From Bolinopsis microptera (lineage: Eukaryota > Ctenophora > Tentaculata > Lobata > Bolinopsidae), in assembly GCF_026151205.1 (NCBI RefSeq), contig NC_087078.1:11046175-11110174 (forward strand): a stretch of DNA of 64,000 nucleotides, given 5' to 3'. This document shows positions 1-64,000 of the stretch, piece by piece. The position numbers and the translations under genes were made by a program. Below the pieces are notes generated by a model, which saw only the letters and a list, made by a program, of their open reading frames with translations, was not told the DNA's origin and ran no database searches. Numbering within the stretch: position 1 is the stretch's first letter; the number at the start of each line of letters is the position of its first letter.

Positions 1-65
1 TATCAAATTGAATAAATACAAAATAGGTTAAATGTGCGATTTTATCAACGATTAATTAATTACAG

Positions 66-597
66 GTAGCATACATGCTAGAAAGTGGGGTATCTGACAG
101 ATTACCAATCGCAACAGTCAAGAAGATTACTAGCGTTTTGAAGAAAATGGGGATCTACCAAGACCCAAATATGTTCTACAGGTTGGAAAATCTTATTGTA
201 GACTGTTTGACACCTTATTTTTCTTACTGTTAGAAGCTCAGAAAATTCGTGTAAACATTTATGAAAATTTAAGCAACACAATTCTATAATATTAATAATA
301 TTAAGTACGGCAGATAGTACATACTTTCTGAAGAGATTAGTCTTTCAAAAGTTCTGAAGTTAATTAACTTTTAAAAACTTAACTTCTTATTCTAGATGGG
401 CCTTGACGGCAATAAAACTTGGAGATAGGAGCATTGAGGACGACGCTCGGGATTACATCGAGACAAACATGCGGAACCCTGGAGCTAGAGCTCTCTTTTC
501 TCTTTTGAGTGAGAGGGCCGAGGATGGTGCAGATCGAAAGAAACTGAAAAACATCCAGAAAATGTTCGAAGAGGAAAGTTATGTGCCATGGAATTAG
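66..597 (+). CDS. Last two exons of an unrecognised protein-coding gene (3' end only)
   Basis: Two exons join cleanly: 66-181 (after an ACAG acceptor, ending before GTTGG) and 396-597 (after TTCTAG), with stop TAG at 595-597. The junction is phase 2 (AG+A gives Arg), reading ...NMFYR then WALTAIKLGDRS. The 105-residue tail is charged and probably helical, with no signal peptide or membrane segment, and ends EEESYVPWN. I do not recognise the family. The conserved-looking aromatic C-terminus VPWN and the preserved phase across the intron argue for a real gene rather than chance. The rest of the gene lies upstream of the window. Confidence 0.6.
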
Positions 598-1070
598 GGA
601 TATTAAACATGTCGTAAATGTAGATGACTTGTTGTTCGGAAAACGTCTTGACTAGGGCGAATATTTTATAACATATGATAAGCCAGATCGAACTTATCTT
701 AATTATTATAATTATATAATTATGATTATATGTTACCTATTCATTATTATGACATGTACCCTGTGCATGTTAAATTATGCAGACAGTATAACTATAAAGT
801 TGTAACTGTTTCATATTATGGCTATGAGAGACTTATTTTAATTTAGTTACTGTTAGTGGCCCCATTAAATTATTCTTGCTAACTTTTCGTTCCATAAACA
901 TTGAAGAAATTGTGAATTTATAATTGTTTTAAGAAACGTTTGTTAGAGAATGCAGACAATCGTTTCTTTTCGTTCTTTTTAGCTTGCTATATTTAAAATA
1001 ACGTTCTTCCTAAATTTGAAACTGAAAGGGCCAAATCGAATGTCGAAGTGTTCAAGATGCAAAAATTTGC
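598..1070. other. AT-rich 3' flank, no gene seen
   Basis: This stretch follows the stop codon at 595-597 and is low-complexity AT-rich DNA, presumably 3' UTR and intergenic sequence. I see no coding exon or repeat structure here. Confidence 0.5.
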
Positions 1071-2757
1071 TTACTGGGCCGCGCTCAGCCTGTCATTCCG
1101 CCGAATCTCTATTTTATGTTTATGAACATAATAGCCTGAGGTCCCCAGGTAAGAATTTGCGTACCTTAGTCGCTGACCTGTACTGAACTGTCATCGGGTC
1201 CTAACGCTATTTTTAAGAGACGAACATTCAGCAAAAAGCCGGAAGTCGCTATCTCTAATCTTTCACTTTTGAAAATAGCCGGCCCCGAGCCGGTAAGGTT
1301 TTTTGGAATACCAATTATTACCCAAGCCAGGAGGGTCTATCTCCAAAATCAAAAATATATAAATAGCTATTTGCAAAATGTTTAAGTTTAACCATTAACG
1401 GGTGATACTCGTAAAATATTTGTTCCAAATATTTATAGACCGTTGACGAGTCAACTAGTTGATGGATGTTATGTTACTCGTCTAAATTTCTTCGAAGTCT
1501 AGTAGCGCGCGCCGCTTTCTTCTCGAAAGCGCCGGGCCAGAACAGTAACAATGGTCAAGTCAACTAGGCGCGCGTACTCTTGATCATTGATCGGTTATAA
1601 ACTATTGAAGTTACAAAAATGTCTTCACATGCAAAAATAGCGTTTCCTTCCCAGGAGAAAATTGAGGACTTTGTAGATTTTGACGGATACTATTTAAATT
1701 TCGTCGAAGTAGCGCGGCGCGTAGTGCGCCGTGCTTTCTTCTCAAAATGCATGAATGTTATCAAAAGGTGCGCACTGCACGATAAAAATAAATTTGCTCG
1801 GACGCGGATTTTCATTTGACCATTGTTAATGGTAGGTGGTGCGCAATCGACAGTGAGCCGCGCGTGCCGACTGTAGGATGGTTTTTTAGAATTTAGTGCT
1901 AATTTCGGCCAGCACACTTTTCTTCAAACAAATAGATATTGAGTATTCTTCCCGACCTCCAATTGCAACAAAAATTGGTAAGCTCAAAGCTTACTCATAG
2001 ACTTACAAGAATGTGTCCGAAAAATGTAAAGCATATCCAACCATCAGACATTATGTTAAGGCTAAAAGCAGCGTATTTTGCCCCATTTTGATCACTATAT
2101 CAACTCTGATATCCACCAAATTTTTCAGACAGTTGTGAAATTGCCCTATTGGAAGGTCGTCGCCAATTTTCAGAATGATCTCATTCAAGAAACCGAAGAT
2201 ATATCCGAATAATACGACAAAAATGGTCAAATTTGGACGAATTTAGTCAAATTACGCGACTTTTACAGCTACTTTTGCTCAAAAGCCGCGCACCATCAAA
2301 TATGGCAACTAGGCGAAACTCACTGATCTTTCCGAAAAGGTATAACAAATTTGGTATTGTGAAAATTCTCACAGTCTCTATGCTCTAGAAAACAGTGGAA
2401 CAAAAATTTTTTAAATCCGATCAGCAAGTTTATTTTTATCGTGCACCCCCCTATTAATGGTTTGGCCCGGCGCACTTGCCATCGGACTAAAATTTCGAAA
2501 AGAAAGTTAAGCGGCGCACGCTACTTCGAAGAAATTTAGACGAATAATCAATAACATTAAATTTTTATAATTTTTGTATTATTGTTTTCTGATTAGAGTG
2601 TGAGCTTTTTCACAATTCAAAATTTTAAATTTGTTATACCTTTTTGGAATGATTTGTGAGTTTTGTGCTAATTACCTGGGGACCCCAGTCTATTATTGAT
2701 TATGTTCATAAACATATAAAGATTCGGCGGAATGACAGGCTGAGCTCCGCCCAGTAA
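1071..2757. mobile_element. 1.7 kb inverted-repeat DNA element (non-autonomous)
   Basis: The left end (TTACTGGGCCGCGCTCAGCC..., 1071 to about 1152) recurs as its reverse complement at about 2680-2757. Matching blocks are CTCAGCCTGTCATTCCGCCG, a block around TATGTTTATGAACATAA, and GGTCCCCAGGTAA. Inside, a second inverted pair (about 1485-1560 and 2455-2545) carries CGTCTAAATTTCTTCGAAGT and a CGCGCGCC-rich segment. No transposase reading frame survives; short frames here are incidental. A TA dinucleotide flanks CTGGG at both ends, which would fit a TA target as in Tc1/mariner, but the superfamily is not settled. Related pieces lie at about 3800-3960, 12470-12720, 12996-13045 and 13300-13345, so this is a local multi-copy family. 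Confidence 0.65.
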
Positions 2758-3540
2758 CAATGCGCTAAGTGCCATATTTAATGATGCGAGGTTTTTGGAG
2801 CTTCAATTAGTGTAAAAGTTCCGTAATTCGACATAATTCGTCGATTTTCGTTGTATTATTTTATTATGTTTTTGCTTATACATGGAAAGAGATCATTTTG
2901 AAAATTTGTTTAAAGACCTTCTAATCGGACTTTCAAAACTGTCCGAAAAACTTGGTGGATATTAAAATTGATATGATATAGTAATGAAAATGGAGCAAAA
3001 TACGTTGCTTTGAGCTCAAGAAAACAACAATTTCAAGAAAACAACAATTTTATTTAGTATCAATTAAAGCAAACATAAATATATTTTATATATAACTAGC
3101 AGGACCTTTTTACCAGATATCTTAGGGGACTTGGAGTAGCAAGAGAATGGATAGACTAGAAGGTATATACCTATTACAAAAATACGTCAAAAAGAATCAA
3201 GGGTGATACAGGATCGGAGAGTGCAGACCGTAAAGTTTACGCACCCACCCTTGCCTCCTAAATTCTTGGTTGGGTAGGCATTTATGCGAACTTGGTCGTT
3301 TATACGTTCCAAGTCGCTTTGTTTAAAATTAATAAAATTTATCTCAGGAGTTAACTTCATTCAACAATAATAATATCAATATCAATTTATCGCATAAATT
3401 TAACTATCGAATACAGGTTTGATTATCGAATATAGGTTCGATTATCAAATATAGGTTCGATTTGTAAAATAAAATATTTAATTATTAAAAACATTACGAG
3501 CTGAATGTAACAAATTGTTTAACGATTGTATATGCATTGA
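2758..3540. other. AT-rich non-coding stretch with a short tandem repeat
   Basis: No gene seen. About 3410-3462 contains roughly three imperfect copies of a ~20-bp unit (GGTTCGATTATCGAATATA-like). The rest is unremarkable AT-rich DNA. Confidence 0.4.
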
Positions 3541-3559
3541 AAGTCTATTTAAGTTTGTA

Positions 3560-4150
3560 GCGCAATGCACTACTGCAGGTCGCGCGTGCATCCAATAATG
3601 CTTCTCGCAACCACTTATGCAGATCGGCGAGATGCGAAGGATTGACATCGTCAATCAAATTTAAGTAGTAAGCTAACTAGTTTTGATTAAATTGGATCGA
3701 AGGAAAATTACTCGATATGCATTTGTTTTACGAATTTTGTGCTGGCCGAAATTAGCGCAAAAAAACTATTCTATAACTCAAAAGTTGATTGACGATGTCA
3801 ACACATCGTGCATCAGGATCGTTGCTCTGCAAAGCAAAGCAACGGATGTTACTCGTCTAAATTTCTTCGAAGTAGCGCGCGCCACTTTCTTCTCGAAATG
3901 GTCCGATGGCAAGTGCTACGAAGTAGCGCGCGCCGGGCCAGACCATTAACAATTTGCTCTAACCAGAGCCCTCTCGCTTGCAGTAGCGCGCGACCGCCGG
4001 AGGTCTATCCTACTTGTGAAGGCCTATCCTACTTGTGAAACAAGCGCGTCACGCAGTACGCGTAGGCACATGGCTATGTGAAATTAACAATGGTCAAGAA
4101 TGCGAAGCAAGAATGCTAGTTTGCGCGGCGCGTCGAAGCGGCATGAACTC
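3560..4150 (+). repeat. Degenerate copies of the CGCGCGCC / TTCTTCGAAGTAGCG repeat family
   Basis: The segment 3845-3955 repeats the internal block of the 1071-2757 element almost verbatim (ACTCGTCTAAATTTCTTCGA, then GTAGCGCGCGCC, then GGGCCAGACCATTAACAA). Further CGCG-rich pieces and two CTATCCTACTTGTGAA copies follow at about 4003-4038. The short reading frames here overlap in several phases and share this repeat sequence, so I treat them as non-coding. Confidence 0.5.
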
Positions 4151-4159
4151 AAAAGCTTC

Positions 4160-4960
4160 TTTTTATGTTATTGATGCACCTGAAGAATTAGAAAAGAGCT
4201 ATCACAACTTTATTCTGACCCAACAAGTAGGAAGTGTATGCATTTTTAAGGGTCTGATAGGTTTAAGGAAAACGAGTAAGTAATATCCTAATTCCATAAT
4301 GACCAAAGCACAAAAACAAATCAAATAACATTGTTTTGTATCTTTTTTAGACCATTGTTCAAAAATTTGCAGTATTCTAAATTGCTAAAAAACCGAAAAC
4401 TCATTGAACTAGAGTGAACTCAGTGATTGTAGGTACATTTATTATAAGCTACCAAGCTAAGACGCGCACCGAGTTGGAGTATCATCCGTTAAACTCAGTG
4501 ACCATTCAATCAAGTTTTGGAAAGTTCCTTTTATAGTTTTGATAACAGACATAATTATATCATGGTTGGGTATCACCGTTTTGTGAAACTTCAGGTCTTT
4601 TTTCGATTTTGACTAATAATCCATCCAATGAGAAAACTGGATCTGTACAACCGTTTAGTATCTTACATGCATAACAAGTATCAGGGAGCGGTATTTTGGA
4701 ACCTAGGGGCAGCATGCAGAATCAGCAGAAGGGTAGTGCACACCATGATAATGCACATTATTAGCATCTCTATCAATACCATCTAGCAGAGCTTTCCTGC
4801 TTGCTTTTAGTAAAGGTTACTCATCAACATTGTTGTTTGGTTGCTTTTTATATGTAGTGGCACAACAACTTAAAGTGCACAGGTGTGCCACGAAAACAGT
4901 TCAGGACACAATAAAACCTGAAAAAGCAACCCACATTTATATTCTAAACCAGGTTAGGGT
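4160..4960. other. Non-coding stretch, nothing recognised
   Basis: Apart from short incidental reading frames I find no exon, tandem repeat or transposon end in this interval. Confidence 0.35.
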
Positions 4961-4966
4961 ATAAGT

Positions 4967-5108
4967 GTACAGCTTATGACAACAGATAACTTGCTGGAGG
5001 GGGATATTCGGTTGTTTTATACTCTAGCTGGACAAAGAGGGTCCGAAAAAAAATGTTTGGGATGAGATGTGAAAATGTAGACCTCAGCCGATGGAGTTAT
5101 TTTATTAG
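4967..5108 (+). pseudogene. Duplicated fragment of the BTB gene's last exon, part A
   Basis: This fragment is near-identical to 17679-17821 in the last exon of the BTB gene, sharing CAGATAAC, GGAGGGGGATATTCG, GACAAAGAGGGTCCGAA and CAGCCGATGGAGTTATTTTA. It has small indels (an extra A run after GTCCGAA) that break the frame. The copy stops at ...TTATTAG, and the next base of the parent sequence is found only 2.65 kb further on at 7759, so the duplicate was split by later insertions. It is non-functional. Confidence 0.85.
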
Positions 5109-5779
5109 GAAAACAAATTTTAGGAAAACAAATTTAAATTTTGGTATTTATTAATCAATGAAACAAGAAATTTCAATGAAACAAGAAATTTAATTTTAGC
5201 ACATTTTACAGAATAAAAAGATGTAAAACAATTCATAAAATATAATGCCCATTTGGTGTATGACTTTTTGTCCTTGACTGCTAGTTTGGTTTTGGAAGGA
5301 CAGGTAACTAACGGGGCAAGGAATGCGCGTGCCTGAAAGCTTTTGCACACACCGAAACGCTAGTTCAGTTAGGTTTTTAGAGACAAGGCTCATATTAGGA
5401 CTAGAAGAAATTTTTTAGTAGACATTAGGGGTTCTGTTTATAGTTGATACTATAGGTTGCAGTCTTGTTGTGACAAAAAGCCTACACTAAAACATGCTTT
5501 AGTTTATATTGTGTAGTTCAAGGATATAAAATGTAGCTTCAAGGTGGATATTAAAGAGCTGGCGAAAGATTATGGCCTTTGTATCAATGGTTATAATAAG
5601 CTATAAATATCTTAAACTATACAGTGCTAATTAAAAATTTCTTTATACTTCATTCTCAGATTAGATTTAGAAAATTCAAAAAATATACATTTATTTTATT
5701 AATACTTTCTCACACATTCTTTACTCACAGGACAAGACTTGGAAAACAGTAGCCTAGGGGAATTTAATTGAGATGTGTG

Positions 5780-6955
5780 TGACCAGCCAGTTATAATGTT
5801 TGGAAAATAATATTTGTGCAGTCAAAATCTTTTACGGTCCAATCAAGCAGGGCGTGGTTATGCTGATTGGCTAATAGCGCACGTTTAAGTTTTCCTCGCA
5901 AGCACATTACACTAGTAGTAAAGTCAGTCATTCTGAACTTTGGGGTTAAAATGTTAAAAATTTTGGTTGACCTAGTGTTGTGGTTGTCAGGTGGGTCTAC
6001 CTGACAGATTAGAAGGCAGGGTTTCCTCGACGAACATGTGTAACCTTCATATAGGGATATTGGAGCACGGAATTTCATTATCTTGTAGAGCTCGAGGTAA
6101 CTGTGGTATGTATAGAGATTTTGTATAGCTAGAATATTATTATGCTTGAATATCGGTTTGGTGTGTTCTTTTATGAAAAATTTTTGGTCAAGTTTCTGGT
6201 GTCCTATAGGCCTAGTACGTGCACAAGTCTTAAACTTATCAAGGTACGCCAGCCTATCACCAAATAGTACTCTGAGACAGTACTTCTGAGCAGTAAATAT
6301 TGAGCTTATACGTTGCTTAGCTGCCCCACCCCATACAGATATACAGTAGGAAAGATGTGATTCGAACAGAGTATAATATAATTGTTGATGTAGAAATTCT
6401 GGAAGGGAGCAGCGAAGTCTACATAAAGTGGATGTGGAATGATTTAGAGTTCGCTTAAGAGCTTTAATGTGATCTTCCCATGATAGGTTCTCGTCAATTA
6501 TAACACCCAGAAATTTTGCGGATGAAACCTTTTTGATTGGAAAGTTGTCTATAGTTAGTACAGCTTCAGGGTGTGATAAAATCTCTGACTTAGAACCTGC
6601 CATGGTGGGTTTGAAGTGTATGTAGCAGCACTTGGACATGTTTATATGTAACTTATTCGCTCTCATATAAGACTGTAATGATGACAAAAGCTCATTTCCT
6701 CGTTCATATGCCTCACGTTTTGTTTTGCCGACAACAAATATATTAGTATCATCAGCAAAGGTAACAAATGATCCTAGTTTAGAACTGTTTGTGATGTCGT
6801 TCATATAAAGAAGAAATAGGAGAGGTCCAAGAATTGAATTGAACCCTGCGGGACACCAAATTGAATAGATAGGGTATCTGATTTTTCTCCTACAACTTCG
6901 GTGTATTGTTGCCTGTTTGTTAAGTAGCTTTTTATGAGGTTATTTGCAACTCATT
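5780..6955 (-). mobile_element. 5'-truncated non-LTR retrotransposon fragment (reverse transcriptase), copy 1
   Basis: The minus-strand frame 5791-6804 (337 codons) carries the RT catalytic motif FADDTNIF, then a thumb-like region with FLGVIIDENLSWEDHI. The block LPEFLHQQLYYTLFESHLSY and a WGGAAK block follow. Upstream (6805-6955) the RT reads on as GVPQGS, but a small duplication (TTCAATTCAATTC) breaks the frame just before LGPLLFLLYMNDI, so the copy is dead. It belongs to the same family as the copy at 8871-10233, but lacks about 45 residues of a Cys/His-rich stretch that copy has. No endonuclease domain is present, as expected of a 5'-truncated insertion. It sits inside the disrupted BTB-exon duplicate. 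Confidence 0.88.
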
Positions 6956-7129
6956 AATAACAATCAAAACATATCATATCATAAAAATAAAGCCGCGCGT
7001 TGGTTGACTGCCTCAGTAAGGTGAATAATTTAAGCTTACAGGTGCCCTGCGCAATTACAGAACCTCATGCTGCGATCACATGATCACGAGGACCTGTGAG
7101 CGCCAAATTTAATTTAAAGTTTCTAGAAA

Positions 7130-7758
7130 TCATACATCACTACGCCCACATCCAGAAACACGCCATCTTGCAAGGCAGCTTTGGAGGAAATTTTTTTTGG
7201 GAGGAAAAACGGGAGAAAAAGAGGAAATTTTTGAGAAGTTACTCCTAAATTTCGAAATATTTTTTTGGAATAAAGACAAATTAATTGAGGAAATTTTTGA
7301 AGAAAATGTTTCGATTGTATAAAAATCAAAGAGGAACATCCCGTCAGTTTTGGAACACAGTGAAATATTCTGATTGGAGAATGCAGATTGTTGTGAAGTT
7401 ACCAAATTTACGTGAGTACTTGATTCTTTTCAATCCCAGTTTATTACTGTCCTACAAATTTCTTTAATGCCAAATGCCGTCTAAAACACCCTATTTCGCA
7501 AAAAAATTCCGGGGGCTGCGCCCCCTAGCCCCCGCCAAGGGGCTCCGCCCCTGGACCCCGCTGGGGGCTGCGCCCCCAGACCCCAGCCACGGCTTGCTCG
7601 CTTTGCTCGCTGCGCAGCTGGATTGGACACGTAGACTCGCTTCGCTCGCCGACAGCCCCCCCAAACTTGCGAGCAAAGCGAGCTGGCCACAGAATTTAGA
7701 AAAAAACGCATCTGGGAGGAAATATAAAACTTTCTGGATGTGGGTCACTACGAGTTGA
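7130..7758. mobile_element. MITE-like insertion with short inverted ends and a GC-rich hairpin core
   Basis: The left end CACTACGCCCACATCCAGAA (about 7139) and right end TTTCTGGATGTGGGTCACTA (about 7731-7750) are imperfect inverted repeats sharing CCCACATCCAGAAA. The core at 7506-7690 is strongly GC-rich in an otherwise AT-rich region and is packed with small hairpins such as GGGGGCTGCGCCCCC, GGGGCTCCGCCCC and GCTCGCTTTGCTCGC. Long open frames here on both strands reflect this composition, not genes. The insertion directly abuts part B of the duplicated BTB exon at 7759. Confidence 0.55.
7506..7690. repeat. GC-rich hairpin cluster
   Basis: This patch is a run of short perfect palindromes (GGGGGCTGCGCCCCC twice, GGGGCTCCGCCCC, GCTCGCTTTGCTCGC, GACTCGCTTCGCTCGCC) with base composition sharply unlike its surroundings. 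It has no coding signal. Such clusters can form strong secondary structure in DNA or RNA. Origin by insertion of a compositionally foreign or self-replicating repeat is an inference. Confidence 0.7.
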
Positions 7759-8825
7759 GGGATGTAATGAATCGAATTGGAACAGACAATTCCTGAACAA
7801 TGTCCCACCTGATAAAGTTAAAAACTGGATTATAACCAAAACTTCTATACACCTAAAGGTAGTGTGTAACAGAGTGACTGTCCTCAATTTCAACTTTGCT
7901 GTGGACTGTGATTCAGCTAAAAAAGATGGTGAAAAATTATGGTCATTGAAGGCTATGTCGTTTAATTTCTTCATACATTCTAAATATCTCACTTCAAAGC
8001 AACTGATAGTGAGGAATATAACTTGTTAGTCGGTTTTCACACTACCAATTCATCGTTCATCTTTGCCTGTGTTTCTTGAAAGATTGAGTTACCTTAATAT
8101 TCTCTTGCATATTGTTGAGTACTGTGCATAATAATAACTTAATCTACATTTAGGTCACCAGTTTATCTTAATGCTTCATAGAGTTGGATGCTGCTAAACC
8201 TTTTTTTATATTTTCGGAACCAATTTCTAAAGTAACTTTATATTGAGGTTTTAGCAAAAAATGTGTTGTTTTTTAAAACTAATATTCTTTGTAAATTATG
8301 TTTTATCTAGGTCATATAACTCTTTCATGTTTTGTTAATTTTATCAATAATTTCGAAGTGTTTCCGATACAAAATTATGACGAAATTTTCATATAAAAAC
8401 AATTTTTATTTAATATAACTAATATAAAATCTACCCTTATTCTAATTTACAAACATGACGTGTCTCTCTGAGAAACCCAGATCTGATTTGAATTCAAACG
8501 AATTTGTCTATTGCCAGGCTTCTCTGTCAATCATCCGATAACAATTACGCCCCTTCTTCCTTCAGCGCCTCTGAAGAAGTATACTTTTTAGTTTAAAGAC
8601 AATGACTTATTGCAAATCAAAGGGCGATATAAAATTGCGACTGATTTACCTGTGAAGAAATGACAACATAACCTGAATAATTTGACAAAGTTAAGCATTG
8701 GATTATAAATAAAACTTCTGCATACTTGAAAATAGTATGTAACGGAGTGACCGTTCTAAATTTTAACTTTGGAACTGACTGTGATTCGGATAAAAGAAAT
8801 GGCGTAGAAATATGGTCAAGAAAAG
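7759..8825 (+). pseudogene. Duplicated fragment of the BTB gene's last exon and 3' flank, part B
   Basis: This segment aligns continuously with 17823-18880. It covers the end of the BTB gene's last exon, its 3' flank, and a second degenerate copy of the same exon (here about 8680-8825). Identity is high in the exon; differences include GAGGGG changed to AATCG and AAAATATGG changed to AAAAGATGG, plus small deletions. Part A lies at 4967-5108, so one duplicate was split by about 2.65 kb of transposon DNA. After 8825 this copy continues with exon-like sequence (AAAGCACTTTATTTTAAATC) that the parent locus has lost to a minisatellite, so it preserves ancestral sequence. Confidence 0.88.
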
Positions 8826-8870
8826 CACTTTATTTTAAATCCAAGTAAGTAAATCCGTAAATCACGTCGA

Positions 8871-10233
8871 AGAAAAACGGAATAATAAAAACCACGTATT
8901 AGGAATATTTATCGATCTCTCTAAAGCATTTGATACCTTACCATTTGATATGCTACTTAAGAAACTTAGTAATTACGGAGTTAGAGGAAACGCACTAAAG
9001 CTGCTCTCCAGCTATCTAAATAATAGATACCAGTATGTTAGTGTACTTGGTGAAGAATCAGAGCCTCTCCCAGTTAAACTAGGCGTACCTCAAGGATCCG
9101 TTTTGGGCCCCTTGCTTTTTCTTATCTATATAAATGACATCTATAGATGTAGTACATTAGGAACATTTGTACTATTTGCAGATGACACAAACATCTTTGT
9201 AGCTGCTGAAACTAAGGAACAAGCATACAAAATAGCGAATGAAATTCTCGACTCTGTGTGCCAATATATGCGCCATAACCTACTGCACATTAATGTTAAA
9301 AAATCTTGTTACATGTACTTCTCGCCTACTAAACGTAAGACCATTGATAATACTGAAAATGACTTGAATCTAGAAATTGATGGGATCCCGATCAAACAGG
9401 TTACTGAAACGAAATTTCTAGGTGTAATTATTGATGACAAACTGAGTTGGACACCTCATATCGAGAAACTAACTAAGAAATTAAACAGCATATGTGGCCG
9501 TATTTATCGAATAAAAAACTCCCTCCCCAGCCAGCTGTACAAACAGATATACCACACTCTTTTTGAATCTCATCTAGGATACGGTATAACTGTATGGGGT
9601 GGTGTATCAATTAATAAGCTTTCACCACTATTCCTTGCACAGAAGAAATGTGTCCGAATCTTATTTGGGGACTCGGAAGCATTTAGCGACAAGTTTAAAA
9701 CTTGTTCTCGTAGCAGGCCAATCCAGTGCAGTATAAACAAGAAAGGTCAAATATCCAATGAATCAACTATACCTCACATTAAACCGTGTTCTATATGTAT
9801 CAGCTTGAGGAAGACTGGTGATAAACAAGCAAGGCCACATCGCTGCCAAATACTTGGGGCAGAATTCCACTCTAGAGAATCAACAAAACCTATTTTCCAA
9901 TCTAAGGAACTAATGACAGTACATAACATATATGGATACAGATGCATTACTGAAACAATGAAGATAGTGAAGAGTCATCAGCCCATATCCATGTATTCTC
10001 TCTTTAAGAAGTCTGAGCTCAGAGATGACAGATTTGTGACACCACACTCATCTCACAATTTCGCATATAAAGGGGCAAATTTATGGAATAGGTTTCTTGA
10101 GCAGTCAAATGCACGTGGTAAAATAGGTTCACTAGGTTCAATTAAATCCCGATTGAAGCTTTCTATCATGAAGGCTCAACACCAACCTGACAATATTAAC
10201 TGGCAGGACTTAAACTTCAACACTTTCCTATGA
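8871..10233 (+). mobile_element. 5'-truncated non-LTR retrotransposon (reverse transcriptase), copy 2
   Basis: An open frame runs from about 8871 to the stop at 10231-10233. It has RT motifs in order: LGIFIDLSKAFDTLPFDMLL (first catalytic Asp), GVPQGSVLGPLLFLIYINDI, then FADDTNIF (catalytic Asp pair). A thumb follows with FLGVIIDDKLSWTPHI, FESHLGYGITVWGG, and a Cys-rich insert (CSRSRPIQC ... PCSIC). The C-terminal part contains NLWNRFLE-like sequence. No stop interrupts about 450 codons, so the copy is fairly young. The N-terminal RT region, the endonuclease and ORF1 are missing. The motif set fits the jockey/CR1 group of LINEs; the exact clade is not determined. It inserted next to part B of the duplicated BTB exon. 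Confidence 0.92.
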
Positions 10234-11151
10234 AAAGACCCCCATTTATATTTATATCTTTTAGATTTTACACCTGTCACTCACATCATATATGCACCAC
10301 AAAAGAAAAAAGATTCATTCAATCATTACATTATACACTCACACATGCACACAAAACATTAAAGCAGGTTACACGCGGGTGTAACGTTCACTTTATCCGA
10401 AGGGAAAAATAATACTTTACGTAACGCGCGATTTACGTCTTGGTAGCTAAATTATTCAAGTGCTATTTGTCAGAGCGACACAAATGCGCGAGCGCTTGCG
10501 CGGCTCACCTATCCAACACTCTTGTTTACATCGTATCAGGCAATGGTTCAGTTTAATTATGGTAAGGGCACAGCCTGTCAAAAACCCTTTTCGCATGATC
10601 CGTCGACACCGCCTGAAGGTGAATGCATAATAACGGATCATGAACGTACGGAATCAAACGTTAATAAGCTTGCAGCTTCCGATGAAAATGTATTCAACTT
10701 TGTGTCATGCTTGAATTGGTTTTGGACCTCTTCAATGCTTTTAATTTATTTATTATTGTTATTTGGTATTATGAGCTGATATGTATATATACATACGGTA
10801 TCTAAAATTAAGCGTATAGCGAGCATATTTAACAATTTTTAAGCAATAATGTATTGCGAGCAGCTGTAACTTAAATATCGCATAAAAATCATATAATTAT
10901 AACACAAAACTAAAATTTTATTGGAATCTAGGTTAAACTAAGATAAAATTAATATCAGCCCCTTCGCCACTCTCAGCAGTCAACCAGGGCTCATAAAAGC
11001 TTAACAGCGCCTGGGTCCGTTCACCAACTGTGCTAATGTGAGTGGCGGTGTGGTAAAACCCATTTTAACAGCGTGAATACTTATCAAATATAAGCGCGCT
11101 AGCTGCTAGCATACTTGTATCATTTAATTTTTAATCAAATTTATTCGGATA
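10234..11151. other. LINE 3' flank and AT-rich spacer, no gene seen
   Basis: About 10234-10400 is presumably the 3' end of the adjacent retrotransposon. The rest has short incidental frames only. A GC-richer block at about 10957-11060 (CCCTTCGCCACTCTCAGCAG...) looks like part of a dispersed repeat but I cannot assign it. Confidence 0.35.
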
Positions 11152-12460
11152 TATATTTAGGCAAGTTTCCATAAACGATATTTTATGATCGTCGCCGATA
11201 ATCGCTTATTGAGCGCTTTTTCGGCGCTTTTTTTTAAAAAAAACCGTTTACAATCGCTTTTTTTACGATTATAAACGGTTCAAAAAAAATCGCTTATAAT
11301 CGACTATAATTGGTGTCATAATTCAAAAAAGCGCTTTTTTGAATTTAAAAGCGCTTATAAGCGCTTTTAAGCGCTTACTAGCGTCGCTGAGCGATTTGAA
11401 AGCGGTTTTCCAGTAGGATTGGCGCCAAAAACGGGTGGATAAGCGGTTGGCCGGATAAGCGATTCGTAGGCGCTTTTTTGAACCATTTATAAGCGATTAT
11501 AAGCGCTTATAATTGGGGTGCAATTTAGCTGTTTGTAAAGCGCAAATAAAGCGCTTATAAGCGCTTTTAAAATTGAGTCAGGAAAACGCTATATTACATC
11601 TTATAACCGCTTATAATCGATTATAAGCGTTTTTTTAGAAATCGCTTATAACGGCTAATTCATCGCTATTTCACCGCTTTTACCGCTTTTCCTATCATCC
11701 ATGGCCAGGTGAGCAGGAATTAAAAAGCGCTTATAAGCGCTTTTTCGATGCTGCCCCTAGCCTGGTCGGAACGGGGTAGTGCCCGGAATTTAAAAGCGCT
11801 TATAAGCGATTTCTCAATTCCCCTTAACCTGGTTGGAACTTTCATGTGCTTTTCTGAGCAACCTGGGGTGCACCGGCAGAGTCAGGATTTAAAAGCGCTT
11901 ATAGGCGCTTATGATCGCTTTTCTACCACTTTTCCTATCACCCATGGCATGGGTTGGCAAGAATTATAAAGCGCTTATAAGCGTTTTTCAATGCTGCCCC
12001 TAACCTGTTCGGAACGGGGGTGTGCCCGGAATTAAAAAGCGCTCATAAGCGCTTTTTAAATGCTGCCCCTAACCTGGTCGGAACTGGAAATCAGAGTGCC
12101 CGCTTATAAGTGCTTTTCTGAGCAACCTTGGGTGCACCGGCAGAGTCAGGATTTAAAAGCGCTTTTAGGCGCTTATGATTGCTTTTCTACCGCTTTTCCC
12201 ATCACCCATGGCCTGGTTGGCAAGAATTATAAAGCGCTTATAAGCGTTTTTTCAATGCTGCCCCTAACCTGGTCGGAACGGGGGAGTGCCTGGAATTAAT
12301 AAGCGCTTATAAGCGATTTCTCAATTCCCCTTAACCTGGTCGGAACTAGAAATCAGAGTGCCCGCTTATAAGTGCTTTTCTGTGCAACCTGGGGTGCACC
12401 GGCAGAGTCAGGATTTAGAAGCGCTTATAGGCGCTTATGATCGCTTTTCTACCGCTTTTC

Positions 12461-14088
12461 CCATTACCTAACCATGTGCTTTCGCGCCACTTCGGGCGCG
12501 CTTGTTTCACAAGTACGTCAAGAAGTGAGTGGGCGCGCGCTACTGCAAGCGCAAGGGCTCTGGATAGAGCAAATGGCACCCAGCTAGTGAGGCGAAACTC
12601 ACTGATCTTTCCAAAAAGGTATGACAAATTTGGTATTGTGAAAATTCTCACAGTCTCTAGAAAACAGTGTTACAAAAAAATTTTAAAATCTGAGCAAGTT
12701 TATTTTATCGTCCACCCCTAATCCAGAGCCGTTGAGCTTTGATCTAGCCGCCAACCCTCCATCGATTTTGGCAACCATATATTGGTTCCCAAAATTTCCC
12801 GCACTTTGCAGTTTCTGCAGTAGGGGTAATTAGGTATAAACTACAGTACAGCTGTACTTACAATCACATTCACAAGCATGCAAGCTCACCTGGTCCAATG
12901 AGCCTAGCGGGAAACAGAAAACGTTTTAATTAGTTTGTTAAACGAAGTGTCGTACGTCACCTTAAGATCGGGTGACAGGGTGCTTACAATTCGCGTTACT
13001 GGGCGGCGCTCAGCCTGTCATTCTGCATTCCGCCAAATCTTTATTCGGGCTGAGTGAATTACGACTTTCATCGCCCTAAAAAAGTGCGAATGCTCATTGG
13101 ACTAGCATTCACGTGATCGTTCAGAACCAATTACAGCCGCGCAAAAGATCACGTGCACGCCAACTACCAATAAAAAAGAAGTGACGTATGCACTACAAGA
13201 GCCGCGCGCTGAGTTAGATTGTAAAATCTGATTATTTGATTGTAAAATCGCATAAACACGCCTATTTGCGCGTTTTAGAGGGTTTAATTACGCCAGGCTA
13301 TGCTTATGAACATACTAGCTTGGGGTCACCTGGTAAAATTCGCGCCACTTGTTTCACAAGTAAAGAAAAGCATCAACTCGCCTTCGTGCGCGCGCCCGCA
13401 GTATTCATGTTGCCACGCGCGACGTCAGATTGCAGATATGAGGACAAAATTTTGACACCCAATATAAAATTGCTTAGATCCGTGCCCAGGCTGCAAGCAT
13501 TTTTTCGCACAAGTACCGCCTCTGTGTCACCGGGAGGTGGGGCGCCACTGCAAGCGTAAAAACCCGGGTACTTAAACATTAAAGCAATCCGATTATTTTA
13601 AGAGTCAATGTTAGCGCGCGCCGTATTTGTGCGAAGCGCAATGTTGAACGTGATTGCGAGAATTGACGGGTGACACTCGTAAAATATTTGTTCCATATAT
13701 TGGAGTCCAACTCGGCTTTTACTAATTCGCTCGCCCAAAAATTTCACGTGACTTTGGTTTTTATGGTTTTGCAGCCGTACAAAACGGTTTTACATAAATC
13801 CTAATCCCAACCCTAACCCTAACCATAACCCCGAAGTTAACCATAACCCGTTCCACAAGCCTAACCCTAACCCGGGCCCTAAACAATCGAATTCGTATTT
13901 TACTAGCCTAGCCTGTCACGTGACCAAAACGGATTTTTGCCCATAACTCTCCAGGGAAGCATTTTAACCCTACGTCATGGGGGGTGATTCGGAATCAGCG
14001 TCCAAAAATACACATATATAGATCATTTTCATGCCCCAAAGGGCCTTTTCACAAGAATTTCCTTAAAATTTGGGCAAGCGATTTAGTA
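12461..14088. repeat. Central spacer of the foldback element: nested repeat fragments
   Basis: The spacer holds a copy (about 12575-12722) of the block at 2305-2455 (GGCGAAACTCACTGATCTTT, then AATTTGGTATTGTGAAAATT). An end of the 1071 element follows at 12996-13045 (TTACTGGGCGGCGCTCAGCC), with its continuation displaced to about 13300-13345 by an insertion. Two CTTGTTTCACAAGTA copies lie at about 12508 and 13348. No gene is supported; the frame at 13236-13559 lies within repeat DNA. Confidence 0.55.
13798..13888 (-). repeat. Degenerate interstitial telomere-type repeats (TTAGGG on the minus strand)
   Basis: Several CCCTAA hexamers and variants (AACCCTAACCCTAACC, CATAACC, AAGCCTAACCCTAACCC) occur within about 90 bp. 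TTAGGG is the common animal telomere repeat. The run is short and degenerate and sits inside the foldback element, so it is an internal relic or chance simple sequence rather than a chromosome end. Confidence 0.5.
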
Positions 14089-15606
14089 GAAGCGGTAGAA
14101 AAGCGATCATAAGCGCCTATAAGCGCTTTTAAATCCTGATTCTGCCGGTGACCCCAGGTTGCACAGAAAAGCACTTATAACTATAAGCGGGCACACTGAT
14201 TTCCAGTTCTGACCAGGTTAAGGGGAATTGAGAAATCGCTTATAAGCGCAGCATTAAAAAAGCGCTAATGAGCGCTTTTTAATTCCGGGCACTCCCCCGT
14301 TCCGACCAGGTTAGTGGCAGCATTGAAAAAGCGCTTATAAGCGCTTTCTAATTCTTGCCAACCAGGCCATGGGTGATAGGAAAAGCGGTAGAAAAGCGAT
14401 CATATGCGCTTTCAATTCCGGGCACACCCCTGTTCCGAACAGGTTAGGGGCAGCATTGAAAAAACGCTTATAAGCGCTTTATAATTCTTGCCAACCAGGC
14501 CATGGGTGATAGAAAAAGCGGTAGAAAAGCGATCATAAGCGCCTATAAGCGCTTTTAAATCCTGACTCTGCCGGTGCACCCCAGGTTGCTCAGAAAATCA
14601 CATGCAAGTTCCGACCAGGTTAAGGGGAATTGAGAAATCGCTTATAAGCGCTTTTTAATTCCGGGCACTCCCCCGTTCCGACCAGGTTAGTGGCAGCATT
14701 GAAAAAGCGCTTATAAGCGCTTTTTAATTCCGGGCACACTCCTGTTCCGAACAGGTTAGGGGCAGCATTGAAAAAACGCTTATAAGCGCTTTATAATTCT
14801 TGCCAACCAGGCCATGGGTGATAGAAAAAGCGGTAGAAAAGCGATCATAAGCGCCTATAAGCGCTTTTAAATCCTGACTCTGCCTGTGCACCCCAGGTTG
14901 CTCATAAAAGCACATGAAAGTTCCAACCAGGTTAAGGGGAATTGAGAAATCGCTTATAAGCGCTTTTAAATTCCGGGCACTACCCCGTTCCGACCAGGCT
15001 AGGGGCAGCATCGAAAAAGCGCTTATAAGCGCTTTTTAATTCCTGCTCACCTGGCCATGGATGATAGGAAAAGCGGTAAAAGCGGTGAAATAGCGATGAA
15101 TTAGCTGTTATAAGCGATTTCTGAAAAAACGCTTATAATCGATTATAAGCGGTTGTAAGATGTAATATAGCGTTTTCCTGACTCAATTTTAAAAGCGCTT
15201 ATAAGCGCTTTATTTGCGCTTTACAAACAGCTAAATTGCACCCCAATTATAAGCGCTTATAATCGCTTATAAATGGTTCAAAAAAGCGCCTACGAATCGC
15301 TTATCCGGCCAACCGCTTATCCACCCGTTTTTGGCGCTAATCCTACTGGAAAACCGCTTTCAAATCGCTCAGCGACGCTAGTAAGCGCTTAAAAGCGCTT
15401 ATAAGCGCTTTTAAATTCAAAAAAGCGCTTTTTTGAATTATGACACCAATTATAGTCGATTATAAGCGATTTTTTTTTAACCGTTTATAATCGTAAAAAA
15501 AGCGATTGTAAACGGTTTTTTTTTAAAAAAGCGCCGAAAAAGCGCTCAATAAGCGATTATCGGCGACGATCATAAAATATCGTTTATGGAAACTTGCCTA
15601 TATTTA

Positions 15607-15846
15607 TTGATTATGTATTGAATTGGTGATAAATAATAAAATTGTCTTTTCTCAAAAAAAATTGTCTTTTCTCAATAGTGCACCACTTTTGAGGGTTATA
15701 GCACGATTTTGATTGTATTTTTGATAGTGAAATTTACTTTTTAAATCACTTGTTTTGTGAAATGACAAGCTATATCATTTACAGAAAACCTCGATTCTTT
15801 CTTGCCCTGATTTTTAGCGTAATGACTTATATGCAAATTTCGGCAT
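15607..15846. other. Short AT-rich spacer
   Basis: This spacer lies between the foldback element and the poly-G MITE. It contains a duplicated AAAATTGTCTTTTCTCAA (about 15639-15677). No gene is seen. Confidence 0.4.
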
Positions 15847-15849
15847 TTA

Positions 15850-16067
15850 GGGGTCGTTCACATATAATATTACGTAATCAGCCGAGGGGGGGGGGGGGGG
15901 GGGGGGGGGGAGGTCGTTGTAATGGTCAGGCCATGATTACGTAATATTGCTGTCAGGAGGGGGGGGGGGGGGGGTTGGGTCTTTATTACGATTAGTTACG
16001 GAGGGGGGGGGGGGGGGGGGTAAAAATTGCTAAAATATTGATTACGTAATATTATGTGAACGACCCC
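15850..16067. mobile_element. PIF/Harbinger-like MITE containing three poly-G tracts
   Basis: Terminal inverted repeats begin GGGGTCGTTCACAT and contain ATATTACGTAAT; the complement ATTACGTAATATTATGTGAA with CGACCCC closes the element. TTA flanks both sides (15847-15849 and 16068-16070), the 3-bp duplication typical of PIF/Harbinger. The ~220-bp interior holds G runs at about 15886-15910, 15958-15974 and 16003-16020, all on the plus strand and separated by further ATTACG motifs, which could fold as G-quadruplexes. Long homopolymers are assembly-prone, so the run lengths are uncertain. Confidence 0.8.
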
Positions 16068-16206
16068 TTATCACAGTCTTGCGGTAATTATCATACTTTA
16101 CAGTGAATATAAAACTAGTTTTTTTCAAATTATTTCCTCGAATTTTTGTTCTTATGAAATGACGTAAGTCTAAATCCACCTGCTTCTTTTATAGTATTTA
16201 AAAGCA

Positions 16207-18092
16207 ATGGCTCCACAAATCAGGGTACCTGCCAACTTCGGAATAGAGCATATTAATTCTGAAGTACATGGGAATCTGTTACTAAAACTAAAAGATGGAC
16301 AAGAGATAAAAACCAACTCTATGATAATGTCATTGAATAGTCCTGTTATAGACAACCTCACTACCAATATGTTTCAGGTATTTATTTTGACTTGGTATCT
16401 GTTGGGAAATAGAGTTCTGGTACAAGAATATTTTATGATATTTTATTGGAGCCTTCTTTTATTAATTTTAGAAATCTTTAATTTTCTATTCATCTAATAT
16501 TTTGCCAATTTTTGAATTCTATTTCAGTCATGAATTTTAATTAAAAGCTCGGTGTAAGGTGCTGTTAAAATAAGTGCAGAAAATTCAATTCGTCTGATAA
16601 TAATATTATAACTGAACATTTCAGTCCACCCTGGAGATGGACGATTTTACGAAGCCAGCAGTTGACTGCTTCGTTGAAGCAATGTACAGTGGTGAAGTTG
16701 ATAAACTGAAAAAGGGCATCTTTGAAGATGTAAACAAGATGGCACATGTATTCGATGTGTCCTGGTTGACTAAGAGATGCATTAGGTTTTACAAGACAGA
16801 TGTTCTACAGTTTGAGAACAACTCCTACGATGAGATCTTGTTTGCGTGCGAGATTGCTAGCAGGGCTCATTATATCCTGAAGCAAAGTTATTATGTACGA
16901 TTGTTTGTGAGAAATATTGCCTCCAGAGAAATAAGTAAGACAATATTCCTGCAAAGATACAGGTGGCAGACTTTGCTGAGCTCTCCAAACGGCAGATTGA
17001 CATGTCACTTGCAGTGGCAGGAAATGATTGTAACCTAATCATGATCACACTTGTATCTCATGTCACCAAGACTTTAAAGTGCAAAGATCTTGACGAAAAT
17101 TCTATTTATGTCTTGCAGCATTTTAATGTCGAGAAATTTCGCCAGAATTTCCCTATCGACTTCAATGCGATGACTAGTTTACTGACCGAAGTCGCTGATG
17201 TGTCAGAATCCAGAGAAGTAAAAGGGATTGTAAAGAATGTTGTTGAAACGAGTTGTGGCCATGCATCTAGTAGTTCTACTGATGATGTGAAAGACGGTGA
17301 AACGGATTGTGATGAAAGTGATTTTGAGGAAAATGCTGAAGTTGGTAGTCAGACTGATTGCAATGAAGTTGAACACGGTTAGTAAATCTGTTTCTGTTAT
17401 TTTCACAGGTATGTTCCAAGTTAGATTAAGTCACCTGTGGCTAGTCATAGTGCCCATTATAGTTAATAAGGAACTGATTATAATAGGTAAGGCGAGAATA
17501 TGGCTTTGTGTCAATCTTTGAACTTTTAAGTAGGTGGCACACACGTTAAAACCTCATGACATTATTACTGTGTTAGCCATTAGATAGTTACAATATTAAG
17601 TCGATTTGAAGTGATCCATTTCCAGGTTGGAGTGAGGCTGTACATCCCAAAAACTACTCGTTTTTAGACGGAGAGTCAGTACAGCTTATAACAGCAGATA
17701 ACGTGCCGGAGGGGGATATTCGTTTTCTTTATACTCTACCCGGACAAAGAGGGTCCGAACAAAAAATGTTTGGGGTGAGATGTGAAAATGTAGAACTCAG
17801 CCGATGGAGTTATTTTATTAGCGGATGTAATGAGGGGAATTGGAACAAACAATTCCTGAACAATGTCCCACCTGATAAAGTTAAAAACTGGATTATAACC
17901 AAAACTTCTATACACCTAAAGGTAGTGTGTAACAGAGTGACTGTCCTCAATTTCAACTTTGCTGTGGACTGTGATTCAGCTAAAAAATATGGTGAAAAAT
18001 TATGGTCATTGAAGGCTATGTCGTTTAATTTCTTCATACATTCTGAATATCTCACTTCAAAGCAACTGATAGTGAGGAATATAACTTGTTAG
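16207..18092 (+). CDS. BTB/POZ-domain protein with an unassigned C-terminal domain
   Basis: My model has four exons: 16207-16377, 16625-16906, 16963-17377 and 17626-18092, giving 444 aa in continuous phase. Residues ~20-115 form a BTB fold (HGNLLLKLKDGQEIKTNSM, then CFVEAMYSGEVDKLK, then VNKMAHVFDVSWLTKRCIRF), a protein-interaction domain often used in Cul3 ligase adaptors. A helical BACK-like region follows. An acidic, Ser-rich linker (~255-289) leads to a ~155-residue C-terminal domain rich in W, N and beta-type segments, which I cannot name. The 56-bp intron 16907-16962 (GTGAGA...ACAG) removes an apparent frame break; without it the gene would look frameshifted. The last exon is duplicated at 4967-8825 and again, degenerate, at 18735-18880. 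The third junction uses a G|GTTAGT donor. Confidence 0.75.
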
Positions 18093-18734
18093 TCGGTTTT
18101 CACACTACCAATTCATCGTTCATCTTGCCTGTGTTTCTTGAAAGATTGAGTTACCTTAATATTCTCTTGCATATTGTTGAGTACTGTGCATAATAATAAC
18201 ATAATCTACATTTAGGTCCACTTTATATTACTGCTTCGTAGACTTAGATGCTGGTGAACTATTTTTTACATCTTCGGAACTAATTTATAAAGTAACTTTA
18301 CTTTAAGGTTTTAACAAATATTTGTCGTTTTTGTCGACTAATATGTTTTGTAAACTATGTTGCATCTATACCTCTTTCATGTTTTGTTAATTCTACATAT
18401 GTTTTCGAAGTGTTTGAGATGCAATATTATGACGATCTTTTTATATAAAAACAATTTTCATATACCTAATATAAAATCTACCCTTATTCTAATTTACAAA
18501 CATGATCTGTCTTTCTGAGAATAGAAACCCAGATATGGATTTCTGATTCGAATTGAAACGAATTTGTCTATTGCCAGGCTTCTATGTGAATCATCCGATA
18601 ACAATTACACCCCTACTTCCTTCAGCGCCTCTTGAAGAAGTATACTTTTTAGTTTAAAGACTTATTGCAAATTAAAGGGCGATATAAAATTGCGACTGAT
18701 TTACCTGTGAAGAAATGACAACAGAACCTGAATA

Positions 18735-18880
18735 ATTTGACAAAGTTAAGCATTGGATTATAAATAAAACTTCTGCATACTTGAAAATAGTATGTAACGG
18801 AGTGACCGTTCTCAATTTTAACTTTGGAACTGACTGTGATTCGGATAAAAGAAATGGCGTAGAAATATGGTCAAGAAAAG
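18735..18880 (+). pseudogene. Second, degenerate copy of the BTB gene's terminal exon
   Basis: The reading DKVKHWIINKTSAYLKIV, then CNGVTVLNFNF, then DCDSDKRNGVEIWS parallels the functional exon (DKVKNWIITKTSIHLKVV, CNRVTVLNFNF, DCDSAKKYGEKLWS) 0.8 kb upstream. An in-frame stop lies just before it, and it is cut off at 18880 by a minisatellite. It is an older tandem duplicate than the 4967-8825 copy, because that copy contains it too. Confidence 0.75.
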
Positions 18881-18886
18881 GAGTGG

Positions 18887-18972
18887 GCGACAATTGACCC
18901 CCCGACAATTGACCCCCCGACAATTGACCCCCCGACAATTGACCCCCCGACAATTGACCACCCGACAATTGT
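18887..18972 (+). repeat. 15-bp minisatellite (GACAATTGACCCCCC)n
   Basis: About six copies of a 15-bp unit containing the palindrome CAATTG, nearly perfect. It begins inside the truncated BTB-exon duplicate and lies 0.2 kb upstream of the DNAJC10 start codon. Confidence 0.9.
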
Positions 18973-19171
18973 ATATAATATAATGACTTTAATATATAAA
19001 ACAAATTTTACTTCCTTTCATGTGAATTATTTACTATGAGAATTGAAAATAAGTTCAATGTGGACAATTATAATTGACTTTCCATCATCGTGTCATCATT
19101 ATTTCAATTCAATCAAATTCAATTTATCACATGAGAAAATAAATTTTACTTACATTGAATGACTTCAAGCA

Positions 19172-22100
19172 ATGAAAAGGTTGTTGATTGTAACGATATT
19201 AGTGTGCTTCCTTCAAAAGTCACATGCTGACTACTACACAACACTTGGTGTGAAACGAGATGCCACAACGAAGGAGATCAGATCTGCGTTCAAGAAATTA
19301 GCGCTATCCAGTCATCCTGACAAAAACAAGGTAATTCTACCAAGAACAAGGTAATTCTACCAGGAACAAGGTAATTCTACCAGGAACAAGGTAATTCTAC
19401 CAGGATCTGATTATAACGTTCACTGTACAGGATGTTCTAAGACTTGTGTCCAAACTTTTAATGGCTCTCAAAATTTAACAAATGGGACAAACAGTTGTAT
19501 ATTTCAAATACAACATTAATTATACACATCAGATTGTTAATATTTCATTTGCATCCTAAAGTTGACTAACTATGCATTGAAACAACAGTGATCCGGTCAG
19601 TCGATAACATTTTTTTTTCTCTGATTCCTAAGTTGCACATCGTGATGTTGCTTTACAGTAATGTAACAATGAACTTTATTTAGTGCAATTTAACAATGAT
19701 CACATTTCAAATAGCCTAAATAAGGTCAAAATAGCACTAAGAAATTGTCGTAACAAAAGAACAGACCTATTATACCATCTGGTTTCAAATTGCAAGATGA
19801 TGGCGTCCTCATGCTGTATCACTATTGAGAAAGAGCCAGTAAATCAAATACCTAGCAGAGAACATAAAATAATCACACCTTGAAAATAAGCTGGATTTAT
19901 TATGAATCTATTAATTTAAGATTTGATAAAGCAGAGTGTACTAACACAACGTTTTTTCTCAGAATGATCCAGAATCTGAAACTAAGTTCATGGCTATCAA
20001 TGAAGCCTATGAAGTGTTAAAAGGTAACGTTTTTGTGTCACATTTTTCACATTGTCTTATGTATGTTTGTCGTCTATACGACCGCCCACGTGCAAATTAT
20101 ATGACAAATAGGAAGTTAGGTAAAAAACAAAAGGTTACATAGCCACGGTGTTGTAGTGCACACGTTGTTGTAGTGCACATGTGTTGTAATGCACACGTGC
20201 ACGTGCAAAGATTGCTGGAAGGACATTTTGATCGGTTTTGTGGCAATTACGTTGTGTTTAAAGTGTTTTACATTTAAATCGGTTGTATCTTGAACATTTT
20301 TTGATGCAAATAAAACTTTCTTTCAAAGAACACTACTAGCTTCATCCCTGTTACCGCGAGCTTTCTAGTAATATTATGATAAGTGAAGTGGTCTATGATC
20401 AGAGCTTGCAATAATCGGAAATTTAGCGTCTAGTCCGCCACAACAAAAAACGGGCAGAATTCTTGTTACTTTGTTAGTGTTGTATTAGTTTTACAGTTGT
20501 ATGATTTTCTTAAAAAGTTTTTTGTGGTATGTTCATATAAGATAATGAACTAATTTTTGTAATAACCTTTTTTTGTTCTAATTTTTGAATTTTAAGTTAA
20601 TTGAATTAAAAGTAAATAATTATTTACATATTTTGTTATTAGACTTAACACCTTTTGGTCTACAAAGGAATAAAATACTTAAAATTTTCTTGAAAATGAA
20701 ACTTAATTTTAACGCTACGTACACGTGTATAAAATGTCAAATTGTACAAATAGCTATCTGACAACAACTGAACTATAGTGGAACGATTTAGAATTGGCAG
20801 TTGAGATCTCTGGTAGTGATGATAATAACAAAGAATCTCAGGTATTTCCACTCGAAACGCTAAGAATCTCGAGTATACTATATATTAAACGTATTTTTAC
20901 CGTAAAATCGATTAAAAGTGGTTCGGAAATGATTGGATTGATTTTCGTGAATATTTTTATTGGCTGAACTCAATTTTTAAAAACTGCCAATTCTAAATTG
21001 GTGCACTTTAATAATTTCCAGTCAGTCAGTGGGTCCACACACAAAGCTTGGGATTAGAATCAGGAACAGGCAAACAGTAATCAATGTCCTCGCATCCCGG
21101 TGGAGCCCAATTTTGTACTGCAACATCGCAATAGTTTAGGGACGGCACTCCTGGTACCAAGTTTGCCTTGTGCTCTTTAACGATGGGGTTGATGATTGCC
21201 ATGGCAGCTTTGTATTCTTTGCTTTTGATTGCGATAATATACTTTTCTCCTGGATCCCTATTAACATTGAAGAGAACTGGAGCATCAGAGTGATCCACTT
21301 GGTCATGCACAGTTACATTTTTTATGTATTGTCCTTGACAAAAAGTAAAGGAAACTGGATCATTCCCGAACTCAGTCCACATCCAATAGTGTGCCTTGTA
21401 AGCGCCCACCCTCACTGCCATCATCTCGTTACCTCTGTAATACCATATAGGCCTGTCTATCACTGGGGCTGACTGGTCCAGTAGAACTGGACACAGGTCT
21501 ATGCCGTCAATAATTCTGTCTTGAGGCGGTTTTACCCCTGCCAAAGTTAGACTGGTAGTAAAAAGGTCCATGATGTTTCCGAGCTGATGAGTAATGGTTC
21601 CAGCAGGGATTGAACCAGGCCACCAAGCTATCCCTGGTTCTCTCATCCCTCCCTCATATGTTGTCTCTTTTCCACACAAGAAAGGACCATTGTCTCCTCC
21701 ATCTCGCCTCCTGTATGTAGCTGCCCCGTTATCCGACGTAAAGAACACAAATGTCTCCTTTTCTATATTAAGCTCTCTTAGCTTCTTCAAGATTTGGCCG
21801 ACACAGTAGTCCATCTCCATGACCGCGTCACCATATCGCCCCCGAATACTCTTACCGTGGAACATGGGACTTGAGTAGTTCGGGTCGTGTGTAGCATCAG
21901 GGGTCCAGTAAAGGAAGAATGGATTCTTGGCGACACTCTGTGATTCTATAAAGGATAGTCCTTCCTCTAGGAATAGCTGACTCATGTTGGATTGTCCCGT
22001 TGCTTTGTTAATAGTGAAGTTGGTGTAGTATCTTCCAACCATTCTGTCGTCTTTGTACACTGGCATGTTGGGTGTTTTAACATCGTTAAATGGTCCAAAA

Positions 22101-25100
22101 TGGCAATTTCCTGAGCCAAAGAACTCATCAAACCCTCTATTACATGGTAGGAACTGTCTCCTTTGTCCAAGATGCCATTTTCCAATTATTTTACTTTTGT
22201 AGTCAGCCTCTTTCAAGAGTTTAGGGAGGAGCTGCTCGTATTCGTGAATACCACCGACAATGGTCTGAGGAGTGTAAGCGTTCCTAGCATGAGCGTTCGT
22301 TGAGTAGAATCCATTTCTAATAGGTAGTCTCCCCGTCATCAGAGCTGCTCTTGAGGGGGAACAGAGCGGGTTAGCTGTGTAAAAGTCCGTGAACAACATA
22401 CCTTCTGCTGCCATCTTGTCGATAAAAGGGGTTTCCTTAGCCCAGTTTCCATTGATCCCCACGTCACCCCAACCCATATCATCCATCAGCATTATTATGA
22501 TGTTTGGACGATCAACCAGGCAGTGCGAAACTGTCAGGCATAGAACCATGCATGACAGTCGTGTTAACATTTTACTAAGGGGAGAAAATTGAGCTATAAT
22601 AATATTAAAGAAACTAACGTAAATATTGCGCAGCCAAGTGCCTTGAGGGCGAAAATAAGAATCCAGCAATGGTTAAGACTAAAGAGAGTGTTTTCATTCA
22701 GGATTCACCGAAATAAACGATCAGAAAACTAGAAACCCTCATGAACACTACATACTACGTTCATTGCATTGAATCAATTATCAACTGTGTCAAAAGATGC
22801 TTTGTAATGACGTATAAATAAACTACTAGATGGAAGCGTTAAAACAAGAACGAAAAGAATGTTGTGAAGAATGTTGTGATACAAAGTTGCTTTGTACCTG
22901 AAAGGTACAAAGCAACATTGTATCACATGTTTAGATGTTATTCGATACGGTACCTCCTTATCAATAAAGCAGTGATTAGCTTCTTATACTAAGCAAGTAA
23001 CATGACACACATACCTTATCAGGCGTTATTTGACCGGACATTGCGTGAACGAACATAATTTTGAACGGACATTAAAATGAACGCTTGAAGGGCGAAGGCA
23101 TTCAGTTAATGAATTTAATTTAACTAACTTGATCGACTTTATTTTAACGGACACATCTTACTATATATACACCACGGCAGATATAAACCAAAACTAAACA
23201 GAACTGTAGAATGATGTTTAGTTGCACTCAAATTATGGTTATGATATCATCCTCCTTCTACTTCTTCTTCTTTATAGTGATGTGTCAGTTTGACGGCCCC
23301 AACGTTAATGTGGCTCTTGCTATGTGTTGGTTCAGCCGAATTAATTATTATATAATCAAGTTTATTTTTCTCGTTAGTTGTCATCCGGCCAAACATTAAG
23401 CAACTTATATTGCAGTACCATTTACCATTTAGTATATCAAAATATGTCATTGTAATTTTGCATGGCTGAAATGTAACGCTTGATTTATATATATAATGAT
23501 TAATTGAATTTTCAAATAAAAAAAAAAAATGTGGCCATTATATTCTATTCTAACTTTGTGCACATATTAAAATGGAATATGTAGAATGTAAATATTATAG
23601 TGAAACAAAGGGAAACCACTATGTGTGAACCTCATACCAGGAGGTGTGATCAATGAAACTATATGTAAAGCGAGACGATATATTATATATATATAATATA
23701 TCTGTTACCATTTTACTGACATCAAGACATTAAATTTAATACGACTTTCCGTAAAAACCGTAAAAGATGTACCTCAAACCTTTTTGACTGGTTCAAATGC
23801 TTGACCTTCAAATCAGCATGAAAAAATAAAAAATTTGCCCAGGAATAAGAATTTTAGTGCCCAAAATTTGGACCCCAAGATGGTGTCAAAAACGCGAATT
23901 TGGTTCTAAAAAGAATTGTAAGAAACATAATTTCCAAATTTGATACAGTAAATACGTTTTCGTAATAAAATAACTCTACACAGACGAAGGAACAAGAAGA
24001 AAATATGATTTGTACGGAGAAGAAGGTTTGAAGGAGGACAACAAGCGACAGCAACAAAGAGAGAGACACAGTTATCAGTACTACGAGGACTTTGGTTAGT
24101 TCAACTTTAACGGATTGTAAAGCTGTTGTAACCTACACCTTGTTGTTATTATACAGCACATATTATAATATATAGCTATATATGGCACATTTCATCAGAT
24201 TGGACCATTCTTTTGAGTTATTCTTTTTTGATCAGCCTATTCGCAATAATATTATAGTTCAAAGATTAAATTGTCTTGTGATTATGTAATATGAAGCACA
24301 GTCGCTATGTATGTTGTATGTATGTATTCACCATTTGAATTTTGCAGATATATACGGTGACGATACGGAGATAATAACGTTGAGTTCAGGCGACTTTGCC
24401 ACCTCGGTCGATAACCGGGGGGAGAATGTGTGGTTTATTAACTTTTACTCTCCCCGCTGCTCCCACTGCCACGAGCTGGCCCCTGCTGTGAGTACCACTT
24501 TTGAGTGGGTTTTAAGAGGATTCTTGTTCAATATATTGTCCCTTTAGTTTCATCTACTGTTCAGTGTTCAGTGTCTTGAATTTGAGATAAATTATATGTT
24601 ATATCAGATTGGATTGAGTTCTCTTGAGTTCTCTCAAGTTCAAAACAACCAATGACCGCTGCTGACAGAGAAGAAAATTTTATGAATATAGAAATTATAT
24701 AGCATGAATATTTCTTTTCATTTTTACTTTTTTTCCCTCTTTTGGTACCAGATGTTCATAATTTGTGCCCAGTGCTCAAAATCAATGACAAAATTGCAAT
24801 TAAGATGCCAAGTTCTGATAAATACGTGCAGGTGTGGTCAACTTCTAGAGAACTACCACTGGCTGGTATTTAGGTACTGTTATCTTTTTGTTGCTCTGTA
24901 ATACTGCGCTATCCATAAAGCACACGGCGACACGGTGACTTAGTCTAGCTATGAAATATAATATAAGGTCACCATTAGTTATTCATGTTAAATACCCTTA
25001 CTTATTGTGAGTGAATAGATAACTGCCCCATTTCTTCGTAATGGTATCCCACCTGGGCTTCTTTTTTCACGTTTTCTCATCTATAAAAAACATAAAATAT

Positions 25101-28100
25101 TGATGTGCTCCGCTTTGGTATTTGAAACAAGTAGTCGGCTGTTATTAACACAAATCTATTTATAGATTTAAACATTGATAACTGATTTATAAATCAGTTA
25201 TCAATGTTTAAATTGTGTGGTTGTGATAAATGATGTCTGATGAAGTAATGGGCATTGAGCAGATCATTATCATAGTAATCCTTTAGCTTTGCATCTAAGG
25301 AAGTAAACGTGCGAGGAGATCATTAAGACTTACGATATCGGAAATGGAACTTTATGCAATATCTGCCATCGAGCACAGATTACGTAGATTTATTGGTAAT
25401 TTAGCAAATTTATTGGTGCTCACGAGTTTATTTTAGAGGATGTGTAGCTAAATAAGCGACGTTGCTGATATTCTAAATGTCTGTGCTATTCTGTGTTTAT
25501 ATTTTAAAAAGTGTTAAAAACAGAATACAATTATTTTCCATATGTTGGCCCTTTATTATATATGAGTATTAATCGCACATTCTTCATTTTATCAGCACAG
25601 CTTACGTATGTGATATTTATGATGCTCTACACCGATCCCGAATAACGAAGCCATACAACTCTGCCTGAAGATTATATATTTCACATATAAGTCGCAATAA
25701 CTCCGGCTGTATATTTTGCATCTCATTTCATTTGGGTGAGATGAGTGACGGTAATTCTCATGTCCCGATAATACCTTGGTGACAACACACAGCATCACAG
25801 TGTATTTACCACGCACTCACACAGTCTTCTCTTTGTTCGTCAGTCATTGTACAGTGCTGACGTAAACTTAATTTTGACATTGCATTTTTGTGTTTTTTGT
25901 TGTTGTTTTAAATCTTGATATTTGAGGGCATGAGGAGATATTAAAGATTTTTAGGCTGAGCTATTTCTGTGAGTAGATAACACACTTAAATAAATAGCTG
26001 AGTAGATGATATATTCAGAGGAAAAGCTGAAACTGGGGATACAGTTGATATCTGATACTATTTACTAACCTGTTTACAATACGTTTTATTTCTGTTTTAC
26101 TTAATAAATATCTGTTTTCTGATAGTGATATATATATATAACGGTAACACGTGAAACCATCTTTAGTTAACTTACTAGTGGTAACTACCTTTACTCTATA
26201 AGGTTGGAATGCTACCACATTTAAAATGTTCTTATTATCGATTATGGCAGAAATAATCATTTTTAGCGTTTTTAAATAAAAGGAGATTATCAAAATTATT
26301 GGCGATTTTTTGTTTTGAGATATCGATTATTATAATCGAATATTTTCAGACCTCTCAAAATTGATGCGTAAGCCATTATGCATGGTGCATCCTTTAGTAA
26401 AGCGCCTCAGTCAGCTATTATATTCGAAAATAAGAAGATTTAATTTCAATTGTTGTTACTAAATTCACGTCTCGTTAGTTTCGGTTATACATCGACGGGC
26501 ATGAACACAGTTTATAGTCGGACTGTAAGTTTTTTCTTATTGTGTCCACATGGCTTTTAATATTATAATTGATAAAAACCCACAATCAAGGATTAATTTC
26601 AATTTTCCGGCAATTTTCCCGCAGCCTCAAATTTCCTCTTTTTAATACCCGGTTCCGGCCAGGCAAAATCCGGCAAACCGGAAAATAGATTGATATCCGG
26701 TCGTTTCCGGTCCGGAAGCCAAATCCTAGACCGGTCGGTTCCTAGTTCTGACGCAAAAAAACTGTCCATGTGTGGTGACAATATTATTTGTGGGGTTTAT
26801 GTCGTTTTACTAGTTAGCACAAGTACCTATCCTTCTGTGGTTTAGCTTTCAAGTTTTAAGTTTCCTCTATATGACAGATCTTTAGTACTTTACCCGGAGA
26901 CCGTTATCTTTTTGCAGGCGGATCATGTAAAGAGTAATATTCATGGTAAAGAGTAATATTCATTTTTAAACCCTTGCTCTGAGCTGTCAAGTCGTTAGGG
27001 AGCTAGCATTAGTGAAGAGTGGATAGTTTTGTAAATAATTTGTTGGTTAGAATATTTTGTAACTTTTGACTGTGTTTTATACTCAAATACTAGTGCGGAT
27101 ACACTTTTATTGTTTTATCGACCAAAGCAATAATATCTTGTTGCTATTTTTCATCGGAGTTATTCGTTTAGTGAGGTGTTTACTGCAGCAGTACTACTCT
27201 GGTGTCATCTCCCTGGCTTGTGAGCACTCTGCTAGTCTGGCAGATCTATAACCAATATAACCACTGACCGGTGCCCAGTGGCAGTAAACAGTTACCGGTG
27301 TTATTGGTCTAGTGTCTAGTGTCTAGTTATTGGTCCAGTGTCCAGTAGTCTCCCGTTACCGATATACTGACATCTGTACTAACGTCCAGTGAAAAGCCAG
27401 CCTTATGACACATTAGCGCATTAGAGTCGTAGAGAAGTGCTTCACTTCACTACAATTGTAGCGGTAATCATCGTAACCTTTATCAGTAGAAATTATTGCT
27501 ACAGTTGTAGTTTATAGTTTGTTTAAATATAGCACAAGGGCGGAGGAAACAAAGGCGGTAGACACGAGGGCGGATGACACAATTGCGGAGGACACGAGGG
27601 CGTAGGACACAAGGGCGGAGGACACGAGGGCGCAAAAACCCGTTTGTCCATGTTTTTAAAGTGATTCATGTGATTCGCCTTCGTGTCCATCTTTTTAAGA
27701 AAGTACCGCCCTAGTGTCCTATACAAATATGCCAGTAGTAACTGAAAATTGGTCAGACTGCATGTAGTTAATATTTTGACACCTGTGAAACCAGCCTAAT
27801 CTGAGTAATCATTAGGCAGATTCATAGATACAATGAACTTGTACCTGACGTTAATGTTGATATAGCGCAGCTCTGCTTTATACATAGCCCGAGCATGAGG
27901 CAACTTTCTTTGTTTATTACGAAGGGAAAAAACCGATATGAGACTAATAAACGGAAACTAGTGCTGAGTATTGGTGAACAAAGACAATCTTATGCGCACG
28001 GATATTAACCATATTCATGTTCTTTCCCACCTTTTGTTGATAATAAAAGCAAGAAACCCATGCTTTAACGGAATAATGATCCTTTATTTAGTGCCTTGTT

Positions 28101-31100
28101 AAAATCTTGTATTTTTATCTATAAAGAGTATGTTAAACTCAGTCCTTATCCTCGATATCAGTTACGCGGGTATCTTGCTCATTTGCTCAGGAGCTAACGA
28201 CCCATAATAGTGTACGCAATATTTTACTTTTAGTAATGCACGGTTTAAGCTTTAACAGAGCTGTGTTTAACGTGATCCTGCTGCCACCAATTTGGGAAAG
28301 TTCTGCCGTGCCGTACTTTAATGTTATGTTTTCTAGGAATACTCCTTCAAGTCATGTCATTGTTGCATACTCACTTTAACGAATCTACAGTTATTACGTC
28401 TTGCAATACAGGGTCCCAGGGACCACAGCGATACTGAGGACTTTAGTGATAAGTCACAATATGTCAATATCGTACTAAAAGGAGAGAGATGATATCTACC
28501 ATCCAGTAACTCCATTTCTCCTAAACGACCAGGACAGGACCAGTTAGATGGCAATATTTGCTTATTTATTAGTGATGTTACTCGCTTATTCCTTTGTGTT
28601 ATGAGCTAATTTCTCTCATCTCCACGTCTGTATGTTTACAGCGCTGCAAAGGGACGTACTGTTGAGTCTTGATGTTCATATCGTATAGTGCGTATTGTCG
28701 ACCGGGTGGTGTAGTGGTAACACGATCGCCTCCCAAGCAGAAGGCCCGGTTCAAATCCGGTCGGATGCAAGTCGGCCAGTTACCAAGCTGTGATTTGGTA
28801 CAGCTTCGGCTGGTGATACACACCCTCTGGCTCGTAGGACTAACCCCCCTACAGCTAGTATAGTGCCTCGGCACAGAGTGGCTTAGGGTTACTGAAAAGG
28901 AGATAAGCACCTCCGGCCATCCCAACGTTCGGGAGAGACCTGTTTCTTGACCCTTGTATCTTGTATAGTGCGTATTCTTTAGGTTGGAATTCGCGAATGC
29001 ATCGATTACTCTTTATTATGAATCTTGCAAGATACATACATTAAAATTCGAGCGTCAAATTAATTGAAATTTGTATGTATCAATCTTTTAAAAATTAAGC
29101 ATTGGATAAACCTTCGTAACATTGCTCATTTAAGAAATGTTTAGTTCTAAAGTTACAAAAGTAGTAGCTATTGAAAGTTCACAAAATTTGACCAAAATGA
29201 TTTTGTATCTGACAGCAAATACTTTTGCTTATTATAATTTTACGAAAATCATTTAATAACCTTGTTTGGGGACACCCTGTATTTACAAGCTTTCTTTAAG
29301 AATAGAAGTTTCAGTACCTCAGTCGCCAATTTCGGTCAAGGGGACGGCAGAAAAGCTCCTCTTCAAAAATCTTCCAAAATCTCTTTTTATATTGTGATGA
29401 TTTTCCGTTTATTAAAGCTTTCTTTGGGAATAGAAGATTGAGTACCTCGATCTTGTCTTGTGCTATCCTCAGTGACCTTGTAAGATGGTCATTCAAGAAA
29501 AATTCAGTCAAAACAGTGAAATTTTGGTTGCTGAAAGCTAAAATCTGAATATGTCTTAGGTAGGACATATTCAAAATTGTCATTCTGTCAACGTTTTCTC
29601 CGGATATACACACATTTCGTTATCAAATCTGAACGATTTATAGCAAAGATCTGGCAATTTGGTTAAGGTATTTGAGCGAGTTATCAAAATATGACTTGAG
29701 CGAACATGTCGGTTTGTGATTTTGACTGATGTTAAACTGGGCACCATGTTGACTGTGTAGAAACTAAATCTAATTGGGTTGCAGTTTTCGGACACTAGAA
29801 GAGTAGAAGAGAGTGTATAATGATAGGATTCTACTTCATATTATTATTGCGGATGGTTATTGGGTATCTATCATCTCGTCTGAAACCCATCATTGATTTC
29901 CATGTGAAACTTTGTCAAGATAAACAATTAGTAATAGTACAGTCTATGAAATCAAGCAGCTGTACTACATTTGTAGTATACGCCATGGAAATTATGTGGA
30001 AAAGGTAAATTAGAACTTTAGAAATTGCACGTGGAAGAGACAATGCACGTGCAAGAAAGGTCCCGGAAAGGTTGTCTGGAGACTACGTAACCTTTGCAGG
30101 TCTAAGTAGATCCTTAGCATATTAAAATGACCTGGTTACGTAATAGCAATTATGATAAGTATTAGACTGGTTAGTGTATATTATATATTCAAGCTGTTAT
30201 ATAATAAGCTGTTACTCTGCGACTCAACTTCATTGTGCTACTTTTATAGCCGAAAAGTGAAAAGTCACAGAGTTACTTTAATAACGATACCTTATTTTCA
30301 TTTTTCGTTAGTTTGCGCATTGCAGTTGTGTCGGAGCAATGCCTTATCAATGACGGGATACTGGTAGTGACAGGTTACAGCATTATCGTTGGTCTATTAA
30401 ACTAAGACCCCCTACATATTCGTAACACTGCCAACGTCACTGAAAGATCCTTCGGCAAAGTTGATGGTAGATCCCCCTCCCCCCCTTGATGACCAGGTCA
30501 CGAATTTATAGAGCAGTGAAGATAAGATACAGGACTATAACAGGAGTCTTAGTCATTCACGAGGATTGAGTAGCGAATCTTGCTCTACTAGATGGCTCTA
30601 TCGTGTTTAATAAGCCGAGTGCATCAATTCAAGAATAACCGGACGAATCTGTGAATAATTCAGCGACTGAATTCTTAAATTTCACCACTGTTAGCCCCCT
30701 TTAGGTCTTTCGGCAAGGTAGTAATTTGGTGGGCCTCTGTAATACCCACGTGGTAATTCCTATATAATTATACCTGTAGTATTTGCTCTGAGGTTAATGA
30801 ATGACCCTGATGTAAACTTGCCAACGGAGAAGATCCTGAGTCGGCATACCCGTAATTTGGTGCCTCTTCCGCAGCAACCACGTGCCTCTTCCGCAGTTAC
30901 CACGTGCTTCCTCCGCAGTAACCACGTGGCGTTTGGAGAACCATGTTGCAGTTTCTTAATTATGAGAGGGACTCATTTTTATAAGCGTCAGAGTGTCAGA
31001 CCGATTTGCAAGTCTTTTTGTTGTTGTTGTGACGGTGAGGCGTGTCAGAGGTTATCCTGACGTCTTGTCTGGAGACACTAGGTACTAGGGTGTCCTGCAG

Positions 31101-34100
31101 AGACACTAGGCACTGGTGTCTTCCCTGGTTGGCAAGTGTCTTTTGTTGGTGTATCCGCTGTGACGTATCGCTGATCGGTACCTACTACCTGATGTACTTT
31201 TCACTGCTAGAGGTCTTTGTTGCAGTTAAATGGTTGTTGATACATCCTATGTCAGATAGTTTAATATTCGTAATTCAATACAGACGAACTCGTGATATTG
31301 ACAACGACTTGTCAATTTGGCGGTTTCAAATACTTCAAACTTTCAAAGGATCCTAGATAGCGCTTAGTTTTATAAATCTCTAGATTTGATGTTAATAGCT
31401 TTGTTGCTGTATTTAAGGGGCTGCATGGAAAGGACTTGGAGCTGAATATAATTATTGTTAAAAACCCTTGCAGTTTTGTAACTCATCCATATTGTGACTA
31501 TAGGACCTTACAGCAGCAACTAATGGTCAATCCTTGAACATTAGTAAACCCAGCTAGTGTCATGATAGTCTATTTGAAAGGCTCCCTTTCATCAGACGTC
31601 AATTAAATAGATGTATTGATGAGGACCTGAAGTAGCAACTTTTGCGGTTCTAGCAGTGCAACTGCTTGGTATGTCACAGACATTTCATATACCGAGGATT
31701 TCACTCCTCATTCGTAGTCATTACATTGAAGGTCTAGGGCGGCCACATAATTATACATCATTATTCAAACTATTGTTATAAGATACAGGTAGTTGGCCCA
31801 AGTTAACGACCTGATAACTGATAAGACACATCCTCAGACTGTAAACTGGTGCCTCCCAGTGGGGAGAGGTGGGGAAGTCTCATCTTTAATTATAGACTTT
31901 AACTAGGAGGAATTATGGACCCGTAATTAGTCCATAATTATTATTCATGAGTTTATGATAAAACATATTGCCTCCACTTAGTTTTGTAGGATATATCAGA
32001 GGGTTTATTATTATCCGGGAAATATCTTTATTTGGTAAAGATAATGATACTGTGGGCTGAGTTCAGTAACTTAAACGTTTTGATAACTTGGATATAAGTT
32101 ATATCATGTATATTTCAGTCCAAACCCTGGAAACATGACATAAAGGATTTGTTTTACTTGTTGCATGAAAAGCACTAATATATACGAATAGTAGTCAGAT
32201 ATAGTCAGATATCAGCGACTAGATCTAGCAATGACCCCCTGCGTTATAAGCGTCAGTCACCCTGCGTTATAAGCGTCAGTCACCCTGCGTTATAAGCCTC
32301 AGTCACCCTGCGTTGTAAGCCTCAGTCACCCTGCGTTGTAAGCCTCAGTCACTAAGTTTGTTATTTGTGGTGGAGACCACACCTTGGTTTTCTGATTTTT
32401 GGTTTGCAAAGTGTTATAATTATATAATATGTTATCTATACATGTTATAAAGTGTTATAATGGCCTCCAGCTCGCACTTTTTTATCGTGTTAAATATCAA
32501 TTTTTATCGATTTTACTGATATAATTGTTCAACGCCTAGCTCCAATCGTTCTGAAAATAAATTGTAAAATAGATCTTAAACGCCAGTAGCCAATCAGCGC
32601 TTTATATTCTCAAACATTTGATATTTGTGCACTTTGTTGCCAAGTCAGCCACATTTAGTCAGAATTCAGCCTCTCAAAGTGGAACTAACACTTTCCATAA
32701 CACAACAGATATTATGTGCCCTTCTTTATAGTAGCAAGATATGATACCTTCATATTGTTACATATTACATTGTCATATTGTTAACAAAGTCTCAACCAAC
32801 TTGTCTATATGTCTACATCCTGTAGCTTGATAAAGTAGACCTTTGTGATAAGTGACGTATGACTTTTTAGGCTACAGTGGCACAAAGGGTAGTTTATATT
32901 TGTTGTTGCCTCAGCAAACTGCTGGAAGTTTGTTGCTGTCTTATAATTTACAACCTTTTCGTTGTTGTGTCTTTTTGCATAGAATATAATTAAGTCTCTA
33001 CTAATTTTATTCTTTTGGATCTAGTTTGTAGATCTAATACCCATTTTTAAACTTGTCATTATTTTACAACTCTCGATTGTTACCACTGACTATGTGTTAA
33101 ATTACGCTAACATTCAGCGCCTGTTACCATGACAACAAACTGTACTACACAAGTGTGCCCTGTTCCGGAGATAGACAGATTCCTAGGATGTTTCTCATTC
33201 TTCTGTACCTTAGTCGGAACTCCTCTCAACCTCATCTCTTTCTTCATGTTCAGGAACCAGAAGAGAAGTGCTAACTACCTCGTCCACATGGTCATAGCGC
33301 TCTGTGATTCCTGGATCTCTTTTAACGGCTACCCCTACGCAGTCACCATGTTGAGCGGCAACCGACAACCTCTCCTCTTCAGTGACAAAGTGTTCCGGAC
33401 ACTGTGGGCCATGACCTGGGACCCCTTCATCTTCTTCTCCATCTACCTGGTCTTAGTGTTGAGTGTTCTGAGGACAGTGAAGCTGGCTTGTAGGGTGATT
33501 GTAGTGCAGGAGAGACACGTGGTGGTAGCGCTGGTAGCGTACGCTACATTCCTGTTGACACGTGTTATTGTGGCAGTTAGCTTCCTGGGAGAGTTCATTA
33601 TTCCTGACTTCAATACCTACCCTTTCTTCAAACACAAGGAAGGTTACCCGACAGTAGAGCTTTATCTCTCTATCACCTGCTTGGTCTTCCCTCCAATACC
33701 CATTGTCACTTCAGCGCTTGTTTCGGCGTTTGTGTTGCGCTCGAGGCGCAACCAGCAATCCAAGAACCGTAAGTTGCGCCACCAAGCAACTGTGACTGTT
33801 CTCATGTTCACGGGCCTCTACCTAATTTGCAACATCCCCGTCCTTCTGGCTGCTATAAGATTCGTGATCGTGCTGGCGACAAACTTCAAAAGAGACATCT
33901 TTAGAAAGCACGGTGTCCCAGACCCCAAGACCACCCCAGTCTTCCTTGAACACTACCTCTGGCCTCTAACCTACTTAGTCCTGGTCCAGACAAACGCACT
34001 GCTCAACCCCCTGGTGTATTTCATCAGGATGAGCTGGTTCAGGAAGGGAGTTCAGGAGATGTTCGTGAGACGAGGACTGATTACCGCAGCTGTGGCACCT

Positions 34101-37100
34101 CTGGAAACAGTTGATGAAGTGTCACGTGATGGGGGAACTAGTTTTAAGAGGACTAGAGGGAGTGAGAGAGGGTGTGTTGTGGTGGCTAATCCTTTGACAG
34201 GTGGTACTGCTGAGACTGCTGAGATGTGAGAGGTGGTACTGCTGAGACTGCTGATATGTGAGAGGTGATAGTGCTGAGACTGCTGAGATGTGAGAGGTGG
34301 TATTGCTGAGACTGCTGAGATGTGAGAGGTGGTACTGCTGAGACTGCTGAGATGTGAGAGGTGGTACTGCTGAGACTGCTGAGATGTGAGAGGTGGTACT
34401 GTGAGACTGCTGAGATGTGAGAGGTGGTACTGCTGAGACTGCTGAGATGTGAGAGGTGGTACTGCTGAGACTGCTGAGATGTGAGAGGTGGTACTGCTGA
34501 GACTGCTGAGATGTGAGAGGTGGTACTGCTGAGACTGCTGAGATGTGAGAGGTGGTACTGCTGAGACTGCTGAGATGTGAGAGGTGGTACTGCTGAGACT
34601 GCTGAGATGTGAGAGGTGGTACTGCTGAGACTGCTGATATGTGAGAGGTGGTACTGCTGAGACTGCTGAGATGTGAGAGGTGGTACTGCTGAGACTGCTG
34701 AGATGTGAGAGGTGGTACTGCTGAGACTGCTGAGATGTGAGAGGTGGTACTGTGAGACTGCTGAGATGTGAGAGGTGATAGTGCTGAGACTGCTGAGATG
34801 TGAGAGGTGGTACTGCTGAGACTGCTGAGATGTGAGAGGTGGTACTGCTGAGACTGCTGAGATGTGAGAGGTGGTACTGCTGAGACTGCTGAGATGTGAG
34901 AGGTGGTACTGCTGAGACTGCTGAGATGTGAGAGGTGGTACTGTGAGACTGCTGAGATGTGAGAGGTGGTACTGCTGAGACTGCTGAGATGTGAGAGGTG
35001 GTACTGCTGAGACTGCTGAGATGTGAGAGGTGGTACTGCTGAGACTGCTGAGATGTGAGAGGTGGTACTGCTGAGACTGCTGAGATGTGAGAGGTGGTAC
35101 TGCTGAGACTGCTGAGATGTGAGAGGTGGTACTGCTGAGACTGCTGAGATGTGAGAGGTGGTACTGCTGAGACTGCTGAGATGTGAGAGGTGGTACTGCT
35201 GAGACTGCTGAGATGTGAGAGGTGGTACTGCTGAGATGTGAGATGTGAGAGGTGGTACTGCTGAGATGTGAGAGGTGGTACTGCTGAGACTGCTGAGATG
35301 TGAGAGGTGGTACTGCTGAGACTGCTGAGATGTGAGAGGTGGTACTGCTGAGACTGCTGAGATGTGAGAGGTGGTACTGCTGAGACTGCTGAGATGTGAG
35401 AGGTGGTACTGCTGAGACTACTGAGATGTGAGAGGTGGTACTGCTGAGACTGCTGAGATGTGAGAGGTGGTACTGCTGAGACTGCTGAGATGTGAGAGGT
35501 GATAGTGCTGAGACTGCTGAGATGTGAGAGGTGGTACTGCTGAGACTGCTGAGATGTGAGAGGTGGTACTGCTGAGACTGCTGAGATGTGAGAGGTGGTA
35601 CTGCTGAGACTGCTGAGATGTGAGAGGTGGTACTGCTGAGATGTGAGAGGTGGTACTGCTGAGACTGCTGAGATGTGAGAGGTGGTACTGCTGAGACTGC
35701 TGAGATGTGAGAGGTGGTACTGCTGAGACTGCTGAGATGTGAGAGGTGGTACTGCTGAGACTGCTGAGATGTGAGAGGTGGTACTGCTGAGACTGCTGAG
35801 ATGTGAGAGGTGGTACTGCTGAGACTGCTGAGATGTGAGAGGTGGTACTGCTGAGACTGCTGAGATGTGAGAGGTGATAGTGCTGAGACTGCTGAGATGT
35901 GAGAGGTGGTACTGCTGAGACTGCTGAGATGTGAGAGGTGGTACTGCTGAGACTGCTGAGATGTGAGAGGTGGTACTGCTGAGACTGCTGAGATGTGAGA
36001 GGTGGTACTGCTGAGACTGCTGAGATGTGAGAGGTGGTACTGCTGAGACTGCTGAGATGTGAGAGGTGATAGTGCTGAGACTGCTGAGATGTGAGAGGTG
36101 GTACTGCTGAGACTGCTGAGATGTGAGAGGTGGTACTGCTGAGACTGCTGAGATGTGAGAGGTGGTACTGCTGAGACTGCTGAGATGTGAGAGGTGGTAC
36201 TGCTGAGACTGCTGAGATGTGAGAGGTGGTACTGCTGAGACTGCTGAGATGTGAGAGGTGGTACTGCTGAGACTGCTGAGATGTGAGAGGTGGTACTGCT
36301 GAGACTGCTGAGATGTGAGAGGTGGTACTGTGAGACTGCTGAGATGTGAGAGGTGGTACTGCTGAGACTGCTGAGATGTGAGAGGTGGTACTGCTGAGAC
36401 TGCTGAGATGTGAGAGGTGGTACTGCTGAGACTGCTGAGATGTGAGAGGTGGTACTGCTGAGACTGCTGAGATGTGAGAGGTGGTACTGCTGAGATGTGA
36501 GATGTGAGAGGTGGTACTGCTGAGATGTGAGAGGTGGTACTGCTGAGACTGCTGAGATGTGAGAGGTGGTACTGCTGAGACTGCTGAGATGTGAGAGGTG
36601 GTACTGCTGAGACTGCTGAGATGTGAGAGGTGATAGTGCTGAGACTGCTGAGATGTGAGAGGTGGTACTGCTGAGACTGCTGAGATGTGAGAGGTGGTAC
36701 TGCTGAGACTGCTGAGATGTGAGAGGTGGTACTGCTGAGACTGCTGAGATGTGAGAGGTGGTACTGCTGAGACTGCTGAGATGTGAGAGGTGGTACTGTG
36801 AGACTGCTGAGATGTGAGAGGTGATAGTGCTGAGACTGCTGAGATGTGAGAGGTGGTACTGCTGAGACTGCTGAGATGTGAGAGGTGGTACTGCTGAGAC
36901 TGCTGAGATGTGAGAGGTGGTACTGCTGAGACTGCTGAGATGTGAGAGGTGGTACTGCTGAGATGTGAGATGTGAGAGGTGGTACTGCTGAGATGTGAGA
37001 GGTGGTACTGCTGAGACTGCTGAGATGTGAGAGGTGGTACTGCTGAGACTACTGAGATGTGAGAGGTGGTACTGCTGAGACTGCTGAGATGTGAGAGGTG

Positions 37101-40100
37101 GTACTGCTGAGACTGCTGAGATGTGAGAGGTGGTACTGTGAGACTGCTGAGATGTGAGAGGTGGTACTGCTGAGACTGCTGAGATGTGAGAGGTGGTAGT
37201 GCTGAGACTGCTGAGATGTGAGAGGTGGTACTGCTGAGACTGCTGAGATGTGAGAGGTGGTACTGCTGAGACTGCTGAGATGTGAGAGGTGGTACTGCTG
37301 AGACTGCTGAGATGTGAGAGGTGGTACTGCTGAGACTGCTGAGATGTGAGAGGTGGTACTGCTGAGACTGCTGAGATGTGAGAGGTGGTACTGCTGAGAC
37401 TGCTGAGATGTGAGATGTGAGAGGTGGTACTGCTGAGATGTGAGATGTGAGAGGTGGTACTGCTGAGATGTGAGAGGTGGTACTGCTGAGACTGCTGAGA
37501 TGTGAGAGGTGGTACTGCTGAGACTGCTGAGATGTGAGAGGTGGTACTGCTGAGACTGCTGAGATGTGAGAGGTGGTACTGCTGAGACTGCTGAGATGTG
37601 AGAGGTGATAGTGCTGAGACTGCTGAGATGTGAGAGGTGGTACTGCTGAGACTGCTGAGATGTGAGAGGTGGTACTGCTGAGACTGCTGAGATGTGAGAG
37701 GTGGTACTGCTGAGACTGCTGAGATGTGAGAGGTGGTACTGCTGAGACTGCTGAGATGTGAGAGGTGGTACTGTGAGACTGCTGAGATGTGAGAGGTGAT
37801 AGTGCTGAGACTGCTGAGATGTGAGAGGTGGTACTGCTGAGACTGCTGAGATGTGAGAGGTGGTACTGCTGAGACTGCTGAGATGTGAGAGGTGGTACTG
37901 CTGAGACTGCTGAGATGTGAGAGGTGGTACTGCTGAGACTGCTGAGATGTGAGAGGTGGTACTGCTGAGATGTGAGATGTGAGAGGTGGTACTGCTGAGA
38001 TGTGAGAGGTGGTACTGCTGAGACTGCTGAGATGTGAGAGGTGGTACTGCTGAGACTGCTGAGATGTGAGAGGTGGTACTGCTGAGACTGCTGAGATGTG
38101 AGAGGTGGTACTGCTGAGACTGCTGAGATGTGAGAGGTGGTACTGCTGAGACTGCTGAGATGTGAGAGGTGATAGTGCTGAGACTGCTGAGATGTGAGAG
38201 GTGGTACTGCTGAGACTGCTGAGATGTGAGAGGTGGTACTGCTGAGACTGCTGAGATGTGAGAGGTGGTACTGCTGAGACTGCTGAGATGTGAGAGGTGG
38301 TACTGCTGAGACTGCTGAGATGTGAGAGGTGGTACTGTGAGACTGCTGAGATGTGAGAGGTGATAGTGCTGAGACTGCTGAGATGTGAGAGGTGGTACTG
38401 CTGAGACTGCTGAGATGTGAGAGGTGGTACTGCTGAGACTGCTGAGATGTGAGAGGTGATAGTGCTGAGACTGCTGAGATGTGAGAGGTGGTACTGCTGA
38501 GACTGCTGAGATGTGAGAGGTGATAGTGCTGAGACTGCTGAGATGTGAGAGGTGGTACTGCTGAGACTGCTGAGATGTGAGAGGTGGTACTGCTGAGACT
38601 GCTGAGATGTGAGAGGTGGTACTGCTGAGACTGCTGAGATGTGAGAGGTGGTACTGCTGAGACTGCTGAGATGTGAGAGGTGGTACTGCTGAGACTGCTG
38701 AGATGTGAGAGGTGGTACTGCTGAGATGTGAGATGTGAGAGGTGGTACTGCTGAGATGTGAGAGGTGGTACTGCTGAGACTGCTGAGATGTGAGAGGTGG
38801 TACTGCTGAGACTGCTGAGATGTGAGAGGTGGTACTGTGAGACTGCTGAGATGTGAGAGGTGGTACTGCTGAGACTGCTGAGATGTGAGAGGTGGTACTG
38901 CTGAGACTGCTGAGATGTGAGAGGTGGTACTGCTGAGACTGCTGAGATGTGAGAGGTGATAGTGCTGAGACTGCTGAGATGTGAGAGGTGGTACTGCTGA
39001 GACTGCTGAGATGTGAGAGGTGGTACTGCTGAGACTGCTGAGATGTGAGAGGTGGTACTGCTGAGACTGCTGAGATGTGAGAGGTGGTACTGCTGAGACT
39101 GCTGAGATGTGAGAGGTGGTACTGTGAGACTGCTGAGATGTGAGAGGTGGTACTGTGAGACTGCTGAGATGTGAGAGGTGGTACTGCTGAGACTGCTAAG
39201 ATGTGAGAGGTGGTACTGCTGAGACTGCTGAGATGTGAGAGGTGGTACTGTGAGACTGCTGAGATGTGAGAGGTGGTACTGTGAGACTGCTAAGATGTGA
39301 GAGGTGGTACTGCTGAGACTGCTGAGATGTGAGAGGTGGTACTGCTGAGACTGCTGAGATGTGAGAGGTGGTACTGCTGAGACTGCTGAGATGTGAGAGG
39401 TGGTACTGCTGAGACTGCTGAGATGTGAGAGGTGGTACTGCTGAGACTGCTGAGATGTGAGAGGTGGTACTACTGAGACTGCTGAGATGTGAGAGGTGGT
39501 ACTGCTGAGACTGCTGAGATGTGAGAGGTGGTACTGCTGAGACTGCTGAGATGTGAGAGGTGATAGTGCTGAGACTGCTGAGATGTGAGAGGTGGTACTG
39601 CTGAGACTACTGAGATGTGAGAGGTGGTACTGCTGAGACTGCTGAGATGTGAGAGGTGGTACTGCTGAGACTACTGAGATGTGAGAGGTGGTACTGCTGA
39701 GACTGCTGAGATGTGAGAGGTGGTACTGCTGAGACTGCTGAGATGTGAGAGGTGGTACTGTGAGACTGCTGAGATGTGAGAGGTGGTACTGCTGAGACTA
39801 CTGAGATGTGAGAGGTGGTACTGCTGAGACTGCTGAGATGTGAGAGGTGGTACTGCTGAGACTACTGAGATGTGAGAGGTGGTACTGCTGAGACTGCTGA
39901 GATGTGAGAGGTGATAGTGCTGAGACTGCTGAGATGTGAGAGGTGGTACTGCTGAGACTACTGAGATGTGAGAGGTGGTACTGCTGAGACTGCTGAGATG
40001 TGAGAGGTGGTACTGCTGAGACTACTGAGATGTGAGAGGTGGTACTGCTGAGACTGCTGAGATGTGAGAGGTGGTACTGCTGAGACTGCTGAGATGTGAG

Positions 40101-43100
40101 AGGTGGTACTGCTGAGACTGCTGAGATGTGAGAGGTGGTACTGCTGAGACTGCTGAGATGTGAGAGGTGGTACTGCTGAGACTGCTGAGATGTGAGAGGT
40201 GGTACTGTGAGACTGCTGAGATGTGAGAGGTGGTACTGCTGAGACTGCTGAGATGTGAGAGGTGGTACTGTGAGACTGCTGAGATGTGAGAGGTGGTACT
40301 GCTGAGACTGCTGAGATGTGAGAGGTGGTACTGCTGAGACTGCTGAGATGTGAGAGGTGGTACTGCTGAGACTGCTGAGATGTGAGAGGTGGTACTGCTG
40401 AGACTGCTGAGATGTGAGAGGTGGTACTGCTGAGACTGCTGAGATGTGAGAGGTGGTACTGTGAGACTGCTGAGATGTGAGAGGTGGTACTGCTGAGACT
40501 GCTGAGATGTGAGAGGTGGTACTGCTGAGACTGCTGAGACTGCTGAGACTGCTGAGATGTGAGAGGTGGTACTGCTGAGACTGCTGATATGTGAGAGGTG
40601 GTATTGCTGAGACTGCTGAGATGTGAGAGGTGATACTGCTGAGACTGCTGAGATGTGAGAGGTGGTACTGCTGAGACTATTGAGATGTGAGAGGTGGTTC
40701 TGTGAGACTATTGAGATGTGAGAGGTGGTACTGTGAGACTATTGAGAAATTCGTTAAAGTTATGCACAAAATGTGAATTTCTTTGTTGTTTGAAAGAGAA
40801 ATCATTAGCCGCTTACAAAATTTGTGTTTGCTGCTTCGCACAGAAGTCAGAACTTTTCCTATTTATCTTATATTGTGTTTAAGGAAAGCTGGTTAAACGC
40901 TAGAACAGTAATTATGTGATCATTTTAAAGAAACTAAATTTTATCTTTACTGTGTATATATTTGAATATTAATTAAGATGCTACGTACTTTAAACATAGA
41001 ATTTATATATTTTCTTTGTCAAATATTTTTACAACCCCAATAAAACAAAATATGATATTGACATTTGACGGTAATAATTTCAAGATAAATGACGTCACAG
41101 CGCGGCTCATCTAAAAACTACCGAATCTTTTACCTACATGGCTATTTAACCATAACGATTGAATATTTTTACCTGACTAACAATGACCTCCTCAGTGGCG
41201 AGCACTGGCTAAGGAGCTGGAAGGAGTGGTACGTATAGGGGCTGTGAACTGTGCGGATGCCAGAGATCTGTGTCACCATCTGAGGGGTTACCCATCTCTT
41301 TATCTCTACCGGCCTAGTGGTATGTATAATTAGATCTTCTAATTATGTATAATTACAAGTCTGAGATAATACCTTGTGGTTTTATGAATATGAGGATTGG
41401 AATAAAGTGATTTAGACTGATCATGAAAGCCAAAAAATTTGTCAATTATAATGTGAAAAAGGAGCCATTTTGTTAAGCTGATCTTGGAGTACTTCAGAAT
41501 GTTTATAGTTTTTATTGACATATAATAACATTTCTCCAATGCCTATTATGCGGTAAATATGAATGCCCAATATTGAGACTGCCATATTTAAAAACAAAAC
41601 CGTTACACAGGAAGAGAACAATACAACGGTGAGCGAGACATGGAGTCCATGATGAGCTACGTGATGGACAGTCTGCCTCCTTCTCCTGTTATAGCACTGT
41701 TTGAACCTTCCTTCAAGAAGGCTGTATCAGAGATTGAGCGTCCCTGGGTTGTTAGTTTCTGCTACAAGAACGACGGTCAGTTTGCTATATTAATATATCG
41801 TACTACCATAGCATTAAATTTACCAAAGCAACAAATTTACTAACGGTTTTCGAAGAATCAAGTTTCAGGATAGCAGTCAGTTCTTACAAAGTACCAGCTG
41901 CCATGTTATTTAACATAGTTCAGTTTAGTAGTGTTTACTGTTTAGTAGACATGGGGTTATTTAACACTAACTGTTGTATCCCACCAGATTGTCCGTCCCG
42001 CTCATCTCTAGACAGAGTATCCATCTCCCTTAAAAACATGGTCTATGTTGGGTACGTGTCATGTGACGAGAATCTTAAGATATGTGACTTACTTCCCATA
42101 GAATCTTCTGGATTACTCTTCATTCAGGGAGCTAAACCTACCATGAGCCTTGCTACTATTCTTAAAGATGCTGTGGTAAGTTAAATATGATGTGTTTTCT
42201 ACTCAACACACCTATATTAATTAGGAAGACGGAACTATGAGATACTAGTGGGTGGTGTGGTGTATAATTCGTTATATTGGAATTAGTTAGGGAATATGTA
42301 ATTATCTTCCGGATATTCAAGGAGGTTATTAGTTTCATAGAGTTGAACCGTTTACTGAGAACACATTTTGCTAATAATACGAGAGAAATACACATAATAT
42401 TATATCGCAAGAACAAAGCTTTCAACTAGCGGGTACCTAGTAATGTTATATTGTAACATTGAACATCTCGAGAATCACAATATCTCTTTTTCAGAAAATC
42501 GACACGTTGGTTACGCAAGAGATTGTTTTCACTGTGCTCAAAAATCTGCCGGAGCCTGACCTTATCACTGAAGATGATTTTGATGTGAGAAATATTTTCA
42601 GTTAAAATGGACTTTTTACTTTTGAATACGTGGCTCGAGTTTTACATATCAACAATAAAGAGTTATCATACGTAGAATATATAATTTTTTTCGATGATGG
42701 TTTCAATGTTATGTCCATTGTTTCAGACGTTGCACGATAAAGCTATGGCAGCTGACATAGATCCACAGATAGTTATATTTAGTAAAAGTGGTGTCCCTCT
42801 GGAGTTCATCAAACTGGGAGGTCAACTCAAGGACCAAAAGGTACGTGGGTAATACACAATGTTTCAGATATAAAGCTTTATTTCACCAAAATCACAGTAA
42901 GCTTTTATAAAATGTATTCTTGCCTAAAATAGCTCAGTGGGCCTAATTATGCTGACACACTTTCAAAATACGTTAACTGGACCACGCGATGACATTTGCA
43001 TTGACCCTTCGGCGCAAACCGCCAGTCAATACGATTTTGCGCGCGCGCGTTTTATGCACCGATTCTGGACACGTCGTCAAATTTATCACCTTTAACGTTT

Positions 43101-46100
43101 CCGGGGATGAGCCGCTACTGACGTAACTTTGACAGTTTCGCTCCGATTTTCGCAGTTTTTTGTGGCTGTTATTCCGTCATTTGCTCGTATAATTTCGTCG
43201 TCTAATTAAAAAGATGAGCAAATTCAAAATCTAATCCATAAATTCAAATATTTTTCAGCCATATCAAGTAGACTGTAATACATACTCCAAACTATGTGGT
43301 GACATGTTTGTCACTAGATATCCTACTCTCTTTGTACTGAAAGACGGAGGATACGAACGATACCATGGTGAGCAATATTCCATAACACAAATCTGTATTT
43401 TATATTCATTACTTAAAAGCTTGAATTGCCAAATTTAAACACAGGTTGACATATTTTTATTAAAATTCAGCGACAAAGATACATTTTGGGGTGTCAATCG
43501 TAATTTGCTAGTACAGGTTTTAATCAATGTAAAGTGTGCATGGCGATCTGAACCACAATCCTTCTCATTAAACCTCTGTGTAGCTAAATGTGCTGTCAGT
43601 TTTTGTGATCATTGATCTTACTAATAACCTGTTGCGTAGCTGTACTGTAGGGGGGGGGGGGGGGGGGGCAGCTGTTGTGTAGCTAGCTATACAGCTGCTA
43701 GCTGTACTGTAGATTAGAATATGTGATTTCTTCTCTCTTAGATTATTTCAGTTTGATCAATGTATTGATATCCCTAATCGCTGTAATAAACGAGAATAAC
43801 GCTAGATATTCCTACGTTATACGCTCACCCATCCTCAGGAAGACAAGACGCAGCAGACATGGCCATCTTCATCAGAGAAGCAATGTTATCCCCTCTAATC
43901 GAGCTAACTCCTGCTCACTTCCCTCACATTACAGAAACTACTTCGCTGGTTGACTTCTTCGCGCCCTGGTGCCCACCATGTATGCGGTTGTTACCTGAAG
44001 TCCGCAAAGCTGCACGAGATATGCCTAAAGTGGTGTTTGGCAGTGTGGATTGTGCTGCACATTCTCAACTTTGTCAAAGGGTACGGTACAGACGTTTCAT
44101 TTAGTAGTTAAACTGTCTAGATTTATCACGTATAGTATAATAGTCATAGTAGTTAATTTAGAAGTGTACAGTTCTTCTGCCACAAGATACGGGTATTCAG
44201 TTATTTAGTTATTTAGTTAGCCACAAGATACGGGTATTCAGTTATTTAGTTTAAAGGTACAGCATTGGTTGTGAAATCTAACTTGTCTAACCCCCCCTCC
44301 TCCTCAGATGTCTGTAAGCAGTTACCCCACAACAGTAATGTACAACTCCAGTAAACCACACACCACCTCCGGATACAAGAACAAGGAGGAAATATTACAA
44401 TTTATAGAAGATGTGCTCAATCCTCCGGTCATACAGCTGGACTACGAACAATGGATTATCAAAATAAACAACAAGAAAGCTGATGAGGTTCATTTCGTTT
44501 ACTTTCTCCTTTGAATAAGTCAAAATTTCGAAGAATTGAAGCTGGTCCGGCTGTCACTGAAATCATTTTGACCCATCCTTATCAGGTGTAGAACAAATTC
44601 ATAAATGTAGATGAACTTTAGCTCTAGCACAGCGATGTCAATATTTATAACCTGTCTCCTTCAGGTTTGGTTTGTGGACTACTACGCACCGTGGTGTGGA
44701 CCCTGTAAACAACTAGCACCTACCTGGAACAAGTTCTCTAAATCTCTAGACCACTTCGAGAATGTGTTTGTTGCTAAAGTTGACTGCACTGTTGAAACTC
44801 AGGTTAACAATATTCTCAAACTTATGTCTCTTGTAATTCATGACCTATTACGCAATATAAACCTGTATCGACAAGTGTATAACACAAAACTAATAGAAAT
44901 AGAATTCAAGTTTGAAATGTGTTTCCTTATCTATCTTTAAAATAAAGAACATGCCCTAACACACTGGTAGTTCAGGTGTGTAAACTAGAAGGTATAAGAG
45001 GATATCCAGCAGTTAAAGTATATGGAGCTGGGAGTAAGGGTCGGGGAAAGTTCACTCAGTACAAGGGATGGGGTCAACTAAACGACTTGCAGGGCTGGGC
45101 CATGCCTCATCTACCTTCTGATGTGGTAAGTTGTTGTGGTATAATCTTTTAAAATCGGTCAGTTATTCATGACACATGATGTAACTATGTTTGTGATAAT
45201 TAAATGTTATGACATTGTCTTTTTACTGGTTCGAAACTTTCGAATTGAAAAGCCGAACCGTTTGTATATAACTCAGTTATTTATCGTTTTATCAACTATC
45301 ACAGAAAACTGGGAACTGCGTCCTTTAAATATAAGGTTCTCATGCATGTTGCTTACTTTAACTATTAAATTAAAAATGCGGAAATAAGGAAGTTCCCCAC
45401 GATAAGCTTATGGAGTTGATTAAATACTTGTCTACAGAAAATGAGGCGAGCCCGAGTGTTATTAATTTAGAACACGATTTAACATGATACCAGAGCTTGA
45501 ACTTACTTCTCGCGTCACATTATCATAGTCTTATCATCATATTATCATAGCGGCAAATAAATCATATTCCGGATAACATATTACAAATCCGTTCCTACCA
45601 AAAGGTCAAGAATCTTCTTAGGATACCCCTTTAGTACTTTTACATTCTACATTGTAGTGCACTGTAAACATAGTTCTATTACTATTATTTATTATTATTT
45701 ATTTATACAAATCCGTTCCCAGGAAACGTTGGTTCCAAAGAACTTTGTAGATAAAGTACTCAAGTCCAAAAGTCCTTGGCTAGTGGAGTTCTATACGCCT
45801 AAATGCGGACCGTGCCAAAGGTAGAAAACCTTAGTTATCAATAAGTTCTTTGATGTAGTAAATCTCACTTGAAATTTTAATAAATTAATAAAATCTGGTT
45901 TATAACGGAGCTGAAAAACTCGAGATTTAGAAAATTCTTTGACGATAATTTCTTTGATATTTAACATCTCACTTGAAATTCGAATAAATAGATAAATAAA
46001 AATGTCTCTAAAATTAAGCTGTTAGATTAGGTTTTTAAAATATCCTTTGAGAACCTAAAAGCTAACCTGGCACAGATTTGCTGGTGAGATGGAGAAGTTA

Positions 46101-47326
46101 GCTGGTAAACTAAAAGAGAGGCTAGGTATTGGTAAAGTAGACTGTAACCAGCACTATAACCTGTGCTATCAAGCTAAACTTAACGGCTTCCCTACACTCT
46201 ACTTTTACCCCGGAGGCACTGGACAACCTCAGGTAATATACAGGGTGGGCCAAAAGTCAGTACCCATACGTTGGCCTTTATAGCTCAGTCACTGAGTGCC
46301 CAATTTAAATACTTCTTTCTGGTATGACTTAGTACCACCACTGGTTCGAGGAATTTGTCAACTCGAAAAATATTCGCGTTCATTTTTTTCAAATGGAGGT
46401 TCATTTTCACATTCATTTGATAGTTTGGATGGTCGGATCAAGCTAAATGTTATTGAATTGTGTTTGGCCATTCGAATTACGTTTGTCCTGAAAGAATTAG
46501 AACTGTAGCTTCTCAGATGACCGAGATATGAAGCATAACGAGTTTATTCATTACGTGTGATCAGGTGATTGGTTTACCTAATCACATGATAAGGTGCCCC
46601 CGTTAACTACCCCGTTAAACATTATGGGAATTGTTAAGGGTGCCCAATTAAGGTGTCGTGTCACGGTGTCACATAATCACCCAGTCAATATTGTTAACGA
46701 GATACAGAAAATGCTTGATAACTTCGTCATTTCTAATCCGTTTTGCCTCATGTTTTCAGATCATATGCAACATAACATTGAATAGTCTACCGTCTCTGAA
46801 AAAATTAGGCGTTCAGCATGTTCAGAGAAAACAATATAGGTGTTTTAATATTGAATGGGCGTGGTCTAAAATATTCGAATTTTCAAATTTTGACGACGGA
46901 ATCCTCGAACCAGTAAGTACAGTATGCCATCTGCAAAGCAACAGCTCTCAAATATAAAACACGGCGGAGCTATTAAGGCCAACGTATGGGTACTGACTTT
47001 TGGCCCACCCTGTACGATTAAATTTCCGAACTTTTGAATCGTTTATCTCAAATATCATGTACCAGCCTTCGTGGAGGTTTAATCCTGTGCACCATTTCAC
47101 AGCGCTGGCAAGCAAGACAGCTATTTTTATACATGATGGATTCATTATGATATTAGTAATCAGTTATCAGTCATTCCTCATGCTCTCTGACTATAAGTAA
47201 CGGCTGATGTTTTCTCAGGATATAAAAGGAGTTGATATTGAGACTAGCACAGCAGATCAGATCCACAACCACCTGGTCAGACACTACCCCTTCCTTAATA
47301 CACCTCACCGTAGGGACGAACTTTAG
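19172..47326 (+). CDS. DNAJC10: DNAJC10/ERdj5 orthologue, ER disulfide reductase with J and thioredoxin domains (17 exons)
   Basis: By family, ERdj5 reduces client disulfides and recruits BiP for ER-associated degradation. My exon model: 19172-19330, 19963-20023, 23984-24094, 24348-24487, 41196-41319, 41611-41775, 41988-42175, 42495-42584, 42727-42840, 43259-43367, 43839-44080, 44308-44487, 44665-44802, 44976-45125, 45723-45820, 46076-46232 and 47219-47326. Phases agree at every junction and give 777 aa (human 793). Residues 1-19 are a signal peptide. The J domain (~20-90) has HPD at 48-50. Trx domains carry CSHC (148-151), CPPC (465-468), CGPC (572-575) and CGPC (685-688); two redox-inactive Trx-like domains lie between the first and second. 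The protein ends RDEL, an ER-retrieval signal. Oddities: the last active site reads PKCGPC, not PWCGPC; intron 4 is 16.7 kb; introns 2 and 4 contain other genes; the exon 16 and 12 donors are weak (GTAATA, GTTCAT). Confidence 0.95.
19325..19404 (+). repeat. 20-bp tandem repeat that duplicates the DNAJC10 exon 1 splice donor
   Basis: Four copies of AACAAGGTAATTCTACCAGG, the first spanning the exon 1/intron 1 junction. Each copy carries an AAG|GTAATT donor (19331, 19351, 19371, 19391). Use of any downstream donor adds 20, 40 or 60 nt. The first would shift the frame, and the in-frame reading meets a TAA at 19352, so only the first donor gives the full protein. Confidence 0.9.
20024..21025. other. 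DNAJC10 intron 2, part downstream of the GALNS-like gene
   Basis: AT-rich intronic DNA. About 20150-20205 has alternating GTGCACACGTTGTTGTAGTGCACATGTG-type short repeats with CACGTG sites. No further exon is seen. Confidence 0.4.
21026..22570 (-). CDS. GALNS: N-acetylgalactosamine-6-sulfatase-like lysosomal sulfatase, intronless, nested antisense in DNAJC10 intron 2
   Basis: A single uninterrupted frame of 514 aa (human GALNS 522). I start at the ATG at 22570 because it is followed at once by a hydrophobic signal peptide ([17 protein letters not shown]); the frame opens 33 codons earlier at 22669 without one. The sulfatase signature [15 protein letters not shown] lies near the N-terminus; Cys70 is the residue oxidised to formylglycine. 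Metal-site motifs include MDDMGWGD and [33 protein letters not shown] and the closing NWAPPGCE are strongly GALNS-like. GALNS removes 6-sulfates from keratan and chondroitin sulfate in lysosomes. Lack of introns suggests a retrocopy or secondary intron loss; full length without stops argues it is functional. Confidence 0.95.
   Translation of the reverse strand: MLTRLSCMVLCLTVSHCLVDRPNIIIMLMDDMGWGDVGINGNWAKETPFIDKMAAEGMLFTDFYTANPLCSPSRAALMTGRLPIRNGFYSTNAHARNAYTPQTIVGGIHEYEQLLPKLLKEADYKSKIIGKWHLGQRRQFLPCNRGFDEFFGSGNCHFGPFNDVKTPNMPVYKDDRMVGRYYTNFTINKATGQSNMSQLFLEEGLSFIESQSVAKNPFFLYWTPDATHDPNYSSPMFHGKSIRGRYGDAVMEMDYCVGQILKKLRELNIEKETFVFFTSDNGAATYRRRDGGDNGPFLCGKETTYEGGMREPGIAWWPGSIPAGTITHQLGNIMDLFTTSLTLAGVKPPQDRIIDGIDLCPVLLDQSAPVIDRPIWYYRGNEMMAVRVGAYKAHYWMWTEFGNDPVSFTFCQGQYIKNVTVHDQVDHSDAPVLFNVNRDPGEKYIIAIKSKEYKAAMAIINPIVKEHKANLVPGVPSLNYCDVAVQNWAPPGCEDIDYCLPVPDSNPKLCVWTH
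22875..22927. other. 25-bp-arm inverted repeat (hairpin) upstream of the GALNS-like gene
   Basis: The arms TGTGATACAAAGTTGCTTTG + TACCT and AGGTA + CAAAGCAACATTGTATCACA pair with one mismatch around a 3-nt loop (GAA). It could be a structured RNA or a small foldback. The tiny loop is unlike a typical animal pre-miRNA. Confidence 0.6.
22928..23983. other. Rest of DNAJC10 intron 2 (upstream of the GALNS-like gene)
   Basis: AT-rich intronic DNA with short poly-A and TATATA runs. It presumably includes the promoter of the antisense sulfatase. No exon recognised. Confidence 0.35.
25166..25213. other. 48-bp perfect palindrome
   Basis: The sequence reads ATTTAAACATTGATAACTGA to the centre TTTATAAA and then its exact complement. 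There is no spacer, so it can extrude as a cruciform. It could be a recent inverted duplication. Confidence 0.85.
26497..26575 (+). repeat. Dispersed repeat, copy 1
   Basis: Shares GGGCATGAAC.CAGTTTATA, TCGGACTGTAAGTTT and GTCCACATGGCTTTTAATAT with 52379-52473 in the same order; the second copy has an extra ~18 bp. It is an unidentified mobile repeat. Confidence 0.7.
27532..27635 (+). repeat. Short G-rich minisatellite, GGACACRAGGGCG type
   Basis: About six imperfect copies of a ~17-18-bp unit (GGCGGAGGACACGAGGGC and variants), followed by a partial inverted echo (CTTCGTGTCC, CGCCCTAGTGTCC) at about 27678-27720. Confidence 0.75.
28697..28962 (+). mobile_element. tRNA-derived SINE with 14-bp target-site duplications
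   Basis: A ~70-nt tRNA-like head has an A box (TGGTGTAGTGG) and a B box (GGTTCAAATCC), the internal RNA polymerase III promoter, with a CCC (Gly-type) anticodon position in CTCCCAA. A ~190-bp tRNA-unrelated body follows, ending in TATCTT-like sequence. The perfect direct repeat GTATAGTGCGTATT flanks it at 28683-28696 and 28963-28976, which proves insertion. The anticodon stem has mismatches, so it is not a working tRNA. The body segment CCAGTTACCAAGCTGTGATT recurs at about 61798 with small changes. Confidence 0.88.
28977..32225. other. DNAJC10 intron 4, middle part
   Basis: No exon recognised. About 29290-29320 and 29410-29445 share an imperfect AAGCTTTCTTTRRGAATAGAAG + TTGAGTACCTC segment. 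About 30858-30930 has three ~24-bp copies of GCCTCTTCCGCAGTAACCACGTG-like sequence bringing three CACGTG (E-box) sites. Minus-strand frames at 29311-29795 lack any recognisable domain. Confidence 0.4.
32236..32352 (+). repeat. 23-bp minisatellite, five copies
   Basis: Five tandem copies of CCCTGCGTTATAAGCGTCAG + TCA, drifting from GTTATAAGCG to GTTGTAAGCC along the array. It lies 0.8 kb upstream of the GPCR start codon. Confidence 0.9.
33129..34229 (+). CDS. Rhodopsin-family (class A) GPCR, intronless, nested in DNAJC10 intron 4
   Basis: Single exon, 366 aa, seven hydrophobic segments at roughly 17-41, 52-78, 96-118, 130-153, 177-205, 221-248 and 281-302. Family marks: TM1 GTPLNLISF (conserved Asn), TM2 ALCDSW (conserved Asp), TM6 NIPVLLAAI with no strict CWxP, and TM7 [13 protein letters not shown] (NPxxY). 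The DRY position at the end of TM3 reads LRT ([10 protein letters not shown]), so the usual acidic-Arg switch lacks its acid. It is an orphan by sequence; the ligand cannot be inferred. It runs in the same direction as its host. Its final codons ([10 protein letters not shown]) are the first unit of the downstream minisatellite, and the stop TGA lies in the GATGTGAGAGG of that unit. Codon use is GC-richer than the flanks, as expected of a real gene. Confidence 0.9.
   Translation: MTTNCTTQVCPVPEIDRFLGCFSFFCTLVGTPLNLISFFMFRNQKRSANYLVHMVIALCDSWISFNGYPYAVTMLSGNRQPLLFSDKVFRTLWAMTWDPFIFFSIYLVLVLSVLRTVKLACRVIVVQERHVVVALVAYATFLLTRVIVAVSFLGEFIIPDFNTYPFFKHKEGYPTVELYLSITCLVFPPIPIVTSALVSAFVLRSRRNQQSKNRKLRHQATVTVLMFTGLYLICNIPVLLAAIRFVIVLATNFKRDIFRKHGVPDPKTTPVFLEHYLWPLTYLVLVQTNALLNPLVYFIRMSWFRKGVQEMFVRRGLITAAVAPLETVDEVSRDGGTSFKRTRGSERGCVVVANPLTGGTAETAEM
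34199..40746 (+). repeat. Giant 32-bp minisatellite (~200 copies) growing out of the GPCR stop-codon region
   Basis: The unit (GAGAGGTGGTACTGCTGAGA + CTGCTGAGATGT) is repeated for about 6.5 kb. Common variants are a 29-bp form (TACTGTGAGACTG), a GATAGTGCTG form, a shortened CTGAGATGTGAGATGTGAG form, ACTACTGAG, and terminal ATTGAGA units. Variants recur in the same order in blocks (for example the GATAGTG unit followed by several plain units and then a 29-bp unit), which shows higher-order duplication. The first unit encodes the GPCR C-terminus. There are no unique spacers, so it is not a CRISPR array. Copy number is uncertain because such arrays can be mis-assembled. Confidence 0.97.
40747..41195. 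other. End of DNAJC10 intron 4
   Basis: AT-rich DNA between the minisatellite and exon 5. An AATAAA at about 41039 could serve as poly(A) signal for a GPCR transcript that runs through the array; this is only a possibility. Confidence 0.35.
43646..43668 (+). repeat. Poly-G tract in DNAJC10 intron 10
   Basis: An uninterrupted run of about 20 G, flanked on both sides by AGCTGTACTGTAG. Length may be an assembly estimate. Confidence 0.8.
46241..47012. mobile_element. Tc1/mariner-like non-autonomous element in DNAJC10 intron 16
   Basis: Perfect terminal inverted repeats of about 38 bp (CAGGGTGGGCCAAAAGTCAG + TACCCATACGTTGGCCTT, and the complement at the other end), followed by partially matching TTATAGCTC/GAGCTATTAA. 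TA flanks both ends (46239-46240, 47013-47014), the Tc1/mariner target. At 772 bp and without a transposase frame it depends on another element. It makes up most of the last intron of the host gene, which otherwise would be about 210 bp. Confidence 0.92.
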
Positions 47327-48110
47327 CAGATATAATCTAGCAACATTTAATATTCAGATGAGAGTGAGATGAGAGTGGGTTTTTGGTGTCTATGGTTCGA
47401 TATATTATCATATTCTGAACCGAGCCTGATATAATGAATGGTTCCACTTGTGGTAAAAAAGAATATGTTAGTAATAATAATATGACCGGTTTAGCACAAG
47501 ATATTGCTAGATATTGCTAGATATGACATAACCACTGGATATTTTAAACTTGGGTTTGCTGAATGTTAATTCAACGGTAAATAATCGGTTGCCGAATTTT
47601 TACTATCTTTTTATTATTGTAATTTGAAATTATTTATTATCAGTTACTCATTTAGGTGCAATTTACGCTGCAAATCGATTTCATCATTGTTGTACGTTAT
47701 AACATCAACCCGTTTGACTTATAATTTTCTCCAACTAAGTTGTCATGAAACTTTGTTCAGATACCTAAAATAACCACGAAAACGCCCCCTGTAACAAAGG
47801 CACAACGCCATTTTTTTTTATTGAAAATCTTTTCAAAATAGTACATACATCAATGTAATTGCATGAAAATAACACGGTCAAAAAGTGATTTCTATGTACT
47901 ATAATGACGGGAAACCAGAACGTAGTTCGTGCAAAAATTACACCTACAAAATATGGTCCCTGACAAAACATTTCATACAATCAACACATATAAATGTAAG
48001 ATATATAGTAATAGAGATGATTGTGCAATAATAAAATACAGCGTGCATAAAATATCATAATGTTAATAATTTGTTAACTTTTTAATGAAATAGATTATAT
48101 CATACAATAC
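47327..48110. other. DNAJC10 3' flank
   Basis: AT-rich 3' UTR and intergenic DNA. AATAAA-type signals occur near 48030, but I cannot tell the real cleavage site. No gene is seen. Confidence 0.4.
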
Positions 48111-48119
48111 TTTTAAAAA

Positions 48120-49860
48120 CCCAACCCACAACCCAACCCACCCCTAACCCCTTAAATAGTTTGGATCGGTTATTTTAGATTAGAGAATTGGCATTGGGAG
48201 AAATGAGATGCATCTAATCATTATCAGACAGGTAGAATTCAGCGTGACTATCGTTTGGATCTGTGGGTAGCATTTCCGACCATAGGTGATCCTTAAGTTT
48301 GGCCTTGAAGATATCAGGACAGCTATGGTCTCTTATTTCGAGAGGAAGTTTATTCCAGAGCAGATGTGTCCGATAAAAGAATGATTTCTTAAGGAGACTG
48401 CTATAACACTGTGTTTGAACAAGAGTCGTTACATAACTTAGGCTGTCATGGTGACATGATCTTAAGCGTGTGCTTCCTTTGTATAGTTGTAAGTAATTAG
48501 GAAGCTCTTGTGTGCATACACCATTGACTATTTTGTGAAACAAGGTCAGGTCATTCAATTCAAACCTCTTGCTGAGAGGAAGGATTTTCAATTGATGACA
48601 CTTGTAAGTATAGTTTTCAAAGGACTGATAGCTTGTGAATTCCTCATCAAAAATCCACTTAATACACCTTTTTTGAAAAGCATCCATCTTATCTAGTTGT
48701 GTTTTATTAAATGGACGCCAGATTTGGGAACAGTGTTCAAATTGACTTCTAACAAGTGCAAGGTATAAATTTCTTCTTCGTCTCTCATCTTGGACAAATG
48801 AGCAAGTGCGTTTCAGCAGCCCAAATTTTTGGTTAGCTTTGGACAATATTTTAGTTATGTGTTCTTCAAAACGAAAGCCCTGATTTATAACGACTCCAAG
48901 ATCTGTTTCCGTACTGGTGTAATCTAAGGGAGTATTACCGAGCAAATATTGAAATCTGATAAATGGAATAGGTAATATCCTACTGCTGAATTTCTTTCCA
49001 GGAATAGAGAGGACTTTACACTTTGATGGATGGAATCGCATCTTATTTTCTATGCTCCAAGAATTAAGTTCATTTATGTTATTCTGAAGTGTGCAATAAT
49101 CGTTGTATGATTTAATAGGACTCCATATTTTCGTGTCATCAGCATAAAGTACCAAATTTGTGCCTGAACTTAATCTCATGGGAAGATCGTTTATGAATAA
49201 GACAAATAGAATGGGACCTAGGACGGAGCCTTGAGGAACTCCAGACAAAACAGGTTTGATCTCTGAATGTCTACCATCAACTAAAACACATTGTTCCCGT
49301 TCACTAAGATAGTTGGTTAGGAATTTGAGTAGCCTTCCTTCAATATTAAAGACGAGTTTAAGTTTCTTAAGAATAAGATCATGATTTACAGAATCAAAGG
49401 CTTTAGCAAAATCAAAGTAAATGATGTCTACACTTATAGTCGAACAGTCATTGAGGGATAGCGTGACACTGTCAATAAAGTTAATCATATTTGTGGTACA
49501 AGATCTGTCTCCAAGAAATCCATGCTGTCTATCATCAAGAAGATGCATTGTTTTATTCAAGAGTTCCTGTTTAATAAGGCGTTCAAATGTTTTCATTATA
49601 AGACTAGTTAGGGAAATCGGCTGATAATTCTCAATGTCCTCCTTACTACCCTTCTTGTGAACCGGAACTACGTGAGCCAGCTTCCATTCAGTTGGAATAA
49701 TACCGGAGTTATATGATATCTCAAATAAAATTGAAAGTGGGCAAGCGAGACTACCAGCACAGTTCTTCAGTATCTTACCATGGATACCGTCAGGGCCGCA
49801 AGCTTTGTTGTTTGTTAGAATTAATGTTCCTATAAATATAAATATGCGTGCTGCTTTTAG
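48120..49860 (-). mobile_element. 5'-truncated CR1/jockey-type non-LTR retrotransposon (reverse transcriptase)
   Basis: The minus-strand frame reads from about 49860 to the stop at 48214. It is open through NNKACGPDGIHGKILKNCAG, TEWKLAHVVPVHKKGS, NYQPISLTSLIMKTFERLI, FDFAKAFDSVNHDLILKKL, SGVPQGSVLGPILFVLFIND and LYADDTKIW (catalytic YADD). It continues to a thumb and C-terminal region (LGVVINQGFRFEEHI, SQFEHCSQIW, LLWNKLPLEIRD). The usual first-Met start at 49596 is inside the RT, not the true start. Endonuclease and ORF1 are absent. It is a different family from the two copies at 5780-10233. The region 48120-48150 has CCCAACCC-type 3' sequence. No stop interrupts about 550 codons, so it inserted fairly recently. 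Confidence 0.92.
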
Positions 49861-49980
49861 TAACTTAGAGTTTTTGTTAGCTGTGGCTCTGAGCTCTCAC
49901 AATGACCTAGTGCTCAACCGACATACGGGTTTTGTGTCCAGGATCCCTTTTCAGCTCCTTTCTCCAGTTATGAAGTGTTG

Positions 49981-50486
49981 ATTTGACCAAAACCCATAAT
50001 CATGGGTAGAGTGGACCGCTGCCAGTGTCTCTCTTTCCCAAACAAAAGGAAATGATATTAATTTGATTGACCGTTCTCAAATGCAAAATGATACCGAGAA
50101 TGAAATCGGTCGCTCGCTTTTCCCATTCATTTACAATTGTAATAGATTAAGAAGAACTACCCAAAGGCAGCTGTACTCGGCAAAAAAGATTCAATAAACT
50201 TCAGCTAATTCAATAAGTAATAACTACCACCCTTACCCCGAAATACTAGGTATCGACCCGAACGCAACCCAAAGAGATTTTTACAGCATCTGATTGATGT
50301 AATCAATCGAAACTTATTACAATTCGTAAGCCGTGAATGAATGGGAAAAGCGAGCGACCGATTTCATTCTCGGTATCATTTTGCATTTGAGAACGGTCAA
50401 TCAAATTAATATCATTTCCTTTTGTTTGGGAAAGAGAGACACTGGCAGCGGTCCACTCTACCCATGATTATGGGTTTTGGTCAAAT
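49981..50486. repeat. Inverted repeat with 151-bp arms
   Basis: The left arm 49981-50131 (ATTTGACCAAAACCCATAAT...) matches the complement of the right arm 50336-50486 with no difference that I can see, around a 204-bp spacer. The inner borders then diverge (CATTTACAATTG versus CATTCACGGC). It contains no coding frame and could be a foldback MITE. I see no convincing target duplication. Confidence 0.88.
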
Positions 50487-53400
50487 ATCATCGCTTTTTG
50501 ATTAATGTCAGGGTACTTTATAAAGTCGAAATATAAACTGATATCTTCATTAATAAGGAGGAAGTTTCAACGATTTCGAAATTTTTCCTTTGAAAACATT
50601 TCCTTGTGTTTGGGTAAGCATATCGGTCGATCACTGACTGAATTTGCCACTTTATACTCATTCAAGTTGGCATTAAATTTATATATAATGACATTGAACT
50701 GTGATCGTGGTAAAGCAGAATTTAATCGAAATCACGAATGAGCAAAATTATCACCTTTCGCACGTGCAAACTATGAGCGGACGTTGCGTGCGCATCCAAT
50801 ATTGAATCGCCGTAAATTTTTGCGTGTTGGTGTTTTATATATAGTTTGATAAGCATGCAAAGTTTCAAAGTATTTCAAGAAGAACTGTAATCACAACGGC
50901 ACACCAACGTTTAAAGAAAATGGTAAAAACAGCAATTTTCAGTGATTTTAGCAATTTTTAATCAATTTGGGCGTGTCCCCACGTGTGCAACTTTTAGATT
51001 TTTAACTTTAAAACTATCCTAATACACAATTTATACCTATAGGAAGCAGAACTGAGCTCCACAACCCAAGGGATAGCCCAACACCAGAGAATACTAAATC
51101 GCAAAATTGACGTTTTTATAAAATAATTCTTCAAAAAAGCACTAACTTCAATGGCAAATATCTTTATGAAGGAGCAAAGTAGGGAAACTTTCCGGTAGAT
51201 TTTCAGAATGCTTGAACAATTATCTAATATGAAAATGTCCTCAGATTTTGAATAAAATTACTCCTTAATGGTGTAAAATCAGTTTGAAAAGTTGTTATTT
51301 TGTCAAAAATCAAGTTTTAAAAACACTTAATTTGATGACGTCATCAAGTGGTGATGATGACGTTAAATTATTTTTTGATATAATTGAAACTGAAGTGTAA
51401 ACAATTATCTTTAAGACCTGTGGTCGGAAATTGCTGTATCTTTTATACTTTTGAATCTCCGGACACTTAAATTCAGGCTACAATTGACTACATTTGACTG
51501 GCAAAGCGTCTATCCCTGAATATATGTATCACGACAATCTATCGTAAAACAGGGGTTCCAGAAAACCCATTTCCCGATACTCCTGAAACACGAAATTTTT
51601 TTTACAGTCGATTTGGTCAACGTCTAGACGCCCTGCAAAGTTTCAGATCTCTAACTCAATTTTAACATGGTTTTTAAGGCACCTGAATATGGCAATTTTG
51701 GGTTTTTTACCGAATTTCGTATAACATGCTGGCGCGTATTTTGCGCAAATTTCTTAAAAACCTCCACATAACTATTTCTTGTTCCTGTCATCTTTAACAT
51801 TGAATTAGAATGATTTGAACTTAAATATACCTGCTGAACTACTTTCGATGAGTCTTAATGCCCGAAAAATAATAAAGGGTTATAAAAGTAAAGGGGGTAA
51901 ATAGTAAAGGGGGTAAATAGTAAAGGGGGTAAATAGTATTGTGAATATAAGAGGCACGGTCATGCTTGCCAGCATTGTGATAAAAACCTATTGATGTAAC
52001 TGTCACCTCTTCTATAGTTAAACCTTATAAATTTTATAAAATAGTGTCTTAAGTGTCCCAACATCAAAGCTGTTATAAAAGAACCCAAAATAGAGGACAG
52101 TTAACAAACGTATACTATTAACTTATTAACAAATTATGGACATTATCCTCTGTTATATCGACGACACGAACTTGTGTGAATGATAGCTGGATTTTGGGCT
52201 TTACTTCTAAAACAATTTCTACATTAATTGTGCTACGCAAAACACAGTGAATTCTTGATTTTATTCCAACTCGTTTCTACTTCTAGCTCTGCTCATAATC
52301 ATACAACATATCAACCAGTGACTGCTGCTCGCACTCTCGCAGAGCGAAAAAAAATTGTTGAAATTTGAGATACTGATAGGGCATGAACGCAGTTTATAAT
52401 CGGACTGTAAGTTTCTTTTTGTATTGTTTATTCTAATATTGCGTCCACATGGCTTTTAATATTATAATCGATAGTCCTGACATCACATCACAACCCACGT
52501 ATTGTGACATGACTAATAAAATAGATCCACCTCAAAAAGCAATCAAGGCATTGCTTACTCGCCTCCCTAGAACAAATCCTGTCTTGTGAATCTGACTCTG
52601 AGGCTGATGAGTGACTCAATATCTTATATTCAATAAATCCATCATGAATGGTCGATAGATTTGATTTGAACGAGTTGTATGTATGTGGTTGCTTACCGCA
52701 TGTTTTTGTATCTGCAGCTCTCATTTTCAATTGAACCATCCCTTCTTCAGAGTAACATTAAGTGCTTTTTGTCGCCGTAATGCTGAGTGATACATATATG
52801 CTTATAATGTGTGTTATGTGAATATATTTTATGTTTTGAGCCGAGCCCTTCGATACCGTTTTCTGTATTAAATATTCTCCTCAATAAAATGGGTGTTTAT
52901 CAGATTGATTGTCAGTGATATGATAGGTTTACATTGATTGATAGAGGGGTTTGAATATTTTAGTTTTGTTCAAACCCCACCCATAAAATTAATTCGAACG
53001 TAAAAATGTCTTTTAAGGTAAAGAAAAGCGGTTTTTAGCACTTTTGGGTGGTTCTGGTTATTTTTATTGTCACCAGATAATAAAAACGCTCATCACCTCA
53101 GGTCCAACTTTTGTTAGAGATCAACTTTTTCGTACTTTCTATGGTTTCAACAGCACTATAAATAATTTTTGATCTTGCCATCATTTCACTAGAATCCCAC
53201 CGCTTACCTAGACATGTGCTAAGTAAAGTAGAAAATAAGACAAATAAAATAATGAATCTCGCCACTAGCTGTGGTTCAAAAATTCATTCTGTTGGCTGTT
53301 ACCCAACAGTTCCCAGTTCAGAATAAGGATGAGCATTTCAGCCTGATACTACGTCTGCAACCTTGACTTACTACTTGAGACCCCCGTATTAATTTGTATT

Positions 53401-55540
53401 AGACACTATTCTGATTAATTTTGTGACGTCACACCAGAAATACGGATCAGAATGTTACAACAAGTCTTTGTCATCAGAAATAGAATAGAAGTGAAGATTA
53501 TAACCGAATTTAAGAATGTCAAACTAGAATTATTTATTAAACTTAGATATTTCTGTTGAAAAACCGAATATTTTTGGTTATCACAACATCAAACTGTAAT
53601 GTCACCCAATTACAAAGCCACTCGAGATACGTGGGTGCTAAGTTAGACCCCGTGTTGTTGTATTGGACACTACTCTGATTAATTCTGGCGGGCCTATGAC
53701 GTCACAAACGAAATATGGCAAATTAAAAACGTATTAGCGACTCTCTGGTCTCTCAGCTGTTGGAAGAAGGTTCATATCTCTGTATAGTTCTGCCAGATAA
53801 ACCAGCTGCTAAATACTGACACCCCGGTCACTGCACTTTTGTGTTGTACATACTTGGTAAATGCCTTATCTGAACATCATTTATAATCTCGTAAACTTTT
53901 GACAAAGCTTCTAATTCTGGGAGTAAGATCAAAGAACATAATATGGCTCAGGTATGTTTTCAGATTTTATTGTATTTATAATTATAGATGCCTTTGTGCA
54001 GTAGGTGGTCTTCTAGGCACATTTTACGCCCCGATATGGTGAAAACAACGGTATATTTGGCGTCACTAATTGGCCATGAGAATAGCTGGGGTTGGCCGTG
54101 CAATTTTATAGAAACAAATGTCCTTTATTTGTAACATACCGAAATACGGAAAAAAAAGTAAATTTTAAATACGTGGTTTGAAGAAAATATGGTTAGGAAT
54201 GTAAAAAGAATTAGATTTAGATTGGTATTGGTACAACTACAATTTATTGGTATAATTGTTCGAAACATTTTTTAGATGCCGTGGCCGTATTGCATATTTT
54301 CAGACGGAATATACAATGTTTTAACTTTTAGTTTTACTACCCACAGCATTAGTTTCTGAGAACAAGTGAAAAATAGTTGGCAATATTTCCGACATTGAAT
54401 GCCATTAGTAATATAGCATTAGGAATAGGTACTGGTGGTAGTAGTCACCGCCATTATATTGTGGCGCAGACCTCAGTCCTAGCCGCTAATGATCACAATC
54501 AATCTCTTGTCTCTTTTCTCATGGTGTTTACACATTTATATCTGCTTTAGCTTTTTATTTTAAATTTTAATATTTGTGCATACGTACCAATGCCCAATAA
54601 TAATATCTTAACGGATCAGCACTAAATTTAACCATTTCGTTTCGTGAGAGCCGCCCATGACTATTATAACTTTGCCATATCATACTCATAGTGGACCGTT
54701 CTAAAACATAAAAGAGCTCGCTCAGAAATAATTGAAATGGTTTCACATCATGATACAGTTACCATCAGAGATGTGCAGTTGCACCGTGTTACTTTTAGGC
54801 GGTGGCGGTCTGGACGCCAAAATTGGTCGGCGGCGGTGGTTTTACCGCGGTCCATGACTAGTATGAGATATCCAAACCGCGGTCTGTGAAGTATACTGTG
54901 TATAATATGATGGTAATTTGGCTGTGTAACTGATTTATATGAATCGATTTCTTAATAGCATTCTGCATTGAAGAACTGATTTATCGTTAACAGCTGTATT
55001 TGTTTATCTGACGGCCAATGCCTCATACTCATAGACCGCGGTGATCTGGGTCAAAATTTCGCGGTGGTGCACGTTTAGCTCTGGTTACCATGATAATAGT
55101 TTAAGTTACCAACAAAATAAACCCCGACAAAGAGCTCTCCAGTAGAATGTTATCTATTCTCAGTTCTAGATTGCAAAGAATAATAAATGACTCGTAATTG
55201 TTTCTTCTCAGTTAGCGATTATATTTATACACATATTATTATTACGCAGAAGCCAGATTTTGGATAATTTAAATCCCCTTCCACTAGCCATTTTACATAC
55301 AGTACAGCTTTTGTAGTATTGTGCATAAAGTACACTATATACTATACGCTATATACTTTATAGCGTAATAGAATTTCTGAACCCCTCCTACCTAGGTTGC
55401 ATAATATATGAACGGTTCCTTGGCAGATGTTGAACAATGAATATCTTTAATCTTTATAATATTGCTAAATTTTGTAATAATTATAAGATCTGACACATGA
55501 TTCATTACCATGATCTATGCAAATGCACCTGAGGTACTAC
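50487..55540. other. Intergenic stretch, no gene recognised
   Basis: Mostly AT-rich DNA. It holds a threefold ~18-bp repeat (AAAGGGGGTAAATAGT, 51888-51938) and the second copy of a dispersed repeat (52379-52473). Paired segments at about 53390-53450 and 53650-53710 share GACACTACTCTGATTAAT and GACGTCACA-like sequence, an old local duplication. Short frames show no domain. Confidence 0.45.
52379..52473 (+). repeat. Dispersed repeat, copy 2
   Basis: Second copy of the repeat at 26497-26575. It carries an insertion of about 18 bp after GTAAGTTTCTT and is otherwise close to identical. Confidence 0.7.
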
Positions 55541-55735
55541 TATGTACCCTAATATAGTAATATGTACCCTAAAATGTACCTTAATATGTACCTTAATATG
55601 TACCTTATTATGTACCCTAAATGTACCTTATTATGTACCTTATTATGTACCTTAATATGTACCTTAATATGTACCTTGATATGTACCCTAATATGTACCC
55701 TAAAATGTACCTTATTGTGTACCTTATTCTGTTAC
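55540..55735 (+). repeat. ~12-bp tandem repeat (TTAATATGTACC)n
   Basis: About fourteen imperfect copies of a ~12-bp unit with TATGTACCTTA / TATGTACCCTA variants. The open frames across it (MYLNMYLNMY...) are a by-product of a 12-bp period and are not genes. Confidence 0.92.
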
Positions 55736-58281
55736 TATTGTACTACCTTGTCGTCACATACGATTGTGAATTGTTTCTGCAATATTATGTGAAATGTTTT
55801 GTTAGTCTGTAGTTCTATAGTTTGTGGTGAACCAACCTAGCTGCTTTTATCGTAAGTTCCGAATTTTGGCAATAGATAATTCCGCATCCAAAAAGAAAAT
55901 ATCTGGGACGTGAGCAGGTATGTGCATTATACTGGATATAATTATATTTTTGCTATTTTTGTTGGAGCAAGCGAAACCTTCCGACCGTGTCTGTGCTGCA
56001 AGTCTGCTCAGACTTTGTCTAGACAATTTATGAACTTTACAAATTGTCCCGTCTGCTTGACTCAAAGAAGTAATTTGAAATTCAGTTGGCGTTTAATTTG
56101 TAATCGAAATGTAACCTGCATCACAGCAAGCACGAATGACATAGCCATAATTACTGATCTCAATTATATCAATAGTAACACAGAAGAAACATTTAAGTAT
56201 CAGTGCTACAATCAAACCTTTTTGAGCTAAGGTATGCCTTCTTCAGAAATGACATTGATTAAGATTATTTAGTTCTTCGTGAACTTTAGGACTGGTATGC
56301 TTATTCGATTGAATATAATTTAAGCCACCACCTTTACAATAAAGCAGTAACGCACGGAGTTCGTTTTACTTTCTTATGCAGCTTAGGCGATGAATTTTAT
56401 TTTACTTTATAATTTTATAACAGAAATGAATTGTTCAAGGATAATAAGATGCTGATTTAAAGGGAGGTATAGTTAAATATACAGGTGATATTTCAGCTTC
56501 TTCCCAGCATTGTTTGCTATGGGTTTAAAACGTCCTCCTACAAATGAGTTATTATTATTCCAATTCCTCTGTCGGTTGACTCCTCCTGTTACCGAGCAGG
56601 GTATTGATCTGGTTACCTGGTGTTGTCGTGTGACTTCTTTAGACAGCCAATCAAAGGCTTTTGTGTTGCCCACGTGCGTACAATGGACCAATCAGAGATA
56701 AGTATTTTGGATTGATTTGGTTTCCGAGACAACAGCTCAGTGTTCAGTATTCAGGCTGGGTAGTCAAGCCTGTTAGACTGAAGTTACAAGACTTACTCTG
56801 GCGAGACATATCTCATATCCTTACACTTTGAATAGTGGATATTTGCTGACACAGTCATTGTGGCCGTCACCCTTGATTGGTGTAAATAGTTCTTTAAACA
56901 CAGCTGTTTATAACATGTTTGGGAAAAGCAGTAATTCTGATCGCTTGGCTGCTTGAATCCCGCCTAGACTGACACTGAGGTCAGACCTGGGAAATGAGTT
57001 CACTAAATTCCAAACTTGTACCACTGTCAGGTTTCTGGTCTATCTGGACAGGATCTTAATCTGAAAAGGATTCATCAGTCGTCACTATGATCTGAGATTC
57101 AAGATTGACGCATTCTTAGAAGCTCAACCGTGCATTCCCCATGATATCTCAGTCAAACCAAAATATTGGTAAGGTTTCTAATTCATCCGGGTGACACCTG
57201 CGCCGGAGCATGAATTACAACTTCATGTCGCAGGTAAGCTATCTTGCAACACGTGATCTGTGGAAATATCACGTGATCCCGCAAAAGTCACGTTTTTTAT
57301 TCCGCGAGTCACGTGATTCCTCCACAAATCATGGCTGGATGCTGGAGTGAGACAGATGAAGCTAGCTCGCTACTTTCCCGTAGGCTCCGTGTTTAGGACG
57401 ATTACATGAGACTATCTGGGGGACAATAGTTTTCATCACTGTTGAGGCTTGTTGGGCGGCGTTGCAGCCATTTGATCGCTATTTTAATTTCTTTGAAGTT
57501 CTATATCACGCCTAAATACCATTCGTCCGTGTTTGAAAGTTGTCAGAATGTCTGCTTCATGCCATACAAAGCCGGGTTAAATCCTTCCGTCATTTTCTCT
57601 TCTTCAGGTTGGGTTTTGTTGGTACGAATTTCCGAGTAGGCAAAGTATATAACTTCAATCCACTCCTTCATGAATGTTTGCTTTCTGTAAATATTTGTCT
57701 CTGACATATAATGATTAAGTTTAACCACATAATGGCCCAGCCAATTTTAAATTCGTCTGTAAATTCAATCGTATAACGAAAAATTATGCAGTTTCATCGC
57801 CACATCCTAACCATACAGACACAAGTCCAACAATTATATTTTATTTATAAGTTTATAGCAACAACTATCAACAGTCATTCGTCTTAACAAATGGACACTT
57901 AACATAACATAACAGTTAAACAGGATATTTAAGAGCTGAAACCTCCCGGTAGTGGTCAAAAGCCCCCATTGCTTTGAGGATGTGTGATTCGAATAAAGTA
58001 TAAGTAGTCATTAGTCAATTATATAAGTAATAATTTTATAAGTAGTTGGTCTGCAACTTTCTTGGATCAAATGGTCGTTGTTTTATCATTTGGCCGTGAC
58101 CCAATAAATTGTTTACTGTTACAATATTTATTTAGCTTTAACAGTTTAACTGTTTAAAGTAATTGCGTTCAATGTCGAGTTCTATTTGTTTCTATTTTGA
58201 GTCCGTTTCATCCGGTTTTTAGTTACGCGTAAGCTGTTATAAAAAATTCAGTTCGACACCTGATACTGATCAGGATTCTGA
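55736..58281. other. Intergenic stretch with a possible promoter-like segment
   Basis: No gene accepted. About 56645-56697 contains two CCAAT boxes (AGCCAATCAAAG, GACCAATCAGAG) with a CACGTG between them, a common animal promoter arrangement, but no first exon can be tied to it. A 106-codon frame at 55910-56230 has several Cys (CLCCK, CPVC) but no recognised domain. Confidence 0.35.
56645..56697. promoter_or_regulatory. Paired CCAAT boxes with an E-box (candidate promoter element)
   Basis: CCAAT at about 56648 and 56690, about 42 bp apart in the same orientation, with CACGTG between them. NF-Y binds such CCAAT boxes and bHLH factors bind CACGTG. No linked gene was found, so this is tentative. 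Confidence 0.3.
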
Positions 58282-61200
58282 TCACGCAGAGCGAGCCAAT
58301 GCCATCTTCAATAAAGACGGTTCCTTCAATAAATTCCTCCCCTTTCTTCTGAGAGTAGCCCTGCTACTGATTACCCCAAAATTGTCCAACCCAGTCTTCG
58401 CTCTAGTCCCATTTCCAGAGAAGTCGATGAGATTGAGGTGAAAACATTCCCGAACATAATCCTCGTCCCAGGAGAGGTGATTACTGGAGAAGGTCAGACT
58501 TCTCAAAGACGGCAGCTGTTGGGTCACAAAATCTGGCATCTCAGAAAGATAATTGTTATCCAGATGAAGATTCTCCAGACTTCTCATCTTGAGGACCTGT
58601 TCCGGGATGCTACTGATAAGATTGTACACCAAGGAGAGGTCTCTGAGTGTGATCATATCCGTCAGGACCAGGGGGAACTTGTCCAGATTGTTGTTCCCAA
58701 GTCTGAGTTCCTCTAACGAGCTCAGTTTCATCATCACGTCCTCGTCTAGAGAACACAGTCTGTTGTGAGTTAAATTGAGCCGCTTCAGTTTAGTGAACTG
58801 CTCCAACCCCATGATACCATTGATGGTATCCAGCTCGCTCTTAGTAACCGCTAGTTCTTGTAAAACTCCTTTACACGTTATCCCTCTCAGATCCACGACC
58901 CCGTTCTTCATTTTAGTCTCACAAATGTGGAGTGACACCAAGTTATTAAGTGCCCAGATATTAGTGATATCACCGGGTGACAGGTCCAGAAAGAGGAGGT
59001 ATTTAGTCTGCTGGTGTTGGTAGGTGATAAGGGTGAGAGTCAGGGTGTTTTGGGCGTGGTATAGTTCCTCCAGCATCTCTTCGTGGGTCCACCTGGCCAT
59101 GTCTTCTCCGTTTATCTTTATTATCACGTCACCACACTGCAAATATTTATGATAACAATAAATCTTCCTTGCCCTGCGAGCCCTTGATAATAATGTTCCT
59201 TTTCAAGGTTTGAGACCTGGGTACTCGAAACCTTATCTTATCTTATCTTATCTTATGAGGATTCGTTGCGACGCAACAAGGCCATCGAATGAGTCGACTA
59301 CCTTTGTTATTTTACTTCGGCATTACCTGCATTACAATGTAAACCAGCACTTTCAAGGAAGAGCTTTACAAGAAGCCGAAGGATCGTTCCTAAGGCCAGC
59401 AACGGTTAAGGCACTATGCCACACTTTCTTCGCCCGAGGCTTCGCTGTGTTGATCAAGCACAGCTCCTCATTTAACCCTCACACCCGATTTCTCGAGCAT
59501 TCGGCTGAGTGAACCGTGGGGCTACATAGACCACTCGGGATCCTTAGCAGAGCGTCAACGACGCTCACCCCACGACTAGGCAGGCAGTGGGATTCGAACT
59601 CGCAATCTTACGATTACAAATCCGATGATCAACCAACTACGCTACCTGGCCTCTAATTTAAGATTTCTTATAATAAGATAATGTTTAATTAACCAAGTTT
59701 TATTAATTTAAGTGTTCTCAGAGCCACGTACAGTGAATTCACGTACCATATCGTAACTACAGAGATGCAATATCGATTAATGTCTTTTGAAATGAATGAT
59801 TAGAAGACAATCACAGGTTGGGTATATGTACGATTTTCTTTAAGCCTCTGATAAAAGACATAAACATGATAAATTATACTGCCAGTATATTCGTCCATAA
59901 TTATGTCTTTTGTTAGAGCGTTGATTAGAAAGATATTTGGCGTGTATTTGATTATCTCACCTATGTTGTAATACTTAAATAATACGAAATTACCGGTCAT
60001 TAACCTTGGTTCCGTGGACATTTTATGTAAATATTTTATAATATAATGATAAGATTGGTATAGGATCGATAGTGGTTACAATTTTCTGGAATGCTGGAGT
60101 ATGAATATAGTATTTTCTATCGATTTTGTTGTGTAACGAGACAGCCGGTTATTTCGTATTATTTAAGACGCTAGACAAAGTAAAAGACGCTAGATAATCA
60201 CGGCAAATGTCTTTAATCGACGCTCTGTTGAGAGGTTTAGGCGTATATTAGTAATTAAAATACAAATTACAATAGTCAGAAAAGTAAAACAGTATTCCTC
60301 GTTACTTCAGCACATTGAAAGAACGCCGCATGATAATCCGATCAAAAGACGCAATAAGTATTGATCTTTTGTTTAACTCTACCCGGAAAAGGTTTATTTA
60401 GTTTTAATTGTCATCCAATAAGTTAGGCACCTGCCTAAAAGATGATTTTGAGGCATTTTATTTTATGCGGATCATCTGCTGGGATGTACATGCGATTTAA
60501 GTTCGCATATTATCTTTGTTGCATATTATCCGGCAAATGACTCCGATCTTCCCTAACTCATCAGATGATAACGTTTCATTTTGTAAATAAAAACTATTTA
60601 CAATGCAACATTGGCCATCCTGAAAGTTACAAGTCCGATCTCAAGTTTGAGTGACTTGTTTTTTGTTACAATACGATCAGTGCGAACTGAAAGAGTTGAG
60701 GTATTTTTGTTCTACCGCGATTGTGTCCCATCTCCCACTCTCCTCTTTGGTTATGTGACGTCATTATTATGACGATATTATATTATCGTCTAGAATTGTA
60801 CCGGTAAAACGCACATCATTTGAAGCTCATTTACACCACTTTTCCTAGCAACCTTATTAATATTATTCACCTCAACAGTCAACACCTTTTATACTATATC
60901 AGCTTCAGTCTCGCCTCGTTCCGTGAGACAACTTAAGAGCTATAACACCTTTAATCTTTATATAACACCTTCATAACACCTTATAGTTTTAGACGGGACA
61001 CTGTGTCACGCTCTACCTTTTTGTTTTAGTACGTGTCAAAAATTTGGATTCTCAGTGATTTTCAGTGATATCATATCTGAGCTCATTTGTATCATGAGCT
61101 TTAAAAACCAACTTTATTGCAGCAAATTTAGGGTACAAAAAAGTAGCTAAACAATCTTTTCGCTTTTATTCATATTTTATTTCCTAAAACCTAATATTGT

Positions 61201-63540
61201 GGAGCTTATTCAAAATACTAAAATATCTGTCACTATCTCAATCTGATGGTGATGCAACTAATTTCATTCAAATTTTGTCTTGATTTAAAGTCGGCCACCC
61301 TGCTCGAGAGTTTGTTTTCTAATATGAATTATGACGTCAAATATAATATGACGTCAAATACAATATGACGTCAAATATATTACGACGTCAAATATATACA
61401 ATATGACGTTATAATATGTGAAAACAAACTGAATGGTTTAAGTGTCAAATTAAGGAATGGTCTAAATAAATGTCCATAGTTTATTACCTTTTAAAGTTTT
61501 AAATCTAAAGACATGCACTATTAATTTTTGTAAACTAAATTTGTTGCAATTTCGTATCATTAACCCTCTTGAATTATCCTACCTTAACCCCAGCATTCTC
61601 CATGATCCCCTCGTCCGTCAGATCTGACACCAGCAAACTTCGAACTGTAGAGTTTCCAACTCTTGCGAAATTCTCTGAACGATATTACTAATTAAATATT
61701 CTAAATGTGCTGAATCACATCCAAATCTAGATCTACTTTATGCTCCAAATAATCGATATTTGTTAGCTTTTAAGAGCTGAGGCAGGCAGGCCAGGTCACC
61801 AAGCTGTGATTGGTACAGGATTTATCCTGGTAATTAAGCTCGGAGGATATCAGTGACGCGATTCCCACTACAGTGTAAGCTGCAGTGTAGCTGTAATAGT
61901 CTACCGCCATTCGGAATGAGTGTGAACTTGCTTACCAGGCAATCATGATTTCCGCTTGGTTCTCATCAGGTCTCTAAGAAAGCCAACAGTGTGCTGATAT
62001 GCATTGTCATATGTACTTCCTAGAAGCAACACACGGCCCATTTTCGGACTTGCACGAGTTATAATTATTATTAAGAGCTGAATCTAGCCATTTACTCTCC
62101 GAATAAAAATATTTTTACTGACCTGACTAATGAGATCTTTACTTAAGACAACATTTAAATCTCGAAAGTTTATATACCTACTTGCAAAAGCCAAAAATAA
62201 AGGGCCCACATAAATGGGGTTAATTAGGGAGGTTGATGGCATTCAAAAGGGCTCTGAATTCCGTTCAACACGAAGTGCAAACCCCATAATCCACATACCA
62301 TTCAAAATATTATCAAATAATATCATCATCATCGTTGGATTGATAATTGGGAATATATATTGGCTTGTGACCGTTTAAAGATTTAACGTTTACCAGCTTG
62401 AACATCAAAGTTTACTTTCTTCTAATAACCGAAATTCTCAACGTTTATCCCCCAAATAATGCACATATTATATAAATAATGCAAATATCATATGTGTCTT
62501 ATAGCTGCATAATAAGATCTTTAACGGCTTGACGTGCCTCCCGAAGAAATTCATAAAGTTTCTACCATGGTAATCAAATGCGCTTTTGTCAGAGGGGGAT
62601 ATCGGTCAAGCAAATTCCCGAGTTGTCTGCGATATTTCGTGATGGGGAACAGTGTACTTGATTTGATTGTGCTGCTGTGAGATAAGGATTAAGGAATTGC
62701 TTAACTATATCAAATCCCGTTTTCCTCGTCACGAAATCACGCGGGGTATGATTGAGAGCTTCTCACTCCTATAAAAGTTGTGCAATAATACGCATTCGAA
62801 TCGCAATTCGCGATTTGGCAACTTACGATTCGCTTTGAAGGCGGCCAATTCAGTTTTAAAAGTACCTATAAGTGATAAGTTTTTGTTGTGAGCACACAAA
62901 TTTGATGGGCTTATCAGTTTGAGTTTTTATGGCCAGATTTTCTAATAGTTTTGGAAAGCCCGAATTTCTCAAACACCTCTCACTGAAGAGATCTTGCATA
63001 GATGCAAGTTACTTATATAATTTTATTATCATCTTAGCATCTTGAAGTTTGAAGGCTAGGAATGTTATTCAGAGGTTGATATTAGACCAGGTTACGTAGT
63101 CTTTGCTAGATGGGGAGCACTTCAGAAAGTGACAAGTTCTTAAATTAACATAATTAAAAGATGGGCTCATTTCCGGACTTTTGTCCTTTATACCTCTTAG
63201 ATTAATAGGGACAAGGTCTGTTTTTTTCTGAGGGACATGAACTTCAGTCAAAACTTTTCCTGGCAAGGTAGTCTGGGAAAATGATGAAAAAACCAATCAG
63301 TCTAGCTTGTCAACTCCCAACCGACAACGGCCCGGATCGTCGCTAGAGCTCATTTCTTCGTTCTTTACTTTTAGCATCTACATACAGTAGCAGTGACATA
63401 ATCCCAATCCTGAATATAGAATCATCTGGGAACTAATTTGCAAACATTGTGTAGGAATGTGTTTTTGTTGTTTACAAAGTGCAACAACGCCGACAGGGCC
63501 AGTCGTGAAACCTGTTGTTATAATTGGCGGAATCTTTCAT
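58282..63540 (-). CDS. PDZ plus leucine-rich-repeat protein (four exons)
   Basis: My exon model, in transcription order: 63540-63476, 62674-62566, 61672-61583, 59136-58282. All junctions keep phase (2, 0, 0) and give 372 aa from ATG to stop. Residues ~50-130 look like a PDZ domain interrupted by two introns: HLITM, then NSTVRSLLVSDLTDEGIMEN, then AGVK joined to CGDVIIKINGEDMARW, then TLTLTL. About seven LRRs follow (~130-330), for example LKRLNLTHNRLCSLDEDV, LEELRLGNNNLDKFPLVL and LENLHLDNNYLSEMPDFV. A basic tail ends the protein. No signal peptide or membrane span is visible, so a cytoplasmic scaffold is likely. LAP proteins such as Scribble carry LRRs before PDZ; here the order is reversed. 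The last exon and the exon at 61583 are secure; the two 5' exons rest on phase and splice sites. Confidence 0.78.
59232..59652 (-). mobile_element. tRNA-derived SINE (~420 bp) in intron 3 of the PDZ-LRR gene
   Basis: Read on the minus strand, the head is tRNA-like: A box TAGCGTAGTTGG, a TGT (Thr-type) anticodon position in TTTGTAA, and B box GAGTTCGAATCCC. A long GC-richer body then ends in a (TAAGA)n-type tail, seen on the plus strand as four or more TTATC units at 59232-59256. This organisation is standard for tRNA SINEs mobilised by a LINE. It differs from the SINE at 28697. The anticodon stem is poorly paired, so it is not a working tRNA. I could not define target duplications. Confidence 0.8.
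59653..61582. other. PDZ-LRR gene intron 3, remainder
   Basis: AT-rich intronic DNA; the CRE-like cluster at 61329-61411 is listed separately. No exon seen. Confidence 0.45.
61329..61411. promoter_or_regulatory. Cluster of tandem CRE-like sites (TGACGTCA)
   Basis: Five near-regularly spaced sites: TGACGTCA three times, CGACGTCA once and TGACGTTA once, in a repeat of AATATGACGTCAAATA type. TGACGTCA is the palindromic cAMP-response element bound by CREB/ATF factors. A further TGACGTCA lies at about 60758. The cluster is in intron 3 of the PDZ-LRR gene and could be an enhancer or simply a microsatellite that happens to contain the motif. Confidence 0.55.
61790..61840 (+). repeat. SINE-body fragment
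   Basis: GGCCAGGTCACCAAGCTGTG + ATTGGTACAG matches the body of the SINE at 28697-28962 (GGCCAGTTACCAAGCTGTGA + TTTGGTACAG). The head and target duplications are not evident here. It lies in intron 2 of the PDZ-LRR gene. Confidence 0.55.
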
Positions 63541-63770
63541 TGTATTGTTAAGTGTTATACATATAGCTATTAGTATTTAGATCAAATAATTCTTAGATAT
63601 TATGTTGTCTTTAGTATCTGGGAGCAGTCTGGCGACCAGATAATTTTCAGCTATCATATTTTCTTCATAAAATCAGTAAATAACGCATCACAAATATCCT
63701 GCGTACATTTTAGTGAAAAAGCTTTATAAGGAAAGCCAAATACTAATCGTTCCTATATATTATAGCAACA
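63541..63770. promoter_or_regulatory. Candidate bidirectional promoter
   Basis: A 230-bp AT-rich interval between two divergent predicted start codons (63540 minus, 63771 plus). No clear TATA or CCAAT box decides the start sites. It depends on both first exons being real. Confidence 0.3.
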
Positions 63771-63837
63771 TGGACAAAGTTGCTCAAAGAGAATTATACG
63801 GTCCATGTGAAGTTCTTCTCGCTGATTCCAACCAGGC
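63771..63837 (+). CDS. Possible first coding exon of a gene running off the window (head-to-head with the PDZ-LRR gene)
   Basis: ATG at 63771 opens MDKVAQRELYGPCEVLLADS then NQ and meets CAG|GCAAGAG at about 63837, which fits the consensus of the rare GC-AG donor class. The start is 231-233 bp from the divergent start of the PDZ-LRR gene, which suggests a shared promoter. The peptide is too short to recognise, and the remainder would lie beyond the window. Confidence 0.35.
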
Positions 63838-64000
63838 AAGAGTCTTTTAAGTTTTATCAGCGGTTTTTCTCAATATCGCCAAAGCATCCTTTAATCCCTC
63901 CATGAACTGTACAGTATATGCGTTGTGTTCCTCCTTAAGTCAATATAATATTACAATGTTCCCATTTCCCACACACATCTTTTTTCACCACTATCAGTGC

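Follow-up and report, generated by a model that had tools for sequence, protein, structure and literature searches.

The window, by which we mean the whole 64-kb stretch of DNA that was analysed, holds a receptor gene that runs into a very long tandem array. Gene and array are nested in an intron of DNAJC10 and lie on the same strand as DNAJC10. The main features of the locus are:

24290 to 24490, plus strand: stretch containing the DNAJC10 exon that precedes the host intron, whose donor GTGAGT is at 24488 (match to solved DNAJC10, best E 2.4e-13).
33129 to 34229, plus strand: predicted intronless rhodopsin-like GPCR, 366 amino acids, first ATG to TGA (open reading frame and paralogue matches).
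34193 to 40747, plus strand: 32-bp minisatellite, about 207 copies, 6555 bp (TRF and phase comparison with the unit).
41039 to 41044, plus strand: the sole AATAAA or ATTAAA between the array start and 41400 (A[AT]TAAA search, 34196 to 41400).
41187 to 41321, plus strand: DNAJC10 exon downstream of the host intron (match to solved DNAJC10, best E 1.2e-26).

The two flanking DNAJC10 stretches match adjacent residues of 3apo_A (up to 154 and from 153), and the intron between them extends from 24488 to approximately 41189, a length of 16.7 kb of which the array makes up 39%. A first-pass annotation of this DNA had set the array inside a DNAJC10 intron and held that its length alters that of the intron by kilobases, and both statements stand. 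The receptor protein matches at least 114 places in its own genome, itself included (112 of 469 first-look candidates were scored). It gave no match to a Pfam family, and its matches in the PDB were weak (melanocortin receptor 5, best E 0.017). Five of the seven paralogues scanned, all found with the window receptor protein, match Pfam 7tm_1 (PF00001), and by way of these matches we assign the window gene to the rhodopsin-like GPCRs.

TRF reports the array at 34195 to 40747, with a period of 32, 206.9 copies, 95% matches and a score of 11810, in agreement with the approximately 200 tandem copies first noted; two bases beyond this call are still in phase, placing the left edge at 34193. The consensus of the unit is GAGGTGGTACTGCTGAGACTGCTGAGATGTGA. 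Cut at GAGGTG after the first copy (there starting CAGGTG), the array falls into 206 pieces from 34230, the last of which runs into the 3′ flank: 172 pieces are 32 bp long, 18 are 31 bp, seven are 23 bp, six are 30 bp, two are 39 bp and one is 50 bp. The exact consensus is present in 138 of the 206, and mean identity to it is 99.1% over the 172 pieces of 32 bp. Variant units carry substitutions or changes in short inner repeats, in that the 31-bp pieces have lost one base, the 23-bp pieces have lost one 9-bp ACTGCTGAG, and the 50-bp piece has gained two 9-bp blocks; one of the two 39-bp pieces is the last, partly flank. Altogether there are 18 kinds of unit, in uneven order.

A search for the unit at ≤3 mismatches in the 264.65-Mb genome (232 contigs) found 174 forward and no reverse matches, with none in the reversed control. 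The same search of the window alone returned 174, so that every genome match lies there, as expected of a single locus rather than of dispersed satellite DNA. With head-to-tail copies of a unit in the range of roughly 10–100 bp, the array is a real, single-locus and very long minisatellite at the end of the receptor gene; its sequence and uniqueness, like the block repeats below, are observed directly. GC skew is +0.55 in the array versus 0.009 in the rest of the window, and a sense strand so rich in G would favour R-loops.

The order of the variants bears on how the array grew. One word of 13 units, of which three or more are variants, is present twice, and two of 500 shuffles yield such a repeat of this length (p 0.004). 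The 30-bp variant (F) is followed by the 23-bp variant (E) in six of six cases. These repeated words point to duplication of blocks of units. A regular higher-order repeat was rejected, as the lag autocorrelation of variants was no higher than in shuffles (best lag 8; shuffles, 95% level 8 and maximum 10).

Two functional readings of the array, antisense coding and an RNA element, were also set aside. On its reverse strand a frame stays open for up to 1669 amino acids, which we put down to chance: 35% of 20,000 shuffled 32-mers are stop-free in all frames on the reverse strand, and the antisense frame matched nothing in Pfam at E 0.001. A 320-nt sense RNA of the array folds more stably than its shuffled versions (100 shuffles, z −3.97), an effect that repeats containing self-complementary pieces may have. 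Rfam matched the window once, at a tRNA (28705) that lies outside the array.

The array begins inside the last codons of the receptor, where two features are to be distinguished:

34193 to 34224, plus strand: first copy (TTTGAC...GAGA), inside the coding sequence, 30 of 32 positions identical to the unit (comparison with the unit).
34227 to 34229, plus strand: stop codon in use, putative product of the junction of copies 1 and 2 (phase and frame reading).

The first-pass annotation was right that the first copy encodes the final residues of the receptor, the stop following at 34227 to 34229. It also gave each unit a TGA, which is true of the consensus, where there are three, and its claim that changes in copy number cannot extend the protein is upheld by the finding that no plus-strand frame is open for more than 22 codons anywhere across the array.

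Phases and frames at the two edges, which were likewise read directly, are informative about origin. From the left flank, the match to the unit starts at TTTGAC (34193, unit position 0), and on the right it stops after GAGA (40747, unit position 31). These edge phases are complementary, such that array homology spans a whole number of copies, as in-place duplication of a single 32-bp segment requires. Of 32 positions, the adjoining block outside the array agrees with the unit at 11 on the left and at 12 on the right, compared with a mean of 7.9 (sd 2.5) for background blocks, 15% of which reach 11. By our own estimate, which allows a base or two of slack, phase agreement alone would arise by chance about one time in ten.

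The segment read from both array edges is TTTGACAGGTGGTACTGCTGAGACTATTGAGA, 32 bp in length. When the flanks are joined and read in frame they give an open tail that ends in a stretch of 12 residues; an open run of 12 codons in the joined frame is expected by chance. A single in-silico duplication of the segment gives ...TIEI* at once, with no further mutation. Where the inferred segment has ATT the first copy has GCT, and a further two substitutions (TTTGAC to TGTGAG) are needed to reach the unit; thus, later homogenisation must be assumed. Two features at the right edge belong to this reading:

40660 to 40747, plus strand: three final, divergent units, all with ATTGAG, presumably preserving older sequence (unit cutting).
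40747 to 40776, plus strand: putative displaced native tail KFVKVMHKM and its TGA (joined-flank reading; not confirmed by paralogues).

We consider it likely that the array was born from the gene, by an out-of-frame tandem duplication of 32 bp in the coding sequence followed by expansion. A segment near the 3′ end of the receptor coding sequence (TTTGACAGG...ATTGAGA) would have been duplicated in tandem and, because 32 is not a multiple of 3, this first duplication would have shifted the frame, bringing in the TGA at the junction and leaving the protein eight residues shorter. From then onward copy number would have been neutral for the protein, since with all plus-strand frames closed within 22 codons more copies could not change it, and this frame logic may explain why so long an array has been tolerated. 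Growth to approximately 207 copies would have involved the duplication of units both singly and in blocks, most likely through unequal exchange or slippage, with older variants left at the 3′ end. The order of events and the mechanism of growth are what we infer from the edges, frames and block repeats.

Beyond the array would now lie the former end of the gene, with its tail, stop and poly(A) signal; the signal motif at 41039 is 292 bp past the array end. If this signal is used, the predicted 3′ UTR of the receptor mRNA measures about 6.8 kb and consists almost wholly of array. That the array alters the receptor 3′ UTR, as was proposed at first pass, therefore holds as a prediction, based on the sole poly(A) signal motif lying beyond the array. 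The earlier alternatives, that the array either arose from the gene tail or invaded it, can also be refined: origin from the gene is the better supported, and we propose that the array probably both came from the gene and replaced its C-terminus.

Comparison with paralogues gave no relative of the displaced tail. Among 47 paralogue tails (L050 and L061 were left out for want of the NPxxY anchor) none showed a significant likeness to 11 residues of the joined tail in a shuffle test (p 0.61), and a genome search with the joined tail found only its own locus. A ten-residue stretch of the window receptor tail resembles NPLAAATEET in L044, L049 and L052, and more weakly in L048; the likeness does not reach significance in the shuffle test, either over the final 32 residues (p 0.16) or over the entire tail (p 0.33), and the motif is absent from the three closest paralogues. 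The best-scoring paralogue tail, that of L038, lacks the NPL motif and also fails (p 0.058 and 0.134). A conserved tail motif NPLxxxTxET was accordingly rejected, with 19 genome matches versus 11 in the reversed control; the excess consists of the window's own match and six beginning AATCCACTAGC, of which three were checked as GPCR tails (L048, L049 and L052). This motif was chosen after the tails had been seen, and the shuffle test was therefore given the weight.

Arrays in other members of the family place the window array in context. We surveyed 49 paralogues from among the 114 matching places, 29 of them (L014–L042) with 1.5-kb flanks and 20 with 3-kb flanks, taking the first in-frame stop as the end of each, introns not considered, and counting arrays at a TRF score of at least 200 and a period of at least 7. 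Array coverage is highest in tails (18%), ahead of 3′ flanks (7.6%), 5′ flanks (2.6%) and the 7TM part (0.3%), in a sample that is not independent, as it contains near-identical pairs and overlapping flanks (L043/L055 and L021/L022) that are counted twice. In five of the 49, arrays of units other than that of the window lie over the tail or stop (all called by TRF):

L015: 42 bp, 18 copies, in frame, inside the coding tail.
L032: 33 bp, 16 copies, in frame, inside the coding tail.
L028: 13 bp, 9.5 copies, array runs across the stop.
L037: 22 bp, 38 copies, unit ends at its own stop.
L045: 62 bp, about 5.6 copies, array runs across the stop.

Of the 49 paralogues, three have an array over the stop codon and none has one over the start codon, taken as the first ATG of the frame. 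Five tail or stop arrays compare with 1.7 expected at 5′-flank density (p 0.0095) and 4.9 at 3′-flank density (p 0.61); the tail rate is thus that of 3′ flanks, and targeting of stop codons or tails by arrays is not supported. Receptor tails seem to be unprotected rather than targeted. Periods divide by position, although numbers are small: both arrays inside the coding tail have a multiple of 3 (42 and 33), whereas none of those that cross or hold the stop does (32 in the window, and 13, 22 and 62).

L045 is a clear case, within the family, of an array derived from a gene. Its unit carries the conserved RMPxLRxxIRxIL tail (RMPPLRGYIRRIL), which is the conserved post-TM7 sequence of its paralogues and has the counterpart RMPALREFIRGIL in L035; thus, this array was made from receptor coding sequence. 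Like the window array, it has a period that is not a multiple of 3, begins in the receptor tail and is followed by an open stretch that continues beyond it, and we list its stop, which lies in the second copy, as a further likeness. It differs in being short, and in having a unit that is recognisably conserved receptor sequence, which that of the window is not. The stretch beyond the L045 array had no significant match among the paralogue tails (best L060, p 0.67). ERRRGPNYV, within that stretch, resembles ENRRPPNNV of L040.

A different order of events at the window locus is possible but doubtful, namely that the gene already ended in today's ten residues, the unit included the stop, and expansion of the array within the 3′ UTR left the protein unchanged, later erosion having set the right edge. 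The first copy and the next bases read exactly so today, and L037, with its unit ending at its own stop, looks alike. However, the right edge lies at GAGA|AATTCG and not after ATGTGA, in a phase complementary to the left edge, and ATTGAG is found in the last three units but not in the first copy. The first-pass annotation had derived the unit from the final codons plus stop; this order seems to occur in L037, but in the window it was probably the reverse, as the flanks imply a longer earlier tail.

Insertion of a minisatellite from elsewhere into the gene end, replacing the C-terminus, is very improbable. The array edges are abrupt, which is all that speaks for it; the uniqueness of the unit in 264.65 Mb leaves no source for an invasion, and the complementary edge phases and the open frame across the joined flanks argue against it. 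We regard as least credible that the array is real and its length an artefact of collapse or expansion in this one assembly, for although tandem arrays are a known assembly problem, the uneven order of the 18 kinds of unit, the divergent 3′ edge and the presence of both flanks in one contig of 20.1 Mb all count against it.

Read as a duplication within the coding sequence, the window array illustrates how a minisatellite may start inside a gene, with both edges seemingly preserved, and sister genes show like arrays on a smaller scale and in other frames. It is conceivable, though we put it forward as speculation that we think unlikely to hold, that such events recur across the family: out-of-frame tail duplications would replace at a single stroke the C-terminal peptide, often a PDZ-like ligand, and seal the protein against later repeat growth, in-frame ones would lengthen the tail, and the C-termini of these receptors would thus evolve largely by minisatellite birth.

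The window array belongs to an already known kind, the minisatellite at a gene end, and its recurrence in sister receptors is the interesting part. Among the papers listed in literature searches, none had a title or abstract opening on such a receptor-tail array. Human CEL (33 bp, coding) and SLC6A3 (3′ UTR) have minisatellites or VNTRs in the last exon or 3′ UTR, and like the window array these consist of tandem units tens of bp long at the gene end, coding or in the 3′ UTR. The window array differs from them in that its unit is not a multiple of 3 and in that the array starts in the coding sequence, with the stop at its first junction, and at approximately 207 copies it is far longer. DRD4 offers a minisatellite within a GPCR gene, the 48-bp, in-frame VNTR of exon 3. 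That repeat occupies a loop and keeps the frame, whereas the window array is out of frame and sits at the C-terminus; the in-frame arrays of L015 and L032 come closer to DRD4 in this respect.

Sixteen of the 49 same-genome receptor paralogues surveyed (L014-L062) end in a class I PDZ-ligand-like motif ([ST]x[VILMF]-end; for example ETEL, DTRL and ETSV); among the 16 are some close relatives of one another. By chance, as estimated from 2000 draws on the tails of the 47 paralogues with an NPxxY anchor, 2.1 such ends are expected on average, and no draw gave more than 8. Tail arrays could remove or shift these PDZ-ligand-like ends.

Two paralogues carry in-frame repeats in the C-tail, of 14 residues in about 18 copies (L015) and of 11 residues in about 16 copies (L032). 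In a third, L045, the array lies in the receptor tail:

L045:3852-4203, 62-bp array

Beyond it, one frame is open to ...NNNVESTF*, which may be the native receptor end with a PDZ-like motif; the likeness of the stretch after the array to paralogue tails was not significant.

Several further features were recorded in the window:

55558-55726, 12-bp array of 14.2 copies
28699-28768, + strand, tRNA-Gly-like sequence, anticodon ccc (ARAGORN)
5791-6939, - strand, long open frame, LINE reverse transcriptase-like (judged by eye)
8839-10233, + strand, the same (by eye)
48214-49896, - strand, the same (by eye)
11846-12468 and 14258-15043, two apparently related repeat clusters (likeness judged by eye)

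Several frames are open on both strands of the 12-bp array. The tRNA-Gly-like sequence, which barely passes the Rfam tRNA cut-off (29.3 against 29 bits), is perhaps a tRNA-derived SINE. The two clusters possibly form part of a mobile element or a local satellite; they contain AAAAGCGCTTATAAGCGCTTTT-like palindromes.
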